Of a stretch of DNA of 64,000 nucleotides, positions 1 through 64,000 are shown piece after piece; within the stretch, counting starts at the first letter, position 1, and every line of letters begins with the position of its first letter. The position numbers and the translations under genes are program-made. Where the stretch lies: positions 62,001 to 126,000 of the forward strand of contig NC_057321.1 of NCBI RefSeq assembly GCF_000687475.1, read 5' to 3'. Origin of the DNA: Ustilaginoidea virens (lineage: Eukaryota; Ascomycota; Sordariomycetes; Hypocreales; Clavicipitaceae). A model generated the notes under the pieces. The model saw only the letters and a program-made list of their open reading frames with translations. It did no database searches and was not told the DNA's origin.

Positions 1-3000
1 GTAGCTGTTAATAGAAAATCTGTGCAAAGGTACGAATTCCATTTTAGGCTTAGCCGGCGGCTTCGTGTTCGATTTTTGAGGTCCGTGTTTACTTACTGCG
101 CGAAGAGGGCCCCTCTTCCTGCTTCTGCCAGTTCTATAATGGGTCTCAGCTGCTCATCCCTGCATACTCCGAATAGCACATCCCCGCCACACTATTTTGG
201 CTTTCGATTCCCAGCCCGTCCCTCGAACCCTCGCATTCCACGGAATGCCTGTCGACGTCCCGGTCGAACCATCATCATGCAAGTGGGAGCAGGCGTCAAA
301 GTCAGCCCCCTTGCATTGAGCGGCAGAAAACACCAACAAACGTTAGAACTCGGAGAGATAATCATCCTTTCTTTCCTAGGCACGCAACTATTGCTGCGTG
401 GGTTCTATTGATTTTGTTTGATGACGATGCTGGCAACTGCACTTTGCAGCCACGCTATAGTTCGTCTTTTGGCCGCTCGCCGGATGCAACATTTGGAATG
501 TAGCGAGCGCCCAGCCACTTTCTATGCAAGGGCGTCGTCTTCTCTTCCATCGGATTCTGGATTCTGGATATCCCATGCTGCACGTACTGCCACTCACAGC
601 CCCTGCAAGATGAGGCTGCCATTGCGTCGCATTCCCGACTCGAGCAGCTCCGCCCTGTGATACTAGAATCAGTCCAGGTAGCGCAGGCCAACTCGAAGCA
701 TACACCAGAATGGCATTGCCGTGTCCTGACGCCGCAAAGCACCATGTGGATTCTAGCTGACGTGTCACATTATACGTGTAGATCTCTCGTCCTTTGCCAT
801 GCTCAATAAATCCTGCATAGCCGGACAAATGAATTTCATCCACCCAGGGAACCGCCACCCGCAGCCAACATACTTACCACGTCTCCCGATCGGCTCAGTA
901 TTTTTAGGTCTTAACTGCTATGAAATGTACCCAATGTGGTCGTGAATAGCGCCTCCATTTCCGTACCTCTACTCCGTACAGCTGTTGCACTAAATATTAC
1001 GCCACGCAACGCGCGGCGTTATTGGGCTGCAGCTTCCCATCTGTCACTGTACCTACACAGTCACATTGAGACTAGGAGCAGTATCTGTTTTGGTCCAATA
1101 AAGTTGGCGTTCGTTATTGTTTCACCTGCCATGGTGTCTTATATGGTCCCCTTTGCGAATAATTCGATTTTCGCTGTAATGGAGTCTTGGGACTAGGGTG
1201 TTACTTACGTTGTTTTACAAGAAAGCGCTCAGCAAGGCCGTTTTAAAAGCCTTGTAGTTGAATCGACTCCGGACACCTCGACTCGGATAGAAGCCTCTTT
1301 CTAATACTCAAACACTAGAAATTACAGAAAGAACAAAAGAACCAGCAAGATCTATGTCAGCTGCATGCAGGCTAATGGTACGTTTCATGCGAGATGGGTG
1401 TTATGATGACAAGTGGCTCGCTCTAGCCAGTTCCGAGATTATACATTCTAGAGTGCCTCGAGTTTGCAAGCAGCCCCAACCTACCTAAGCTAGTGAAAGA
1501 TCCTCCCTAAACTAGGTAGTTTTACCTGCCACTGATAAACATGATCGGCTGAAAAAAAGTGCACTTCTCCCTCCCTCGACTCTCGTCCTTTCCTTCGGAT
1601 TTATTTATTTATATTTACTTTTAGTCGAAAGAGCCCTTGCTATTCCTTGGCATAGCGTGTCCGAAAGGGCGCTATTGCCTAAAAAGCCTTCAAGATGGGG
1701 AGGAGATGATGGGAGCGGGTCTTCTAATCAAGCCCTGGCATCAATTATTCGAAATCCCTTCGAAGGGATACTTCAGCAAGAGTAGAAAGGCATATACTAT
1801 ATACGCCACATAGCAGGCTTTTCTGGAACCAGCACTTTGAGCTGAAATGGCAATTAGATACGAAAACCAATATTTTCAGCTTTGGTTTAGTCTCCGCATC
1901 TTACGTCTTCGTATATGGTCCAGTTCTAGGGCCTGGTATCTTGGCGCGACATGATCTATGCCATTTCCACTGCATGGAACAGTCCAGCGGGATTAGCGAC
2001 ATGCTGAGCCACGTGTTTAGAAATGACTTACCAGGGCGAGTGCCATGAGCAAGGTGACTGGAGGGGCCGCTATCCCGGGGAGTCGAATTCTATACTACGT
2101 ATTCTTGTAGTCGTATGCACGAATATAGGAAGAGTCTGCTACCGCTACCCCCTGTTGCGTTTCGTTGATCTCGTCGACGGTGCCGGATTTAATATGTACA
2201 TAGGTAGGTTGCATGAGAGCGGTGCAGTCTGTTCAACAAGAATTGCATCGAGGGCCGTGCAATACTAGCTCGGCTGCCGGGCCTGTGGTGGCAGGAGAGG
2301 TGATGTGGAATCAATTTTTGTTCGCGTCGTCGACATTGCTGTCATGCTCTCCATACGTGACAAAGTCTTCATCGCCCCTTGTTTTGATTTCCGTGACGAG
2401 CGGAAGAAGAAGCATACGGTTAAAGTGCCTCCTGACTCGCTATTCCTATCTATCATATCCTCGTGTGGTGCTTTACATCGAAATCCCTCCTTCCTCGGCG
2501 GCGGCAACGCCGGTCGTACGTTAGATAAGTGGGGCAAAAGGTGGGCACATCGCAAAACCCGGAAAACCGGAAAATCAGAAAAACCTAAACCCCCTTCCCC
2601 CACCTTCTCTTGTCTGCAAGATTTACTAATTCTGGTTGGCTAGTTTTTTTCTTAAAACAAATGCCCCACTAAGCTGCGATACCTGCTGTGGTAGATAATT
2701 GCTGCAATTGATGCCGGCTGCGACAGATGTCTACTGCAATAGATGCTGGCTGCGATAGGTACTGATTGCGGTAGATACTGGCTGCGGTAAACAACTACTT
2801 CGTACGAGAGATGCCTGCTGCGATAGATAGCTGCAGGAGATGCCTGCATCGATTATAGTAGGCATCTCTCCTTCAGCTTCAAAGTAGGCATCTCTTATAT
2901 TTAGCAATTATTTACCGCAGCTAGCATCTATGGCAGTAGACGCCACTCGAAGCACGCCACCAAATGGCTAACCAGGGTACTGCATTGATCTGCGGGGCAT

Positions 3001-5288
3001 GGGGTTCTTTGTTTTTTCTCGAAGCTGTGGATCTAACTAGTTTCGTCTGGGGTAATGAAGACGGGCCGGCCCCTGATGACAATACCAGGAGCAGTGCCGC
3101 TCGTTTCTCTAGATATTGTTGATTTCGAGTCCCACGGCGATATTGCCATGAGGATGAGCTAGGAGTCTGAGGCAGGGTTGGTACTTTTCCGCAGTCAGAG
3201 CAGCCAGCCTTGCGACCGATGTTTAAGTGAAGCCGCTAATTCTTCAATTTCGCATTCCGACGCACTAGATCTGCGGGGTACCCCTGCATAGCAGGGTGTT
3301 CAGATGTGCCTGACGGCACTAGTGCGCAACTACCGAGGCTTAAACCAAACAGGCCGGATCTCGCGTTGAGCCTCACGCGCCATTTGTCGGGGCCGAGTTG
3401 TAGCCGTTCGTGGCAGCTGCGGAGCAGCATGGTGCCCGATAATGGCTGGCTTCGTATCTTTCAGCATAAGCACATTTTCAGACTTTCTCTTTGCGACATT
3501 TACGTGGTTGGCATTTGCAGCATTTTGAAGCACTCACCATGGGGAATTGGTCTTGGGGAAGCTCAAGTCGGTCGACAGCTCAACGCGGCTGCGCAAGCTG
3601 GGGAAAATCCACACAAACCATCGCATTATTGGGAAAAAGCAGGGACGATTTCGATGAAACCCGCGTTTCTTAAGCAACCCGTTTGAATGTCTATATTCTA
3701 CAGGGGAGGTGTCATCTGCGCTGCGTATTACCAATGTGCGCTAACAAAATAAGAAGTCACAGATATCTTGCCATGATTTTCTATCCCAGAGCATCTGAAA
3801 GTGAAAGAGAGATTTAAAGTCCACTCTAAACAGGACCCCAAGCCTAATAACCCAGCATTATAGACCTTTGGCTTTGCACCTCCCTTGATATATATCAACG
3901 GCTTGATCATCATGCTTCCTAGCATCTAGTCCTCTCCGGCGGTCGCCAGCAAACTGGCGTACGCGGCCGTCAAGCAGAAGCTTGCGCCCGTGCCATGTAC
4001 CAACTGCGTAGGCACATGAGAAAATGCCTATCTTCCCAGCCGTTATGAGCGTACCCTTGATGCACACACCTCGAATTATTTCCAACAATATTTCGACTCT
4101 AGCTATCCTGTAGAGAGAACTGCTGTTCTGCCGCAATAACCCCCAGGGCAGCACCTAAGCCCTTAAGTTCTAGCCTCTAAGACCACTATAGAAACGATGT
4201 AATATAGCGTTGACATTAATAGTAAGGTAGGGGTTTTACAAGCGGCACGGCGGACCCTTAGAGTGTGTAGGTGGACGTATCCTCGGATATTTCCAAGGAA
4301 TGGGGAAAAACTTCTGCAGTGACGACAGCGCGCGAGAAACAGTATCCAGTAAATCAGGTAGAGACATGCGATCCGACGACAGTGCAGGTCCAAGGCGATT
4401 GTGGGACGGAGATCACTAACGCTATAGCAGTGTGGTATTATAAGAAAAGCGCATTGTTATTGCAGTGGAAAAACTAGCAGATCTTGACGCCTGGCTTTTG
4501 GCATAAAATACATTTATAAACTAGCCTGCTTCTTAAATGCAAAGGGTGAATCTAGAACGCTGTGAGGGTGGATGAAGAAGGGCACGATCCCGCTAGACAT
4601 GGTTATAGACGCCAATGAGTCGAGCCACGATTCCTGGGCCATCGAGGGCATGAGATTGTAGAACTAGGACTTGGAAACCAGAAACTAGAGACAGCGAAGG
4701 GTCTGAGGTAGGACTTCCATGACCATCATCATGATGCCTTTAAGTAGGGATGAAAGAAATGTGGGATTTCAGAGTGCTTATGCTCTGATATCAGAGGTCC
4801 GGCCTAATTAACATGCTTCCAGATTTCCGATCGGACGTCTGATATCAACTTCAAACAGTAAATATAATAAGTGGATACAATTAATAAAATACAGCTGCGA
4901 ATATAAATAGATTTAGGTAGATATGCCCAGATAATATCTAGGAAAATACAAGATCCGAGGAGATTAGTACCAAGTTATACTGTACCTAAGCAAGTTCACG
5001 ATAGCTGGCCAACTCTCCCTTTGCTTTTTGAGTCCATCGCACTAATCGAGACGCTTGCCAGGTACAGTCGCGTCATTACAGCGACGACTTTTGACGACAA
5101 TGCCACCACGTATGTGTGAATGCTCCCCTTCGTGCCACGTGCAGCAGAATTAAACGCATGGCAGAGACGCTGAAAAAGGTGGTGAGAATCAAGCCTGCAT
5201 CTCTCAAATGCCACGTATGGTTCCGAAAAGAACCTGTCCTTATTCGGACCCCCCTATTTCCTACGCAGCCTCATTTCTCTCCAAGTTC
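1..5288. other. Left flank without a supportable gene
   Basis: No reading frame here resembles a known family and no plausible spliced gene could be assembled. The minus strand at about 440-860 shows coding-like fragments in two overlapping frames, which could be an old pseudogene, but I do not recognise them. Base composition is mixed, with A+T-rich patches near 1.5-2 kb and 4.5-5 kb. The only structured sequence is the degenerate repeat cluster near 2.7-2.9 kb, listed separately. Confidence 0.5.
2670..2905. repeat. Degenerate short tandem repeat with an inverted partner
   Basis: Variants of a CTGCGATAGATACTGG-like word recur about every 20-30 bp between 2670 and 2830. The copies GAGATGCCTGC near 2805-2850 are followed by opposite-strand copies (AGGCATCTCTC and AGGCATCTCTT) near 2860-2895, so part of the block can fold into hairpins. 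It has no coding potential. Similar GCGATAGATGCAGC words appear on the opposite strand near 48.1-48.2 kb, so it may be a dispersed low-complexity family. Confidence 0.5.
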
Positions 5289-7299
<2,011 letters not shown>

Positions 7300-7433
7300 T
7301 GCTTAATGATTCGTTAAAAAACTTTTTAGAATTCTTAATTCGAGCGGATATTAGTTAATTAAGTCGGCAAAGTATTGTGATGTACTGCTTCCCTTTGAAA
7401 TAAGTGTAAAAGAACGTAAAAGTACGGAAATTA

Positions 7434-7494
7434 GGCGGTGAGGTTTTGCTATATAAAAGGCGGTGAGATTCTGCTATATAAAAGGCGGTGAAAA
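7434..7494. repeat. Three tandem copies of a 25-bp unit
   Basis: The unit GGCGGTGAGRTTYTGCTATATAAAA is repeated head to tail (two full copies and a third partial GGCGGTGA). It lies at the left end of the Helitron-like block, ahead of a short G+C-rich GCAGGC/GCCCGC-rich segment at 7528-7610. Subterminal repeats of this kind are common in Helitrons, but the true 5' terminus is not resolved. Confidence 0.75.
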
Positions 7495-7913
7495 GCGTAA
7501 TTCTGCCATACTTTCTAAGTAGAGGCCCGCTGCAGGCGAAAAAGCCCGCCGTAGGCGGAAGCTCGCCGCAGGTAGCCCCCGGCAGGGCCCCCGGAGGGCC
7601 CCTGGAGGGAAATAATAAAAAATGTATCCTATGATAATATTAAAGTATTTTAAATGCTATACTATACTATATTTTGTCGCTTTGCATTGTGTTGTGTTAC
7701 TGTAGGGTAGGATCCTAGCAAGAGGGTTGTAAGTTGTGATTTATAGTAATGCGGGTCGCTCTTTCTTATAATGTAAGATGCTATGCACTATCCTAACCCT
7801 CCTCTTAGGGCTGTTTTTCTACCTTTTTAACTCCTTATAATCTCTTTCTCTTTCTACCTATTAGGCATAATTCCTCTTTTTATCCGAAATTTTTCGTCAA
7901 TTATCTAATAAAA

Positions 7914-10900
7914 TGACTTCTATTTAGCCTCTTCTTCTACCTCTTAAACCTCCTAGCGGTAATATTGCTGACGCTCTAGATATTCTAGGGGATGCTATTA
8001 AAACGCGTTAATATATACTTTACAAGCAAGAGAAGCCTATTGATTAATTTATTAACCTTAAGAACCTAAGCAAATTTATATAGAAGTGCCTTGACTATTG
8101 CGATAAGTAGAACGCTTTAGTATGTCATATATATATGCTAATATATATAAATGCTAATCCTTTTATATCTAGAAATGAGTATAGAACCATTTTATAAGGG
8201 GCATTTCTTTAGCAGCCGCCTAGAGTAATAAACGTCCTATTAGTAGTGTATAAGCTATAAAATAATAGCCTCTCTAACGACTTCCTATATTAATCTCTTA
8301 GGAATATAATTAAGAACGTTAGGCTTGTGAATAATATACAGTAGGAATGCTATAACTTTGGCTATTAACTAGTTATTTCTCTAACTTGATTAGATATACT
8401 ACTGATTTAATAAGGTTTCTTTATCAAAGGTAGTTTTTTTAGGATACTCTAGAATAAGTAAGAGCTTGGGCTTAGTAGGTATACTTTATTTCTATATAAT
8501 ATAAAGATTAAGCTAATTAGATTAGGCTATAATTTAATATAAATATCGAGCTATATGGCGTGCTGGTAAGGTTCTAGACTTAATACTATTAATTGCCGAG
8601 CTAATATAAGCTAATTTGCCTAAAAATCGTACTTCTTAGAGGCCTTAGGTGTAAGATCTTTTTGGTAGTTAACTCGATATTATCCCTAGAAGGAGCGTTT
8701 TAAGTAGCTCTAGGGATGGTCACTTTTTTAATTGCGATATCTGCGGTATTACTCGCCCTATTACTGCTCGTTATAACGGAATAAATACTTATATTTACTA
8801 TGCTGCTAGGCCAGATGTATAATTACCAGCTAAGGAGAAGGTTTGTAACCTTTACTAGCATATATATCTACAATAAGAGTTTATTAGTATTAATAGCATC
8901 GAGTATATTTACTGCAGAAGATGTTATTGTGAGTAGGTAAATACCCCTTCTTTAATTGGGGAATTGGATATTAATCTATCCGCATCTCTAATATCTACTA
9001 TTTTAGGTATTATATTAAGACTTTAGTCTCTTTCTCCGATGGCTATTGCAGTACTTAAAGTAGAGCTTATTCTCCCTAACCCTATTTTCACTAGCGATAT
9101 TAATAAATATTGCCTGACTAGATGCGATTATAGTTTAATTTAGTAATGGGTTAATAGTCTAAATTCCAACGTTATAGAGTTTTGCTTATATTATAAGGTG
9201 TGATGGTTCGACTTTAAACTAAAGAATAGAATCTGCAGCTCTTATAACTATCGCGATATTATTCTATCTGGTCGAGGAATATGGATTTAGCGATATACTG
9301 GTTAACCTTTCTTTTAATCTAGTAAAAATAAGCTTGATCCTGGCGAAGTTTCTAGCTATCTGCCCGAGTTAACTTAGGTAAAAGAGATGCTTATCGCTAA
9401 AGTTTATATTTATATTATAGTTATGATGTATCGCAGTTAACAATATAGATATAAAGGTTATATTATTAACTTTATAAAGAATATTGGCTAGGTCTATAAT
9501 TAGCTACCCTTTTTGCTAAAAGATCTTGATATTATTATTCTACGTCCTTCTAATTAAATAAGCTAGCCTTATATGATTAGACAGTTTCGTAATCAATTTC
9601 GGGTATATTAGAATATTATTCGGGCTTGGCTTATGCATCTTCGCTAGAATTATACTAGTTACCGCTATATTGAGATTGTTAAGGAAAATATTAATTATCT
9701 CCCTTAAGATAGCGATATTATAGATCAGCTAGCTATTAAGAATGCTAATACTATAGAAATTAAAGAAGTCTTTTATAATAACGAAGATGACTAGGTAACT
9801 ATATAATACGAGGCAGTAGTAGTGCTTAACTTTATTGCCGAGCAATAAGAACTTACTAGGCTATACAATTAGATTTAAGGCGATTAGAATAATCCTCCGA
9901 TTCCTATAGAGTAGATTCCCCTTCAAATAGTTTAATAGATGTATCTTAATATACCGCAAATGCGTAATACTCCTCTTAATGAATTTAACCGCTTACAGCT
10001 ACTACTATTAGAAGCCTTTCCTAGGCTCTTTCTAAATGGTAAAGCAGACTTTATCGAGCCTTAAGAGCATAATATTACTTATTCTAATTACATTAATCGG
10101 CTGCTTAAGTATTATAATGGCCGTTTTGCGTATTACCCTTGCTTCCTATATATTGCCTTTAATACGCTTATGCGCTAATAGGTAAATAAGCGAAGCGCTT
10201 ACTTTATAAAGAGAGATAACCGCTATAACCTAGTCGATATTAACCAGCTTCGCCTTGCCTTTAACTCTGATACGGTAGAAGCTAAGGTATTATTTAATTC
10301 TATCGTGAGATTTATAGGCAGTCTTAGGGGCATAAGAGTATATTAGGGAGGCCGAAGATACTAGCTTAAGGCTTATATCTATACTCTCGGTTGCCTAAAT
10401 ATATTTATTACCCTTTCTACTGCTGATCTGTATTAGTAAGATCTTTAAAGGCATATGCTGCAGTATAAGGAATAGTTATAAGCAGATAACTAAGGTAAAG
10501 CTAGAATTACAGCTAAGAATCTCCAGGAAAACCCTTATATATCGGCATAGTATTTCAAGTTTCGGTTCCAGATATTTCTTATATATATTTTAAAGCTAAA
10601 ATTCGGTATTATAGAATATTGGTTTCGGTACGAGTGGTAGGCGAGGGGCAGCCCTTATGCTTACTGCCTATTTTGGATTAAAGATGCCCTAAAACCTAAT
10701 CTAGATACTAATGAATTAAAGTAAGCATTTATCGACTTCTGGGGTCATTATATTCTTATATTTAATGCCGATCTAGCGCGTGCTAGATTATAGCATTAAG
10801 GAAATAATCCCTTAATATCGCCAGTCCTTAATCTAATATTTGACGATTTAGTTAATATTATTAACCGCGTGCAGCATCATAGATATGGTAATGTATACTG

Positions 10901-13780
10901 TTAGCGATATAAATGACTTTTAAATAGAAAGTTATCTAATGAAATTTACTGTTGGTTCTTTTTCCCTCGGCTGTATTATTTGGAGCTAATTATTACTATG
11001 CAGTTAAACCCCTAATATATAGTATTCGATAGAGTGCGAAATAACTCTTATATGAATAATTATAATCTAATAACTGTACTCTTATGGCTAGCTAATATCG
11101 ACTTTACGCTATGTATAAGCTTATAGGCTACTATTAACTATATTACGAAGTACTGCAGCAAATCGGAAAAGAAATCGATTAGTTATAAATAGATAGTAAA
11201 AGAAATTTTTTTATGAGTCAATTTTAGCTGTAGGCTTGTCGGCTTTATAGCTAAACTTCTGAATTATCTAGTTGCTAAGAGAGATTAGTCTGCGTAAGAG
11301 GTAATGCATTTATTGTTAAATTTTAGACTTTAAGATGGATCTTGTGTAGTTTATATTATTAATTGCCGTCCCCTGAATAAATATTAGAATGCTGATTATC
11401 TTCCTACTGAGGGGGACGATTACATTTAATTGATTGTAAATTAGTATTAGAAATATCTTAGTTATCCTGATAATCTGGTAGATATTATTTTCTTCTGGTT
11501 CTTAACTCGATATGACTTTTCTAAGAAGCTTAAGAATTAGAAAGAGTTCCTAAATATAGTAAATCGCGTATTTAACTATTTTCCTCGATATAAGGTAAAT
11601 TCCGATTCTAAAACCTTTAAGGATTTCTATCGGGTTAAGCTTATACTTTATTATCTATATATAGACTTTAATTAGCTGAAAACTATTGAGGATAAGATAT
11701 TCGCTACCTTTTATAAAGCGTACTAATATTGCAGGGATATTTATAGAGATGCTTATAAAAACGACTACTATAGAGAACTTCCCCCCTTTTTACTAGATTA
11801 ATTTAAAGAGGACCTAAACTAGGAAGATAAAGTCCTATGAGAGGGATGTGTCACGGACTCGGGCTATGCCCGTGTTATGGATTGACTGAGGCTCGGGCTG
11901 CGCCCGTGCCTAGTCCGGAACGGATGACATAGGATAGACGCGCGGGCCCATAAGGCAACATTAGGGCTCTAGCCCGCGCCACACACGGATGTATATAGAC
12001 TGCGGAAGGGACCCGATTCGGGCTCTTCTCCCTTCCTCCTTAGGTTTATCAATACATCCGATTGACGCCTATCCGCAGTCGCCCTAGGGCCAGTCCGTCA
12101 CAGGATGGTAGGAATTAGCTAGGTAAGTGCTATATATAGAACTTAATAATAATAAGGTTCCCCTATTTGGTAATTGCGATTTAGATTTAGGTTTCGATTA
12201 ATCGTCTTATATTAAGAAGTATCCTAATTTTTTAGCTTAAAAGAGGGAATATTAGAAGAGTTAGAAGGAGGTCTTTAACCCTATTATTTCTAGAGGGCTA
12301 CTTAGCGACTATATTATTTTAAGCTTAAATGCTAAGCAATGCCTTATCTATAATATATTTATAAAGCATTTTAACGATACTCTTGATCGGAATCTTCTGA
12401 CCCTATTGCCGCTATTACTTTAGGTTGATAGTTAGGGAGGCATTAGAAAGTCCTTTATTATCTATGCTCTATCAACTAGGTTAGAGGAATGACTTCCGGG
12501 ATATATTATTCGTACTGCCCCTATTGGGATTACTGCAAATAGGATAAATAGTACGATTTTATACTTATTACTTTATCTTCCTGTTTCTCGGTAAATTGCG
12601 GTATTACCTGATCTTTTAATAAATAAGCTGGCAGACCTTTAAGCTAAGCTGCGATCTATTAAGTATATTATTATCGATGAAAAGTCTATAATTGGCCTAA
12701 AGACTCTTTACTCGGTCGATCGGCGCCTCTATTAAATCTTTACTAATAATGAATACTTTAGTAGCTATAGCGTTATTCTATTTGGAGATTTCTATTAGCT
12801 TCTGCTTGTGTTCGAAAAGCCTCTATTTAGTGCTAATCTACTTGCCAATAGTATAGATCTTACGGGCTATAATATATATTATGCATTTAATTAGATTATT
12901 ACGCTTAAATAAGTAGTGCGCCAATAGGGAGATAATTAAGCACTATTTCGTGAAGCTCTTTAAAGGCTTCGTTAAGGTCGCCCGACTATTAAGAATTAGC
13001 GGCTTTTTTATATACGAATTTAAGTGCGGCTCTCTCCTGTAAAAGTAAATTCCTTTATTAATGCTATTCGTATCTATAGCACGAATTAGAAAGTCTGCGA
13101 TTATAACCGTGATTATATGGAGAAACTGTCGATTGCAATTATTCAAATTAATGCCTCTTATATAAGCAGTTTTAGCCGCGATGCTGACTTTTAGACTGCT
13201 AGGAATCTTTATAAAACCTTACCGATATGCATTAGGGCAAGAGTTATATTAATAGAGAATATTTGGACTAATATTGGCCTAGTTAATGGTGCAATAGGCA
13301 GTATGGAAGATATTTATTAGGATTATAATGTCACTAATCCTCGTAAGAAGGCGCTAGAGATTATTTTTATACGGCTGGATAAGTACTTAGGACCCCTATT
13401 CTTCCTATCGCCTGATATAGCTATAGTCGTTCTAATCTTCTGTTCTTATCGCGAGTTCGTTAAGGGCAGTTATTTATGCGACTGTCGCTAATTTCCTCTG
13501 ACTATAGTATATAGTATTACGGTTTATAAGTCCTAAGAAATTACGCTTAATAAAGCTATAATTGATATCTCTGCAAAGGAGTTCACAATAGGGCTAATAT
13601 ATATAGCTATTTCGCGCGTTAAGACCCTCGAGGGCATTATATTTGATGCGCCTTTTGATTTTAGTACTTTAGTATCGCGAACTAACCTAAATTCTGCTCT
13701 TAAGGCGATTAATGCTTAGCGAAGAGAAGCCTAGACTATTTATGCCGCTTAATTAACCTTATTACTATGGGTAAGATGCG
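7914..13780 (+). pseudogene. Helitron Rep-helicase (RepHel) relic
   Basis: Read through TAG/TAA codons that look like mutated CAG/CAA, one plus-strand frame set covers a fungal Helitron transposase. At 9.3-9.7 kb is the segment LPELT-VKEMLIAKVYIY...LPFLLKDLDIIILRPSN, followed by QFRNQFRVY-NIIRAWLM. At 9.95-10.9 kb is the Helitron-like N (HUH Rep) domain with NEFNRLQLLLLEAFPRLF, GRFAYYPCFLYIAFNTLMR and YEW-ARGSPYAYCLFWI; the last should carry the HUH (HAH) metal motif but reads YAY. At 12.42-13.70 kb is a Pif1/SF1B helicase with a Walker A remnant (GGIRKS where GGTGKS is expected), KYIIIDEKSMI-like Walker B, ILFGDFY-LL, and the C-terminal ITVYKS-EITLNKA and YIAISRVKTLEG. The gene is dead: stops throughout, both catalytic centres altered, and a solo LTR at 11849-12102. 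Confidence 0.9.
11849..12102 (+). mobile_element. Solo LTR, 254 bp, inserted in the Helitron
   Basis: This G+C-rich segment starts TGTCACGGACTCGGG and ends CAGTCCGTCACA, fitting the TG...CA rule for LTRs, with short imperfect terminal inverted repeats. Immediate 5-bp direct repeats GGATG (11844-11848 and 12103-12107) are a target-site duplication. Blocks shared with the LTRs of the nearby chromovirus (CTCGGGCTRYGCCCG, CGCCTATYCGCAGT, GCCCTAGGGC) show a related family, in the opposite orientation. It keeps many CpA/TpG dinucleotides, unlike the Helitron around it, so it arrived after the surrounding RIP. No internal region remains, which is consistent with LTR-LTR recombination. Confidence 0.9.
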
Positions 13781-13792
13781 CCTTTAGGTGTA

Positions 13793-13910
13793 TCTTGCCT
13801 ATGGTCGGCCTGGACTTTAATAGGCTAGATGCGCTTATAAAATAATATATTAATACTATTGAGTGCGTCCGGCCTATAGTCAGCCTGGACTCAATCTATA
13901 GGCTAGATGC
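13793..13910. repeat. Subterminal hairpin repeats, left part
   Basis: Units of the form GGCCTATAGTCAGCCTGG...CTATAGGCTAGATGC, with a TTATAAAATAAT linker and ATTGAGTGYRTCC, occur here and resume at 21067-21290 on the other side of the gypsy element. GGCCTATAG and CTATAGGCT form an inverted pair, so each unit can fold into a hairpin. The chromovirus inserted at the GATGC of one unit. Confidence 0.7.
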
Positions 13911-14163
13911 TATAAAGGACTGGCCCTAGGGCTACTGCGAATAGGCGTCGAATAAATATATTAAATAGACTAAAGAGGAAAGAGAGAGGACCTAAATAAG
14001 GGGCTCTTGATAGTCTATTTAACTATACGTTAGTACGGGTCGGGGTCCTAGCGTAGTCCTGTGACCCCATACCGCTGACTTATATGACCCTACCTAGGCT
14101 AGGCATAGGTATAGCCCGAGTCCTAGCCATATTGTAGCGCAGGCATAGCCCGAGCCCGTAATA
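13911..14163 (-). repeat. 3' LTR of the chromovirus
   Basis: It aligns end to end with 20814-21066, differing mostly by transitions. RIP has changed its outer end to TATAAAGG where the partner keeps TGTAAAGG, and its inner end to CCCGTAATA where the partner has CCCGTAACA. It is more eroded than the 5' LTR. Confidence 0.9.
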
Positions 14164-14183
14164 TACCCCCCTCTTCCGCCTCG
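14164..14183 (-). promoter_or_regulatory. Polypurine tract next to the 3' LTR
   Basis: On the minus strand, GGCGGAAGAGGGGGGTA lies directly upstream of the 3' LTR. This is the expected place and composition for the plus-strand DNA priming site of an LTR retrotransposon, and it supports the orientation deduced from pol. Confidence 0.75.
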
Positions 14184-14597
14184 CAATCGAATTAATTGCA
14201 TTCCGAAACCTACCCCTCCTCTACATAAGCCTAATTAGGTCGCCTAGGTTTTTATCGCAATAACCTTAAGTCTATTCGTCGGGTCTGGTTTATGCGCGTA
14301 GGGGTGTCGTAGAGTGGTCAATTCGATAGTGGTATAGTAGAAGTATATAGAAGGCTAGCATCGTATCGCTAGTTGGAAGCTATCTGTAGCAGCCGTTAGT
14401 ATCATAAAAAATTTTTCGCTAGCTATCGGTAGGTAATCCCCTTAGGTAAAGGTGCGTTTTCTCTCGCGCCCTCTTTATCACCTTTTTTCTTCCCTTTCTT
14501 TTCCTTCCTATAGCCGATTTAATTATTATTAGCATCCTACCGTAAGTATTATCCCCCCTGCCTAGGGTCGTAATAGATACTAATATTAATAGACTAG

Positions 14598-15735
14598 TTA
14601 CCTGCATATTCTCTAAAAGGCCACACCCTATCTCCGCCTACATTTAATATATATATCGGTTCGAGCCTAATACGACTCTATATTCCCTTAATTAACCGTA
14701 TTAAGACCCCGAATATATCTAAGCCGAACCCTAATAGCGGCTAAGCCGTAAGCGGCGCAACGACCCCTATAGAACTTAATATTATAGAAATCCTGCGACC
14801 TATAAGCGGTCTAACCGCCCTATCTGCCGAGCACTTCGGCCCTTTAGAGCGCAGATATAAGCCATAGTACGCTACGGGCGACTATTTATTAGAGGGTGAT
14901 TCCTCCGATAAGGAGTATAAATACGCCTATAACGAAGAGTTTTTATATAAGCGGTATGACTAAAAAATGCAGGCGATTGGTATTCTCCCCGTCTGCGTGC
15001 GAAAAAGTAAGAGCAAAAGCTACTTTTACTACTAAAATGCGTACAGCTCGTATATATAGCTCGACTTTAAGCTTGCCGGTAATCTTAGACTTTGGCGGAT
15101 CTATCGGGCGTAGATTAAGGTATATAAGGACGGTACTATTGTTATTAAACCTATGCGTCTTGCGACTAAGACGATTAAGGCCTAGGCTGCTATCCTCTCG
15201 CCCTCTTTTCGGGCCCTTAATAACCAGTGGCGGTATACTATAGCCGCCGACTAAATAACTCCCTATATCCTATATCTTGCTTTTGGTCCCCGCGGTGCCG
15301 CTAATAAGGCATTAACCAATATCTCTTAGGCTATAACTCCCTTTTGCTGTTAAGCCAGGTCGGTCGTCGATCTGGCCCCTATATTGAGCGTAATGTGGGA
15401 TATATAACGAGAGGCCTGGGAGTACCACGCCCGGATGGAGCAGTACCTGGCGGCTCCTACCCGGCCCCATCTGGCCCCCCCCATATTCCCCGTATAGTAT
15501 ATCCCCCGGAACGCCGTTACATTAGGGTCGTATGGGCAACCGTCCGCGTCAGGCCTACTCGCCGTATACACATCCGACCCCCTATAGATACCACTATAGA
15601 GGTTATACGCAGCCGCCCCCGCCACTACCGCCCCCGTAGCAGCCGCCGCCGCAGGGGTATGCCGATCCCGATAGTGCCGAAGAGGGCCTGTATAATAATG
15701 AGTATAGTGGTTATAACGTAAGAGAGGGGGGAGGA
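14598..15735 (+). pseudogene. Antisense ORF relic inside the chromovirus 3' region
   Basis: One plus-strand frame from about 14598 to 15475 reads coherently for about 290 codons. Its only stops are TAG or TAA that could be decayed CAG/CAA, whereas the minus strand shows no pol-like frame here. Pieces include IPLINRIKTPNISKPNPNSG, TPIELNIIEILRPISG, EHFGPLERRYKP, GDYLLEGDSSDKEYKYAYNE, DGTIVIKPMRLATKTIKA, FRALNNQWRYTIAAD and EYHARMEQYLAAP. At a C-run near 15475-15482 the sense changes frame and continues as a proline/tyrosine/glutamine-rich tail (YTQPPPPLPPP, ADPDSAEEGLYNNEYSGYN). I recognise no family. It lies between the chromodomain and the 3' LTR, opposite to pol. It could be a captured host gene or an element-specific antisense gene. 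Confidence 0.6.
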
Positions 15736-15889
15736 TAGTATTAGCCTAAGAGAGGGGCGTATAAGCTTAGTGGTTTATTTTTTTTTTTTTTTTTTTTTTA
15801 AGGGTTTTTTTTTTTTTTTTGTAAATAGGCATTTAAGCATCGTTTATAGGTCTAGTAGACCTCGTTTCGATAGCCCGGAGGGCCTATTA

Positions 15890-18800
15890 TATATATAAAT
15901 ATCACCCCATTTGGTTTCAAATGCCTCTTATGCCGCTAAATCTTTAAAGTTTTCTAAGGGTTCCTATATAAATAAATTATACCCTTTCTATTTGACTAAT
16001 ATATTACGGTTCCTACCCTAACCCTAAGCGTTTTTCGCCGCTAGTATCGCCTTAACCTTATATTCCTCGTATAGCTAATTAGAGTCTTACGGGAGAATAA
16101 ATAGGGGCTTTAGCCTAGTATCGATTACGGTCTATATTAGGAGTGGATTGGATATAGCCTATTCGATAAGGTTGATATAAAAAACTAAATAGATACCCTT
16201 AGGGATATTAAGCTAGATAATAAGCAGGGATAGGACGGCGATAATAATATATTTAGTAGAGACCTAGTCGAGCTTTTTATAAGGGCGGTTCGTCTTAATA
16301 TTCCTTAAGCTAAGCTATATGCAGTCTCTAACCTAGAAACGCTTTACTAAGTAGCGTAAATAGTTTATTACGTCCTATTATCGTTATTATGCGAAAGTAA
16401 TAGTAGTTTAGGCTAACTCCCCTCCCTCTTAGAGGTTAGCTAGGAAGAGAGCTGCCTGCCCTTTTAGTATTTTTAAGCTTAATATTACCTCTAAGGCCGG
16501 CATAATAGTTAGTATATCGAACCTATTAAGGAGTCGGTTCGGGCTAAACCCTATTATTAATAATATCTAATTATTTAGGGCGAGTTAGTATACCGCGAGG
16601 TGCTTAGGCTAGTCGTATTGGTTAAAGGAGATTATAATATAGAAGATAGTCTAGACCTTTTAGTTTATTTATTCTATACTATTATCGGTTTAGGGGTAAT
16701 ATATAGTCGAGAGGAGTTATTCGGTCCTAACTGCCTTATAAAGTATCGTTTAGAATTATCCTACCTAATCTAAGCTTTTATCGCTAATAATCTCGTTAGG
16801 GAATCTATAGAAGTACTATTAGTATTATTAGAATTGCTCTATGCACTCTTCGGCTATTATAAAGTGTATCGCCTCTAGCTAGATATACTTTAATAAGTAG
16901 TCGGTAATTACTATAAGGAAGCGTGGGTCGGAAGAGTTATAGGCAGGGAGGTTTATTATAAAGTCTACTAATATTTACGATTAGAAACGGTCTAGGATCG
17001 ATAAAGGCTATAGCAGACCCTATTGTAATTAGCGGCTCTTATGTGCCCTGCGGCATTAATAATTCTAAATAAACCTTACTACCTTAGATAATATATTATC
17101 GAAATGATAATCCCATTATAGCAATTAGAAGGTAGTGTTCTTCCCTAGGTGACCCGCTATAGGCGAGTTATAGCACTATTAAATCACTATTATAGTTAAA
17201 GGCTCGAATAATGGGAGCTATATCCGCCCCCGGTAAAGCAATATGCTATATGCGTTTAGGGTATAATCTGCAATTTATTCCTATATCGCTGCCTCTATAG
17301 GGAATTATCGCTCTCTATTTGCTACTGCTATCTATTATGCCTAGTATGTATTATCTTTAGATATCGCTTAGTCCTAAAGAGCCTAAAGGTAAGTATTAGC
17401 GAAGATATATAGGCTATAAGGTAGGGTAACCTTTAAATCTAAAGTCGGGGTCTTAATGCCTTCTATTTTATCTATATTAAGTGCTAAAATAGATAGCAGT
17501 TTTAGGATCTGGCCGATTTGTAGCTTTACCCTATCTGCTTTTTATTCTTATTAAGAAAGCGTATTGAGGCATTAGGCTTATAACCTTAGCCTATATTAAA
17601 GATAGAAGTTAAAGAGCGCTAGAGTTTCGGCCTATTAGGCTTATCGCTTAGATATTTCTTATAGTTAGGTAAAGTACTTTAGGTTCTTATAGTCGGTAAG
17701 GATAGTAAAGGGGGAGGCTACTAAATAGAGTTTTACTAATTATACCTTAAGGTAAGAGATAATAGTAAGGAGTTCTTTATTGTATATAGTATAGTTCTAT
17801 TCTGCATCTAATAAGTAAGTAGAATAGTATGCGATAGGGTATAATATATTATCCTCCCCGACCTACGATAGATAGCTATTAAGGGCTATATTAGAACTAT
17901 CTGCCTTAAGGACTATCTTTTTATTAGGATCTTATTAAGCGAGAACCGGAGATAATATAAAATACTATTTAAGCGCCTAGAATACTACTTCTTCTTTATC
18001 TAACTATTAGAATAGAACCCTTTTCTTTATTAACCTAACTAAAAGGTTGGCGAGGCGGGAGAAGTCTGGGATAAAATCGCGGTAGAAGTTGGTAAAGCCG
18101 AGGAAACTATAAATGCCTTTTAATTTCGTAAGTGCTTCCTAGTTTTAGATAGCTTTAATCTTTTTGGGGTTTAAATGGATTTCCTTTCTAGCTATTACGA
18201 TATATCCTAGGTACTAGACCTCCTTTACTATAAAGTCGCATTTATTAAGATTTAAATTTAAGCCGGCCTTTTATAGTCGTCGAAGGATTTCCTTAATGCG
18301 CCCTATATAGTCTGCCTTTAATCCCCTAGTATAGATTAAAACGTTATTAAGGTAGGCGGTTATAAAGTCTCTTAGTGTATTCCCTAAGGCCCTGTTAATA
18401 TATCTTTAAAAGGTTATAGGGGCCCCGGTCAGGCTAAATGGCGTAATAAGCTATTCAAATAGTCCGAATCATATGCGGAATATAATTAAGTATTTATCGC
18501 CCTCTACAATACATATCTTATAGAATGCTATATATACGTCAACCTTAGTAAACTATTTCGCCTAGGATAGGGATTGTAATATCTCCTTAATTAAAAAGAG
18601 GGGGTATTAGTCTTAGGCTATAACCTTATTAAGGGCCCGGTAGTTGATGTAAAAATGCCACCCGCTATTCCCCTTTTTGGCTAGTAGGATTAGTACTACT
18701 ATTAATAAGGAGCTCGCTTAGATCTATCCTTTATCTATTAGGTTAGTTACTTATCTCCGAACTTTAAATAATTGGTCTCGTGGTATATTATATAATAGGC

Positions 18801-20690
18801 CCTAAGGTAGGTCTAGTTGGCTCTTATCTATAGTCTTTTTGAGCCGGATATAGTAATCTAATATGCCTTAGTATAGAGGGAGACTGGAAGCCTTCTTTTT
18901 ATTAAAGAGGTCGGCGAATTCCTATAATTTTATTAGGAGTACCTATAGCTCTTACGATTATAGGGTAGAGTCTTAATAAGGTAGTAGTATAATGCAGAAG
19001 ATATATATTATCTCCTATAAGCTTATCGTAATAAAAAAAGTCGACCAATCCCTAGAGCGTTTCGCCTACTTTAGTATACTATAAAAGATGGAGCTAAGGA
19101 TATTTACTACAGTTAGACCTTATCGTCTTTTCGTCGATTCCTTAACGATAAGGCTATCTACCGATCCGATCTTTAATTAGTACTGCTTCGCCTATAGTAT
19201 AATATTATAGTGCTCTATCTAAGGTATCCTAAGGATAATATCGTGGGTAAGGCTTAGGATAATATAAAGTATAACTATAGACGGCTATCTATCGATATTA
19301 ATCGCTATACGGATAATATAGGTAATAGAGGAATATATTACCTTATATTCTCTTAAATAGCTCTAAATATCTATTGCTGTTCCGATTTCCCTGCATTATA
19401 GTAGGCGGATAGGTTAGAGGCTTAACTATTATACTATCTTTTCGCTTATAGCGCTATAGTAGTTATATCCCGAGTCGATTAAAGTATTAATAAAGGTATA
19501 AGATTTATATAAGATTGGTACTAAAAAGGGGTGTCTATCTATTTATTCTATAATCTCTTTTAATTCCTTCTATAATTAGGCCGGGGTTTATATATATATC
19601 TTAAGCCCTCTAATAAGACTAGATTTAAAGGCTATTCTTTTTCTTAATCTTTATTGCTACTTTCGATCTTTACGACTCGTAAGTCTAGCGAGGCTACTTT
19701 AACTGTATTTGGCCGGATTACTAGTAGTAGGTAGTATATATTCCTCTAATGCTTAGAAGAGCTATATTAAAGATAAAGACCTTTCTTTCTGCATTCTTTA
19801 TATTATTCTATAGAGACCTATATCGCTTTGGGTGAATTACCCTTCGAGTCTAGCTTATTAACGCCTGATATTTATATATCGCTTTTGGAATCTTAAGCGT
19901 AGGTTGGTCGGGAATAGGCTAAGCCCGGTTAGTAGTTAATAGTCAGGCTAGTCTTAATATCGATAGCAATTTATCGGTAGCAATCTACCGCCGAATAGTA
20001 ATTATAATAGGAGACCCTAAGGCTAATAATCTTATTAGCTATATAAGTATTAAGCGCCGATCGGAGATATTTTAGCTTAACTTCCTTAGGCTAACTGAGA
20101 CCACTAGTAAGTATAAGTTTTTCCTCGAATCGCATAAAGAAGGCAGCAAAAGGTTCTTTAAGGCCCTAGCATAAAGAGTACTTAAGCTTAATAATAGCGC
20201 GATCCTACTAATATAGGTCCTTAAAGAGATGTTAGAGGTATTTAAAGAACTTTATTATATTATAATTATAAGCTGTACCGTTCTTAAAGAAGGCTGCGAC
20301 CTATAATTAGACTGTAAACAATAGGTTCTAGAAGATAAATATCTATTAAGTCTTTTTGTCTCTAATAAAGTCCCTATCGATCTTAAGTTTGTATTATATA
20401 AAGGTCTGCTAGGCTATAAATATAGCCTTTTTGCCATTAAAGGGGTCCCCTATTGGGATCGGCTTACGCTTTAGCTAGGTATCCTAAGTAGTAAAAAGGG
20501 GGTCGTTCTATTATACAACTAGGGCCGGTTGGGTAGTATTTTAGGAGCTATTTAACTAGTTCGCAAGGAGGGTCTATAGTAAGGCGGCAATAGCAGCGAG
20601 GTATTACGCGTTAGTCTGCATTTGCGCCTCTATCTATTATAATCCTAATGCGAGCTACTCCATTTGGGTATATATATTACGTCGGGGGTG
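15890..20690 (-). pseudogene. Gag-Pol of the Ty3/gypsy chromovirus (RIP-inactivated)
   Basis: Minus-strand reading, with stops. Gag lies at about 19.95-20.65 kb (LKEPFAAFFMRFEEKLILTS, KYLRSALNTYIANKIIS). A CCHC zinc-knuckle remnant is near 19.77 kb (ECRKKGL...SSKH). Retropepsin is near 19.47 kb with TLIDSG. Reverse transcriptase spans 18.2-18.7 kb (INYRALNKV, KVDVYIAFYKI, FGLFE-LITPFSLTGAP), with the catalytic YLDD read as YLNN. RNase H is at 17.6-18.0 kb (VLKADSSNIAL, YYSTYLLDAE-NYTIYNKELL). Integrase is near 16.4-17.2 kb (DFIIDLPAYNSSDPRFLIVI, PNEIISDK). The C-terminal chromodomain is at 15.93-16.07 kb (YEEYKVKAILAAKNA, LVK-KGYNLFI-EPLENF). The integrase-terminal chromodomain places it among chromoviruses, which target heterochromatin. 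Confidence 0.9.
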
Positions 20691-20813
20691 TCGTAGTCTC
20701 GGGTTATCTATACCCATTTCTCTAGGTGTACTTATCTCGATATCTTATATAGCCTGCATCATCGGCTCTATAATATAAGGTTATAACAGTAAGGCTGAGA
20801 GAGTCTATTTAAA

Positions 20814-21066
20814 TGTAAAGGACTAGCCCTAGGGCTACTGCGAATAGGCGTCGAATAAATATATTAAATAGACTAAAGAGGAAAAAGAGAGGACCTGAAT
20901 AGGGGGCTCTCGATAGTCTATTTAATTATACGTTAGCATGGGTCGGGGTCCTGGCGTAGTCCCGTGACCCCGTGCCGCTGACTTATATGACCCTACCTAG
21001 GCTAGGCATAGGCGCAGCCCGAGTCCTAGCCACATTATGGCGCGGGCGTAGCCCGAGCCCGTAACA
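20814..21066 (-). repeat. 5' LTR of the chromovirus
   Basis: On the minus strand it begins TGTTACGGGCTCGGG and ends GTCCTTTACA. It retains more CpA/TpG than its partner. It is followed at once by the GATGC target duplication and by the interrupted Helitron repeat. I could not identify a convincing tRNA primer-binding site just inside it. Confidence 0.9.
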
Positions 21067-21290
21067 GATGCGCTTATAAAATAATAATATTAATATAATT
21101 GAGTGTATCCGGCCTAGGTTAGCTTGGATTCGATCTATAGGCTGGATGCGCTCCCCTGTCCCGATAAATTAATTAATATAAAAGAAATGGGATTATTAAA
21201 TATTAAGTGTATCCGGCCTATAGTTAGGCTGGACTCGATATATAGGCTGGATATACTCGTGCTAATGTTATTCTTATATTCTTATTAATT
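21067..21290. repeat. Subterminal hairpin repeats, right part
   Basis: This continues the unit series interrupted at 13910: GCTTATAAAATAAT..., then two more GGCCTA...CTATAGGCTGGAT units (near 21120-21155 and 21207-21255), each with the same inverted GGCCTATAG/CTATAGGCT pair. Confidence 0.7.
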
Positions 21291-21300
21291 GTATCTAGCC

Positions 21301-21590
21301 TGTGGCCGCTATTTAGGCGGTATATTATTTCTTCTTTAATAGAAGGGGTAGTATATCGCTCGGGCGTTATAAGCGATTGCGTTATTTAGGCGGTATATTA
21401 TTTCTTCTTTAATAGAAGGGGTAGTATATCGCTTGGGCATTATAATAATAAGCGACTGCGCTATCTAGGTGGTATATTATTTCTTCTTTAACAGAAGGGG
21501 TAGTATATCGCTCGGGCGTTATAATAATAAGCGATTACGCCATTTAGGCGGTATATTATTTCTTCTTTAATAGAAGGGGTAGATAATAGG
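21301..21590. repeat. Four tandem copies of an about 75-80 bp unit
   Basis: Each copy contains TTAGGCGGTATATTATTTC, then TTCTTTAATAGAAGGGGTAG and, except in the last, TATATCGCTCGGGCGTTATA followed by a variable ATAATAAGCGATT linker. Copies differ by a few transitions. The array probably belongs to the Helitron 3' end. Confidence 0.85.
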
Positions 21591-23382
21591 TATCTAGGAG
21601 ACGGTCAAAATCAGGATCATTAAAAGATATAGGATTAAGCTATATAATCAATTATAGAGTGCTCAATTAAAATAATTATTATTATATCTCGATATATTGT
21701 AATACGTATATAGTATGGTGTGGTATCGCGATAACCTTATTTACATCCCCCCCCCCCTTCCCCTCCCTCTATTGCAATTAGTATCAATGTGTTATATACT
21801 AGAATTGGTAAATTGGTATTCAACCTAAGCTATAAGCAAAGAGGTCGTGTTTTAATGCAGTTGGTAGTAAGGCCGGCATTACCAATTCGCTGATAAACAC
21901 TATATAAGACCGGCCCTTGTGTAGTAGACCTCGTTGTAAGTGTATGGGCATTAAGGCTGCTTCCTTGCCTAGTTCAAAAAGAAGAAACCCCCCCTGCTAT
22001 AGTTGGAAGTTAAGGATAGTAGGTTGGATTAGTGATAGTAGGGTGTTATATATAAATAGATTAGCTTAGATAGTAATTGAATATGCCTTCCACTATGATA
22101 CTAATATGTAATAGGATACAACTAACGACCGACGACTGATAACCGATAATTAACGACTAACGACCGATAATAACTACTAACGACTATCGACTACTAATGA
22201 CTTATACCGACTTATGCCGAATGATTGACCGATTGACCGACCGAAATAATTAAGACTATTATACTAACCTAATTACTGTTCTATGTATATTGGGGGCTTT
22301 GGTTACTTAATGATCTAGGTTGTGATATATTGCCTCGGGTTGTCAGACTGGTGCCTAAGGCGGCTGGGTTATTTATATAGCGTTAAGTCCTGGCTAGCCG
22401 CCTAATTAATACCTCTCCAATCTAGTGAGGGTAACCCCCATTTTTTAGTATATAGGAAATATTACGCGATATCTTAGATATTATATTTACGCGATATTAC
22501 GCGCGATATCTTCTAGTGGCAAGGGAGGTATGTTCCTAAGTGAGAACATAACGCAAAATATCGCCTATTTAATTGCACGTAGGGAAAGAAAGTAAGCATA
22601 TTTGCGAGTCTTAGCACTTTTGTGTATATTAAGGTCGTGCATTCGAATCCTGCGTGTGCGATTTTTTTTTATAAAAAATGGGGCCATATACAGTCTGACT
22701 AATTAGATTGTAATTTTTGGAGAAAAGTGGGGCCGCAAAAAAATTAATCCCGACCTATAATCACACTCATAGGGCTCCTCCGCTTTCCCTGTGCCTTTGA
22801 GACCGAAGAATTCGGCGGCACCCTAGTACTAACGCTAATTTTATGTTAGTGTATTGTCCTGATTAACTGGCTACACTCCACCCAAATGAACAATGGGAAC
22901 GAAATGCAGCGACACAAAGTAAGAAAGATGATGATAACTGACTGTCTTCATAAGCGAAACCGTTCTATCTATATATTCCGAGCATATGCCCCAAGAAAAG
23001 ACAGCCACAAGTCATATGGCCGGCTAGGCTAGTGAAAGGCTACAAAACCTCAACGACCATGAGTAGAGAACATGATTGACGCTTCAACGGACTTAGACTG
23101 CTCAATCTTAAAACCATGTCATCCACACCTCCAAGTTCAACGGCCAACAATCCAGCCAACAACCATTGATCACGACGGGGAACTCGTAACAAATCGTCGA
23201 CTGCATACCTCCGACAGGAAGATGTCGAAATCCAGACAGAAGTATGACAAAGTCCAAGCCAATCGCAACAGCCAGACGATCAGTCAATTCAGATGAGGGT
23301 TGCAAAAGCCATCGTTGGTGTTGGCTTGCGGATCTCGCGGCGGGTAGGAGAGCAAAGAACACTTCCGACGTGTGATGAGGCT
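21591..23382. other. Right edge of the transposon domain and spacer
   Basis: A+T-rich sequence with few CpA continues to about 22.66 kb, then composition returns to normal. It contains a C11 run at 21749-21759 followed by C/T-rich sequence, the simple repeat at 22.12-22.24 kb, and short ACGCGATAT words near 22.46-22.51 kb. Nothing codes recognisably. Downstream 22.7-23.38 kb is ordinary sequence, probably the 3' flank of the hydrolase gene. Confidence 0.5.
22118..22245. repeat. Imperfect CGACTAACGACCGATAA simple repeat
   Basis: The words AACGACCGA, CGACTAACGAC and CGACTTATGCCGA recur at a spacing of about 8-20 bp across this stretch and end in GATTGACCGATTGACCGACCG. It is non-coding low-complexity DNA in the A+T-rich block. 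Confidence 0.6.
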
Positions 23383-24517
23383 TCAAGCGTCGGTTGCTGC
23401 GGACTTCCCACGGCGACGACGGGATGGACCAACAATTCTTGCCAGCAGTTGTGGGTGACGCCTTAACATAGCAAGCTCAGACATTTCGACGAATCCGATG
23501 ATGCTGTTCGACACTTGTCCAACGGCTTCAACGATGGGCCAATGACCAATTTGAGGCACGGTATCGACAAGTTTGGGGGCAAGAAGATGCCACCTGATAC
23601 GCAAAGTTAAATCAAAGTTCACAAAGACTGGTGTGGAAGGGCCACAATGCTTACCGGTCACAGATATCCTCGCACACATCTGCGTGGCATGTTATGTCTT
23701 TGGACCCACGAAGGATTGTCAACGGGCAGTTAAGAGCGGGATATCTCGGTCGATCGGCATTGTAGAGAGCTTGGCACAATGAAGCGTATACCTCCGGGGT
23801 GTGCGACAACATCATGGTTCGAAGGAATTTTTTCTGCTCGTCCGTTGCGAATTCCGCCGTCACGCTAAGCACCTTGTCTGCCAGGACCTCCAGGCCCGCT
23901 GCGAGTTGGGGGAAAAATCAGCGACAGGTCGAAAAGGGCAGGGAAGGTTATTAGAAGATCAAATCCTACATCTCGCTAGTATTCGCTGCCGAATACACAT
24001 TATTTCTTTCGTGACGGGGTGGGGGTTGAGTGGTGCGATCATCATAATGCCCCAGACTTCAACATGGAGAGCCAATTCGCATGCGACCAAGGTTCCCAAG
24101 GAGTGAGCTACGATGAGAACGCGCCGGATGCCCAAGTGCCTCAGCAGGGCGAGCGGAACTCGGCACATTGTCTCGATGCTGGTTTCGCGTCCATTGGAAG
24201 TCGACTGACCGGAGCCTGTAAACCTGTGAGTTTGAGACGGGGATGCGGGCGGAGGGGGAAAGGGTGAAATGACCTGGCACATCGTAAGACAGGCACGTGT
24301 GTCCCTTGTTGGACACCCTCTGTATGATATCCGAATAGGAGCTGCGGGTGGCGCCCAGTCCCGGGATGAACAGTATGGTCTTGAAGATCAACAGTTCCGC
24401 GTCAAACTCGCCACTCAAGTCGTCGCCGCTGTCCGATTCATCGTCCGGAATAGGTTGGGGGACTGCAGGGGTGAGTCTGTAGTGAATCTTTTGATCGTCG
24501 ACGGTGATGAAGGGCAT
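23383..24517 (-). CDS. Alpha/beta-hydrolase fold protein, 314 aa, 4 exons
   Basis: Proposed exons are 24517-24274, 24215-23970, 23898-23655 and 23593-23383; introns of 58, 71 and 61 bp have GT-AG ends and keep frame. The core strand and oxyanion region is LLIFKTILFIPGLGATRSSY (about residues 45-64), followed by SYDVPGSGQS across intron 1. The nucleophile is Ser120 in VAHSLGT, the acid is probably Asp231 in GSKDITC, and the base is His262 in IGHWPIVEA, so the triad is complete. The protein starts directly at MPFITVDDQKIHY with no signal peptide, so it is probably cytosolic. An acidic insert (DDESDSGDD) precedes the core. Substrate is unknown; the fold includes ring-fission-product hydrolases and lipase-like enzymes. 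It ends in a basic patch (PSRRRRGKS). Intron 2 placement is the least certain, resting on frame and on ILARSGLEVLADK continuity. Confidence 0.85.
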
Positions 24518-26781
24518 TTTGGAGGATTGGAGTGGAATTGAAAAAGCGAAAGAAAAAAGCAGACAGGCGGATTATCAGATTGGTAGTCGGTCAAGTTGTA
24601 GTCAGATGGTAAGAAGCATCAGAGAGTTGTTGTTGCGATGAAACGAAAAGCTGAAACGGACGCGGAGTCGAGGATATTTATGTTGTTGGGCCACGGGCGA
24701 TTTGCCATTGGCAGCAGAATGCAGAGGAATTGACAGCGAGCGGGCAACGGTCCGGAAGGGGCCAAGTGTGAGGCTGCGTATTCGCAGAGCAAGGAGGCAC
24801 CGTTGGAGGTTCGGCGAGCATCGTCGGCCATGAAGACGGCGTGGTATAATCCGCCGCCGCAATAACCACCGCACCTGTGGAGTCTTGGAATCCGAAACTC
24901 AAAAGTTCAGGCCAACCTGATTACTGGTCAATTGGAGCCACTGCTTGGCGCTCATGAGTAGTAAGATCGGGCTTTACGGCGCCAACGAACCTGTGGAGCC
25001 AGCGCAGCCAGCTTCTACATGGTCGGATCATCCCACGCGGCATCCACGAGTCCTCCCCTCAACTTGACAGCACAAGTCATGTCACGGGGGGAATGTGTCC
25101 ACAGGTGGAAGCCAACCAGCACCACCGTCCGACTCATGCCGTGACGCCCCCTCCTGGACGACGCATCGCTTCCCACTCGGGCCTAGGCCAAACGCCACAG
25201 CATCGACTTGACGGGCGCAAGGGACAAGCCGTATCCCCCCACCCACCCCCCCATCTCCGCGATATGAACGCCATCGAGGCCTCCGTCGTGTCGTCGCTCG
25301 CCCGACGGAAGCCTCGGCCAGGCGCGGACGAATCAAATCCATCGCCGGTACTTGAGCCATGTGGAGGTGAATCGTATCCTCGTCGGCCTAGTAGAAACAG
25401 ACTTGCTCAATCAAGGCGCAATCGAACCCGCACCGGACGCCATGTCGGCGAGTCTACACGAGTCTGCCGATCATGGCGAGTAATATCACATCTGTGGATG
25501 CGTTTACGACTCTCAACATGATTGGGTTGCCGCTCCACAGGCCTGATCTCACTGCACATGACGATGTTTCGCAACAGGATCGAGGTGGCCAGCCAGGAGA
25601 AATTCTGTCTGGTAGCCAGGTCTTGAACATGCAGGTCCCAAGACCCACAATTGCAAAGAACATGGCGCCAACGTTCTCAAGATGACGAGTCATAATCACA
25701 GCGATATCGGGTTTTTTTTTTCTAGGACGGCCCATAGCGAATGCTGTGATTGGACGTGGTAAAGGCACCGTACCGTATATGTAAATGAGAGATGCCTTGG
25801 GTACCAAGACAAATGGGCTAGTCGTCGTGGCTGGCAGCAGGTTGCCGACTTGTATACGTGGAATTCTCCGTAGAGTTGCTCTTTCCTTTACTCTTTCCCC
25901 CGCATTTCAATTCAACAATATAATGTTGCGCTGGGAATAGCAAGCCGCTTATGACACTCGGGTCACGGGATTAGCCTGGGAGCAAGCACGCTCGATGGAA
26001 GCCTGTTGTACCGTTCGAAGCTATGCAGGAAGAGCTTCGCCAGCATGCAGGTCTACAATATGCAGGTCCAGAGTTTACTCGCCGGTGCCACTCGCACAGC
26101 GTGCCTCAGGAGGGATGCGGAAGGTGTAGATCATCTAGATTTTCTCGACCACTAGTCCTCCGAAAAGTATACTTTAGAAGAATATACCTTATAAAAGTAC
26201 TTACTGCCAGCAGTGGAGATGGGTGGGGTGGACATACGTTTGGTTCTGCCGGCCGGGAGAGAGTGACGAGTCGTGTGTGGCAGGACTCTGTGGGATTCTG
26301 GGCCGGCAAAGGACCAGCGGCGGGCGGTATGTTCCATGATATTTCGTGTGAGGGGTTCACATACTTGGCTACGTTACGGCAGGCAAAAAAAAAAAAAAAA
26401 ATTACGTTTCAGTCTGCCATCGGAGAGCAGGATGAAAATTGGGTATTCGAGGGTTAGCACCGGCAAACTAATTGCCACGGGACATGCATCATTTCCTTCG
26501 ATGCTACTGCGTCCTAGGTAGCGTTCTGGACAGCCCGATACGGAGTCGATGCGGTTAAAATCAACCCGATTCTCATACCATGTCCGTGTGTGTCCTAGAC
26601 CGTGGGGAAAAGGCTTATCGTTCGATTTAGAGTTCAGAAGGCGCAATCAAACTTTCAAAGGTTCCAAGGGCAAAGTATGTATAAACTGTGACTGACTACT
26701 GACAACCCGCCTCATCCGCACAGCGGGCGGGGAAAGGTGACACTAGTAGGAGCCTGGGCCTGACGTGCTGGGCGGGCGGTG

Positions 26782-26793
26782 CGGGGTTCCCCG
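26782..26793. promoter_or_regulatory. CGG-N6-CCG inverted triplet, possible Zn2Cys6 site
   Basis: CGGGGTTCCCCG is an inverted CGG pair with a 6-bp spacer, the geometry bound by PPR1/UaY-type Zn2Cys6 dimers. It lies about 330 bp upstream of the dioxygenase start. Linking it to any regulator, including the one at 51-53 kb, is inference. Confidence 0.35.
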
Positions 26794-26835
26794 GACGTCG
26801 CGGAGTTCTCAAATGTTCTCCTGCGCACACTTCCC

Positions 26836-26900
26836 AGCTAGCAGTTGGCTAGCTTTAGCCTAGCTCTATTCTAGCATCAGGCTAGCATCAGGCTAGCGAC
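26836..26900. repeat. CTAGC-rich short repeats upstream of the dioxygenase
   Basis: AGCTAGCAGTTGGCTAGC is followed by TAGCCTAGC and two tandem GGCTAGCATCA-type units, then GGCTAGCGAC. GCTAGC is itself palindromic. These clustered copies lie 225-290 bp upstream of the start codon and could be protein-binding sites. No factor is known to me. Confidence 0.45.
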
Positions 26901-27124
26901 GGTCATGGGCTGACGCGAGGCCGAGACTTCATAGACCATATCTGCCCACTTGACAAATAGCGTCTTGGCTCCCAGGCCGCCCCCGTCCGACTTGCTTTCT
27001 CTCAAAAAGGTTAGAGCAATAGCCACGTCGAGTCGTGAACTGAACCAAGCCTCGGTCTCGGTCCATCACAGGCTCCATCACCACAGGTCCACCCATTACC
27101 CAAAAAAAAATCGCCTTCGTCATC

Positions 27125-28273
27125 ATGGCTTCGATCGAATCCGGGACTGGGTCTGGGACTGTCCTGGGCCAGCAGTTCACAAAGTCCGTTATCGAGTCCA
27201 TAGGCCCCAAGGCCTCCCCCCGCCTCCGCGAGGTCATGGCTTCTCTGATCCAGCATATCCACGACTTTGCCAGAGAGGTGGAGCTCACGACGGACGAGTG
27301 GATGGCAGGCGTACAGCTCATCAACGCGGCCGGGCAGATGAGCAACGACAAGAGAAACGAGGGACAGCTGCTGTGCGACGTGATTGGACTGGAGTCGTAA
27401 GCTCTACCTCCTGCCATCTCGTCTCATGGCATCGTATCCCCCCCTTCGCTCTGTGCTACATGTACTAAAAGGGCCTTGCCGCGCCAGCCTGGTAGACGAC
27501 ATCACCTTTTCTGCAGCCGCCAAGAAGACAAACGGGCTGACGGCGTCGGCCATCCTTGGACCCTTTTGGAGACGAGACACGCCTCGACGGCAGAACGGAT
27601 CCACCATCGCTCTCGACATGCCCCCGGACGGACGGGCTGTCTACATGCATGGCAAGGTCAGCGATGTGGACACGGGGAAGCCGCTGGTCAGCGCGTCCCT
27701 CGATGTCTGGCAGGCCTCCACAAACGGTAGGAAATCATCTCGCTCCTCCGCCGCATGCACCGACCGCCGTGTTGACCAGGATTTCACATCAAAAAGGCCT
27801 CTACGAGCAGCAAGACCCCGAGCAAAGGGAGTACAACCTCCGCGGCATTTTCCAGACCGATGCGCGCGGCAGGTACGCCTTCTACTGCCTGAAGCCGACG
27901 GCGTATCCCGTGCCGACCGACGGTCCGGCAGGACAGCTTCTTCAGAAGATGGACCGACAGGTTTTCCGTCCCGCGCACATTCACCTCATGGTAGGGAAGC
28001 CCTTGCCCCTTTGCCACGGAATGGATTGTGTGAAGTCGGGTAAAAAATGCTAAAAAAAAAAATTCCCCCTTATTGCAGGTCCAAGCCGACGGCTATAAGC
28101 CGCTGACGACGCAGATTTTCGACAAGTACTGCCAGTATCTTGGCGAGGACTCGGTGTTTGCGGTCAAGGACGAGCTAAGCGTGGAATTCGTGCCGCGAGA
28201 GGGGGATTCGCAGGCTGGGCTGCAGCTGGAGTACAATGTCACTCTAAAGAGGGCTGACGTGGAGGAAACATAG
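27125..28273 (+). CDS. Intradiol ring-cleavage dioxygenase (catechol/hydroxyquinol 1,2-type), 299 aa
   Basis: Proposed exons are 27125-27396, 27488-27726, 27797-27990 and 28079-28273, with GT-AG introns of 91, 70 and 88 bp. The enzyme family opens catechol-type rings between the two hydroxyls using non-haem Fe(III), giving muconate-type products of the 3-oxoadipate pathway. Residues about 30-95 match the helical Dioxygenase_N domain ([27 protein letters not shown]). [11 protein letters not shown] opens the catalytic domain near residue 115. All four iron ligands are visible: Tyr183 (EYNLRG), Tyr207 (PTAYPVP), His231 and His233 (RPAHIHLM). DGPAG and [10 protein letters not shown] are also typical. 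Length is normal for fungal catechol or hydroxyquinol 1,2-dioxygenases, and which substrate is used cannot be decided here. No signal peptide is seen, so it is cytosolic. The start at 27125 follows an A-rich CCCAAAAAAAAATCGCC leader. It appears intact, unlike the two catechol-producing relics at 5.3 and 49.4 kb. Confidence 0.92.
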
Positions 28274-31200
28274 AAACAACAGAGGTCAATACCAGTTGAA
28301 AATTGACACGACAACAAACTTTGATGACGTGGGGCCGCTGCCAAGGCAGAAGGCTCTTTTTCAGTTTATAAATTCTTTTGCAAATGCATATACTCCAACA
28401 AAGTCCAAGACCGTGAACGAAAGACATGACTGATGCGCCACCACGCCGCAATCACGCCACTTGCCAATTCCAGACCCACCAGCAGTCTCCATCGTTCCTT
28501 ACTTGGTACGACAAGGCCCCTCAACTGTCCACCAACCCGCTCCCAACTCACGTGTTCTCATCTTCCTTCAATTGTCAAAATCTTCCTCCGATCGTCCGTC
28601 CACCTTGTACGTTGCAGCTTATGTATTTGCCGAAACCCCCGACGCCCCTTCCACGTCGCCCCCTCATTTCAAAAGTTCCAACAAAGACCTTGCCCGATCC
28701 GCTCATCAAAGCCCGTACGCTTGCCGTAGCCGCTTGAACACGAGTTACACCTGAGCGCACATGCTATGCTTTGTATACGACATACTTCACGACTAGTGCC
28801 TTCACATCCCCCGCTGAAATGGCGCTTGTCGAAACAGGATTCCTGGCGCTGCGGCATCCTCTATCGTCATGCAGGCACCCTGCATGCACGGGTAGGGTTG
28901 TGGATTCATAGTCCACTTGGCCAGGTGGTCAAACACGTGTCTGCATGTACAATGTAGTCCCTGCAGTCGCAGTCTGCACTATGTACAGTTCGGGACGGGC
29001 GCAGCAGCTCTGCCGCCGACAAGTCAGCTCCACCCCACCTCTAGCTGGCCTAGTCGCCCTTCTCGCGTGGCAAGATGCAGTACTTCGTAATACGACAGGA
29101 GCTTGTTGTGAGCCCGTCGTTGCGCACGAGTCGACAGCACAATCTTGTCATGTTCAGAGTCTAGACGCGTGATTCTGCGCCTGCATGCCCATGCCCGATG
29201 GCGCTTCGGGCCACCGATCCGATGCCATCTCCACCGATAATGACACGGTGGTGCGCCACGACACCGTCTGGAAACGTATTAGCGATAGCTTCCACGTCGC
29301 TTTACTTGCTCTGGTTTCGGCGCGTGAAAACGGATAAACGCAAAAGCAAAGAATAAAAACATAAGTTTATGATTGACCGTCCACCCGGCTATCTCTTCAT
29401 CTCCCTCTGTTCCCAGCCGCTCTCCTTCAATATAGATGCATAAATTGCTCATGAAATTTGTTACGTACAAATTCCCATATTCTCTTCATAGTCGGGCCAA
29501 GTCGTCGACGCTCACAGACTTTCCCTTCTTCCAGTCTATTGATCAGCTTCTTGACCATCACCGTGTCGTTCCATCGAAACGTAGGTTATCCAATCGTGCA
29601 ACCATATTGCCCCGTTTGGCCCGCAAGACACTGACGCGCTCATTGTCAGATACTACCATCGCAGCTTACTCTTTACTGAATATTTGCAGTATACCACTTT
29701 GCATCGCTTACGTCTATATGCTTATTTTTGGACATAGTGTTGCCCTGCGGCCCCTATTCATACCACCCCTATGCTCGAAAATCACATCACGGCACTATAC
29801 TACAGCAACCACCTATCTTCTATTAATGGAAACGCCCTAAATCTCTTGTAAGTAGGAATTGCCTCATGCTGCTACTTGTAATCTCTTCTAATATGGCCGT
29901 ACGGCAAGGCCTCACCATTCTTGCCTACCCCCCTCATCCCAGGATGTCATAATACGGCATAGCCTTGCCGCAGACTACTATCTGGATCACTTGTTAAGAA
30001 GTACACGTAGACTACTATCTCTTGGTATCTTCCCATACCTCTATCCCTGAGATTATATACCATATGACGCTACAACTCAAGTACCTATCCACTTACCTCT
30101 TAGGATATTATGTCATAGCACCATCTTGCAGTAATATCCTTTTGATATTTCACGAGATTACTCATATTATTATTATATAAAGTATTATTACTTGGTATCG
30201 CCTTATATTTATATCCCTGGGTGTTGTAGTAGCATTGTATAGTATGTACTCTACCTTCCCTTATAGTATACCTCAAGGTATATATTTATAAGCCGAGGCA
30301 TGAAATATACTATACAGTGATACTGTAATATCTAGCGATATAAATGTAAGGCGATGCTGAGTAATAATACTTTGTATGATAATACTATGGAAATCTCAGT
30401 TTAAATATTAAATGGGTATAACTGCGAGGTGGTGTCGTGATATAATATCCAAAGAGGTTGGTAAATAGGTATTTAAGTCGTAGCGCCATATGGTATATAA
30501 TTTCAGGGATAGCGATATAGGCTGAAAGCAAGAGGTAACCTACGTAAAAATCCTACTTTCAGTAGATTATATCCTTGCGGCCGGACTGCCGCAGTACAAT
30601 GGCACTTTCATGCTGCCGCTGTCGCTTACTCTCTCTAGTCTGGGCCCGATGTAGTTCGTTGGATTGGTCGCTGTGTGTGTCGGGATGAAATTTTGGCTGT
30701 TTTTACTCCTTGGTAAATGCTGGATCCGCTCATTGCGTGGCACCTTTAAAATGTAATGGACGAAAGAGTTGGTGAAAGTATGTATATAGCGCGTTAAATG
30801 CAACCGCATGCTTGCTTTAATAACGATCTTCGAGCACACTCTATCCTGCTATGAAGTGATACGACGGCTGGATTCCTATGAAAAAATTGTTCCTCAAGAA
30901 TCAAGAATGTTATGTGTTGCTTTACTAGTAACCAGGAGTCTATCTTGTAGTCGAAGCTGTATACTCCCGCTGTGTCGAGTTGTGTCAACCGATGGACATT
31001 TTTTCCAGTTTTTAAATTCCCCGCCTTGCATTGTGGACCTACCGCCCTTATTCGACCCAGGTAGTACTACAGCCTGCATGGAAAATTGAGCAACTTGAAG
31101 ATTAATCTAACCTAGATACTTCTTGCCCAACCTCAGCCGGTACTTGATTCCGCGTGAGCCAAGAGACGCCATCTTCCGGAAACCCTGGGGAAAAACTAGT

Positions 31201-34200
31201 AACCTGGAACTCCGTCTTTGAACTCATCGTAGGGTTTTGGTAACGAGACTGGTTTTTGCTTCTCGAGGTGTAAAGATCTTAGAGGCGTACTTAGTTCTGT
31301 GTCTCGGCTAGATGCTGCTGCTAATGGCATGCAGCAGTGGGAGCAGCGTTCAGATGCAGTACCAGTGTTCTGCTTAGGGACTCTACGATGCCAAGAAGTT
31401 GAGGGAGTTGAGATCTTTCGCGCCATTGAATGCAACTGTCTCGAGGTCCCAATAACCCGCTCGAAGTAAAGACTAGTGCCCCAATACAGCAGGTCAGAAC
31501 AAGATACACATTCCAAGGGCGGAAAAGTAGAGAATTAAAAAAAAGGGGGGGAAGGGGAGTGTTGGCGGGGACACTCTTCAGTATACACATGTATTTCCAT
31601 TCAAGAAATTGACTCGGCTGGCATCGACACTGGCCTGCACCATGCACACAGTCGCTGAAGCCAGTTGCGTATGGGCAACCCCCCCTTCCAAACGTTGCTG
31701 TGAGCACGATATGAGGATCGGCTGGGTGACAAGAGCAACGGCGGAATAGCAGAAGCGTGACCCATGAGCATTGCCAAGAGCTCTGTTTTTACTCTTGACT
31801 TGCGTGGTATGTCTACCTCTGTTTGTGTACCGAAGAGAGTCTGGGATGCTTCTCGACCGGGCTCTATGTTGCCCGGGAGAGCCTCGAAGACCGACGTAGA
31901 TGTGCCTTTCCGATCGCGTGAGATATTCCTCATGTCGAACAACGAGGGCGACTATTTGGTGCTTTGCAACCAGGCGTGACATGTCGTTTGATATATCTGT
32001 CTGTGATAAAAATTCAAGAACGGTGTTGAAACCTGGGCTCAGCCCTGACGTAGCCGCAGGTCGGCCGAGGTTTTCGTTGACAAGCATGTCAAGGACGCCA
32101 AGGCTGTATCAAATCAAAGTCTTTATTTTTTTTTTTTGCATCATCAGCCGCCGCAGAATGACATATATAAACTCGAAACCGAAGGAACCAGTGTATAGTC
32201 CCATCCCTTATCCTTCTTCGGAGATCCTTCAAGTATTAATAGCATTCGCGGACATAAGAGGCCAGGGCCACAGCAGCCCTCGTCACATAAATACACGAAC
32301 GAAGCGTCCCGACACCCCCATGATATTAAATCGCAATCGGCAAGAGCGACCAGACAATGTCAGTGCCTGCATCTGACGGCATGCCTTAAAGGCCTTGGAT
32401 TGGGCTTGTCTGAAATAATCCTGTTTGATATCGCGAGCACACAACGGGAGACTCGCATTGGGCGCCAACAGCAATAACCATTCCCAGCGATTCTTGTTTA
32501 CGAGGCCAATCAGCTGAAGCTTTATGGAGAATGATATACTCGCCAACCTTGGAAGGGGAAGATACGTCGATAAAGTCCTCGGTTTACAATCCCGCCATGC
32601 GCTGCAACTCTTGCGTTGCACCGTTATTGTGTAGATAGGGGCGGGCGGGTAGCTACGGAAGTCCCAATATCTCCTCGTCTAAATATATAAACGACGGTCC
32701 CTTCCCTGATCCCAAGTCGACGTCAAGTGCAAAGTCTGTGGGCGTACATGACATGACGCGTATTTCCAGACGGATGGATAGGGGGCAACAAGTGCTGATT
32801 CGCGCAGCCGTGGCGATTCGTCCATTCACACCCCTGAGAAATTGTGAAGGGTAGCCCGCTGTATTTCAACCGGGCGAGGTGCCATTGCGCCGCTTCAGAC
32901 CGACAGGACCTTACGGACCCGTCGTCGTAATTGGTGATGCAGGGTGGTTTGAAGCTTCAACGTTGGGCTCGAGCCGTGCCAGAGGATACGCAACCCATCA
33001 CCATATCCTCCCTTGGATGATCCATGTGCACGGGTGGAAAGTGATGGATGGTCATGTCTGCAGTATCCGAGGTGCATGTGAATTGCGAGGAGGCCCGGAC
33101 ATGTCTGTGACAAGCGCCAGGATACGCGTGGGACGACCTGGAATATCTATGCGCGAAATAGGTAGGTATATTCATGTGCCGTTGATTACCGACAGCTGTT
33201 TAGGCGCGTCGACCATCGAGCAAGCAGATCGATAGAACGCAGCTGGGTATCTTGTTCGTGGTGGAGGATCAAGAAGGAGGAAAGGCGACCGCGTCGGCCG
33301 CATGCAAGGGTTTGTTTCAAGCCCGCCTGACGCAGCTTTTGTATTGATCCTCGCGGGTTGCTCGGATCCTGCGTGCTTGCTATTCGCTGGTTGACGTTGT
33401 GTCGAGGTTCCCCTGTACGGGGGACCAGCACCTGGGATGGAAGGCCCGTCACACGTCATCCACCATCTTTGGCGATGCAGATGCAGCCCTTAAGCGCAGC
33501 TCGATGGCGGCGACACGCCAGCCGCTGCGGCACTTTGCTCCTACGGCAGACTCCCAGTCTGCTCAAAGCACCTCTGAAACTCTGAATATGCCCAGCTGGC
33601 CCGTGGGCGAGGCAAGGATGCTGGCCAGCCAGCAAGGGACCAAGCCAGATACCTTGGGTACCTGGTGCGGAACACGTACCTGCGGAGGAGTACAGGTAGC
33701 ACACGAAGCATATTTCCCCCCAAACTGGCAGAAAATCTCACTTCATTTGATGGGCTTGTTGTTGCACTAAAAATGTGACGCCGCACAATGGGTGACTTTA
33801 TTGGGTATTATACATACTGCGGTACTTGTATGATGCACTCATTGTCAAGTTGTCAACGGCAGGAAAGACGGACCAGGAGGTTTGCCTTTGGGCAACAGCG
33901 CTGGCGCCTAGGTACAGAGTACTCCAGAGCCGGGCCCACAGTACGTACCAGCTGCCAGCCAGGGCACGTTTTCAGGGACGCGGATCCCCAGTCGATGCTG
34001 TACCCGTACGGAGTGCATTCGGAGCACACTGTCGGAGCGAATCCGCTTCAATTTCGCAAAGCGCAAGCAGCCAATGTTTGCATTTCAACACAGCGTGGCC
34101 GGCCAATCAGGTTTACGTACCGCCAGAAACTGTATGGAGGCAGACTCGGGCTCCAAGGCGACCAGCCGACCATGCTCAACAGCGAAACAGACGCAAACAC

Positions 34201-34411
34201 GATCCGCCGAGCCACATACTATCCAGAAAGCACGACGTACCCGCACCTTCGGACACGGTCGACCCCGCCCCAGTCGTCGTCGTTCGGTGCATCACCAGCC
34301 GAGCTGGCGTCGTCACCCTCATCTATCATCACCCTCATCATCATCATCGTCGTCGTCTCGACATTAAACCCAGCCGCCCCGCCGCTTGCAACAACCAGAC
34401 CTCAGCACGCC
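28274..34411. other. 6-kb gene-poor stretch
   Basis: I could not support any gene here on either strand. Frames near 31.2-32.1 kb (minus) and 32.9-33.2 kb (plus) are open but have no recognisable domain or family and conflict with one another. A+T-rich sequence at 29.84-30.56 kb is occupied by a long imperfect palindrome, described separately. The 34.25-34.41 kb segment just before the cyclase gene is rich in TCATCATC and CGTCGTC and is probably its 5' leader. The frame of the cyclase start is open for another 208 codons upstream, but that extension is low-complexity and family-atypical. Confidence 0.45.
30005..30546. repeat. Long imperfect palindrome, arms of about 245 bp
   Basis: The left arm (about 30005-30252) and right arm (about 30300-30546) are inverted copies. 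Matching landmarks include CTATCCCTGAGATTATATACC against the reverse complement of GGTATATAATTTCAGGGATAG, GACGCTAC against GTAGCGCC, ATCGCCTTATATTTATATC against GATATAAATGTAAGGCGAT, and a central GTATAGTAT pair. The loop is about 45-50 bp. Differences between arms are largely C/T and G/A, as expected if both copies were hit by RIP. No transposase frame is present. It may be a foldback/MITE-like element or an inverted duplication. Clear target duplications were not found. Confidence 0.75.
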
Positions 34412-35551
34412 ATGCCCCCCCGACCTACCTTTGACGAGCTGCCCGTCCGGAAAGACGGCCCCCCGGGCAACGCGTGGGGCCTGTACGGCGACGGCGACGA
34501 GTGCGGCACCCTCAACCTCCTCACGCCCGAGCGAGTGGCCCGCGCGGCGCGCGAAATCGTCCACGGGGTGCGCGTCTCCACGGACTGGCACCTGGACAGC
34601 ATGTCGCCGCCGTGCTTTGGCCGCCGCTCGTGCGAGCACACCATTACGCACAAGGCGCCGATGGCCGTCAACGACGACGAGCTGCGGCTCAACACGCAGA
34701 GCAGTTCTCAGTGGGATGGGCTCCGCCACTTTGGCTACCAGGACGAGAAGCTCTACTACAACGGCATGTCGCAGGACGAGGTGCTCAGCACGCACAGGAA
34801 CGGCATCCACGGTGGGTTGTGCCTCGGTGCCCTCTGCTGCTTGCATAAAAAAAGAAATAATAAAAGGAAAGAAGAAAAGAAGAAAAAAAAAAGGATCAAA
34901 CCTTGTGCTGACGACAGGACGATGCAGCATGGGTGGAAAAGGGCGGCGTGGTAGGTCGGGGCGTCCTGCTGGACTACGCGGCCTGGGCAGACGCCAAGGG
35001 TCTGCAGCTCAAGCCCCTTGAAACAGTCTCGATACCCGTGTCGGCATTGGACCAAGTCGCCGCCAGTCAAGGGACCACGCTCCAGGCTGGCGATATTCTC
35101 TTCGTCCGCGTCGGCTGGACACGAGAGTACCAGAAGCAATCGCCAAATGAGCGGGCCGCCCTCGCAAGCAAGGAATCGCCTCCGGCAATGGGTCTGGAGT
35201 CCTCTGAAGAGACTCTCCGATGGATCTGGGACAAGGAACTCGCTGCTATCGCGGGAGACCACCCCTCGATGGAGGCGTGGCCGTGCCAAAACATGGCGTT
35301 TCAGTTGCACCCGTGGCTTCTGGCTGGCTGGGGAATGCCGATTGGCGAGTTGTTCGACTTGGAGAGGTTGAGCGAGGAATGCAGCAAGAGGCAGCGGTGG
35401 ACGTTCTTCTTCAGCAGCATGCCTCTCAAGGTAAAGAGTCCCCCAACAAGCCCAACAAGCCCAACAAGCGCCGAGGCCATCGAAATCCTAACAATGTTCT
35501 TAGGTTCCTGGTGGTGTGGCTAGTCCGCCAAACGGCGTGGCTATATTCTGA
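34412..35551 (+). CDS. Cyclase-superfamily protein (kynurenine formamidase-like fold), 316 aa
   Basis: Proposed exons are 34412-34811, 34928-35430 and 35504-35551, with introns of 116 and 73 bp. The start MPPRPTFDELPVRKDGPPGN, followed by WGLYGDGDECGTLNLLTPE, is the usual N-terminus of the fungal cyclase family (PF04199). Downstream are QWDGLRHFGYQDEKLYYNG, NGIHAWVEKGG across intron 1, VGRGVLLDYAAWA, DILFVRVGW, ECSKRQRWTFFFSSMPLKV and the terminal PGGVASPPNGVAIF after intron 2. The family includes Mn/Zn hydrolases of amides and lactones; fungal members such as this carry QWDGxRHF in place of the HxGTHxDxPxH metal motif of bacterial kynurenine formamidases, so the reaction is unknown. It is tail-to-tail with the SDR gene, whose stop is only about 145 bp away. 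The first intron has an A/G-rich stretch. The acceptor GATGCAG|CA was chosen over ACGACAG because only it keeps frame. Confidence 0.88.
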
Positions 35552-35696
35552 CTGCATCCCGTGGATATTTTGGTTATTCTTGCTGTTTACGAACTGCTAG
35601 CCATCAAGTCTCGTACTGCTTATAAACACCGTGAGAAACGGTATCAAGGCGCCTTGATGCATCATCTTGCTGCAAAACCGCCCCTGCCCCCTGTCC

Positions 35697-36838
35697 CTAG
35701 GATATGCCAGCCTCCTCGTCCAGCTCGGCCTGGCTGGGACACCACCAGTTCTGAAGCTCCCTATCCAACGTCGCCCTAATGAAATAGGTATCCCACCACT
35801 CGCCCCGGCTCGTCAAGAAGATGCGGTCCGGGTCCTCTGGGAGATCGTCCCGCAACAGGCCTTTGAGAATGTTTGCTGCACCCTGCCTCGCTGATTTCGC
35901 ATCAGGCAAGATACCAGAGGTCTTGCTGCCCCTCTCGCGTCCCAATCCAGTGTTGGGAACCAGCCCCGGGGAAACGGCGATGACGACGCACTGGTTCTGG
36001 AGCTGGCGGCGCCACCAGTGCGCACCAAGGAGTTGTACGAACTTGCTGCCCGCGTAGACGAAGAATCCATCAAATCCGGAGCCAGGTTGCAATAGGTCGT
36101 CCAAATCGTCTGCGATATGTTGGCCATTAATGCCTTAATATTTTTTCCCCTTTTGTAGTCCCTGCCTGTGGTTTTTCTTTTTTTCTTTTGGCAAAGAAAA
36201 ATAGAAAAAAAAAAGAGAAAACAAAAGAGGTACTCACCTGGGTCCTCTACATGGATCAAAGCTGCCGACGACACCATGACGATTCGAGTCTTGGAAGCAA
36301 CAAGCTTCCCCTGAAGCAAATGAATCAAGTAGTGATGTGCTGTACACAAACATCATCAATCTGTTACGTCCCACGCACCCACGCCTCTTCCTCGCATTCA
36401 CTTACAGAAGTGATTCACCACAGCAGCCTCGCACCACCTTGACCCATAACTATCCTCATCCTCCTCCACGGTCCCCTTGAAAATGGCCGCGTTCAAAACT
36501 AAGTAATCAATCTTGCCAGGGCCGATTTTTTCCATGACCTGTTGGGCAAAGGATCGGACCGTCTTCATGTCGGAAAGCTCCAGGGGAAGCACGGTGACGG
36601 CATTTGCCGCATCGTCATACTGGAGTTTGGAGACGGCGTCAATGGCTGCCTCGCGGTCGCGAGCCCCGAATATGATATTGTAGGGTGTGCTTCGATCCAG
36701 AAGTTGACGCAGGACTTCGAATCCCTGCAGTCGTGACTTAGCGTACCAGACTGGGGATCCGTATCGTTTCAAACGCTACCAGCTTACCAATCCGGACGAG
36801 AAGCCGGTTGCCAAGACAGTTTTCGAAACCGAGGCCAT
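35697..36838 (-). CDS. Short-chain dehydrogenase/reductase, 294 aa, 4 exons
   Basis: Proposed exons are 36838-36788, 36724-36406, 36339-36238 and 36109-35697; introns of 63, 66 and 128 bp have GT-AG ends, with GTAAG(C/T) or GTGAGT donors. The Rossmann cofactor motif TGFSSGLG (residues 11-18) is split by intron 1. NAA lies at 95-97 (IDYLVLNAAIF), the catalytic serine in VMVSSAA (147/148), and Tyr176-Lys180 in YAGSK. SPGLVPNTG follows the active site, as in retinol-dehydrogenase/protochlorophyllide-reductase-like SDRs. ARDREAA after the second beta strand suggests NADP(H) preference. Substrate is unknown. It is convergent with the cyclase gene, about 145 bp apart, so the two may belong to one metabolic neighbourhood. 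No targeting signal is seen. Confidence 0.9.
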
Positions 36839-39800
36839 GTTCACACGTCTGACATGGGAGTCGCTGCGGCATACAGAGTTGGGCAGATGCGGGAGGAAGC
36901 TGATGACACCGACCATCTTGAATCCTGGGCCACCAAGCTTTATACACCTTGAGATTCCAGATTCCCCGCCTCCTCCAGGTGGCAGTCACAAAATTTGGTC
37001 TCAAACAAGTCAGTGTCTTGATGCGGCATCGATCGAGGCGTATGGCAGACCAAGACATGGCGAGACTCGCAACGGGCCGTTGGTCTGGAAACTAGTGGGT
37101 GTGCATGGCTGCATGCGGCCCCCAATTCTCTGCTGCGACTGCGGGATAAACATGCATATGATCCCAGCGATAGGGTACGTCTCCCATAGACCTGATTTTT
37201 TTTTTTTGCCATTGCCAAGTTGGCGTTTCCTGTGTATTTCCGGTTGAGGGGCGACGCAGCAGCATTGCCGACTCGCTTCAAATGAATTGGCGCATTGAAA
37301 CCGGAATCTGTCGTGCTTAGTTCATCGTACTTGCTCAGGGACCTGGTCAAGTCATAAAGAAGGAGCTCGTTTCATGGTAGCCTATCTGGGCACCAGCCCT
37401 CGTGCGGAGTTGTTGAACGGTAGAGAGAGAATTGGGGACTTTTTGCAGTGGGAGTGGTGGAAGATGGTGGATGATGGTGGAAGACGGTGAAATTTGAAAT
37501 GACAGGAAGGTGCCGGCACAAGTTTGCAGCTGTCGCATGTCTGTCGCAATCGCACAAGTCGAACCCCCAAAAGGGCTGGTGCAAGCGCCTCGATATGCAA
37601 GAACCGATTAGACCGATCGTCGGCTCGGCGAAAACGCAGCCCGACCTGACCCGACTCGACCCCTCCTTTCTCTGGAGAAGCCCGACCCCTCGCATCACAC
37701 TAGTAAAAGCCCTCGCACCACGGTGCTCCGCCGGCTGCACAATACCAAGTCAGCCACCCCACGGCAATCGCTGCATTCAGAAGGGACCGGTTATCGCGGG
37801 CTTGGAAGGGTCCCGTCAAGAGCCGACAGGATCCAATCTCGCATCCAAGACCTGCAGTCGTCACAGTCGCAGTCGCAGTCTCTTGCTCCGGTCAAGTTTT
37901 GGTTCGTTGGGCTGCGCCCACAGGCACACCTTCCTGTTTCCTCGCATTTGCCAGCCATTTGCAGCAGGAAAGCCAGGAATTTTGACTCACATTAAGAAGC
38001 CTCCCATTTTCCCCTCTATCGAATGCAAAAAATACCTGACTAGGCCGCCCGGTGGGGATTGCAATGAAGCGTGGTCGTGATTTAATCTCCCGACTGGTAT
38101 CTTGGACGTCCAACGCTATGTAAGTAGCGGTGCGGATAGTTGCTTGGGTTAGCGGGCATGCCTTTCCGTTTCCTTACAAAAAAAACCCCCCGATTTATGA
38201 TCAGCCTAAAAGTGCTCACTGGTCGAAATGGCGAGGTAGAGATGAGAAACATGGCCAAGATGTAGTGCCTACGGCAAGTAGGGCAGAAAGGCGGCAGGGT
38301 TCTGGTACGGCCGTCATCATCAAATACTTTGTCGGCAAATAACCGCGAACCCAAACCTAAGCCTACATGACCGAACCCGGTAAAACTCGGACCGTCTACT
38401 ACATTTCAGGGTCAGGCCCTCACAACGCGTAGTGCTCTCTCGAGAGAAGGAATGTTCTTTGAAAGAATGAAGAAAGCAGCGAATTGAGCAATCTTTCCAA
38501 ATTACGACTGGATCAGCACTGCGGGTGGGATCCCAGTAGAAACGCAAGGCGCAAAATTGGCGCATCTTGAGCAAAACCTGGCACCTTACTAAAATCAGCA
38601 TAGATCTGCAGCATACATTTATAAAAGTATGACGTATCCTATAACTCTAAACCCCAATTTAAAATGACCGCGCTAGCAGGGGCCGCTTAGATGCCCTATA
38701 ATATGGATCAATACATAGTATAGCAGCTGAGAAGATACGCTAATTTAGCGGTTTTTATATAACTGGAAATAAATATGCCGCGCTAATAATGTTGGCGTTT
38801 CTCTAGCCTGGTCTAGGCAGCACCAGGTAAAGTCTGCACACAATTTATAAGTCGGTTGTGCTTCTAAATGCCACGCGTCTTGCCTGGCATTTTACTTGGA
38901 TCTCGGCCGCATGCGTATAGGAAGAAAACGTCGAGTGGCTAGGGGTCCCGCTGGGCTCCGACCTGGGAATTCTTTTTTTTTTTTTTTTTTTTTTTTTTCC
39001 ATGCAATATTTGGCTACTAGATGATATGAATCAGTATCTGTAGGATTTGAACGACTATTCACGGCGCGGTTCAATTCCTGCCGCGGTTTTTGTTTCAATT
39101 AAGTCTTCGTGGCATTTGCGATTTTTATGCATCACCAAGACGCATCTTCATATTAGCCAAATAAACCCCTGGTCAAGTTGGGCTGTCTGTTTCTCTTGCA
39201 CATTTCGTGCCTTTTGTTTTATTCGTTTCTGCCAACGGATTCCAACGCCGGCAAGAATGCCCATGCTCGCAGATCAATAGCCGCCACGCCACGTAAGGAA
39301 GCTGCGCAGGGGGATCCATTTTAAATTCCAGTGTGCCGTCTCGTCCCGTCCCATGTCATCTCAATTACATTTGAGCCGCACAGAAATGGGACTCATGCGA
39401 CCTGCAAACACAAACCGTGCCGGGTACTAAAGATGACGGGCGTGAGCCTCAGGCTGATCGCCCTGTCACGCCTGAATAGGACCATTGTGGAGAATCTCGG
39501 GTACCTGCGTCAGACCTTCAACTACCGGAGGCTTCTAGCCAACAAAATGAATACGAGCTATGCAACCAATCGCTTTTAAAGGTGGATGTTGCAACCCACT
39601 CCTCAGCCACTTCGCACTAGCAAAGCTTAAGTCGATTCCGGGGCTACCTGTCTGCTGGTTGACATCCGACTAATGCAGTACGTGGCAAAGACGCTTAAGG
39701 CGATGGTAGCCGGGAGTATCGCAAGTTACATGACTTGAATTCCAGTGAAATCAACCATGATGCGACAAAGTCAATCATCTACAAGTCTATCGCCCAACTG

Positions 39801-41102
39801 GGCCCTAGTCCCAAAAGCAAGTCTTCCGAAAACTGCTCCCTTCCAATGAAAGTACACGAAATCAAGCGAAGAGAGATGCCGCGTTATCTCTCCGTGGAAT
39901 TCACAACAGGGCCTTATGCACCTAATTTCCAGTCCAAGTAAACAGCATTTCAAGACAGCGCGATGACGTGAACAAAGCAAATCGGCAGGGTTTGCAGCTG
40001 AGACGGATAAACAAAGTCGTGATGATCATTGTGTATATAAGGGCTCGTGTACACCGGCACATTTAGTTGCCAACTAACAACCCGCATACTTTTTGTGTTT
40101 CCCCCTTCGTCCTGCTTGACCATATCCGACATGGCTTGACTTTGTTCGACCCCGTCTGATCTCGCTTGGGCTGCTTTCGGACACAACCCACCTGAGAATC
40201 CCAAACCAGACTATCGACAATGCCGCGCCGCGAAAACAAGTACACTTGACCTGATCCATTGCAACCAGATTCAATTATCAATGCGACTTGTCCAGTTGAG
40301 TGTATAAAAACCCAGAGTTCAGTTTAAGACAAATAATTTTTTGCTTTGTAATAGTACTTAACTACTGAAAATTAAATGCTTATCTTGCAAATTACTCTTA
40401 ACACTCTGTAGTTAAAATATTTTAATGTAAGATTCCAAATGTAATATTTAATAATAATTTTGGATTAGTAAAATTTCGGATTAAGTATTATTTTGATTAA
40501 CCTGATATCTTAGGGTACTAAATATATATAATGTATTATACACCTTATTTTATAAGTATAAATAAATTGTTTTATTAATGAAAAAGTAATATTATAATTA
40601 CTTGATTTAATAGTACATAATATTAAATTTAAGTATAACTTGAATACTTTTTTATTAAATTTATTACATATTATAATATATGCAAGAAAAATGTAATTTT
40701 ACATACATAATAATTTTCAGAATTGTAAAATTAATGACACTTAAAAGGCTACGTATTTTAATCTACTTACGTAGCGCTAGTTGAAAAGTAATATAAATTA
40801 AGTAAAGTTAAAAAATTAGCGTCATTTTAAACTGTTCCATTATTACTTAATATGATTTACTTTTCTTAATTATTTTTTACATTATATAATATAACTGTGA
40901 TAAAATATATAAATGTATTATTAGAATCTATTGCTATATATATAACTTATCTACATAATAGATTTAAGATCTTGCAATTCTAGCATCATTCTTATTTAAC
41001 TATAAAGTCTATTAAAGACAATAACTTTGAATGATTATAATAATATCTGGTTTATTTTATCTGAAGTCAATAATCCAACGGTAGATTGACACTATAGAAA
41101 CA
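36839..41102. other. 4.3-kb spacer, ending in a very A+T-rich block
   Basis: No gene recognised. 36.84-38.6 kb has ordinary composition and includes the SDR promoter. A sequence shared with 57.67 kb lies near 38.66 kb. An uninterrupted T26 run is at 38973-38998. From about 40.32 to 41.09 kb the sequence is extremely A+T-rich, with runs such as TATTAAATTTAAGTATAACTT but no CpA bias like that of the 7-22 kb block. It immediately precedes the giant surface-protein gene and probably holds its promoter. Confidence 0.45.
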
Positions 41103-44100
41103 ATGAATAGGATATTTCTACAAGGACTTGGGCTCCTGGGTATTCAAATATGCTTATGGACAAGAGGAGCTATAGGCGATTGTTCAGATATCACAGTATA
41201 TTATCAACCTCTTCAAGTATACTGCCAAGGAGCAAGTTATGCCTTGACAGGCGCTTAGTAAGTTACGCACCTACATAGCAAGTCGTCGTTGTCAGTGCAG
41301 CATGAAGAAGCTAATTTCTAGCAACAGCACTAGCATAGGTTGTTTAAACGAGGATCATGTTACCACCGCTGTATCCAATACTGGCATCGTTACGACTACT
41401 ACGCAACCGTCAGTCGCCACTCAGCCCGGGTCGGTGACTGGTTCGGCAAGTTCATCGCCCAGTCAGGGTTGTGCGCTTCCAATCACTATCGCGGGCTTTC
41501 AATTATACGGATGCGCATTCTCGGCTGTTGGCTTCCCAGGGTTTATCAAAGTCAATTCGGACAACGCAATGGACCTAGCAAGATGTGCTGCCACATGCAC
41601 AACGCGTTTCATGGGCGTTTATAATACGTGAGTTGCCAATCAAATGCATGAGAATATGTGCTGTTAGCAAATGATAAGGAAACTAATTATTGAACGGTAA
41701 AAAGCGATTGTTTTTGTGGAGACAGAGTCGACGCCAGCCTAGTAACAACCTCGACGGGCATATGCAATATTCCGTGCCCTGGCAATAAGAAGTGGTGTTG
41801 TGGTGGGCAAGGCGTGCAAAGGAGGTCTGACCATCTCTGGAAGCGGCAAATAATAGACTTGACAACCATTGGGTTATCTCTGTACCAGCGACTGCAAGAC
41901 ACGGGTAACAGTGGTACCATATCGACAACGAATCCATTTCAAACAGCATCCTACGTGACAGTAACACAGCCATTCAGTGGGCAAGTCACTGCACCAACAA
42001 CCATTACAATTCCTCCCAGCGGCACAAACCCAGGTAGCGAGGTCGTTATTACGCCGCCGGCAACCGGAATCGTTACGCTCACTCAGGCATTCAGCGGATC
42101 ACTCACAGTACCTACTACTATAACAATTCCACCAAGCGGCACGAACCCCGGCAGCGTAATAGTTCTGACGCCTCCAGTAACAGGGCCCTATGTAACATTT
42201 ACCCAGCCTATCTCAGGCACTAATAGCGTACCGACTACTGTCACCATCCCTCCTAGCGGCACCAACCCAGGCAGTGTGCTTATTATTACGCCTCCAGTAA
42301 CAGGGCCCTTTGTAACATTTATACAGCCTATCTCGGGAACTAACAGCGTTCCTACTACTATCACGATTGCCCCTAGCGGCACCAACCCGGGTAGCGTCGT
42401 TATTATTACGCCGCCGGCAACAGGACCCTCTTATGTGACATTTACTCAGCCTATCTCGGGCCCCAATAGCGTACTGACTACTGTCACCATCCCTCCTAGC
42501 GGCACTAACCCGGGAAGTGTGTTAATCATTACGCCCCCAGCGACCGGTTCCTATGTAACACTTATACAGCCTATCTCGGGAACCAATAGCGTTCCTACGA
42601 CTGTTACAATCCCCCCCAGTGGCACCAACCCAGGCAGCGTGTTTATCATTACGCCCCCTTCGACCGGCTCCTACGTAACATTTACCCAGCCTATATCTGG
42701 TACTAATAGCGTGCCTACCACGATCACTATCCCTCCTAGCGGAAATAACCCCGGCAGTGTACTTATTGTTACGACGCCGACTGCTGGTACTTCCTATGTA
42801 ACGATACTACAGCCTATAACAGGCACTAATAGCGTGCCAACCACGATCACTATCCCTCCTAGCGGCACCAACCCCGGTAGTATACTTATTATTACGACGC
42901 CAGCTACTATTCCTTCCTATGTAACGATATTGCAGCCTATAACAGGCACTAATAGCGTGCCTACCACGATCACTATCCCTCCTAGCGGTACTAACCCCGG
43001 TAGTATACTTATTGTTACGACGCCAGCTACTATTCCTTCCTATGTAACGATATTACAGCCTATAACAGGCACTAATAGCGTGCCTACCACGATCACTATC
43101 CCTCCTAGCGGAACTAACCCCGGTAGTATACTTATTGTTACGACGCCAGCTACTATTCCTTCCTATGTAACGATATTACAGCCTATAACAGGCACTAATA
43201 GCGTGCCTACTACAATCACTATCCCACCTAGTGGCACTAACCCCGGCAGTGTGCTTATTGTTACGACGCCAGCTACTATTCCATCCTATGTAACGATATT
43301 ACAGCCTATAACAGGCACTAATAGCGTGCCTACTACGATCACTATCCCTCCTAGCGGAACTAACCCCGGCAGTGTGCTGATTATTACAACGCCGACTGCT
43401 GCTCCTTCAACTGCTGGTCCTTCCTATGTGACGATTTTACAGCCTATAACAGGCACTAATAGCGTGCCTACTACAATCACTATCCCACCTAGTGGCACTA
43501 ACCCCGGCAGTGTACTTATTGTTACGACGCCAGCTACTATTCCATCCTATGTAACGATATTACAGCCTATAACAGGCACTAATAGCGTGCCTACCACGAT
43601 CACTATCCCTCCTAGCGGAACTAACCCCGGTAGTATACTTATTGTTACGACGCCAGCTACTATTCCTTCCTATGTAACGATATTACAGCCTATAACAGGC
43701 ACTAATAGCGTGCCTACTACGATCACTATCCCTCCTAGCGGAACTAACCCCGGCAGTGTGCTGATTATTACAACGCCGACTGCTGCTCCTTCAACTGCTG
43801 GTCCTTCCTATGTGACGATTTTACAGCCTGTAACAGGCACTAATAGCGTGCCTACTACAATCACTATCCCACCTAGTGGCACTAACCCCGGCAGTGTGCT
43901 TATTGTTACGACGCCAGCTACTATTCCATCCTATGTAACGATATTACAGCCTATAACAGGCACTAATAGCGTGCCTACCACGATCACTATCCCTCCTAGC
44001 GGAACTAACCCCGGCAGTGTGCTGATTATTACAACGCCGACTGCTGCTCCTTCAACTGCTGGTCCTTCCTATGTGACGATTTTACAGCCTATAACAGGCA

Positions 44101-47100
44101 CTAATAGCGTGCCTACTACAATCACTATCCCACCTAGTGGCACTAACCCCGGCAGTGTACTTATTGTTACGACGCCAGCTACTATTCCATCCTATGTAAC
44201 GATATTACAGCCTATAACAGGCACTAATAGCGTGCCTACTACGATCACTATCCCTCCTAGCGGAACTAACCCCGGCAGTGTACTTATTGTTACGACGCCA
44301 GCTACTATTCCTTCCTATGTAACGATATTACAGCCTATAACAGGCACTAATAGCGTGCCTACTACGATCACTATCCCTCCTAGCGGAACTAACCCCGGCA
44401 GTGTGCTGATTATTACAACGCCGACTGCTGCTCCTTCAACTGCTGGTCCATCCTATGTAACGATATTACAGCCTATAACAGGCACTAATAGCGTGCCTAC
44501 TACGATCACTATCCCTCCTAGCGGCACCAACCCCGGTAGTATACTTATTATTACGACGCCAGCTACTATTCCTTCCTATGTAACAATATTGCAGCCTATA
44601 ACAGGCACTAATAGCGTGCCTACTACGATCACTATCCCTCCTAGCGGCACCAACCCCGGTAGTATACTTATTATTACGACGCCAGCTACTATTCCTTCCT
44701 ATGTAACAATATTGCAGCCTATAACAGGCACTAATAGCATGCCTACAACGATCACTATCCCTCCTAGCGGCACCAACCCAGGCAGTGTGGTTATCGTCAC
44801 AACGCCATCGTCAGGAGCGTCCTTCGGGCCGTCTTCAGGGCCGGCAACGGGACCATCATCAGCGCCGTCATCAGTGCTATCATCAGGGCTGGCAACTGGA
44901 CCGTCATCAGCGCCATCATCAGGGCCAGGATCCGGGTCAGCATCAGGGTCAGCGTCAGGGCCATCTTCAGCGACGTACTACATGACATTTGCACAGCCTA
45001 TCTCGGGCACTAATAGCGCGCCTACTACGGTTACTATACCCCCTAGCGGTACCAACCCAGGCAGTGTTATTATTATTACGACGCCATCATCAGGTCCGGC
45101 ACCGGGGATGTCATCTGGACAGTCTTCCGGGCCATCGTCAGCGCTGTACTATGTGACCTTTACACAGTCACTCTCTGGCACGTATAGCGTTCCTACGACC
45201 GTTACGGTACCACCTAGTGGCACTTACCCAGGAAGTGTGTTCATTCTTACCCCTTTATCAACTATTAGTGCTTCCATCACTTTCCTTACGCAGACATCTC
45301 CTGTTACTTCGGCCGTAGCATTGACAAGCTCTACTTCTTCTGTACTTGCTTCCCCATCTATAGCATGTAAACTCCGAGGAGGGCCTACAAGTTCTAGATG
45401 TCCGCCTTTCCGGACAATACAAAACGGCGCTGGTACCTATGCTCTTTGTCAACAATCCTGCCAAAGCCTTGCAAATTGCGCGTCCTTTGCGATAAGTGCT
45501 ACTCAGGATGGCAGCTGTTTTCTATATAGTTATACAGCTCTTACCTGTGCTAGTGAATCTGGGGATGGTTTCTTATTTTCTGATGCAGGGTGCCCTATTT
45601 ATCCCTCGTGCTTAATTGAAGGGGGACCGACTTCAAATGCCTGCCCACCTTATAAGGTTGTCTCGGGTGCTAGCACCCTCGCCCTCTGTCAACAGTCATG
45701 TTCTAGGGATTCTTTATGCCAATCTTTTGCTATCGGAAGGGCGCAGAATGGTGATTGTTTTCTATATTCTGAATCTGCCCTTACCTGTGCTAGCCAACCT
45801 GGGACAGGATTTTTCTTCTCTGATACAAATTGTCCGGCAATTTTGAGTCCTTATTGCTTATTAGAGGGCGGGGAAACTTCATCTAATTGCCCGCCTTATA
45901 GGACTATTGTCACAGGTGCTGGTACCGTTGATCTCTGTCAAGCGGCATGTTCTAGTGATCCTATTTGCCAATCTTTTGCTGTTGCAAGGGGTCAAAATAC
46001 CAAGTGTTGGATTTATACTACTTCAGCTCTTACTTGTGCTAGCCAGCCGGGGAATGGCTTCTTTTTCTCAGATACGAATTGCTCTTCTACTATAACACCG
46101 CCTTTCTATCCGTCTTTATCACCTAGTTGTAAACTCCGAGGAGGGCCTACGTCTTCTTCTAGATGCTTGCCTTTCCAAACAATTGCCGATGGCTCGAGTA
46201 CTTACGCTCTCTGTCAACAATCCTGTCAACGTACTGCTAATTGTAACTCCTTTGCAATAAGTAGTACCCAAGATGGCGCCTGTTTTCTTTATACTTACAC
46301 CGCTCTTACATGTGCTAGTGAAACTGGAAGTGGCTTTTTATTCTCTGATGCAAGCTGCCCTATATCACCTTCATGTTTAATTCAAGGGGGAGAAACTTCA
46401 AATGCCTGCCCACCTTATAAGACAATTACTTCAGGTGCCAATACTGTATCACTCTGCGAACAAGCCTGTGCTAGTGATAATTCATGCTTCTCTTTTGCTG
46501 TTGCAACAGGTCAGAACCGTTATTGTTGGCTTTATGCTTATTCTGCTCTTTTATGTGGGAGCCAGCCTGGGACAGGATTTTTCTTTTCTGATAAAAGTTG
46601 CCCTAGAACAATCTCAACCCCCTCCTGCTTACTTGAGGGCGGGGAAACTTCATCTAATTGCCCGCCTTATAGGACTATTGCTACAGGTGCTAGTACTGTT
46701 ACACTATGTCAAATGGCATGTTCTAGTGATCCTTTTTGCCAATCTTTTGCTGTTGCAAAAGGTCAAAATACCCGGTGTTGGCTTTATGCTACTTCAGCTC
46801 TTACCTGTGCTAGTCAGCCAGGGAATGGCTTCTTTTTCTCGGACAAAAATTGTTACTCTCCTCAAGGTTGGGTTACGCTTACACAGGCATTTACCGGGTC
46901 CCTAACAGTAGCCACCACTGTAACTATTGCGCCTATCGGCACTATTCCTGGCAGTGTGCTCATTATAACGCCCCCGACAATAGCCCCTTCTGTTGCAGTT
47001 ACGCAGTCTCTTTCTGTTTCTGGAATTAGTAGCTTTATACCTTATACTGTGACACAAACCATCACGCAGGCTGGGACAACATTTATTCAAACTGTTGTCA

Positions 47101-47945
47101 TTACACCATCTCAAGTCATAGGCACGTCCTCATCTTTTCCTGTGCCGACGTCGACACCAAGCCTCACCCTACTTTACAGATGTACCACTCTTAGCAGTGG
47201 CCAACATTTTGAGAGTATCAACTCTCAATGCGAAGGACAGCATACAGACGGTCCTATTGGCTACATCTATACTCTTTCGTCGTCAGTTCCGGGTACTACT
47301 TTACTTTATCGGTGTACTATTCCAGCCACATCAGACATTTTTTCTAGCATTAATCCGGCTTGCGAAGGTAATCATCTAGATAGCCTTATGGGCTACGTTT
47401 ATCCACCCTCTGCCAATATCACAAATACAACTGGAATATACCGCTGTGTTATTAAAAGTGGTAGTTACCAGGATCATTTTGAGAGCACCAATCCAGCATG
47501 CGAGGGTCAGTATACAGACGGGCTTTTAGGATATATCTTTCCTTTGCAGCCTACGACATCTAATCTTACTTTACTTTACAGATGTACCACTGTGGGCTCT
47601 GGGAATCATTTTGAAAGTATCAACTCGCAATGTGAAGGCCATCATGTAGATGGTCCTATTGGCTATATTTATACTCTGTCGTCTTCAGTTCCGGGAACTA
47701 TTTTACTTTTCCGGTGCACTATTCCTAGTACTGGGGATATTTTTTCCAGTATTGATCCTCATTGTGAAGGTCAGACGGTAGATGGTGTTATGGGGTTTGT
47801 ATATCCTTTAACTTCTACAATTCCAAATACTATCAAAGTATACCGTTGCGTTATTCAAAGTACACAAGATCATTTTGAGAGCACTGATCCACAATGTGAG
47901 GGTCAGCATGTGGATAACCCTCTTGCTTATTTAATTCGCCTATAA
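41103..47945 (+). CDS. Giant secreted WSC / flocculin-repeat / Apple-module surface protein, about 2,240 aa
   Basis: Proposed exons are 41103-41257, 41301 (or 41322)-41627 and 41705-47945. The second intron ends AAAAAG|C, so that the WSC motif YNTDCFCGDRVDAS is restored. The N-terminus (MNRIFLQGLGLLGIQICLW) looks like a signal peptide. A WSC-like domain spans about residues 117-205 (LYGCAFSAVGFPGF, MDLARCAATC, CFCGD, ICNIPCPG, WCCGG). Residues about 243-1350 are some 25 copies of a 40-45-residue repeat (YVTILQPITGTNSVPTT, ITIPPSGTNPGS, LIITTP), rich in Thr/Ser/Pro and similar in style to yeast flocculin repeats. Six Cys-rich Apple/PAN-like modules follow (about 1381-1880), then one stray repeat, then six YRC...HFES..CEGQ..D...GY modules (about 1980-2240). 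No GPI-type tail is visible. It is probably a cell-wall adhesin or sensor-like surface protein; ligand unknown. The start has no upstream in-frame alternative in the A+T-rich leader. Confidence 0.85.
41950..45275 (+). repeat. Coding tandem array, about 25 units of about 120-140 bp
   Basis: Each unit encodes a VT..QP.(S/T)GT.S.PTT(I/V)TIPPSGTNPGS.(L/V)I(I/V)T.P segment. Units at 42.79-44.78 kb are nearly identical (123 bp, or 138 bp when the TPTAAPSTAGPS linker is present), while units at the left end (41.95-42.78 kb) and right end are diverged. This is the usual picture of recent amplification in the centre of an adhesin array. A second, degenerate spacer of GPSSGP/APSSG repeats lies at 44.81-44.98 kb. 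Confidence 0.92.
45366..46858 (+). repeat. Six Apple/PAN-like modules arranged as two A-B-C triplets
   Basis: Each module of about 76 residues has the pattern C-L-x-G-G-x-T-S...CPP(Y/F)..I..GA.T..LCQ..C.....C.SFA......CF/WLY...LTCAS..G.GF.FSD..C. Modules 1 and 4 begin CKLRGGPTSS, modules 2 and 5 begin CLI(E/Q)GG.TSNACPPYK, and modules 3 and 6 begin CLLEGGETSSNCPPYRTI. Modules 4-6 are therefore a duplicate of 1-3. The Cys spacing suggests a disulfide-stabilised PAN/Apple-type fold, commonly used for protein or carbohydrate binding. Confidence 0.85.
47161..47942 (+). repeat. Six C-terminal YRC...CEG modules, again two triplets
   Basis: The modules of about 43 residues follow L-Y-R-C-x6-9-(H/I)F-x-S-x2-P/S-x-CEG-x3-D-x2-(I/L/M)GY. 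Modules 1 and 4 share TTLSSG/TTVGSG and SQCEG, modules 2 and 5 share DIFSSI, and modules 3 and 6 share CVI..QDHFEST. The spacers TLSSSVPGT (after 1 and 4) confirm duplication of a triplet. They resemble the small repeats annotated as DUF5648-like in other proteins. That resemblance is from memory and unconfirmed. Confidence 0.8.
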
Positions 47946-49395
47946 TTTAGGTGATATTATTTAAATATTAAGTTTGCTTAATTTGAAACTTAAGATTTAT
48001 ATTTTACTTAACTAAATGTTTCTTATTTTTCCTGTTGATGTATTATAGTTTTAATGTATATAGAGAATAATAACTAATAAAGAAACTTGCAACGGCTACC
48101 GCTGTACGGCAGCTTCCACCATCACTACCGCTGCTACTGTATCATTGGGGCACTGCTGCTGCTATTACCGCGGCGGCTTCCACTATCGCGGCTGCATCTA
48201 TCGCTACGTTTCACATATGACGGATTGACCGCCTGACGCACCGTTCGACATTTTCTAACAGGTGTTGCAAAATGGTGGCTTAGAACACCGTTGGAAAAGT
48301 GGGCTAAGCACCGGCAGTGGCGGACAAGGCGTTGTTATAATAAAACAAAGGCTGGTTAAAGATTTAAATGCACGAGAGGTTGACCAAGGCGAAGAAGTCA
48401 GGGAAATCTGTTTCTAATTATTGGTGATTATTCTATCTAGAAAGAGGGTATTCTAGACCTATTTCTACTGCCTTGAAGAGGTAGTAGAAAATCATGAGAA
48501 GCCGTAGAAAATAGCGAAAAACCTGACAAAAAAGTCGTCGTGCCCAATCGTGCCCAACCGTGCCCGACCTAGCCCAATTCCTACCAAATCCTACCGAACC
48601 TAGCCCAGTGGCTAGTAGCGGTATGCCGGATGCCTTATAACAGCCCACCGTAAGGACCGGAGGCCCCATTATAGTATGCCGTAAAGGCCCGGTATAGCGA
48701 GAGACCGTAAGTAGAAGGCCGAAGGTGCCAGTATTCTGGCTGGGTTGACCATTTGGTAATCCCGTAAGAAATGTGCCGCCCGTAGTGAGGCCCTGTGGTC
48801 CGCTGTGTCCGGCCGCTGTGGCCGGACGTGGCCCACTGTAGCCGGTGCTGTGACCGGCGTGGTGCCCCACTGTATCCGGCGTTGTGGGGCGTTGTGACCT
48901 ACTATGATGCCTGGTAAAGCCACCGCAATATATCGACGTAGCGGCTATATAGTGACGAGACCAGTACCAAAATGCAGCTTAAAAGGCGCTGATTTCAACA
49001 ACTATGGATATTGTCAAAGTCTGGCTCGGTTACGCCTCTAAAACATTGGTAATAATAGCCCCTTAGAGCTGTCCCTGTTCCCACTATAAATGGCTAGCGT
49101 AACGAGTCTGAGTCAGTTGGGCTCGCTATTACGGGGGCTCGTTATTATCAATTAATTTTATTTCGGTTTTCCCCTATGCATTGTGACAGCCACTAAGCAA
49201 GTCAACTAACTGCGACTTCCTCGAAACTCTATTCCAAACAACGCACGCTTCCATCGCGACAGTCCTGGAACTATAACCGGCAATAGTTAAACCCAGAATA
49301 CGAAAATAGAAAAAAAAACAGGTCGACGACTTAAAAAGTGTCGAGAGCTAAAAACTTGCCACAAAGCATATGCAAGACCAGGGGAGGCGAGTAAA
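47946..49395. other. Spacer with repeat-like sequence, no gene
   Basis: The first about 140 bp are A+T-rich and include the likely polyadenylation region. 48.09-48.21 kb is CCGCTGC/TATCGCGGC-rich low-complexity DNA. 48.54-48.62 kb contains tandem CGTGCCCAAYCGTGCCCAA-type words, and 48.78-48.90 kb carries repeated GGCC..TGTGGCC and CCGG..GTTGTG words. This looks like a decayed repeat family. No protein domain was found. Confidence 0.45.
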
Positions 49396-50520
49396 ATGTC
49401 CAACGACATCCAGCCAGAGCCACGCCAGGCTCCATTCATCTTGAAATCGTTCCGCTTACAACATTGCCATGGGCGGCTCAGGCTAAGGTGGCTTATCCGC
49501 AGCCATAGCGTTCCGCAGGCAGGCCAGTGTCACCATATGGTAAGATGTCAAGGAGAGGTTGGTGCGCTCTTAAGCGCTTCAAGCAGATTCCGATTCCGGC
49601 TAGTACGGGACGCCGACATTTCCAATGCCCGACGGTCATCCTGAAACATTTCATTAGATACGATGGGTAGACTGGACATGTTCCGGCACGTACTCTCTCG
49701 GAAACTCTCGAGTGCAGTTCGGCACCAACTGCAACACCTTCCACAGAATTGGTCTTCACCAGCTTCCGAAGCAAGCTGCCAGGTCTGAAGGCGGCAAAAG
49801 CGCCCTGTCTGGTTCGGCATCCGGCGCAAAGATGTGGATTTAGATCTCATAACCGGCAACGTCATGTTCGAAAACGGCGTGTGGACTGCTCATGACGTCG
49901 TTTGCGCTGACGGCATTCACTATCAGATGCGCGAGACTCTCCATTGCTCCGCGCTTCTATCCATCTGCATATGCTGTGGCCGCTGCTAAGCCCTGCTGAT
50001 AAGCTTCGGGATATCGGCCCTGGGAGGTTGCCGAGAATGGCGCGTTCCAATTCTGAGGCGGTGACGGCAACGACGACGTTGCGGGTGCTGGTTCTGGCCA
50101 CGACGTTGTCAGCTACTACTGCGTTTACGCTGCAGAGAAGAATGGTCTGAAGACGGCTGGAGTGTTTCGTCCGCAGCCGGGAATCCGGCCGTCACGTTTC
50201 CATACCTTCATGATAGGGAAGGTCGTTGCCCCTGATGCCGAAGACATCAAGATGTGGCAGTTGAACCCCCCGACTCATATACGCCTTGGGTCAAAGGCAA
50301 ATGCTGCCTTCTCGGCGACGCGCTCATCCCACGATGCCGTATCAATGGCAGGGAGTCTGTGTTGCCATTGAGCATGCAGGAGCTCTTGGGATCCTCGTCT
50401 CACCCAGGTAGGCGCGCTCACATTGCCGAGACGCTTCACCTGTACGAGCTGCAGGGCAACCTCGTGCCACCCGAGTGAAGGATAGGAGCGTCGAGCCGGA
50501 GTCGACCTGACCCAGCTATA
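49396..50520 (+). pseudogene. Broken FAD-dependent monooxygenase (salicylate-hydroxylase-like)
   Basis: Fragments in changing plus-strand frames follow the order of class A flavoprotein hydroxylases. An N-terminal ATG with MSNDIQPEPRQAP lies at 49396. At 49.83-49.95 kb are KDVDLDLITGNVMFENG, VWTAHDVVCADGIHYQMRE and TLH, matching the DG/ADG segment of the second FAD motif. At 50.23-50.38 kb are KGKCCLLGDA then, one frame over, AHPTMPYQWQG and VCVAIEHAGALGILVSP (the GDAxHP motif that binds the FAD ribityl/pyrophosphate). Near 50.43 kb is ETLHLYE, and at about 50.46 kb RATRVKDRSVEPEST. Frame changes are needed near 49.98, 50.29 and 50.45 kb, and the N-terminal GxGxxG site is not recognisable. 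Such enzymes make catechol from salicylate. Original specificity cannot be told. Confidence 0.75.
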
Positions 50521-50629
50521 GGTTGAAGTAGCACCGACGGCTCAGGCGAACGAAGCATCGAGAAGAATGCGGTTACCAAATGCATGCCCATGGGACGCCA
50601 ATCGCTGAGCAGCACGCAGCTGGAATCAG

Positions 50630-50942
50630 GAATCTCAGGGATGAATATTTCGAGGTATTTCCAGGACGTATCGGCGATTTCCATAGATAAATCGTGTAAA
50701 GCGCACGCTGGAATCATGCGCCCAGGATGAGTACTTTCGAGGTATTTCTGGAACACATCGGGCGATTTCCATGATCATGAGCCCCAGGATGAATACATCC
50801 AATGTGTTTCCAGAGCGCATCGGCGATTTCCATAGACAGGTCATGTAAAGCGCACGCTAGAACATGAGGATGGCACTTCCAGCGCGTTCCCACAACATAT
50901 CGGGCAATCTCCGTGCCCAGCTCGTGTAAGCGACGCACCACA
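50630..50942. repeat. Four imperfect tandem copies of an about 90-100 bp unit
   Basis: Recurrent words are GATGAATA..TTCGAGGTATTTC, CATCGG(G)CGATTTCCAT and CGTGTAAAGCGCACGCTGGAA, in the same order about every 90-100 bp. The last copy is the most diverged (CATATCGGGCAATCTCCGTG). The array lies immediately downstream of the zinc-cluster regulator, whose stop is at 50973, and partly overlaps no recognised gene. On the minus strand it reads ACALHDLSMEIAD repeatedly, so it may derive from a coding repeat. Confidence 0.75.
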
Positions 50943-50972
50943 CCAACCAGTCACGCCGTCACAAGCGAGCCG

Positions 50973-52970
50973 TCAAAACACCACCAGCCCATGCATCTCG
51001 TAGTACCGGATCTTCGCCCAGTTCACGACGGCCCCCGTCCCCCTTGACTCATCCCTCCTCGACCAGACGCGCTCCACGAGATCTCGAGCGTTGTAGATGT
51101 ACCCGAACCCGCAGGTCCGCTCCATCACCAGCAGCCTGTCCTGGATGATGACCCGGTGCTCGAGCTTCCAGCACGACCCCCCGGCCATGACGAGCGGGAA
51201 CAGGATGCAGGGCTCCAGGGGGCTCCCGTAGCGGATCCTCTGGACGCAGTCGAGAATGCCGTCGACGTGCCTCCCGACCTTGGGGTCCGTCAGCTCGTAG
51301 CCCTCCACAATCTGGTGGAGCCTGAGCCGGATGGCGTGCTCGAAAGCCAAGGTGGCGTGCAAGACGTCGTCGGTGTTGGGTGTCGGCGCGGACACGGCTC
51401 GCGCGATGCCGCCGTATTCGCAGGACCAGTTGTTGATGCGGTGCTCGATGGCGTTGGCGTGCCGCCGAAAGGCGATTTCGGAGGCTTGGTCGACTCGGGT
51501 GCTTCGCAGCTCGGCCAGGGTGTTCACGCGGTCCACCAGGTGGAACAGCTCCTTGGGGATGCCGTACACGGCCGAGTCCTCTTCGTCCGGGGTGGCGGAC
51601 CAGGTGTCGAGAGCCTGGGCCTCGGCAGCTTCGGCCCCCATGAGCGGCGGCCGGCAGGTCGAGGTGGTGGCGGCGGAGTCGAGAAATCGGGCGAGTCGGA
51701 GGAGGAACTTGTAGTGGCCAGTCATCATGGCGCCTTGCTGCTTCCGCAACGTGATGAGCAACCGTTTTGCGCCTTTGAGATGCAGCTTCCACCCTTCGCT
51801 TGTGCCGTCGAACAGCTCTGTCATGCAGAGAAGCAGGCTGCTGACCAGCGCTATATCGGCGCTCGTCCTGTCGACATGGGGAAGAATGCCCGCCAAGGCC
51901 TGCGTGGCTTTGCTCTTGTGCAGCAGTCCGCGGTCGCCCAAGTCCGGCTGCAGCTTGCGCCAGTGGTTTGCCGACAGCGCCAGGATGCAGTGGAGGACGA
52001 GGTCGTTGGACTGGGCCATGGGCAAGAGGTAGCCGTTGTAGGGGTTGTCTACCGATGACCGGCGGGACAGTATCGAAGAGACGATGGTGGAGTAGTGGTT
52101 GAGCAGGGCCTTGTCTTGCGGGGCAATCAACTGCGGCATGAGCTGCGGGACGTAGATGGACAGCGACGACGGTGCCGAGTGTACGGAATCGAGGGATGCG
52201 GCTGGACTGTTGTTGCTGACGGGAGTAACTGCGTCGAGCCAAGCGGGAGGCGAGGCCGATATGTCCCACGACAGCCTCGAGGGGCTCATATCAGGGGTGA
52301 GCCCGCTAAAGACGCCAGACGTGACGGGGATGGCGGCCGATAAGGGGATTGCCATGGCGGTTGTGGCCATGGTCATCAGGGAAGAGTAGTTGATGGGGCG
52401 GTTGAAGTCTGCGTAAGTGTCGGGAAAGCTCAGCTGAGCGCCATGGCCGGGGTGACCGTGTTGGCTCGGGGTGTCGTAGCTTCCGTGCCCTCCGCTGCTG
52501 GAGCTGGACGAAGGGCTGGGGCTGCCGCGGATGGGAATATCGCGCATCAGCAACACGTCGGGCTCCTGCTTGAAGCTGCTGCCGGTCGGGATCGGCGCGA
52601 CCAGACCGGAGTTAAGGCGCGCCAACGCGTTGAGGGGCTCGTCGGCGACCGCAGAGCCCGGCTTGGCGGACCTCGCTTGTCGCTCTTGCGGCCAGGTGCA
52701 TTCGAGGCACAAGCGCCGACAGTCGCCGCATCTCGGCTTGGTCTCGTCGCACTTCTTCTTGCGCCTCTTGCACATGAGGCAGCCTGTCTGGACCCTCCGG
52801 ATCTTGGCCTTGGGTACATCGCCGTAGGGGAAGTCGTCGCCGGAGCCGGTAGTGTTCCGTAAGCGACACGGCAGGCTGAGGCGCACGCAACGCGCGCAGG
52901 GAAGGTTGCCGTCACAGGCCTGTTTAATCTGCGCACAGCGATGACAGACTGGCCGGGTCTCTAGGCCCAT
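50973..52970 (-). CDS. Zn2Cys6 transcription factor with two tandem zinc clusters, 665 aa
   Basis: A single uninterrupted frame. Two complete binuclear clusters lie at the N-terminus: C9, C12, C19, C25, C28, C35 (loop AQIKQACDGNLPC, few basic residues) and C64, C67, C74, C81, C84, C91 (KRRKKKCDETKPRC, the classical basic DNA-contact loop). Low-complexity Ser/Gly-rich sequence with SPSPSSSSSSGGH follows at about 150-166. A Fungal_trans_2-type regulatory domain (PF11951, as in acriflavine-sensitivity regulators) begins near LNHYSTIVSSILSRRSS (about 290), with LALSANHW, LLLCMTELFDGTSEGWKLHL and GAKRLLITL, and ends near LLVMERTCGFGYIYNA. It is a nuclear regulator; target genes are unknown. Neighbours are the monooxygenase relic and the HSL hydrolase, which fits control of a catabolic locus (inference). 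An A/G-rich, T/C-rich stretch at 53030-53085 lies upstream. Confidence 0.92.
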   Translation of the reverse strand: MGLETRPVCHRCAQIKQACDGNLPCARCVRLSLPCRLRNTTGSGDDFPYGDVPKAKIRRVQTGCLMCKRRKKKCDETKPRCGDCRRLCLECTWPQERQARSAKPGSAVADEPLNALARLNSGLVAPIPTGSSFKQEPDVLLMRDIPIRGSPSPSSSSSSGGHGSYDTPSQHGHPGHGAQLSFPDTYADFNRPINYSSLMTMATTAMAIPLSAAIPVTSGVFSGLTPDMSPSRLSWDISASPPAWLDAVTPVSNNSPAASLDSVHSAPSSLSIYVPQLMPQLIAPQDKALLNHYSTIVSSILSRRSSVDNPYNGYLLPMAQSNDLVLHCILALSANHWRKLQPDLGDRGLLHKSKATQALAGILPHVDRTSADIALVSSLLLCMTELFDGTSEGWKLHLKGAKRLLITLRKQQGAMMTGHYKFLLRLARFLDSAATTSTCRPPLMGAEAAEAQALDTWSATPDEEDSAVYGIPKELFHLVDRVNTLAELRSTRVDQASEIAFRRHANAIEHRINNWSCEYGGIARAVSAPTPNTDDVLHATLAFEHAIRLRLHQIVEGYELTDPKVGRHVDGILDCVQRIRYGSPLEPCILFPLVMAGGSCWKLEHRVIIQDRLLVMERTCGFGYIYNARDLVERVWSRRDESRGTGAVVNWAKIRYYEMHGLVVF

Positions 52971-54622
52971 GTCGAAGAGCGTGGTATCGACAACGCTTTG
53001 CGCTTTCCTTTCGTCGTTCTGTCCTTCCTTGCTAATTTCTTCTTCTTATTTCTTTCTTTTCTTTTCCTTTCTTTTTTTTTTCACACTTTATTCCGTTCGT
53101 GCCATTCGAGGTGCTTCCGGGAGGCGTCGAGTGGATCGAGGCGGTCCTCGACCCGCCGGCTTAGGCGTCCAGCAATCCAAGTCGAGTGGGACGGAAATGT
53201 ATGTTTTCGACAAACAAAAGCGCAGAAAACCCTCTCCAGAGATGGAAAGCGTCACATCGACCACGGGCTTGCAGGAAAGCAGGTAGCGGCAGGGCTTGGA
53301 CGGTTTACGGTTTGGAGGAACAAGATTTCCAAACGTGATCTGGCAGCGCAGCGAGGGGGGAGGAAGGGTGGGCCGGGGGAAGTTGGAGCCTCGCGGCTTG
53401 GCTTCAGATGCAAGTATCAACGGGACGGACGGCGGCTAGCTACAAAGCATTGACATTGTCAATGGCCTGCCACCAGGCAGGTAGGTGCTCCTGCCCAACC
53501 AGAGATGCCAGCCACACAAGGCATGTGGGCAGGGATCTCCCAGGTGCGGGCAGCAGTGGCGGCGCCATCCCGTGCTGGGGCCAATGGTGGCCCTTTCCAT
53601 AGCCAGAGGTGGGGCAGGGCGTAATGGCCGTCTTGGCGAGGCTTGGGTCCCAACTCTAACAGCAAAGGAGGCACTGCCACTACGTGGGTGTACTTGGGTA
53701 CCTGGGTGGGAGGAGAGGCTATTCCCAAAGCAGGAAGAAAAAAAAAGAAAAAAAAAAGAAACGCAAGCAAAGAATACAAAGCAAACAAAAAACGGGTCAA
53801 GGATTGCCGGCCAAATTGCCGGCAAAACCCAAGTGGGCCGCGAATCCTTGCTGGGCAGGGGCAGGGGCCGGGGTGTCGCGTCGTCGCATGGTTGGGGGTG
53901 ACGGAACCATGGCCGAATGCGAGGCAGTCCCCCCCCCGTGGCTTCGCCCCCGACAATAAGCCCTCCGATGGCAACAATAATAAGCCGGGTAGGATTGTGG
54001 GATCAGGGCCCTCCGTATTACGGCCAGTTGCCGCCCAGCTATATGTGCTGCTCCTCCCACCTGTATTTTTTCTGTCTCGAGCTTATCGCGGAAATTGCAT
54101 GTGGTCACTTTGAGTCCCTCGCACAATGCAGCCAGCCTCCTCCAAGTGCAAAGACGCAGCCAGGGCGCCACCGGCCGCCGTCGCTGGTTGGCGCAAGGCA
54201 CCAAGATGCTCCTTTTTACCTCCTGGCTGGAGGGTACATGCAGGTAGTTGACCCAACATCGAATTACACGCTGGAGCATTTTCGTTGGAGGACTCTGAGC
54301 GGCAGAGGAAGCCGGCAGCAGCCACTGGGGCTTGCCGCGTGTACTTTCTGACGCATATCTGCCTTGCGCAAAAGTTGCATGTATGTTTGTTGCACGTCAC
54401 GTCACATGCCGTTGGCAGATGACATATTGATCAAAGACATCAGCAGCACTGGCGGCCTCTGACTGGAGCCTGCTGACCGAGACATGCTGAGACTACGGGG
54501 GAGCACAGCGGTGTGTGTCAGCGTGAGTCAGGCCGCCAATCCGCCAATCCGCCAATCAGCACAAGGTCTGGGTACATCCGAAGCACCCAGCCAAAGAGAC
54601 TTGGCGCTTAGCTTGCCCCCCA

Positions 54623-54636
54623 GCGGAGTACTCCGC
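54623..54636. promoter_or_regulatory. Perfect 14-bp palindrome GCGGAGTACTCCGC
   Basis: An exact inverted repeat with no spacer, in the intergenic region between regulator and HSL hydrolase. Related copies are listed in the findings. CGG..CCG symmetry with a GAGTACTC centre could suit a dimeric Zn2Cys6 factor, or could simply be a dispersed genomic motif. Confidence 0.4.
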
Positions 54637-55599
54637 GTCTGGGATTGCTACATAAAACAGCCCTACGGGATGGTCTCGGGGCGAAAAAAGAACAAGAAAA
54701 AGAAAAAGGAAAAAAAAAGAAAAAGAAATAAAACAGACCAGGTTGCACCAACCAGACCATAGCAGCGTCTCTGACGCAGCCCTTTGGACCGCCGTCCCAT
54801 CCCATCCCCGATCGCTGCCGAACCAGCTGCCCTGCCCGTTCTTCCCAGATTCCCCCCCGCGTCGCGTCGAGTCCGCCACGCCACCCCGCACGATCAGGCT
54901 GGGGTGCCCCACTGGGGCGATTACATTGGCCATGATAGTGACAGTGCTGTCGCACAGTCTCTCGGCGGGCGAGTCCCTCGGCTGACTCCGTACTCAAGAC
55001 AAACGCATCCATCCCGACTTCTTCCGTCAGCGACGGCACCAAGATGACTTGCTCCGTTCCCATACCTGCGTGGTACATACGTAGCAGGACGGAGTACGGA
55101 AGGAGCAGAGGTGAAAAGGAACCAGCCCGCGCAGGGATATCGCTCCGTGACATCCACTCTGCTGGGCTTCCCGGCTGAGTTGACCCTGAATACTCCCCAG
55201 TTGTCCGCGCTTGGCGACGCCCCGATTTATGTACTGGCCGTGCATCCTAGCTGCCCATTGCCGCCCCACCACGGGGGGTGGTAAATCTGAGTTGACCTCC
55301 TATTTTGAATTTCGGATGCTGCGGGGAGGCGAGGACGGGCTGCTATTGTGGTGCGTACCTACCTGCTACTTTAGGTACGTACCCACTTACCCCCAGCCTG
55401 CGAGGCAGGCGCACGACGGCGTCAGAGTGCGTCCTCTGAAAGGCGGTTCCTCCGACCGTTGGTCAGCATAGGGATTCATGACTGATCCTTCCCCGCGATT
55501 GCATATGCTCGCTTCTTACTCCGTACATTCCAATTTACCCCGTGTCTCAGTTCCTTTCTCCATCTGAATGTATTTCTGGACATGACCAGGCAGTGGGTA

Positions 55600-55611
55600 C
55601 GGAGTACTCCG
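55600..55611. promoter_or_regulatory. Palindrome CGGAGTACTCCG, with a near copy at 55639-55656
   Basis: An exact 12-bp palindrome. The second copy, GTACGGAGTGTTCCGTAC, is symmetrical except at its centre. Both lie about 1.6 kb from the HSL hydrolase start, on the far side of its gene, so a direct promoter role for that gene is unlikely. Confidence 0.4.
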
Positions 55612-56148
55612 CAACCGGTGCACTGTTGTCCGCAGCGCGTACGGAGTGTTCCGTACCGTCCTAAAATAATAAAGCCTGAAAAGGACACATCATCTGCATT
55701 GGACTTGAACGAGCAGATTTGTCTGCATGTACTCCGTGCTCTGCACATATTACCCTAGCTTTTGTCTCTCGTCCGTTGGATCGTGCTCAAGTCTCCTTGA
55801 GGTCACCCGGTCTCCGACAGGCATGTGGACCTCCTGCATAACAGGCACACGAATCCAACCGCAAGTTTCATCTTGATAGAGGTCCTTATGCCGGCCTCTC
55901 AGGCACAAGTATCTTTGGCAGAGCCCAGATAAGCCATATGCTAGAATGTTGTCTCCTCTTTGCCTCGCGGCACAAATGTCGACCACTAGAAAATTTCTCT
56001 TTCCATCCTGGCCATGTTTTTCGCCCCATTTCACACGGCGTCGAACCGAGTTGCGGCGTCTTATATCTCGACCCAACCTCTCCACGAGAAATACCCTTCT
56101 GCATCGTTTCCCATGCGGTGGCTCCATGCCGCATAAGCGCGCCCAGTG

Positions 56149-57207
56149 CTACAAGTCGTAAAGGGCAAGGCGGATCTCCCGTGCCGTCTTGTCGATGAAT
56201 TCGCTGGCCTGCCACAGATCCTTGTCCATGTGCATAAAAGGATGCGGCACCCCGGGGAATCGTCGCAGTGTCACCTCGATGCCATTCTCCACCAGCACCC
56301 GGGCATATCGCTCGCCTTCGTCCCGCAGCGGATCAGCGCCGGCAGTGTAGATGACCGTTTTGGGGAGGCCCTTGAAGCTGGGCGCCTGAAGCAGGTTCGC
56401 GAACCAGGCCACCTTCTCTCGAGCGGCCCCGTGGCCCTGTGCGTCGGCCGGCAGGGACGACCACTTGAGCTTGTCGAACCAGGCCAGCCGGGCCCAGTTG
56501 AGCGTGGGCGCCCACTCGTTTTCCTGCATCGACGGGAACGGCGACTCGGCCGCCGACGAGTACTGCGACAGGTCGTCGATGACGGGGGTTCCCACAATCA
56601 CCAGCTTTACGGGCACCGGGGTGGGCTTGTTGTCGCGCGCGAGGTGCGCGAGGGCCAGCGCGATGCACCCTCCCGCCGAGACGCCGCCCAGGGAGATGCT
56701 GTCGGGCCTGATGTTGAATCTCTCCGCGCCGTGGGCGTGGACGTACTTGAGGGCGGCGAAGCTGTCTGTGATGCCGACGGGGAAGGCATGCTCGGGAACC
56801 AGTCTGTAGGCCACGTCGACGACGACGACATTGGCCTTTTTGCAGATGTGCTTGCAGATGTGGGATTCCGTGTCGAGATCCCCCAGGGCCCAGCCCCCGC
56901 CGTGGTAGTCGATGTGTGCTGGCCACGGGCCCTTGGAGTCTGGCTCGTAGACCCTCACGTCGAGCTGCACGTCACTGCCGTCGCCCAGCGGGATTCGGTC
57001 GTCGTATACGCGTCCCACGTCGGGGGCCGGACCAGTCCCGTAGCTGTATAGTTCCGAGTACTTGGATCGGAGTGCACCCAGGTCGATTGGTCTCAATGGT
57101 GTGCTGGCCACGTTGTCGTTGTATAGCTTTTCGAACACGGGGTCGAGCTTGCCAGCCATGGAAGGGTGGATAGGCTGCAGAGCCTCATGCGTGCCCTCGG
57201 AGGCCAT
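56149..57207 (-). CDS. Alpha/beta hydrolase of the HSL (fold-3) family, 352 aa
   Basis: Intronless. The family hydrolyses carboxyl esters or lactones. The oxyanion motif HGGG is at 102-105 (IDYHGGGWALG). The nucleophile Ser177 lies in LGGVSAGG, where most members have GDSAGG, so a Val replaces the usual acidic residue. The acid is probably Asp292 in TAGADPLRDEGERYA and the base His322 in GVPHPFMHMD. DVAYRLVPEHAFP is the typical DYRLAPEHPFP segment. The N-terminal cap (MASEGTHEALQPIHPSM...KLYND) is of normal length and there is no signal peptide, so an intracellular esterase is likely. The start at 57207 gives the expected length; the leader is A-rich (57300-57345). Substrate is unknown. Confidence 0.9.
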   Translation of the reverse strand: MASEGTHEALQPIHPSMAGKLDPVFEKLYNDNVASTPLRPIDLGALRSKYSELYSYGTGPAPDVGRVYDDRIPLGDGSDVQLDVRVYEPDSKGPWPAHIDYHGGGWALGDLDTESHICKHICKKANVVVVDVAYRLVPEHAFPVGITDSFAALKYVHAHGAERFNIRPDSISLGGVSAGGCIALALAHLARDNKPTPVPVKLVIVGTPVIDDLSQYSSAAESPFPSMQENEWAPTLNWARLAWFDKLKWSSLPADAQGHGAAREKVAWFANLLQAPSFKGLPKTVIYTAGADPLRDEGERYARVLVENGIEVTLRRFPGVPHPFMHMDKDLWQASEFIDKTAREIRLALYDL

Positions 57208-58387
57208 GCTGGGGAAGAATGTGGGCCTCTTTTGACCGTGGAGTGTAGGTTTGTGACAGGCGCAGATTGGAGATGAACCGCATGGGAATTTGGCTCGAAT
57301 TTTTTGCGCTTTTTTTTAAAAAATGAAAAAAAAAAAAAAATTGTCCCGGAGAGATTGACCTGGCTGTGATTGAACCCCGCCCGCCCTGTCAAGAAATGGT
57401 GATGTGAAGTGACGGCTGCGGGGCGCCAAGCGGAAACGGTACCAGCCAGTACGGAGCACTCCGCAGACAAAAGTAGGTACTATCTTCTCCGTACAGGGGT
57501 GTGGATGCCCGTCGGTAGGGAGGAGCTTGACGCATAAACCCGCGGAATGATTAATCCGGCCACTAGACTCGAGTTAGTACATATCTACATCTCACACAAA
57601 GCCGAGCAGACGGCCCAGAATTTGCAATCCTGCACGGAGGATCCCCCATTGTTAAACCCTGGCTCGCGATAACACCGCGCTAGCAGGGGCCGCAAAGATG
57701 CCTCCAAGAGGCTTAGCGGGCCGGGAAAGCGCAATTCTGCCGTGATCCACGCCAGATAATAGTCGCGAAACCCACAAAGTTGGCTAAATGGCATAAGAGA
57801 CCTCCACTGTCCTTTTTTTCCAGTGGGAAAGGTATGAAGAACTCGCCCCAGGAACCAAGCTCACAGCCTTGGGCAAGGCTGGGTCCACATAGTACCTAAA
57901 CTTATGGCGGCTTGCTGGGGGTTCATGAGGAAGACGATGAAGAGTCCAAAGAGTCATTAAGCAAAGCTGTCGAGAGAAGATAATGGCTCGCTTGAATGCT
58001 TGCCTGGCCCTGCGGAGCGTACACTGCATGGCAAAGCAAAGGAAACTTCCTTTCCAGCTCGAGCAGAACGTTTCGCAGGCGTTTCACGTCACGAATTGGA
58101 TGTCTACTGCTGACCATCTGCAAATATCATTGCCATGGAAACATGATGCAAGTTGTAACTTTGGAAAGGAAAAAAAAAGCATGTCAACTCCACGGGTAAA
58201 TAGACCAAGAAACCTGTATCCTTCGTTCCCTTCCCTACAATAACAATGCGGTGCTCGTTCTGTCTCCTACGCCAAATCTTTCCAACTTATGTAAAACATG
58301 CGTTTCATCGTATACATCGTAAACATTATAACGCAAAGATCAGCATTCGTCGTCGCAGCGAGTTCTGTAAGCTTCGAAGTTTCCACA
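57208..58387. other. Spacer between HSL hydrolase and membrane-protein gene
   Basis: Contains the hydrolase promoter with an A15 run near 57330-57342 and a CGGAGCACTCCG palindrome-like site at 57452-57463. A 29-bp sequence almost identical to one at 38.66 kb lies near 57673. The 3' flank of the membrane-protein gene follows. No gene is recognised. Confidence 0.45.
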
Positions 58388-60573
58388 TCAAACAACTGGA
58401 TGCGTGGGTGTGTCCAAGGCCTGCAGATGACGTGTCTCGGTGGGCCGCAAACGAGCAGCAACCGGCACTTCCAGCGTGTCTCGCCTCTCTCTTCCTCGAC
58501 CTCTGCTTGAGTTGTCGTCCATCGGCAACGGACTTATAGGAGAAAGCTCACGCGAGCTTGTTTCGGCCGGCGGCATACTTGCTCGTAGACGAGACGACGA
58601 GGGTGCTGGAGAAGGCGATGGGTGTGCTCGGCGTGCAGGCCATGGTGATGGGGGGTCGCTAGACGAATTGGCAGGTTCAAGCGCGCAGCCTGATGGTCCG
58701 GCTTCGATGAAACTGCTGGCCCTGGAACGTGACGCTTGAACAGCAGGAGTTCCATCTGCTTGCAGCCGTTTACTGTACAGCTCTTTGACGTGTGCCAGGT
58801 TTCTATTTCTTTCCTTCTCTCCTGGAATCTCCGGAAAGTCCAGAGCAGCTCCATCTCTAAATTTGCTTAGATCGAAAGAATCGTGGGTTACTTGGCCTAA
58901 TAGGCCGCTCCAGGCAATCAGTGCATCTGCGGCTTTGCGTCGACTTCCGCTCAGTCCATGAGCCGAAGTAGTCTTCGAGTTCCCCGTGACTGAGAGACCG
59001 TTAATTTTGCCCTTGAGACGACCACCTTTATCCCTGGAGAAGCTGCGCAACGTCTCGTCCACTGTGTCTGTCTCGTCAAGTGAGTGGGAAGGCGGAAGGA
59101 TTTGCTCCTCCGTTGGCGCATGGGAGGAATGTTTCGGACATTCATGTTCGCATCCCTTTTCATTATCGCTCGGCCCATGCAATGCGGCTTCAATATCTGC
59201 CGCTAGGAGAAGATACAAGGATCCTACAATTGCGATGCCTGTTCCAACAATCGGACCCCACTGCCCTATTGGTGTGGTTAGAGATGCAAGGTTATGCTGA
59301 CGTATAAGGCCTTGAAATTAGATGCTGCCTACCAATACTTGCCATTGGCTCGTTCTGGTATCTCATCTGGTACGAGAAGAAATTGATTTCGCCGACAATC
59401 AGCACGGCCAGCCCAGCGGCCGTAAATATCGGAACTATGGCAACGCTAATGAAGAATCTGATTATCTCATTGACATCGTTCATCTTGCCCACAGTGGCGC
59501 CATTTGTGCCTTTGATCGGTTCGCTGCGAATATCGTCGTTGATGCCAAATCTAGACTTCCAGTTGATTTCCAAGATTTTGTCCATCATGGATGCCAGCCA
59601 AAGGATAGCGTGGACGCAGCATGTGGCGCACAGAAGGGTTCCTGTACCAAACGAAAGTTTGCTCGGTGCTGGGATCAGGTATATGTTGTTTGCGGCTCCA
59701 CCTCGCATAGGCGACTGTGGTCCCGCAGGGGAGGTATTGCAAGTCATGTTGCAGGCGGGTTGTGCATCATACGGGAAATCATGGGGATCCCCGGACAATG
59801 CCCTGCCTTGATCATCCATATAACATGTCGTGGGAACTGCTCTGTAAAACTCCACGGTTAAGCCAAGCAGTCCTATGAGAATGAGGGTCAGAATACAGCA
59901 AGCGGAAAAAAAAAAGCAGAAGTCGACAAATCAGATAAGGACTGATTCAATACCTGCCAAGATGAGACCAGCCCAGAGGAAAATGGCGTTGCGGCCCGGG
60001 TCATTGAAATATGTTCGTGACAACCTAACAGTTACAGGAGCAGCCAGGATGCCGATTGCGCACAGTTGAAACGCGCCATAGATGTCTAAATCGACGGCCC
60101 CTACATTCGGATTGCAGCCCCTCGTCAACATGCGCTGAAGGAATTGATGTGATTGACATAAACGAAGGACGCAAGCATACCGTCGCGGTGGAAAGCTGCC
60201 AAGGCAATGCCGTGGAGTGCCGCAACCGCTGGAAACAACAACGCGGCAGCGAGACAGGCGTTCTTGATCCACTCCGCTTTCCGGGCAAGCACACAGGCTG
60301 CTATGAGGACGTAATATCTGCCAAAGAGGTCAGCTCGAGGCCACAGTTGCAAAAATCCACAGTTTGGTTATTCCGCGTCAGCCAGGACGGCAAGGCTGAA
60401 AGCTCGAGGCGATGCTAGGCTTACAGGATCCTAGATCCTGGCCCATATTGTCCTGATACAGGCCAGGCACAAACAACCTCGATTCCTTGCTCATAGACGT
60501 CTGAAACATTCCGGTCAAGTAAAGCTTGATTAACCGTAGTGCTCATCAGCGGGGACGAGGACAAGGCGGGCAT
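58388..60573 (-). CDS. Multi-pass membrane protein of unknown function, about 616 aa, 5 exons
   Basis: Proposed exons are 60573-60425, 60317-60181, 60100-59954, 59872-59333 and 59265-58388, with introns of 107, 80, 81 and 67 bp that keep frame. About seven hydrophobic segments are visible: YYVLIAACVLARKAEW, NACLAAALLFPAVAALHGIA, GAFQLCAIGILAAPVTV, NAIFLWAGLILAGLLGLTV, LLCATCCVHAILWLAS, FISVAIVPIFTAAGLAVLIV and WGPIVGTGIAIVGSLYLLLA. A Cys-containing loop (CYMDDQGRALSG, CNMTCNTSPAGP) lies between the fourth and fifth. The C-terminal about 270 residues are a Ser/Pro/Arg-rich tail, presumably cytoplasmic, with SRSRASSF and PSPSPAPSSSR. It resembles a conserved fungal 7-TM type that I cannot name. 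A second Met at 60546 would shorten it by nine residues. The first intron is supported by frame only, because the stretch before its acceptor also reads as protein but contains a TAA. It is divergent from the permease gene at 61898. Confidence 0.75.
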
Positions 60574-61897
60574 GGCCCTTTCCCCTCCATTCCCGCTTCG
60601 CGGGAGGCTGGTGGTTGTTTTGGTGAGACAAAGAAGACGAGGAGGATACCGACCGACGTGGGGCCCAGAGCGTCCTAGCAAGGGGTAAATGTGGGAGTGA
60701 TTGGTATCGGGCACTGCAGATGAAGAGACGGGACGCGCAAGAGGTTTTTATAAAGGGTATGATTTTGCGCTGCGCGGCTTTGCTCGGATGGGTTCTCCAT
60801 ATTCTAGGATGACTATGGGTGAATGAGGCTGAGTGTCTCCGAACTTGGAAGGAACCAGCCGCAATTGCACCTGCTCTGACAAACGGCAACCTGTCGACGG
60901 CACGGTGTTGGAGGGGGGGCACGAGGGACAATGCCCCAGCCGCCATGCCGTTTAGGGGAGCTGCATCTGCATCAGGCAGCAAAATAACTAACTAAATGGT
61001 ACGGACTGAGCTCCGAAGCCGCTGTTGACTTCAGCCGCTTCCATTTATCTTTCATGCCGCCAATTGAATCCAATTACGGGTGAGCATGGGATGACGCGAC
61101 GAACTTTGCAAGGCATCAGAGCAGTCATGCAAAATGAGCTTATGGCAGCTTGCCTTGGGTAATGTTTCAGTCTTCTTTACTTTCGAGTTCCATCGCACCT
61201 CGACTGACTCTCGTAACGCTTCATTTCTCAATTCTACTTTGTCGCAGCTGCACATGAAGCCCCGCCACGACGCGCCTTGATGTCCTCGTCGGTCAGCCTT
61301 AAATGGGGCACAGCCTCTATGATCTCATTGGTCGTGTCCAATGAACGAGATGACCTCATACCCCGCCAATCAGTGCTTGTATATCCCAGTCTCTGGGTAC
61401 GTACCTAGGTGAATAAGGAACTTGGGCAAGTTTCAGAACTTAAAGAAAGTTCCTGCCTTGCTTCAGCTTTCGCGCGGAGCTTTTCTTCTCATTTTCCTCG
61501 TCTTTCCCCGTCCCCTTCCGTTACCCGACCTCCAGACAGCCCGTGCAAGCTGGGCTCGTTTGTTTCATGTTATCAAGCGGCTGATATAATCAATCAGGCA
61601 CGGAGAGAAGCATGGAATAGCAGGCTCGTGGCGCGTAATGGCTGACTGAGGGGGACAGCACAGGACTCTTGGGACTCTCAATCTTTCCACTCCTGCGTGT
61701 TGAAGATCCATTCGCAGTTGCGACCAATTTCAGATACCCAAGCTCCATCGTCTGCGCTTTCGCTTCTACTTCATTTGGACAATTTATGCGCAAATTAATC
61801 TTTTGCGCCCTCGCTCAGGAGCCCGAAAATCCCGTCCGCTGTTTTGAGCCCTTTGAGGTCTTTCGCGCCCGAACAAGTCTGGTAGACCCGCATAAGT
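60574..61897. other. Divergent promoter region, 1.3 kb
   Basis: Lies between the head-to-head membrane-protein and permease genes. No coding potential was recognised. CATTGGCGGGG- and CCAAT-like words occur near 61.33-61.37 kb (TCATTGGTCG, CCAATGAACG, CCAATCAGTG), and GGGTACGTACCTAGG near 61.396 kb. Confidence 0.4.
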
Positions 61898-64000
61898 ATG
61901 GACGACGCTATTTCGCTAGATACAGACCAAATACGATCTTGGCGATCCATTATCACGCTCGTTGTTTTCATCCTTACCAGTAAGTGCTCATGAAAAGATC
62001 AATACCTCGCTGCCTCTTGCTTACAATCTCCTGTTAGATATTAATGTGCTCTTCCCATTTCATATCCCTTTCTACCTTCCCACAAGAGTTTGGCGCTTAG
62101 TTGTTGGCACGTTGATTCATCTTCGAGTCATACCGCCTAGGCACAATGCGCCTGAGGGTGAAACAGCCGACGATGAACAAAATGGCAAGCTGAAGCCATG
62201 GATCAGGTTCCAATTTCCCATGAACTTTGTCACCGCGCCACTAATCGCGGATCTCTTTCTGCTTGCAATCTCGGCAATTGGCCGAAAGGAAGTTCATGAT
62301 GGAACCCTCGGGGCCGACAACATTTCTCCCATTGACATCATGGCATTCTTCCTTACTTTGGCGTACATTGCCATTTCTATTGATGCGTCGGGGTTGATTC
62401 GATATCTTGCGTTCAAGGTACTGCAATGGGGCGGCAGAATCGGCCACCGGCTTTTTTTCCTCCTCTACGCTTTCTTCTTTCTAATTGGCAGTTTCATTGG
62501 CAACGATCCCATCATTTTATCCGGCACGGCTTTCTTGGCCTACATGACCAGAGTGTCCAGCAACATCGTCCACCCTAGAGCTTGGATTCATACCCAGTTC
62601 GCCGTCGCAAATATTGCTTCTGCGATCCTCGTTTCGTCAAACCCAACCAACCTGGTTCTCGCTGGGGCCTTCAAGATCAAATTCATCAACTACACCGCCA
62701 ACATGATAGTTCCTGTAGTGGTGACTGCGACTGTGCTCTTTCCCTTTTTGCTCTACATTGTGTTTGCTAACGAGTCTTTGATCCCGTCTACTATCAAGAT
62801 GCACGAGTTGCCACTAGAGGCTCGAGGGAAGAAGCCGGTCAATCCTAATATTCCTCACGCTCGCGGACAAATGGAAGAAGAAGAAAACAGCCTCGAAAAT
62901 GATGAGCAGGTCAAACTACTTTCACTGGAAGAGATTATGAATCCCTTCCTGGACAAGGGCGGTGCTGCATTTGGTGCCGCCATTATGGCGGCTACCCTTA
63001 TCACCGTATTAGTTCTCAACGCCGTAAGCACAGGTACCGATGCGCGCCCTGTCTTCTGGGTGACACTCCCAGCCGCGTTTGTTATGTTTTGCTGGGATCT
63101 CGGTTTCGGCTGGTATCATCGTGCTGAAACCCGGCAAATTGCTCGCAACGGTAGACAGGAACTTGAAAACGCGCGTGCGGAGAGGGTGTTGCGGGAGGAG
63201 CAGCCAGCATTACCACCAGTAGCTCAAGCAACTGCGAATGGCTCTATCATGAATGAGATTGAGAGACAAGGCTCGATTCCTGGTGGGTTATTGGAAACTG
63301 AGAAACGCGGGCCAGCTGCAACTACGCCTTTGCCTCCGGCCATTCTTGTTTCTGAGAATCCAGACGGCGCAGCGATCAGAACCAGTTCTTCATCCGAATC
63401 CCTTCAAGCGACGTCAACCTCCATCCCTGAGCGGGCCAACGGAGGGAATGCCCCGTATGACGAAAAGAGCGCAGCCCTCTTCCAATCGGCAGACGGACAA
63501 GCGATGGCTTTATCCCCCACTCCAGACCTCCTCGTATCATCTAATGGGGACGGTGATGGCCCAAAACGCTCCTCCCAAGCACCGTCGTTTCGACCTGACA
63601 AATGTCGGACGACTTTGGTTTCCCTCGCCAAAGGCGCCTTTCGCTGGGCCCAGGAAACTTTCCCTACCGCAGCCGCAGTTGTTCTCCATTTGCCTTTCGC
63701 CCTGGTACCCTTTGCGTTCTCCATGTTTGTGCTTGTACAAGCCTTGGCGACCAAGGGCTGGATTCCCGTTTTTGCGTATGGATGGGACCACTGGGTGAGG
63801 AAGACTGGGACGGTTGGTGCTATAGGCGGCATGGGGTTTCTGTCCGTGGTTCTTTGCAACGTAGGTTTATTCCCTGCATGTTTGTGCCCCGAATGCATCG
63901 AGGCTAACGATTGTTTGATGCAAGTTTGCCGGAACAAACATCGGTACGACGATTCTTTTATCCCGCGTTATTCAGACCTGGCAAGCGATCAATGCGGAAA
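61898..64000 (+). CDS. ArsB/NhaD-type (ion transporter superfamily) permease, 3' end beyond window
   Basis: Proposed exons are 61898-61979, 62038-63860 and 63925 onward; introns of 58 and 64 bp, the second with a CTAAC branch site. The first 660 residues are visible. Membrane segments include SIITLVVFILTNINVLFPFH, FVTAPLIADLFLLAI, IMAFFLTLAYIAISI, HRLFFLLYAFFFLIGSFIGN and MIVPVVVTATVLFPFLLYIV. The family signatures are GNDPIILSGTAFLAYMTR, SSNPTNLVLAGAF and, after intron 2, FAGTNIGTTILLSRVIQTW. The two N-rich loops are the repeated re-entrant substrate sites of the ion transporter (SLC13/CitMHS/ArsB-NhaD) fold. A hydrophilic insert of about 150 residues (HRAETRQIARN ... RSSQAPSFRP) separates the two halves and is probably cytoplasmic. 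The substrate could be an inorganic or organic anion and is not determined. The frame is open to the window edge. Confidence 0.85.

What the first reader, a model, noticed from the sequence alone, without database searches (positions are those of the whole stretch)
41103..47945. Very large mosaic surface protein combining WSC, flocculin-like, Apple-like and YRC/CEG modules
One gene joins four module types not usually seen together: a WSC domain after a signal peptide, about 25 Thr-rich repeats, six Apple/PAN-like modules and six small C-terminal modules. The mix of putative carbohydrate-binding ends and a long stalk suggests an adhesin or wall sensor of unusual build. I know of no named protein with this exact order.
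Basis: partly seen in the sequence, partly recalled or inferred. Interest (0 to 1): 0.75.

Follow-up and report, generated by a model that had tools for sequence, protein, structure and literature searches.

The report
Fungal adhesin with possibly nicked anchor
This fungal gene encodes a giant sticky surface protein, one of about 19 sister genes that share a wall-binding start and a long stalk but carry different sugar-binding tips, and its wall-binding part has a conserved site where the cell's own processing enzyme may cut it.

Summary
One intact gene (exons 41103-41257, 41322-41627, 41705-47945; 2233 aa) encodes a signal peptide, a WSC domain, 25 Thr/Pro-rich repeats, six PAN modules, one more repeat and six C-terminal modules (two DUF5648-like triads; AlphaFold pLDDT 91.5 for one). 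It is not a one-off. The same genome (37.16 Mb, probably Hypocreales) holds at least 19 genes with this WSC type: by position 11 end in GLEYA lectin domains, 6 in DUF5648-like domains, 2 are unresolved. The sister at C6:148959 has the same order with three PAN modules and is a chimera: its start matches a gene on C2 (91.9%), its head matches this gene (87.4%). There is no GPI or membrane anchor. I read it as a reverse-polarity adhesin: N-terminal WSC anchor, stalk, exchangeable C-terminal heads. New point: all 15 members whose letters I hold carry an insertion between the WSC CGG motif and its last strand, with R-Q in 15 and [KR]R-Q in 14, like a Kex2 site; 49 ordinary WSC domains lack the insertion. 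Cutting would leave the stalk held only by beta5. Cleavage, expression and binding are inferred, not shown.

The parts
41103..41257 (+). Exon 1; signal peptide aa 1-25 (41103-41177) by inspection
   Evidence: gene model
41258..41321 (+). Intron 1, GTAAGT...CTAG; acceptor chosen by likeness to sisters (NSTSIGC)
   Evidence: other in-frame acceptors exist
41322..41627 (+). Exon 2, with the first half of the WSC domain
41628..41704 (+). Intron 2 (77 nt, GTGAGT...AAAG), inside the WSC domain
   Evidence: sister C4_2695 without it
41471..41891 (+). WSC domain (intron 2 included), from the family's extra Cys to the beta5 segment SLYQR
   Evidence: Pfam PF01822 39.3 bits, cut-off 27.8
41841..41849 (+). 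K-R-Q, putative Kex2 site (cut after aa 201) in the insertion between CCGG and beta5
   Evidence: [KR]RQ in 14 of 15 members, RQ in 15 of 15
41892..45365 (+). Stalk: 25 repeats of about 40 aa plus Ser/Pro spacers, 1158 aa, 22% Thr, 16% Pro, no Cys
45366..46853 (+). Six PAN modules in two sets of three
   Evidence: PAN_4 60.7 bits, PAN_2 35.9 bits; places
46854..47168 (+). Spacer with the 26th stalk repeat
47169..47540 (+). DUF5648-like triad 1 (three YRC..HFES..CEG..GY modules)
   Evidence: AlphaFold pLDDT 91.5, pTM 0.83
47571..47933 (+). DUF5648-like triad 2; stop codon 47943-47945

Best explanation
A secreted, wall-attached adhesin of reversed polarity. The N-terminal WSC domain docks in the fungal wall, a Cys-free, probably O-glycosylated stalk of 25 repeats reaches outward, and the C-terminal PAN and DUF5648-like modules bind glycans on a target. 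It belongs to a family of at least 19 genes that keep anchor and stalk and exchange heads by recombination. Shown: gene, modules, family, conserved dibasic site, chimeric sister. Inferred: expression, wall docking, glycan binding. Further inference, less certain: Kex2 cuts the loop before beta5, so anchor and stalk are two chains held by the inserted beta5 strand.
For: Modules and gene model. Nineteen places of this WSC type in the genome, stalk repeats seen in 18 of them (C1_3880 not seen). Heads assigned by place: 11 GLEYA, 6 DUF5648-like, 2 unresolved. Four of the six DUF genes score above the Pfam cut-off: C2_5815 98 bits, C2_6592 61, C2_5616 83.9 (C-terminal piece), C6_58 30.6. No GPI- or membrane-like C-terminus: highest 19-residue hydropathy in the last 80 aa is 0.78. 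Exchange: C6_149 and C2_6592 are 94.1% alike in 236 bases of 5' flank and 91.9% over signal peptide plus WSC, but their heads only 49.0%, while the heads of C6_149 and this gene are 87.4% alike. Nick: RQ 15 of 15 and [KR]RQ 14 of 15, the R 11-13 residues before the beta5 aromatic, which is 23-29 residues after CCGG; in 39 other WSC domains the first aromatic is at median 7, range 1-9. PMC9024836 (passages): loop L5 ends just after CGG, and beta5 lies between beta1 and beta3. In this gene no Cys between aa 201 and 1375. [quoted passage not shown] PMC12853789 (passages): DUF5648 linked to glycan recognition.
Against: No expression data and no binding data. Binding of this WSC domain to glucan is untested; PMC9024836 reports no apparent ligand pocket in Wsc1. 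The kexin gene search did not complete. One of 15 members (C2_5815) has GRQ instead of a dibasic pair. C2_6592 has a broken frame in the stalk. Two of 19 genes have no head identified. This gene's DUF5648 score is under the cut-off, C6_149 gave no DUF5648 match at E <= 0.01, and single triads gave none in 26 of 26 rows.
Confidence: 0.68

Rival explanations
1. The WSC part is only a cleaved pro-region: Kex2 removes it and the 2032-aa remainder is released as a free multivalent lectin, with no wall anchor.
For: Conserved KR/RR before Q; in this gene no disulfide can bridge the site with the stalk, because no Cys follows until aa 1375.
Against: The segment after the cut keeps a beta5-like strand in all 15 members seen, expected if it must stay in the WSC sheet. 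Pro-regions are usually not complete conserved domains (general knowledge).
Confidence: 0.15
2. No cleavage takes place: the dibasic loop is chance or a basic patch, and the protein is an ordinary single-chain WSC adhesin. (Not exclusive of the anchor-stalk-head reading, only of the nick.)
For: Only sequence supports cutting; one of 15 members lacks the dibasic pair; no kexin gene could be looked up.
Against: Loop length and sequence vary, yet RQ is kept in 15 of 15 and its distance to beta5 is 11-13 residues. The insertion is absent from 39 WSC domains of other proteins and 10 of this genome.
Confidence: 0.35
3. The architecture is ordinary and widespread in Hypocreales, merely unannotated because repetitive genes are badly predicted.
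For: GLEYA and WSC expansions are reported in nematode-trapping fungi (PMC3828140, passages) and nine GLEYA proteins in Drechmeria coniospora (PMC4792172, passages).
Against: No fungal member of the family appeared in two protein searches, although the database holds Hypocreales proteins. But this gene and its sisters were not listed either, so the absence means little.
Confidence: 0.4
4. A membrane wall sensor of the Wsc1 kind.
For: N-terminal WSC followed by a Ser/Thr-rich region, as in Wsc1 (PMC9024836, passage).
Against: No transmembrane-like stretch: the highest 19-residue hydropathy is 1.62, in the spacer with the 26th repeat, and the protein ends four residues after the last C-terminal module.
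Confidence: 0.03

Closest known systems
Fission-yeast type adhesins with C-terminal GLEYA or DIPSY domains
   Same: Repeats and a C-terminal sugar-binding domain (PMC13147542 passage); GLEYA adhesins with signal peptide and repeats, without GPI signal (PMC6308950 passages). Eleven sisters here carry GLEYA heads.
   Different: Here an N-terminal WSC domain precedes the stalk and this member has PAN plus DUF5648-like heads. In the passages seen no WSC anchor was mentioned.
Flo/Epa/Als yeast adhesins
   Same: Long Ser/Thr-rich stalk and a binding head.
   Different: They have an N-terminal head and a C-terminal GPI signal (PMC6308950 passages). Here the polarity is reversed, no GPI-like end is seen, and Pfam flocculin/ALS repeat models do not match.
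Wsc1-type cell wall integrity sensors (PF01822)
   Same: N-terminal WSC domain, then a Thr/Ser-rich stalk.
   Different: No membrane segment or tail; an insertion with a dibasic site before beta5; two extra Cys, one before the domain (6 of 6 members checked) and one in CCGG. Their pairing is inferred.
Actinobacterial LamG proteins with DUF5648-like tails
   Same: C-terminal modules of the same Cys pattern, six by eye, in two triads.
   Different: Bacterial, LamG body, and one module of each triad is a Cys-less DUF5648 type (by eye).
DUF5648 C-terminal domains of Bacteroidales BSAP toxins
   Same: DUF5648, three-bladed propeller, proposed glycan recognition (PMC12853789 passages).
   Different: There it targets a pore-forming protein; here it would tip a stalk.

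Membership tests
WSC domain (PF01822) | Pfam score over the cut-off | tested here: met
   39.3 bits spliced, cut-off 27.8
WSC domain (PF01822) | beta5 follows the CGG motif directly, as in ordinary WSC domains | tested here: not met
   Aromatic of beta5 23-29 residues after CCGG in 15 members; first aromatic at median 7 in 39 other domains
Wsc1-type sensor | Transmembrane segment and cytoplasmic tail | tested here: not met
   Hydropathy scan
PAN/Apple | Pfam score over the cut-off | tested here: met
   PAN_4 60.7 bits (cut-off 27), PAN_2 35.9 bits (cut-off 21.1)
DUF5648 (PF18885) | Pfam score over the cut-off | tested here: inconclusive
   22.4 bits against 25 for this gene; no DUF5648 match in 26 of 26 single triads nor in C6_149 at E <= 0.01; four sisters over the cut-off
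DUF5648 (PF18885) | Three-fold repeated propeller-like fold | tested here: inconclusive
Flo/Als adhesins | Flocculin or ALS repeat models in Pfam | tested here: not met
   No match up to E = 1
Flo/Als adhesins | C-terminal GPI signal | tested here: not met
   No hydrophobic C-terminus by hydropathy; no GPI predictor was run
C-terminal GLEYA adhesins | GLEYA domain | tested here: not met
   No match in this protein up to E = 1; placed in 11 of 19 sisters
Kex2 substrate | Cleavage after KR/RR | not testable with these tools
   Motif present; cleavage needs protein work

The most novel reading that the evidence does not exclude
The family uses a nicked WSC domain as a break-away anchor. Kex2 cuts the loop before beta5, so the wall-bound WSC shell and the stalk become separate chains held only by beta5 between beta1 and beta3 (strand complementation). 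Force or pH could then release the whole stalk and head, and free strands might even swap between shells.
Probability: 0.35. Interest if true: 0.85.

Novelty: new variant of a known kind. Interest (0 to 1): 0.6.

Why it matters
How adhesins with C-terminal heads and no GPI signal stay in the fungal wall is left undefined in a review passage, which only says an alternative attachment is suggested (PMC6308950). A WSC domain joined to GLEYA or DUF5648-like heads in 17 of 19 sister genes is a direct candidate answer, and the conserved dibasic loop makes a specific, cheap test possible. The chimeric sister shows how a fungus can vary what it sticks to while keeping one kind of anchor and stalk.

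Tried and rejected
Beta-trefoil: I first guessed this fold for the triads. The PDB search gave a trefoil only at E 1.6 with TM 0.20, and PMC12853789 calls DUF5648 a three-bladed propeller, so I dropped it. Single-sequence AlphaFold of the six modules failed (pLDDT 33.8). PDB sequence search with the triad gave nothing useful, best E 0.45. Viral fold library: 126 matches at E <= 10, one at E <= 0.001, an unnamed 427-aa viral protein, TM 0.74; not followed. RIP: the stalk has a RIP-like index (0.95) but is coding and intact; I ascribe this to codon make-up. Subtelomeric family: rejected. The five C6 copies lie within 155 kb of a contig end that shows no telomere repeat, and other copies lie far inside contigs. 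Dropped rows: of the 40 matches I left out 3 (C1:4937548, C2:861635, C4:3175771) as ordinary WSC genes; the other 37 fall on 19 places. In one search the family's first spacing row was miscounted by a loose pattern (range 11-29); one search corrects it (23-29). One search's pattern missed one member (C4_4871, seen), so 14 rows there and 15. For 4 of the 19 (C1_3880, C2_5616, C4_2677, C4_4892) the WSC letters were never fetched, so nick counts are of 15.

Not in print, as far as searched: (open PMC papers only); 'WSC domain' + 'Kex2' + 'cleavage' gave 0 papers. Papers were seen as listings or passages, none in full.

Full report
What is there. A conserved neighbour protein (56149-57315) finds as its best named relative one of Tolypocladium ophioglossoides at 84% identity, followed by Hirsutella, Claviceps and Trichoderma among others; Tolypocladium is in Ophiocordycipitaceae, Hypocreales. 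I infer a hypocrealean fungus. TTAGGG arrays lie at or within 4.3 kb of both ends of contigs C1-C4 and C7, at two far-apart places of C5 (its length was not shown), and only at the right end of C6.

Gene. A frame of 2083 aa runs from 41694 to 47945. With two introns the protein has 2233 aa. Intron 2 lies inside the WSC domain; the sister C4_2695 has no intron there and reads through the same junction. Intron 1 has several in-frame acceptors; I took 41321 because sisters share NSTSIGC or a close form there. Order: signal peptide (by inspection), WSC, 25 repeats of about 40 aa, six PAN modules, one more repeat, six small modules. Pfam: WSC 39.3 bits spliced, PAN_4 60.7 bits, DUF5648 22.4 bits with a cut-off of 25. 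The stalk of 1158 aa is 22% Thr and 16% Pro and has no Cys. The C-terminus has no hydrophobic signal.

The family. The WSC query gives 40 matches; 3 are ordinary WSC genes, and the other 37 fall on 19 places. In C4_2704 and C4_4871 the repeats are divergent. I placed GLEYA matches (16 places) and DUF5648-like matches (12 places) on the 19 by contig, strand and distance: 11 of 19 have GLEYA, 6 of 19 DUF5648-like, 2 of 19 neither (C4_2704, C4_4871). Three GLEYA and two DUF places belong to none of the 19. PAN modules like this gene's were found only here and in C6_149 (6 of 6 matches in these two genes).

Head exchange. C6_149 and C2_6592, on different contigs, are 94.1% identical over 236 bases of 5' flank and 91.9% over signal peptide plus WSC; their DUF heads are 49.0% identical, near the level of unrelated pieces in the same measure (42.1-47.7%). 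The DUF head of C6_149 is 87.4% identical to this gene's, while their starts are 65.1% and their 5' flanks 47.7%. blastn agrees: similarity of this gene to C6_149 is lost across the PAN block and returns at 46914-48027, at 85.4% over 47139-48027. So C6_149 joins a start of one lineage to a head of another. The direction and date of the exchange are not shown.

The anchor. PMC6308950 (passages) says adhesins with GLEYA lack GPI signals and that a C-terminal ligand domain suggests an alternative wall attachment; it adds that Epa1 does need its GPI anchor. PMC13147542 (one passage) says fission-yeast flocculins commonly carry GLEYA or DIPSY at the C-terminus. An N-terminal WSC is a fitting anchor. 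The title of Wawra et al. 2019, seen only in a reference list, names WSC3 a beta-glucan-binding lectin. Against this, the Wsc1 structure shows no apparent ligand pocket (PMC9024836, passages).

The possible nick. In all 15 members whose letters I hold (this gene included; 4 of 19 not held), an insertion lies between CCGG and the last strand. R-Q is in 15 of 15 and [KR]R-Q in 14 of 15; C2_5815 has GRQ. The R is 11-13 residues before the aromatic of beta5, which is 23-29 residues after CCGG. Controls: in 39 WSC domains of three other proteins the first aromatic comes at median 7 (range 1-9) and 1 of 39 has a dibasic pair in the next 20 residues. In 10 distinct WSC domains of this genome the strand also follows at once by eye; 7 of 10 have the aromatic at 7, two have an earlier Trp, and one has an aromatic-free strand. 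Two of 10 have a dibasic pair, both after the strand. In Wsc1 the L5 loop ends at A103 just after C98-G100, the sheet order is beta1-beta5-beta3-beta4-beta2, and the disulfides are C27-C86, C49-C69, C53-C71 and C90-C98 (PMC9024836). That SLYxR here is beta5 is inferred from position and likeness. In this gene every WSC Cys lies before the site and the next Cys is at aa 1375; the other members were not checked for this. If Kex2 cuts there, only beta5 holds the stalk. Kex2 sites are Lys-Arg (PMC6044549 passage); that fungal secreted enzymes often start with Q after such a site is recalled. Whether a kexin is encoded could not be tested.

Reading. A reverse-polarity adhesin with a WSC anchor and exchangeable heads: likely (0.68). 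The nick as a working break-away anchor: possible (0.35). The finding is more interesting as a family than as a single odd gene. It is a new variant of a known kind. How widespread it is I could not settle: two protein searches showed no fungal member of the family (one search gave two eukaryote transcript proteins and a WSC copper-oxidase-like protein, none with the stalk), but they also did not list this gene or its sisters, so such proteins seem poorly covered.

Noticed in passing
G000:C2:6592458-6598282 (L078): Sister gene with its stalk frame broken (249-aa and 1736-aa frames overlap); could be a pseudogene or an assembly error in the repeats.
   Followed up: no
window 8001-22000: AT-rich block (GC 0.31-0.45) with RIP-like dinucleotide indices, against GC 0.51-0.60 at 24001-30000 and 50001-64000.
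   Followed up: partly
window 50973-53045 (-): Zn2Cys6 transcription factor with Fungal_trans_2, 186.8 bits.
   Followed up: no
window 56149-57315 (-): Abhydrolase_3 esterase; used to place the fungus near Tolypocladium.
   Followed up: yes
window 27384-28043 (+): Part of an intradiol dioxygenase-like gene (Dioxygenase_C 28.7 bits).
   Followed up: no
L014:775-1911 (C4:4894039): Small secreted-looking protein of three DUF5648-like modules without WSC or stalk, next to the GLEYA-headed sister C4_4892; not scanned with Pfam.
   Followed up: partly
L015:1504-3186 - (C7:505722): DUF5722 protein (119.9 bits) with DUF5648-like modules at its C-terminus (14.3 bits, under the cut-off).
   Followed up: no
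G000:C2:5883883-5884200: GLEYA domain in a 1256-aa frame with no family WSC found within 8.5 kb.
   Followed up: no
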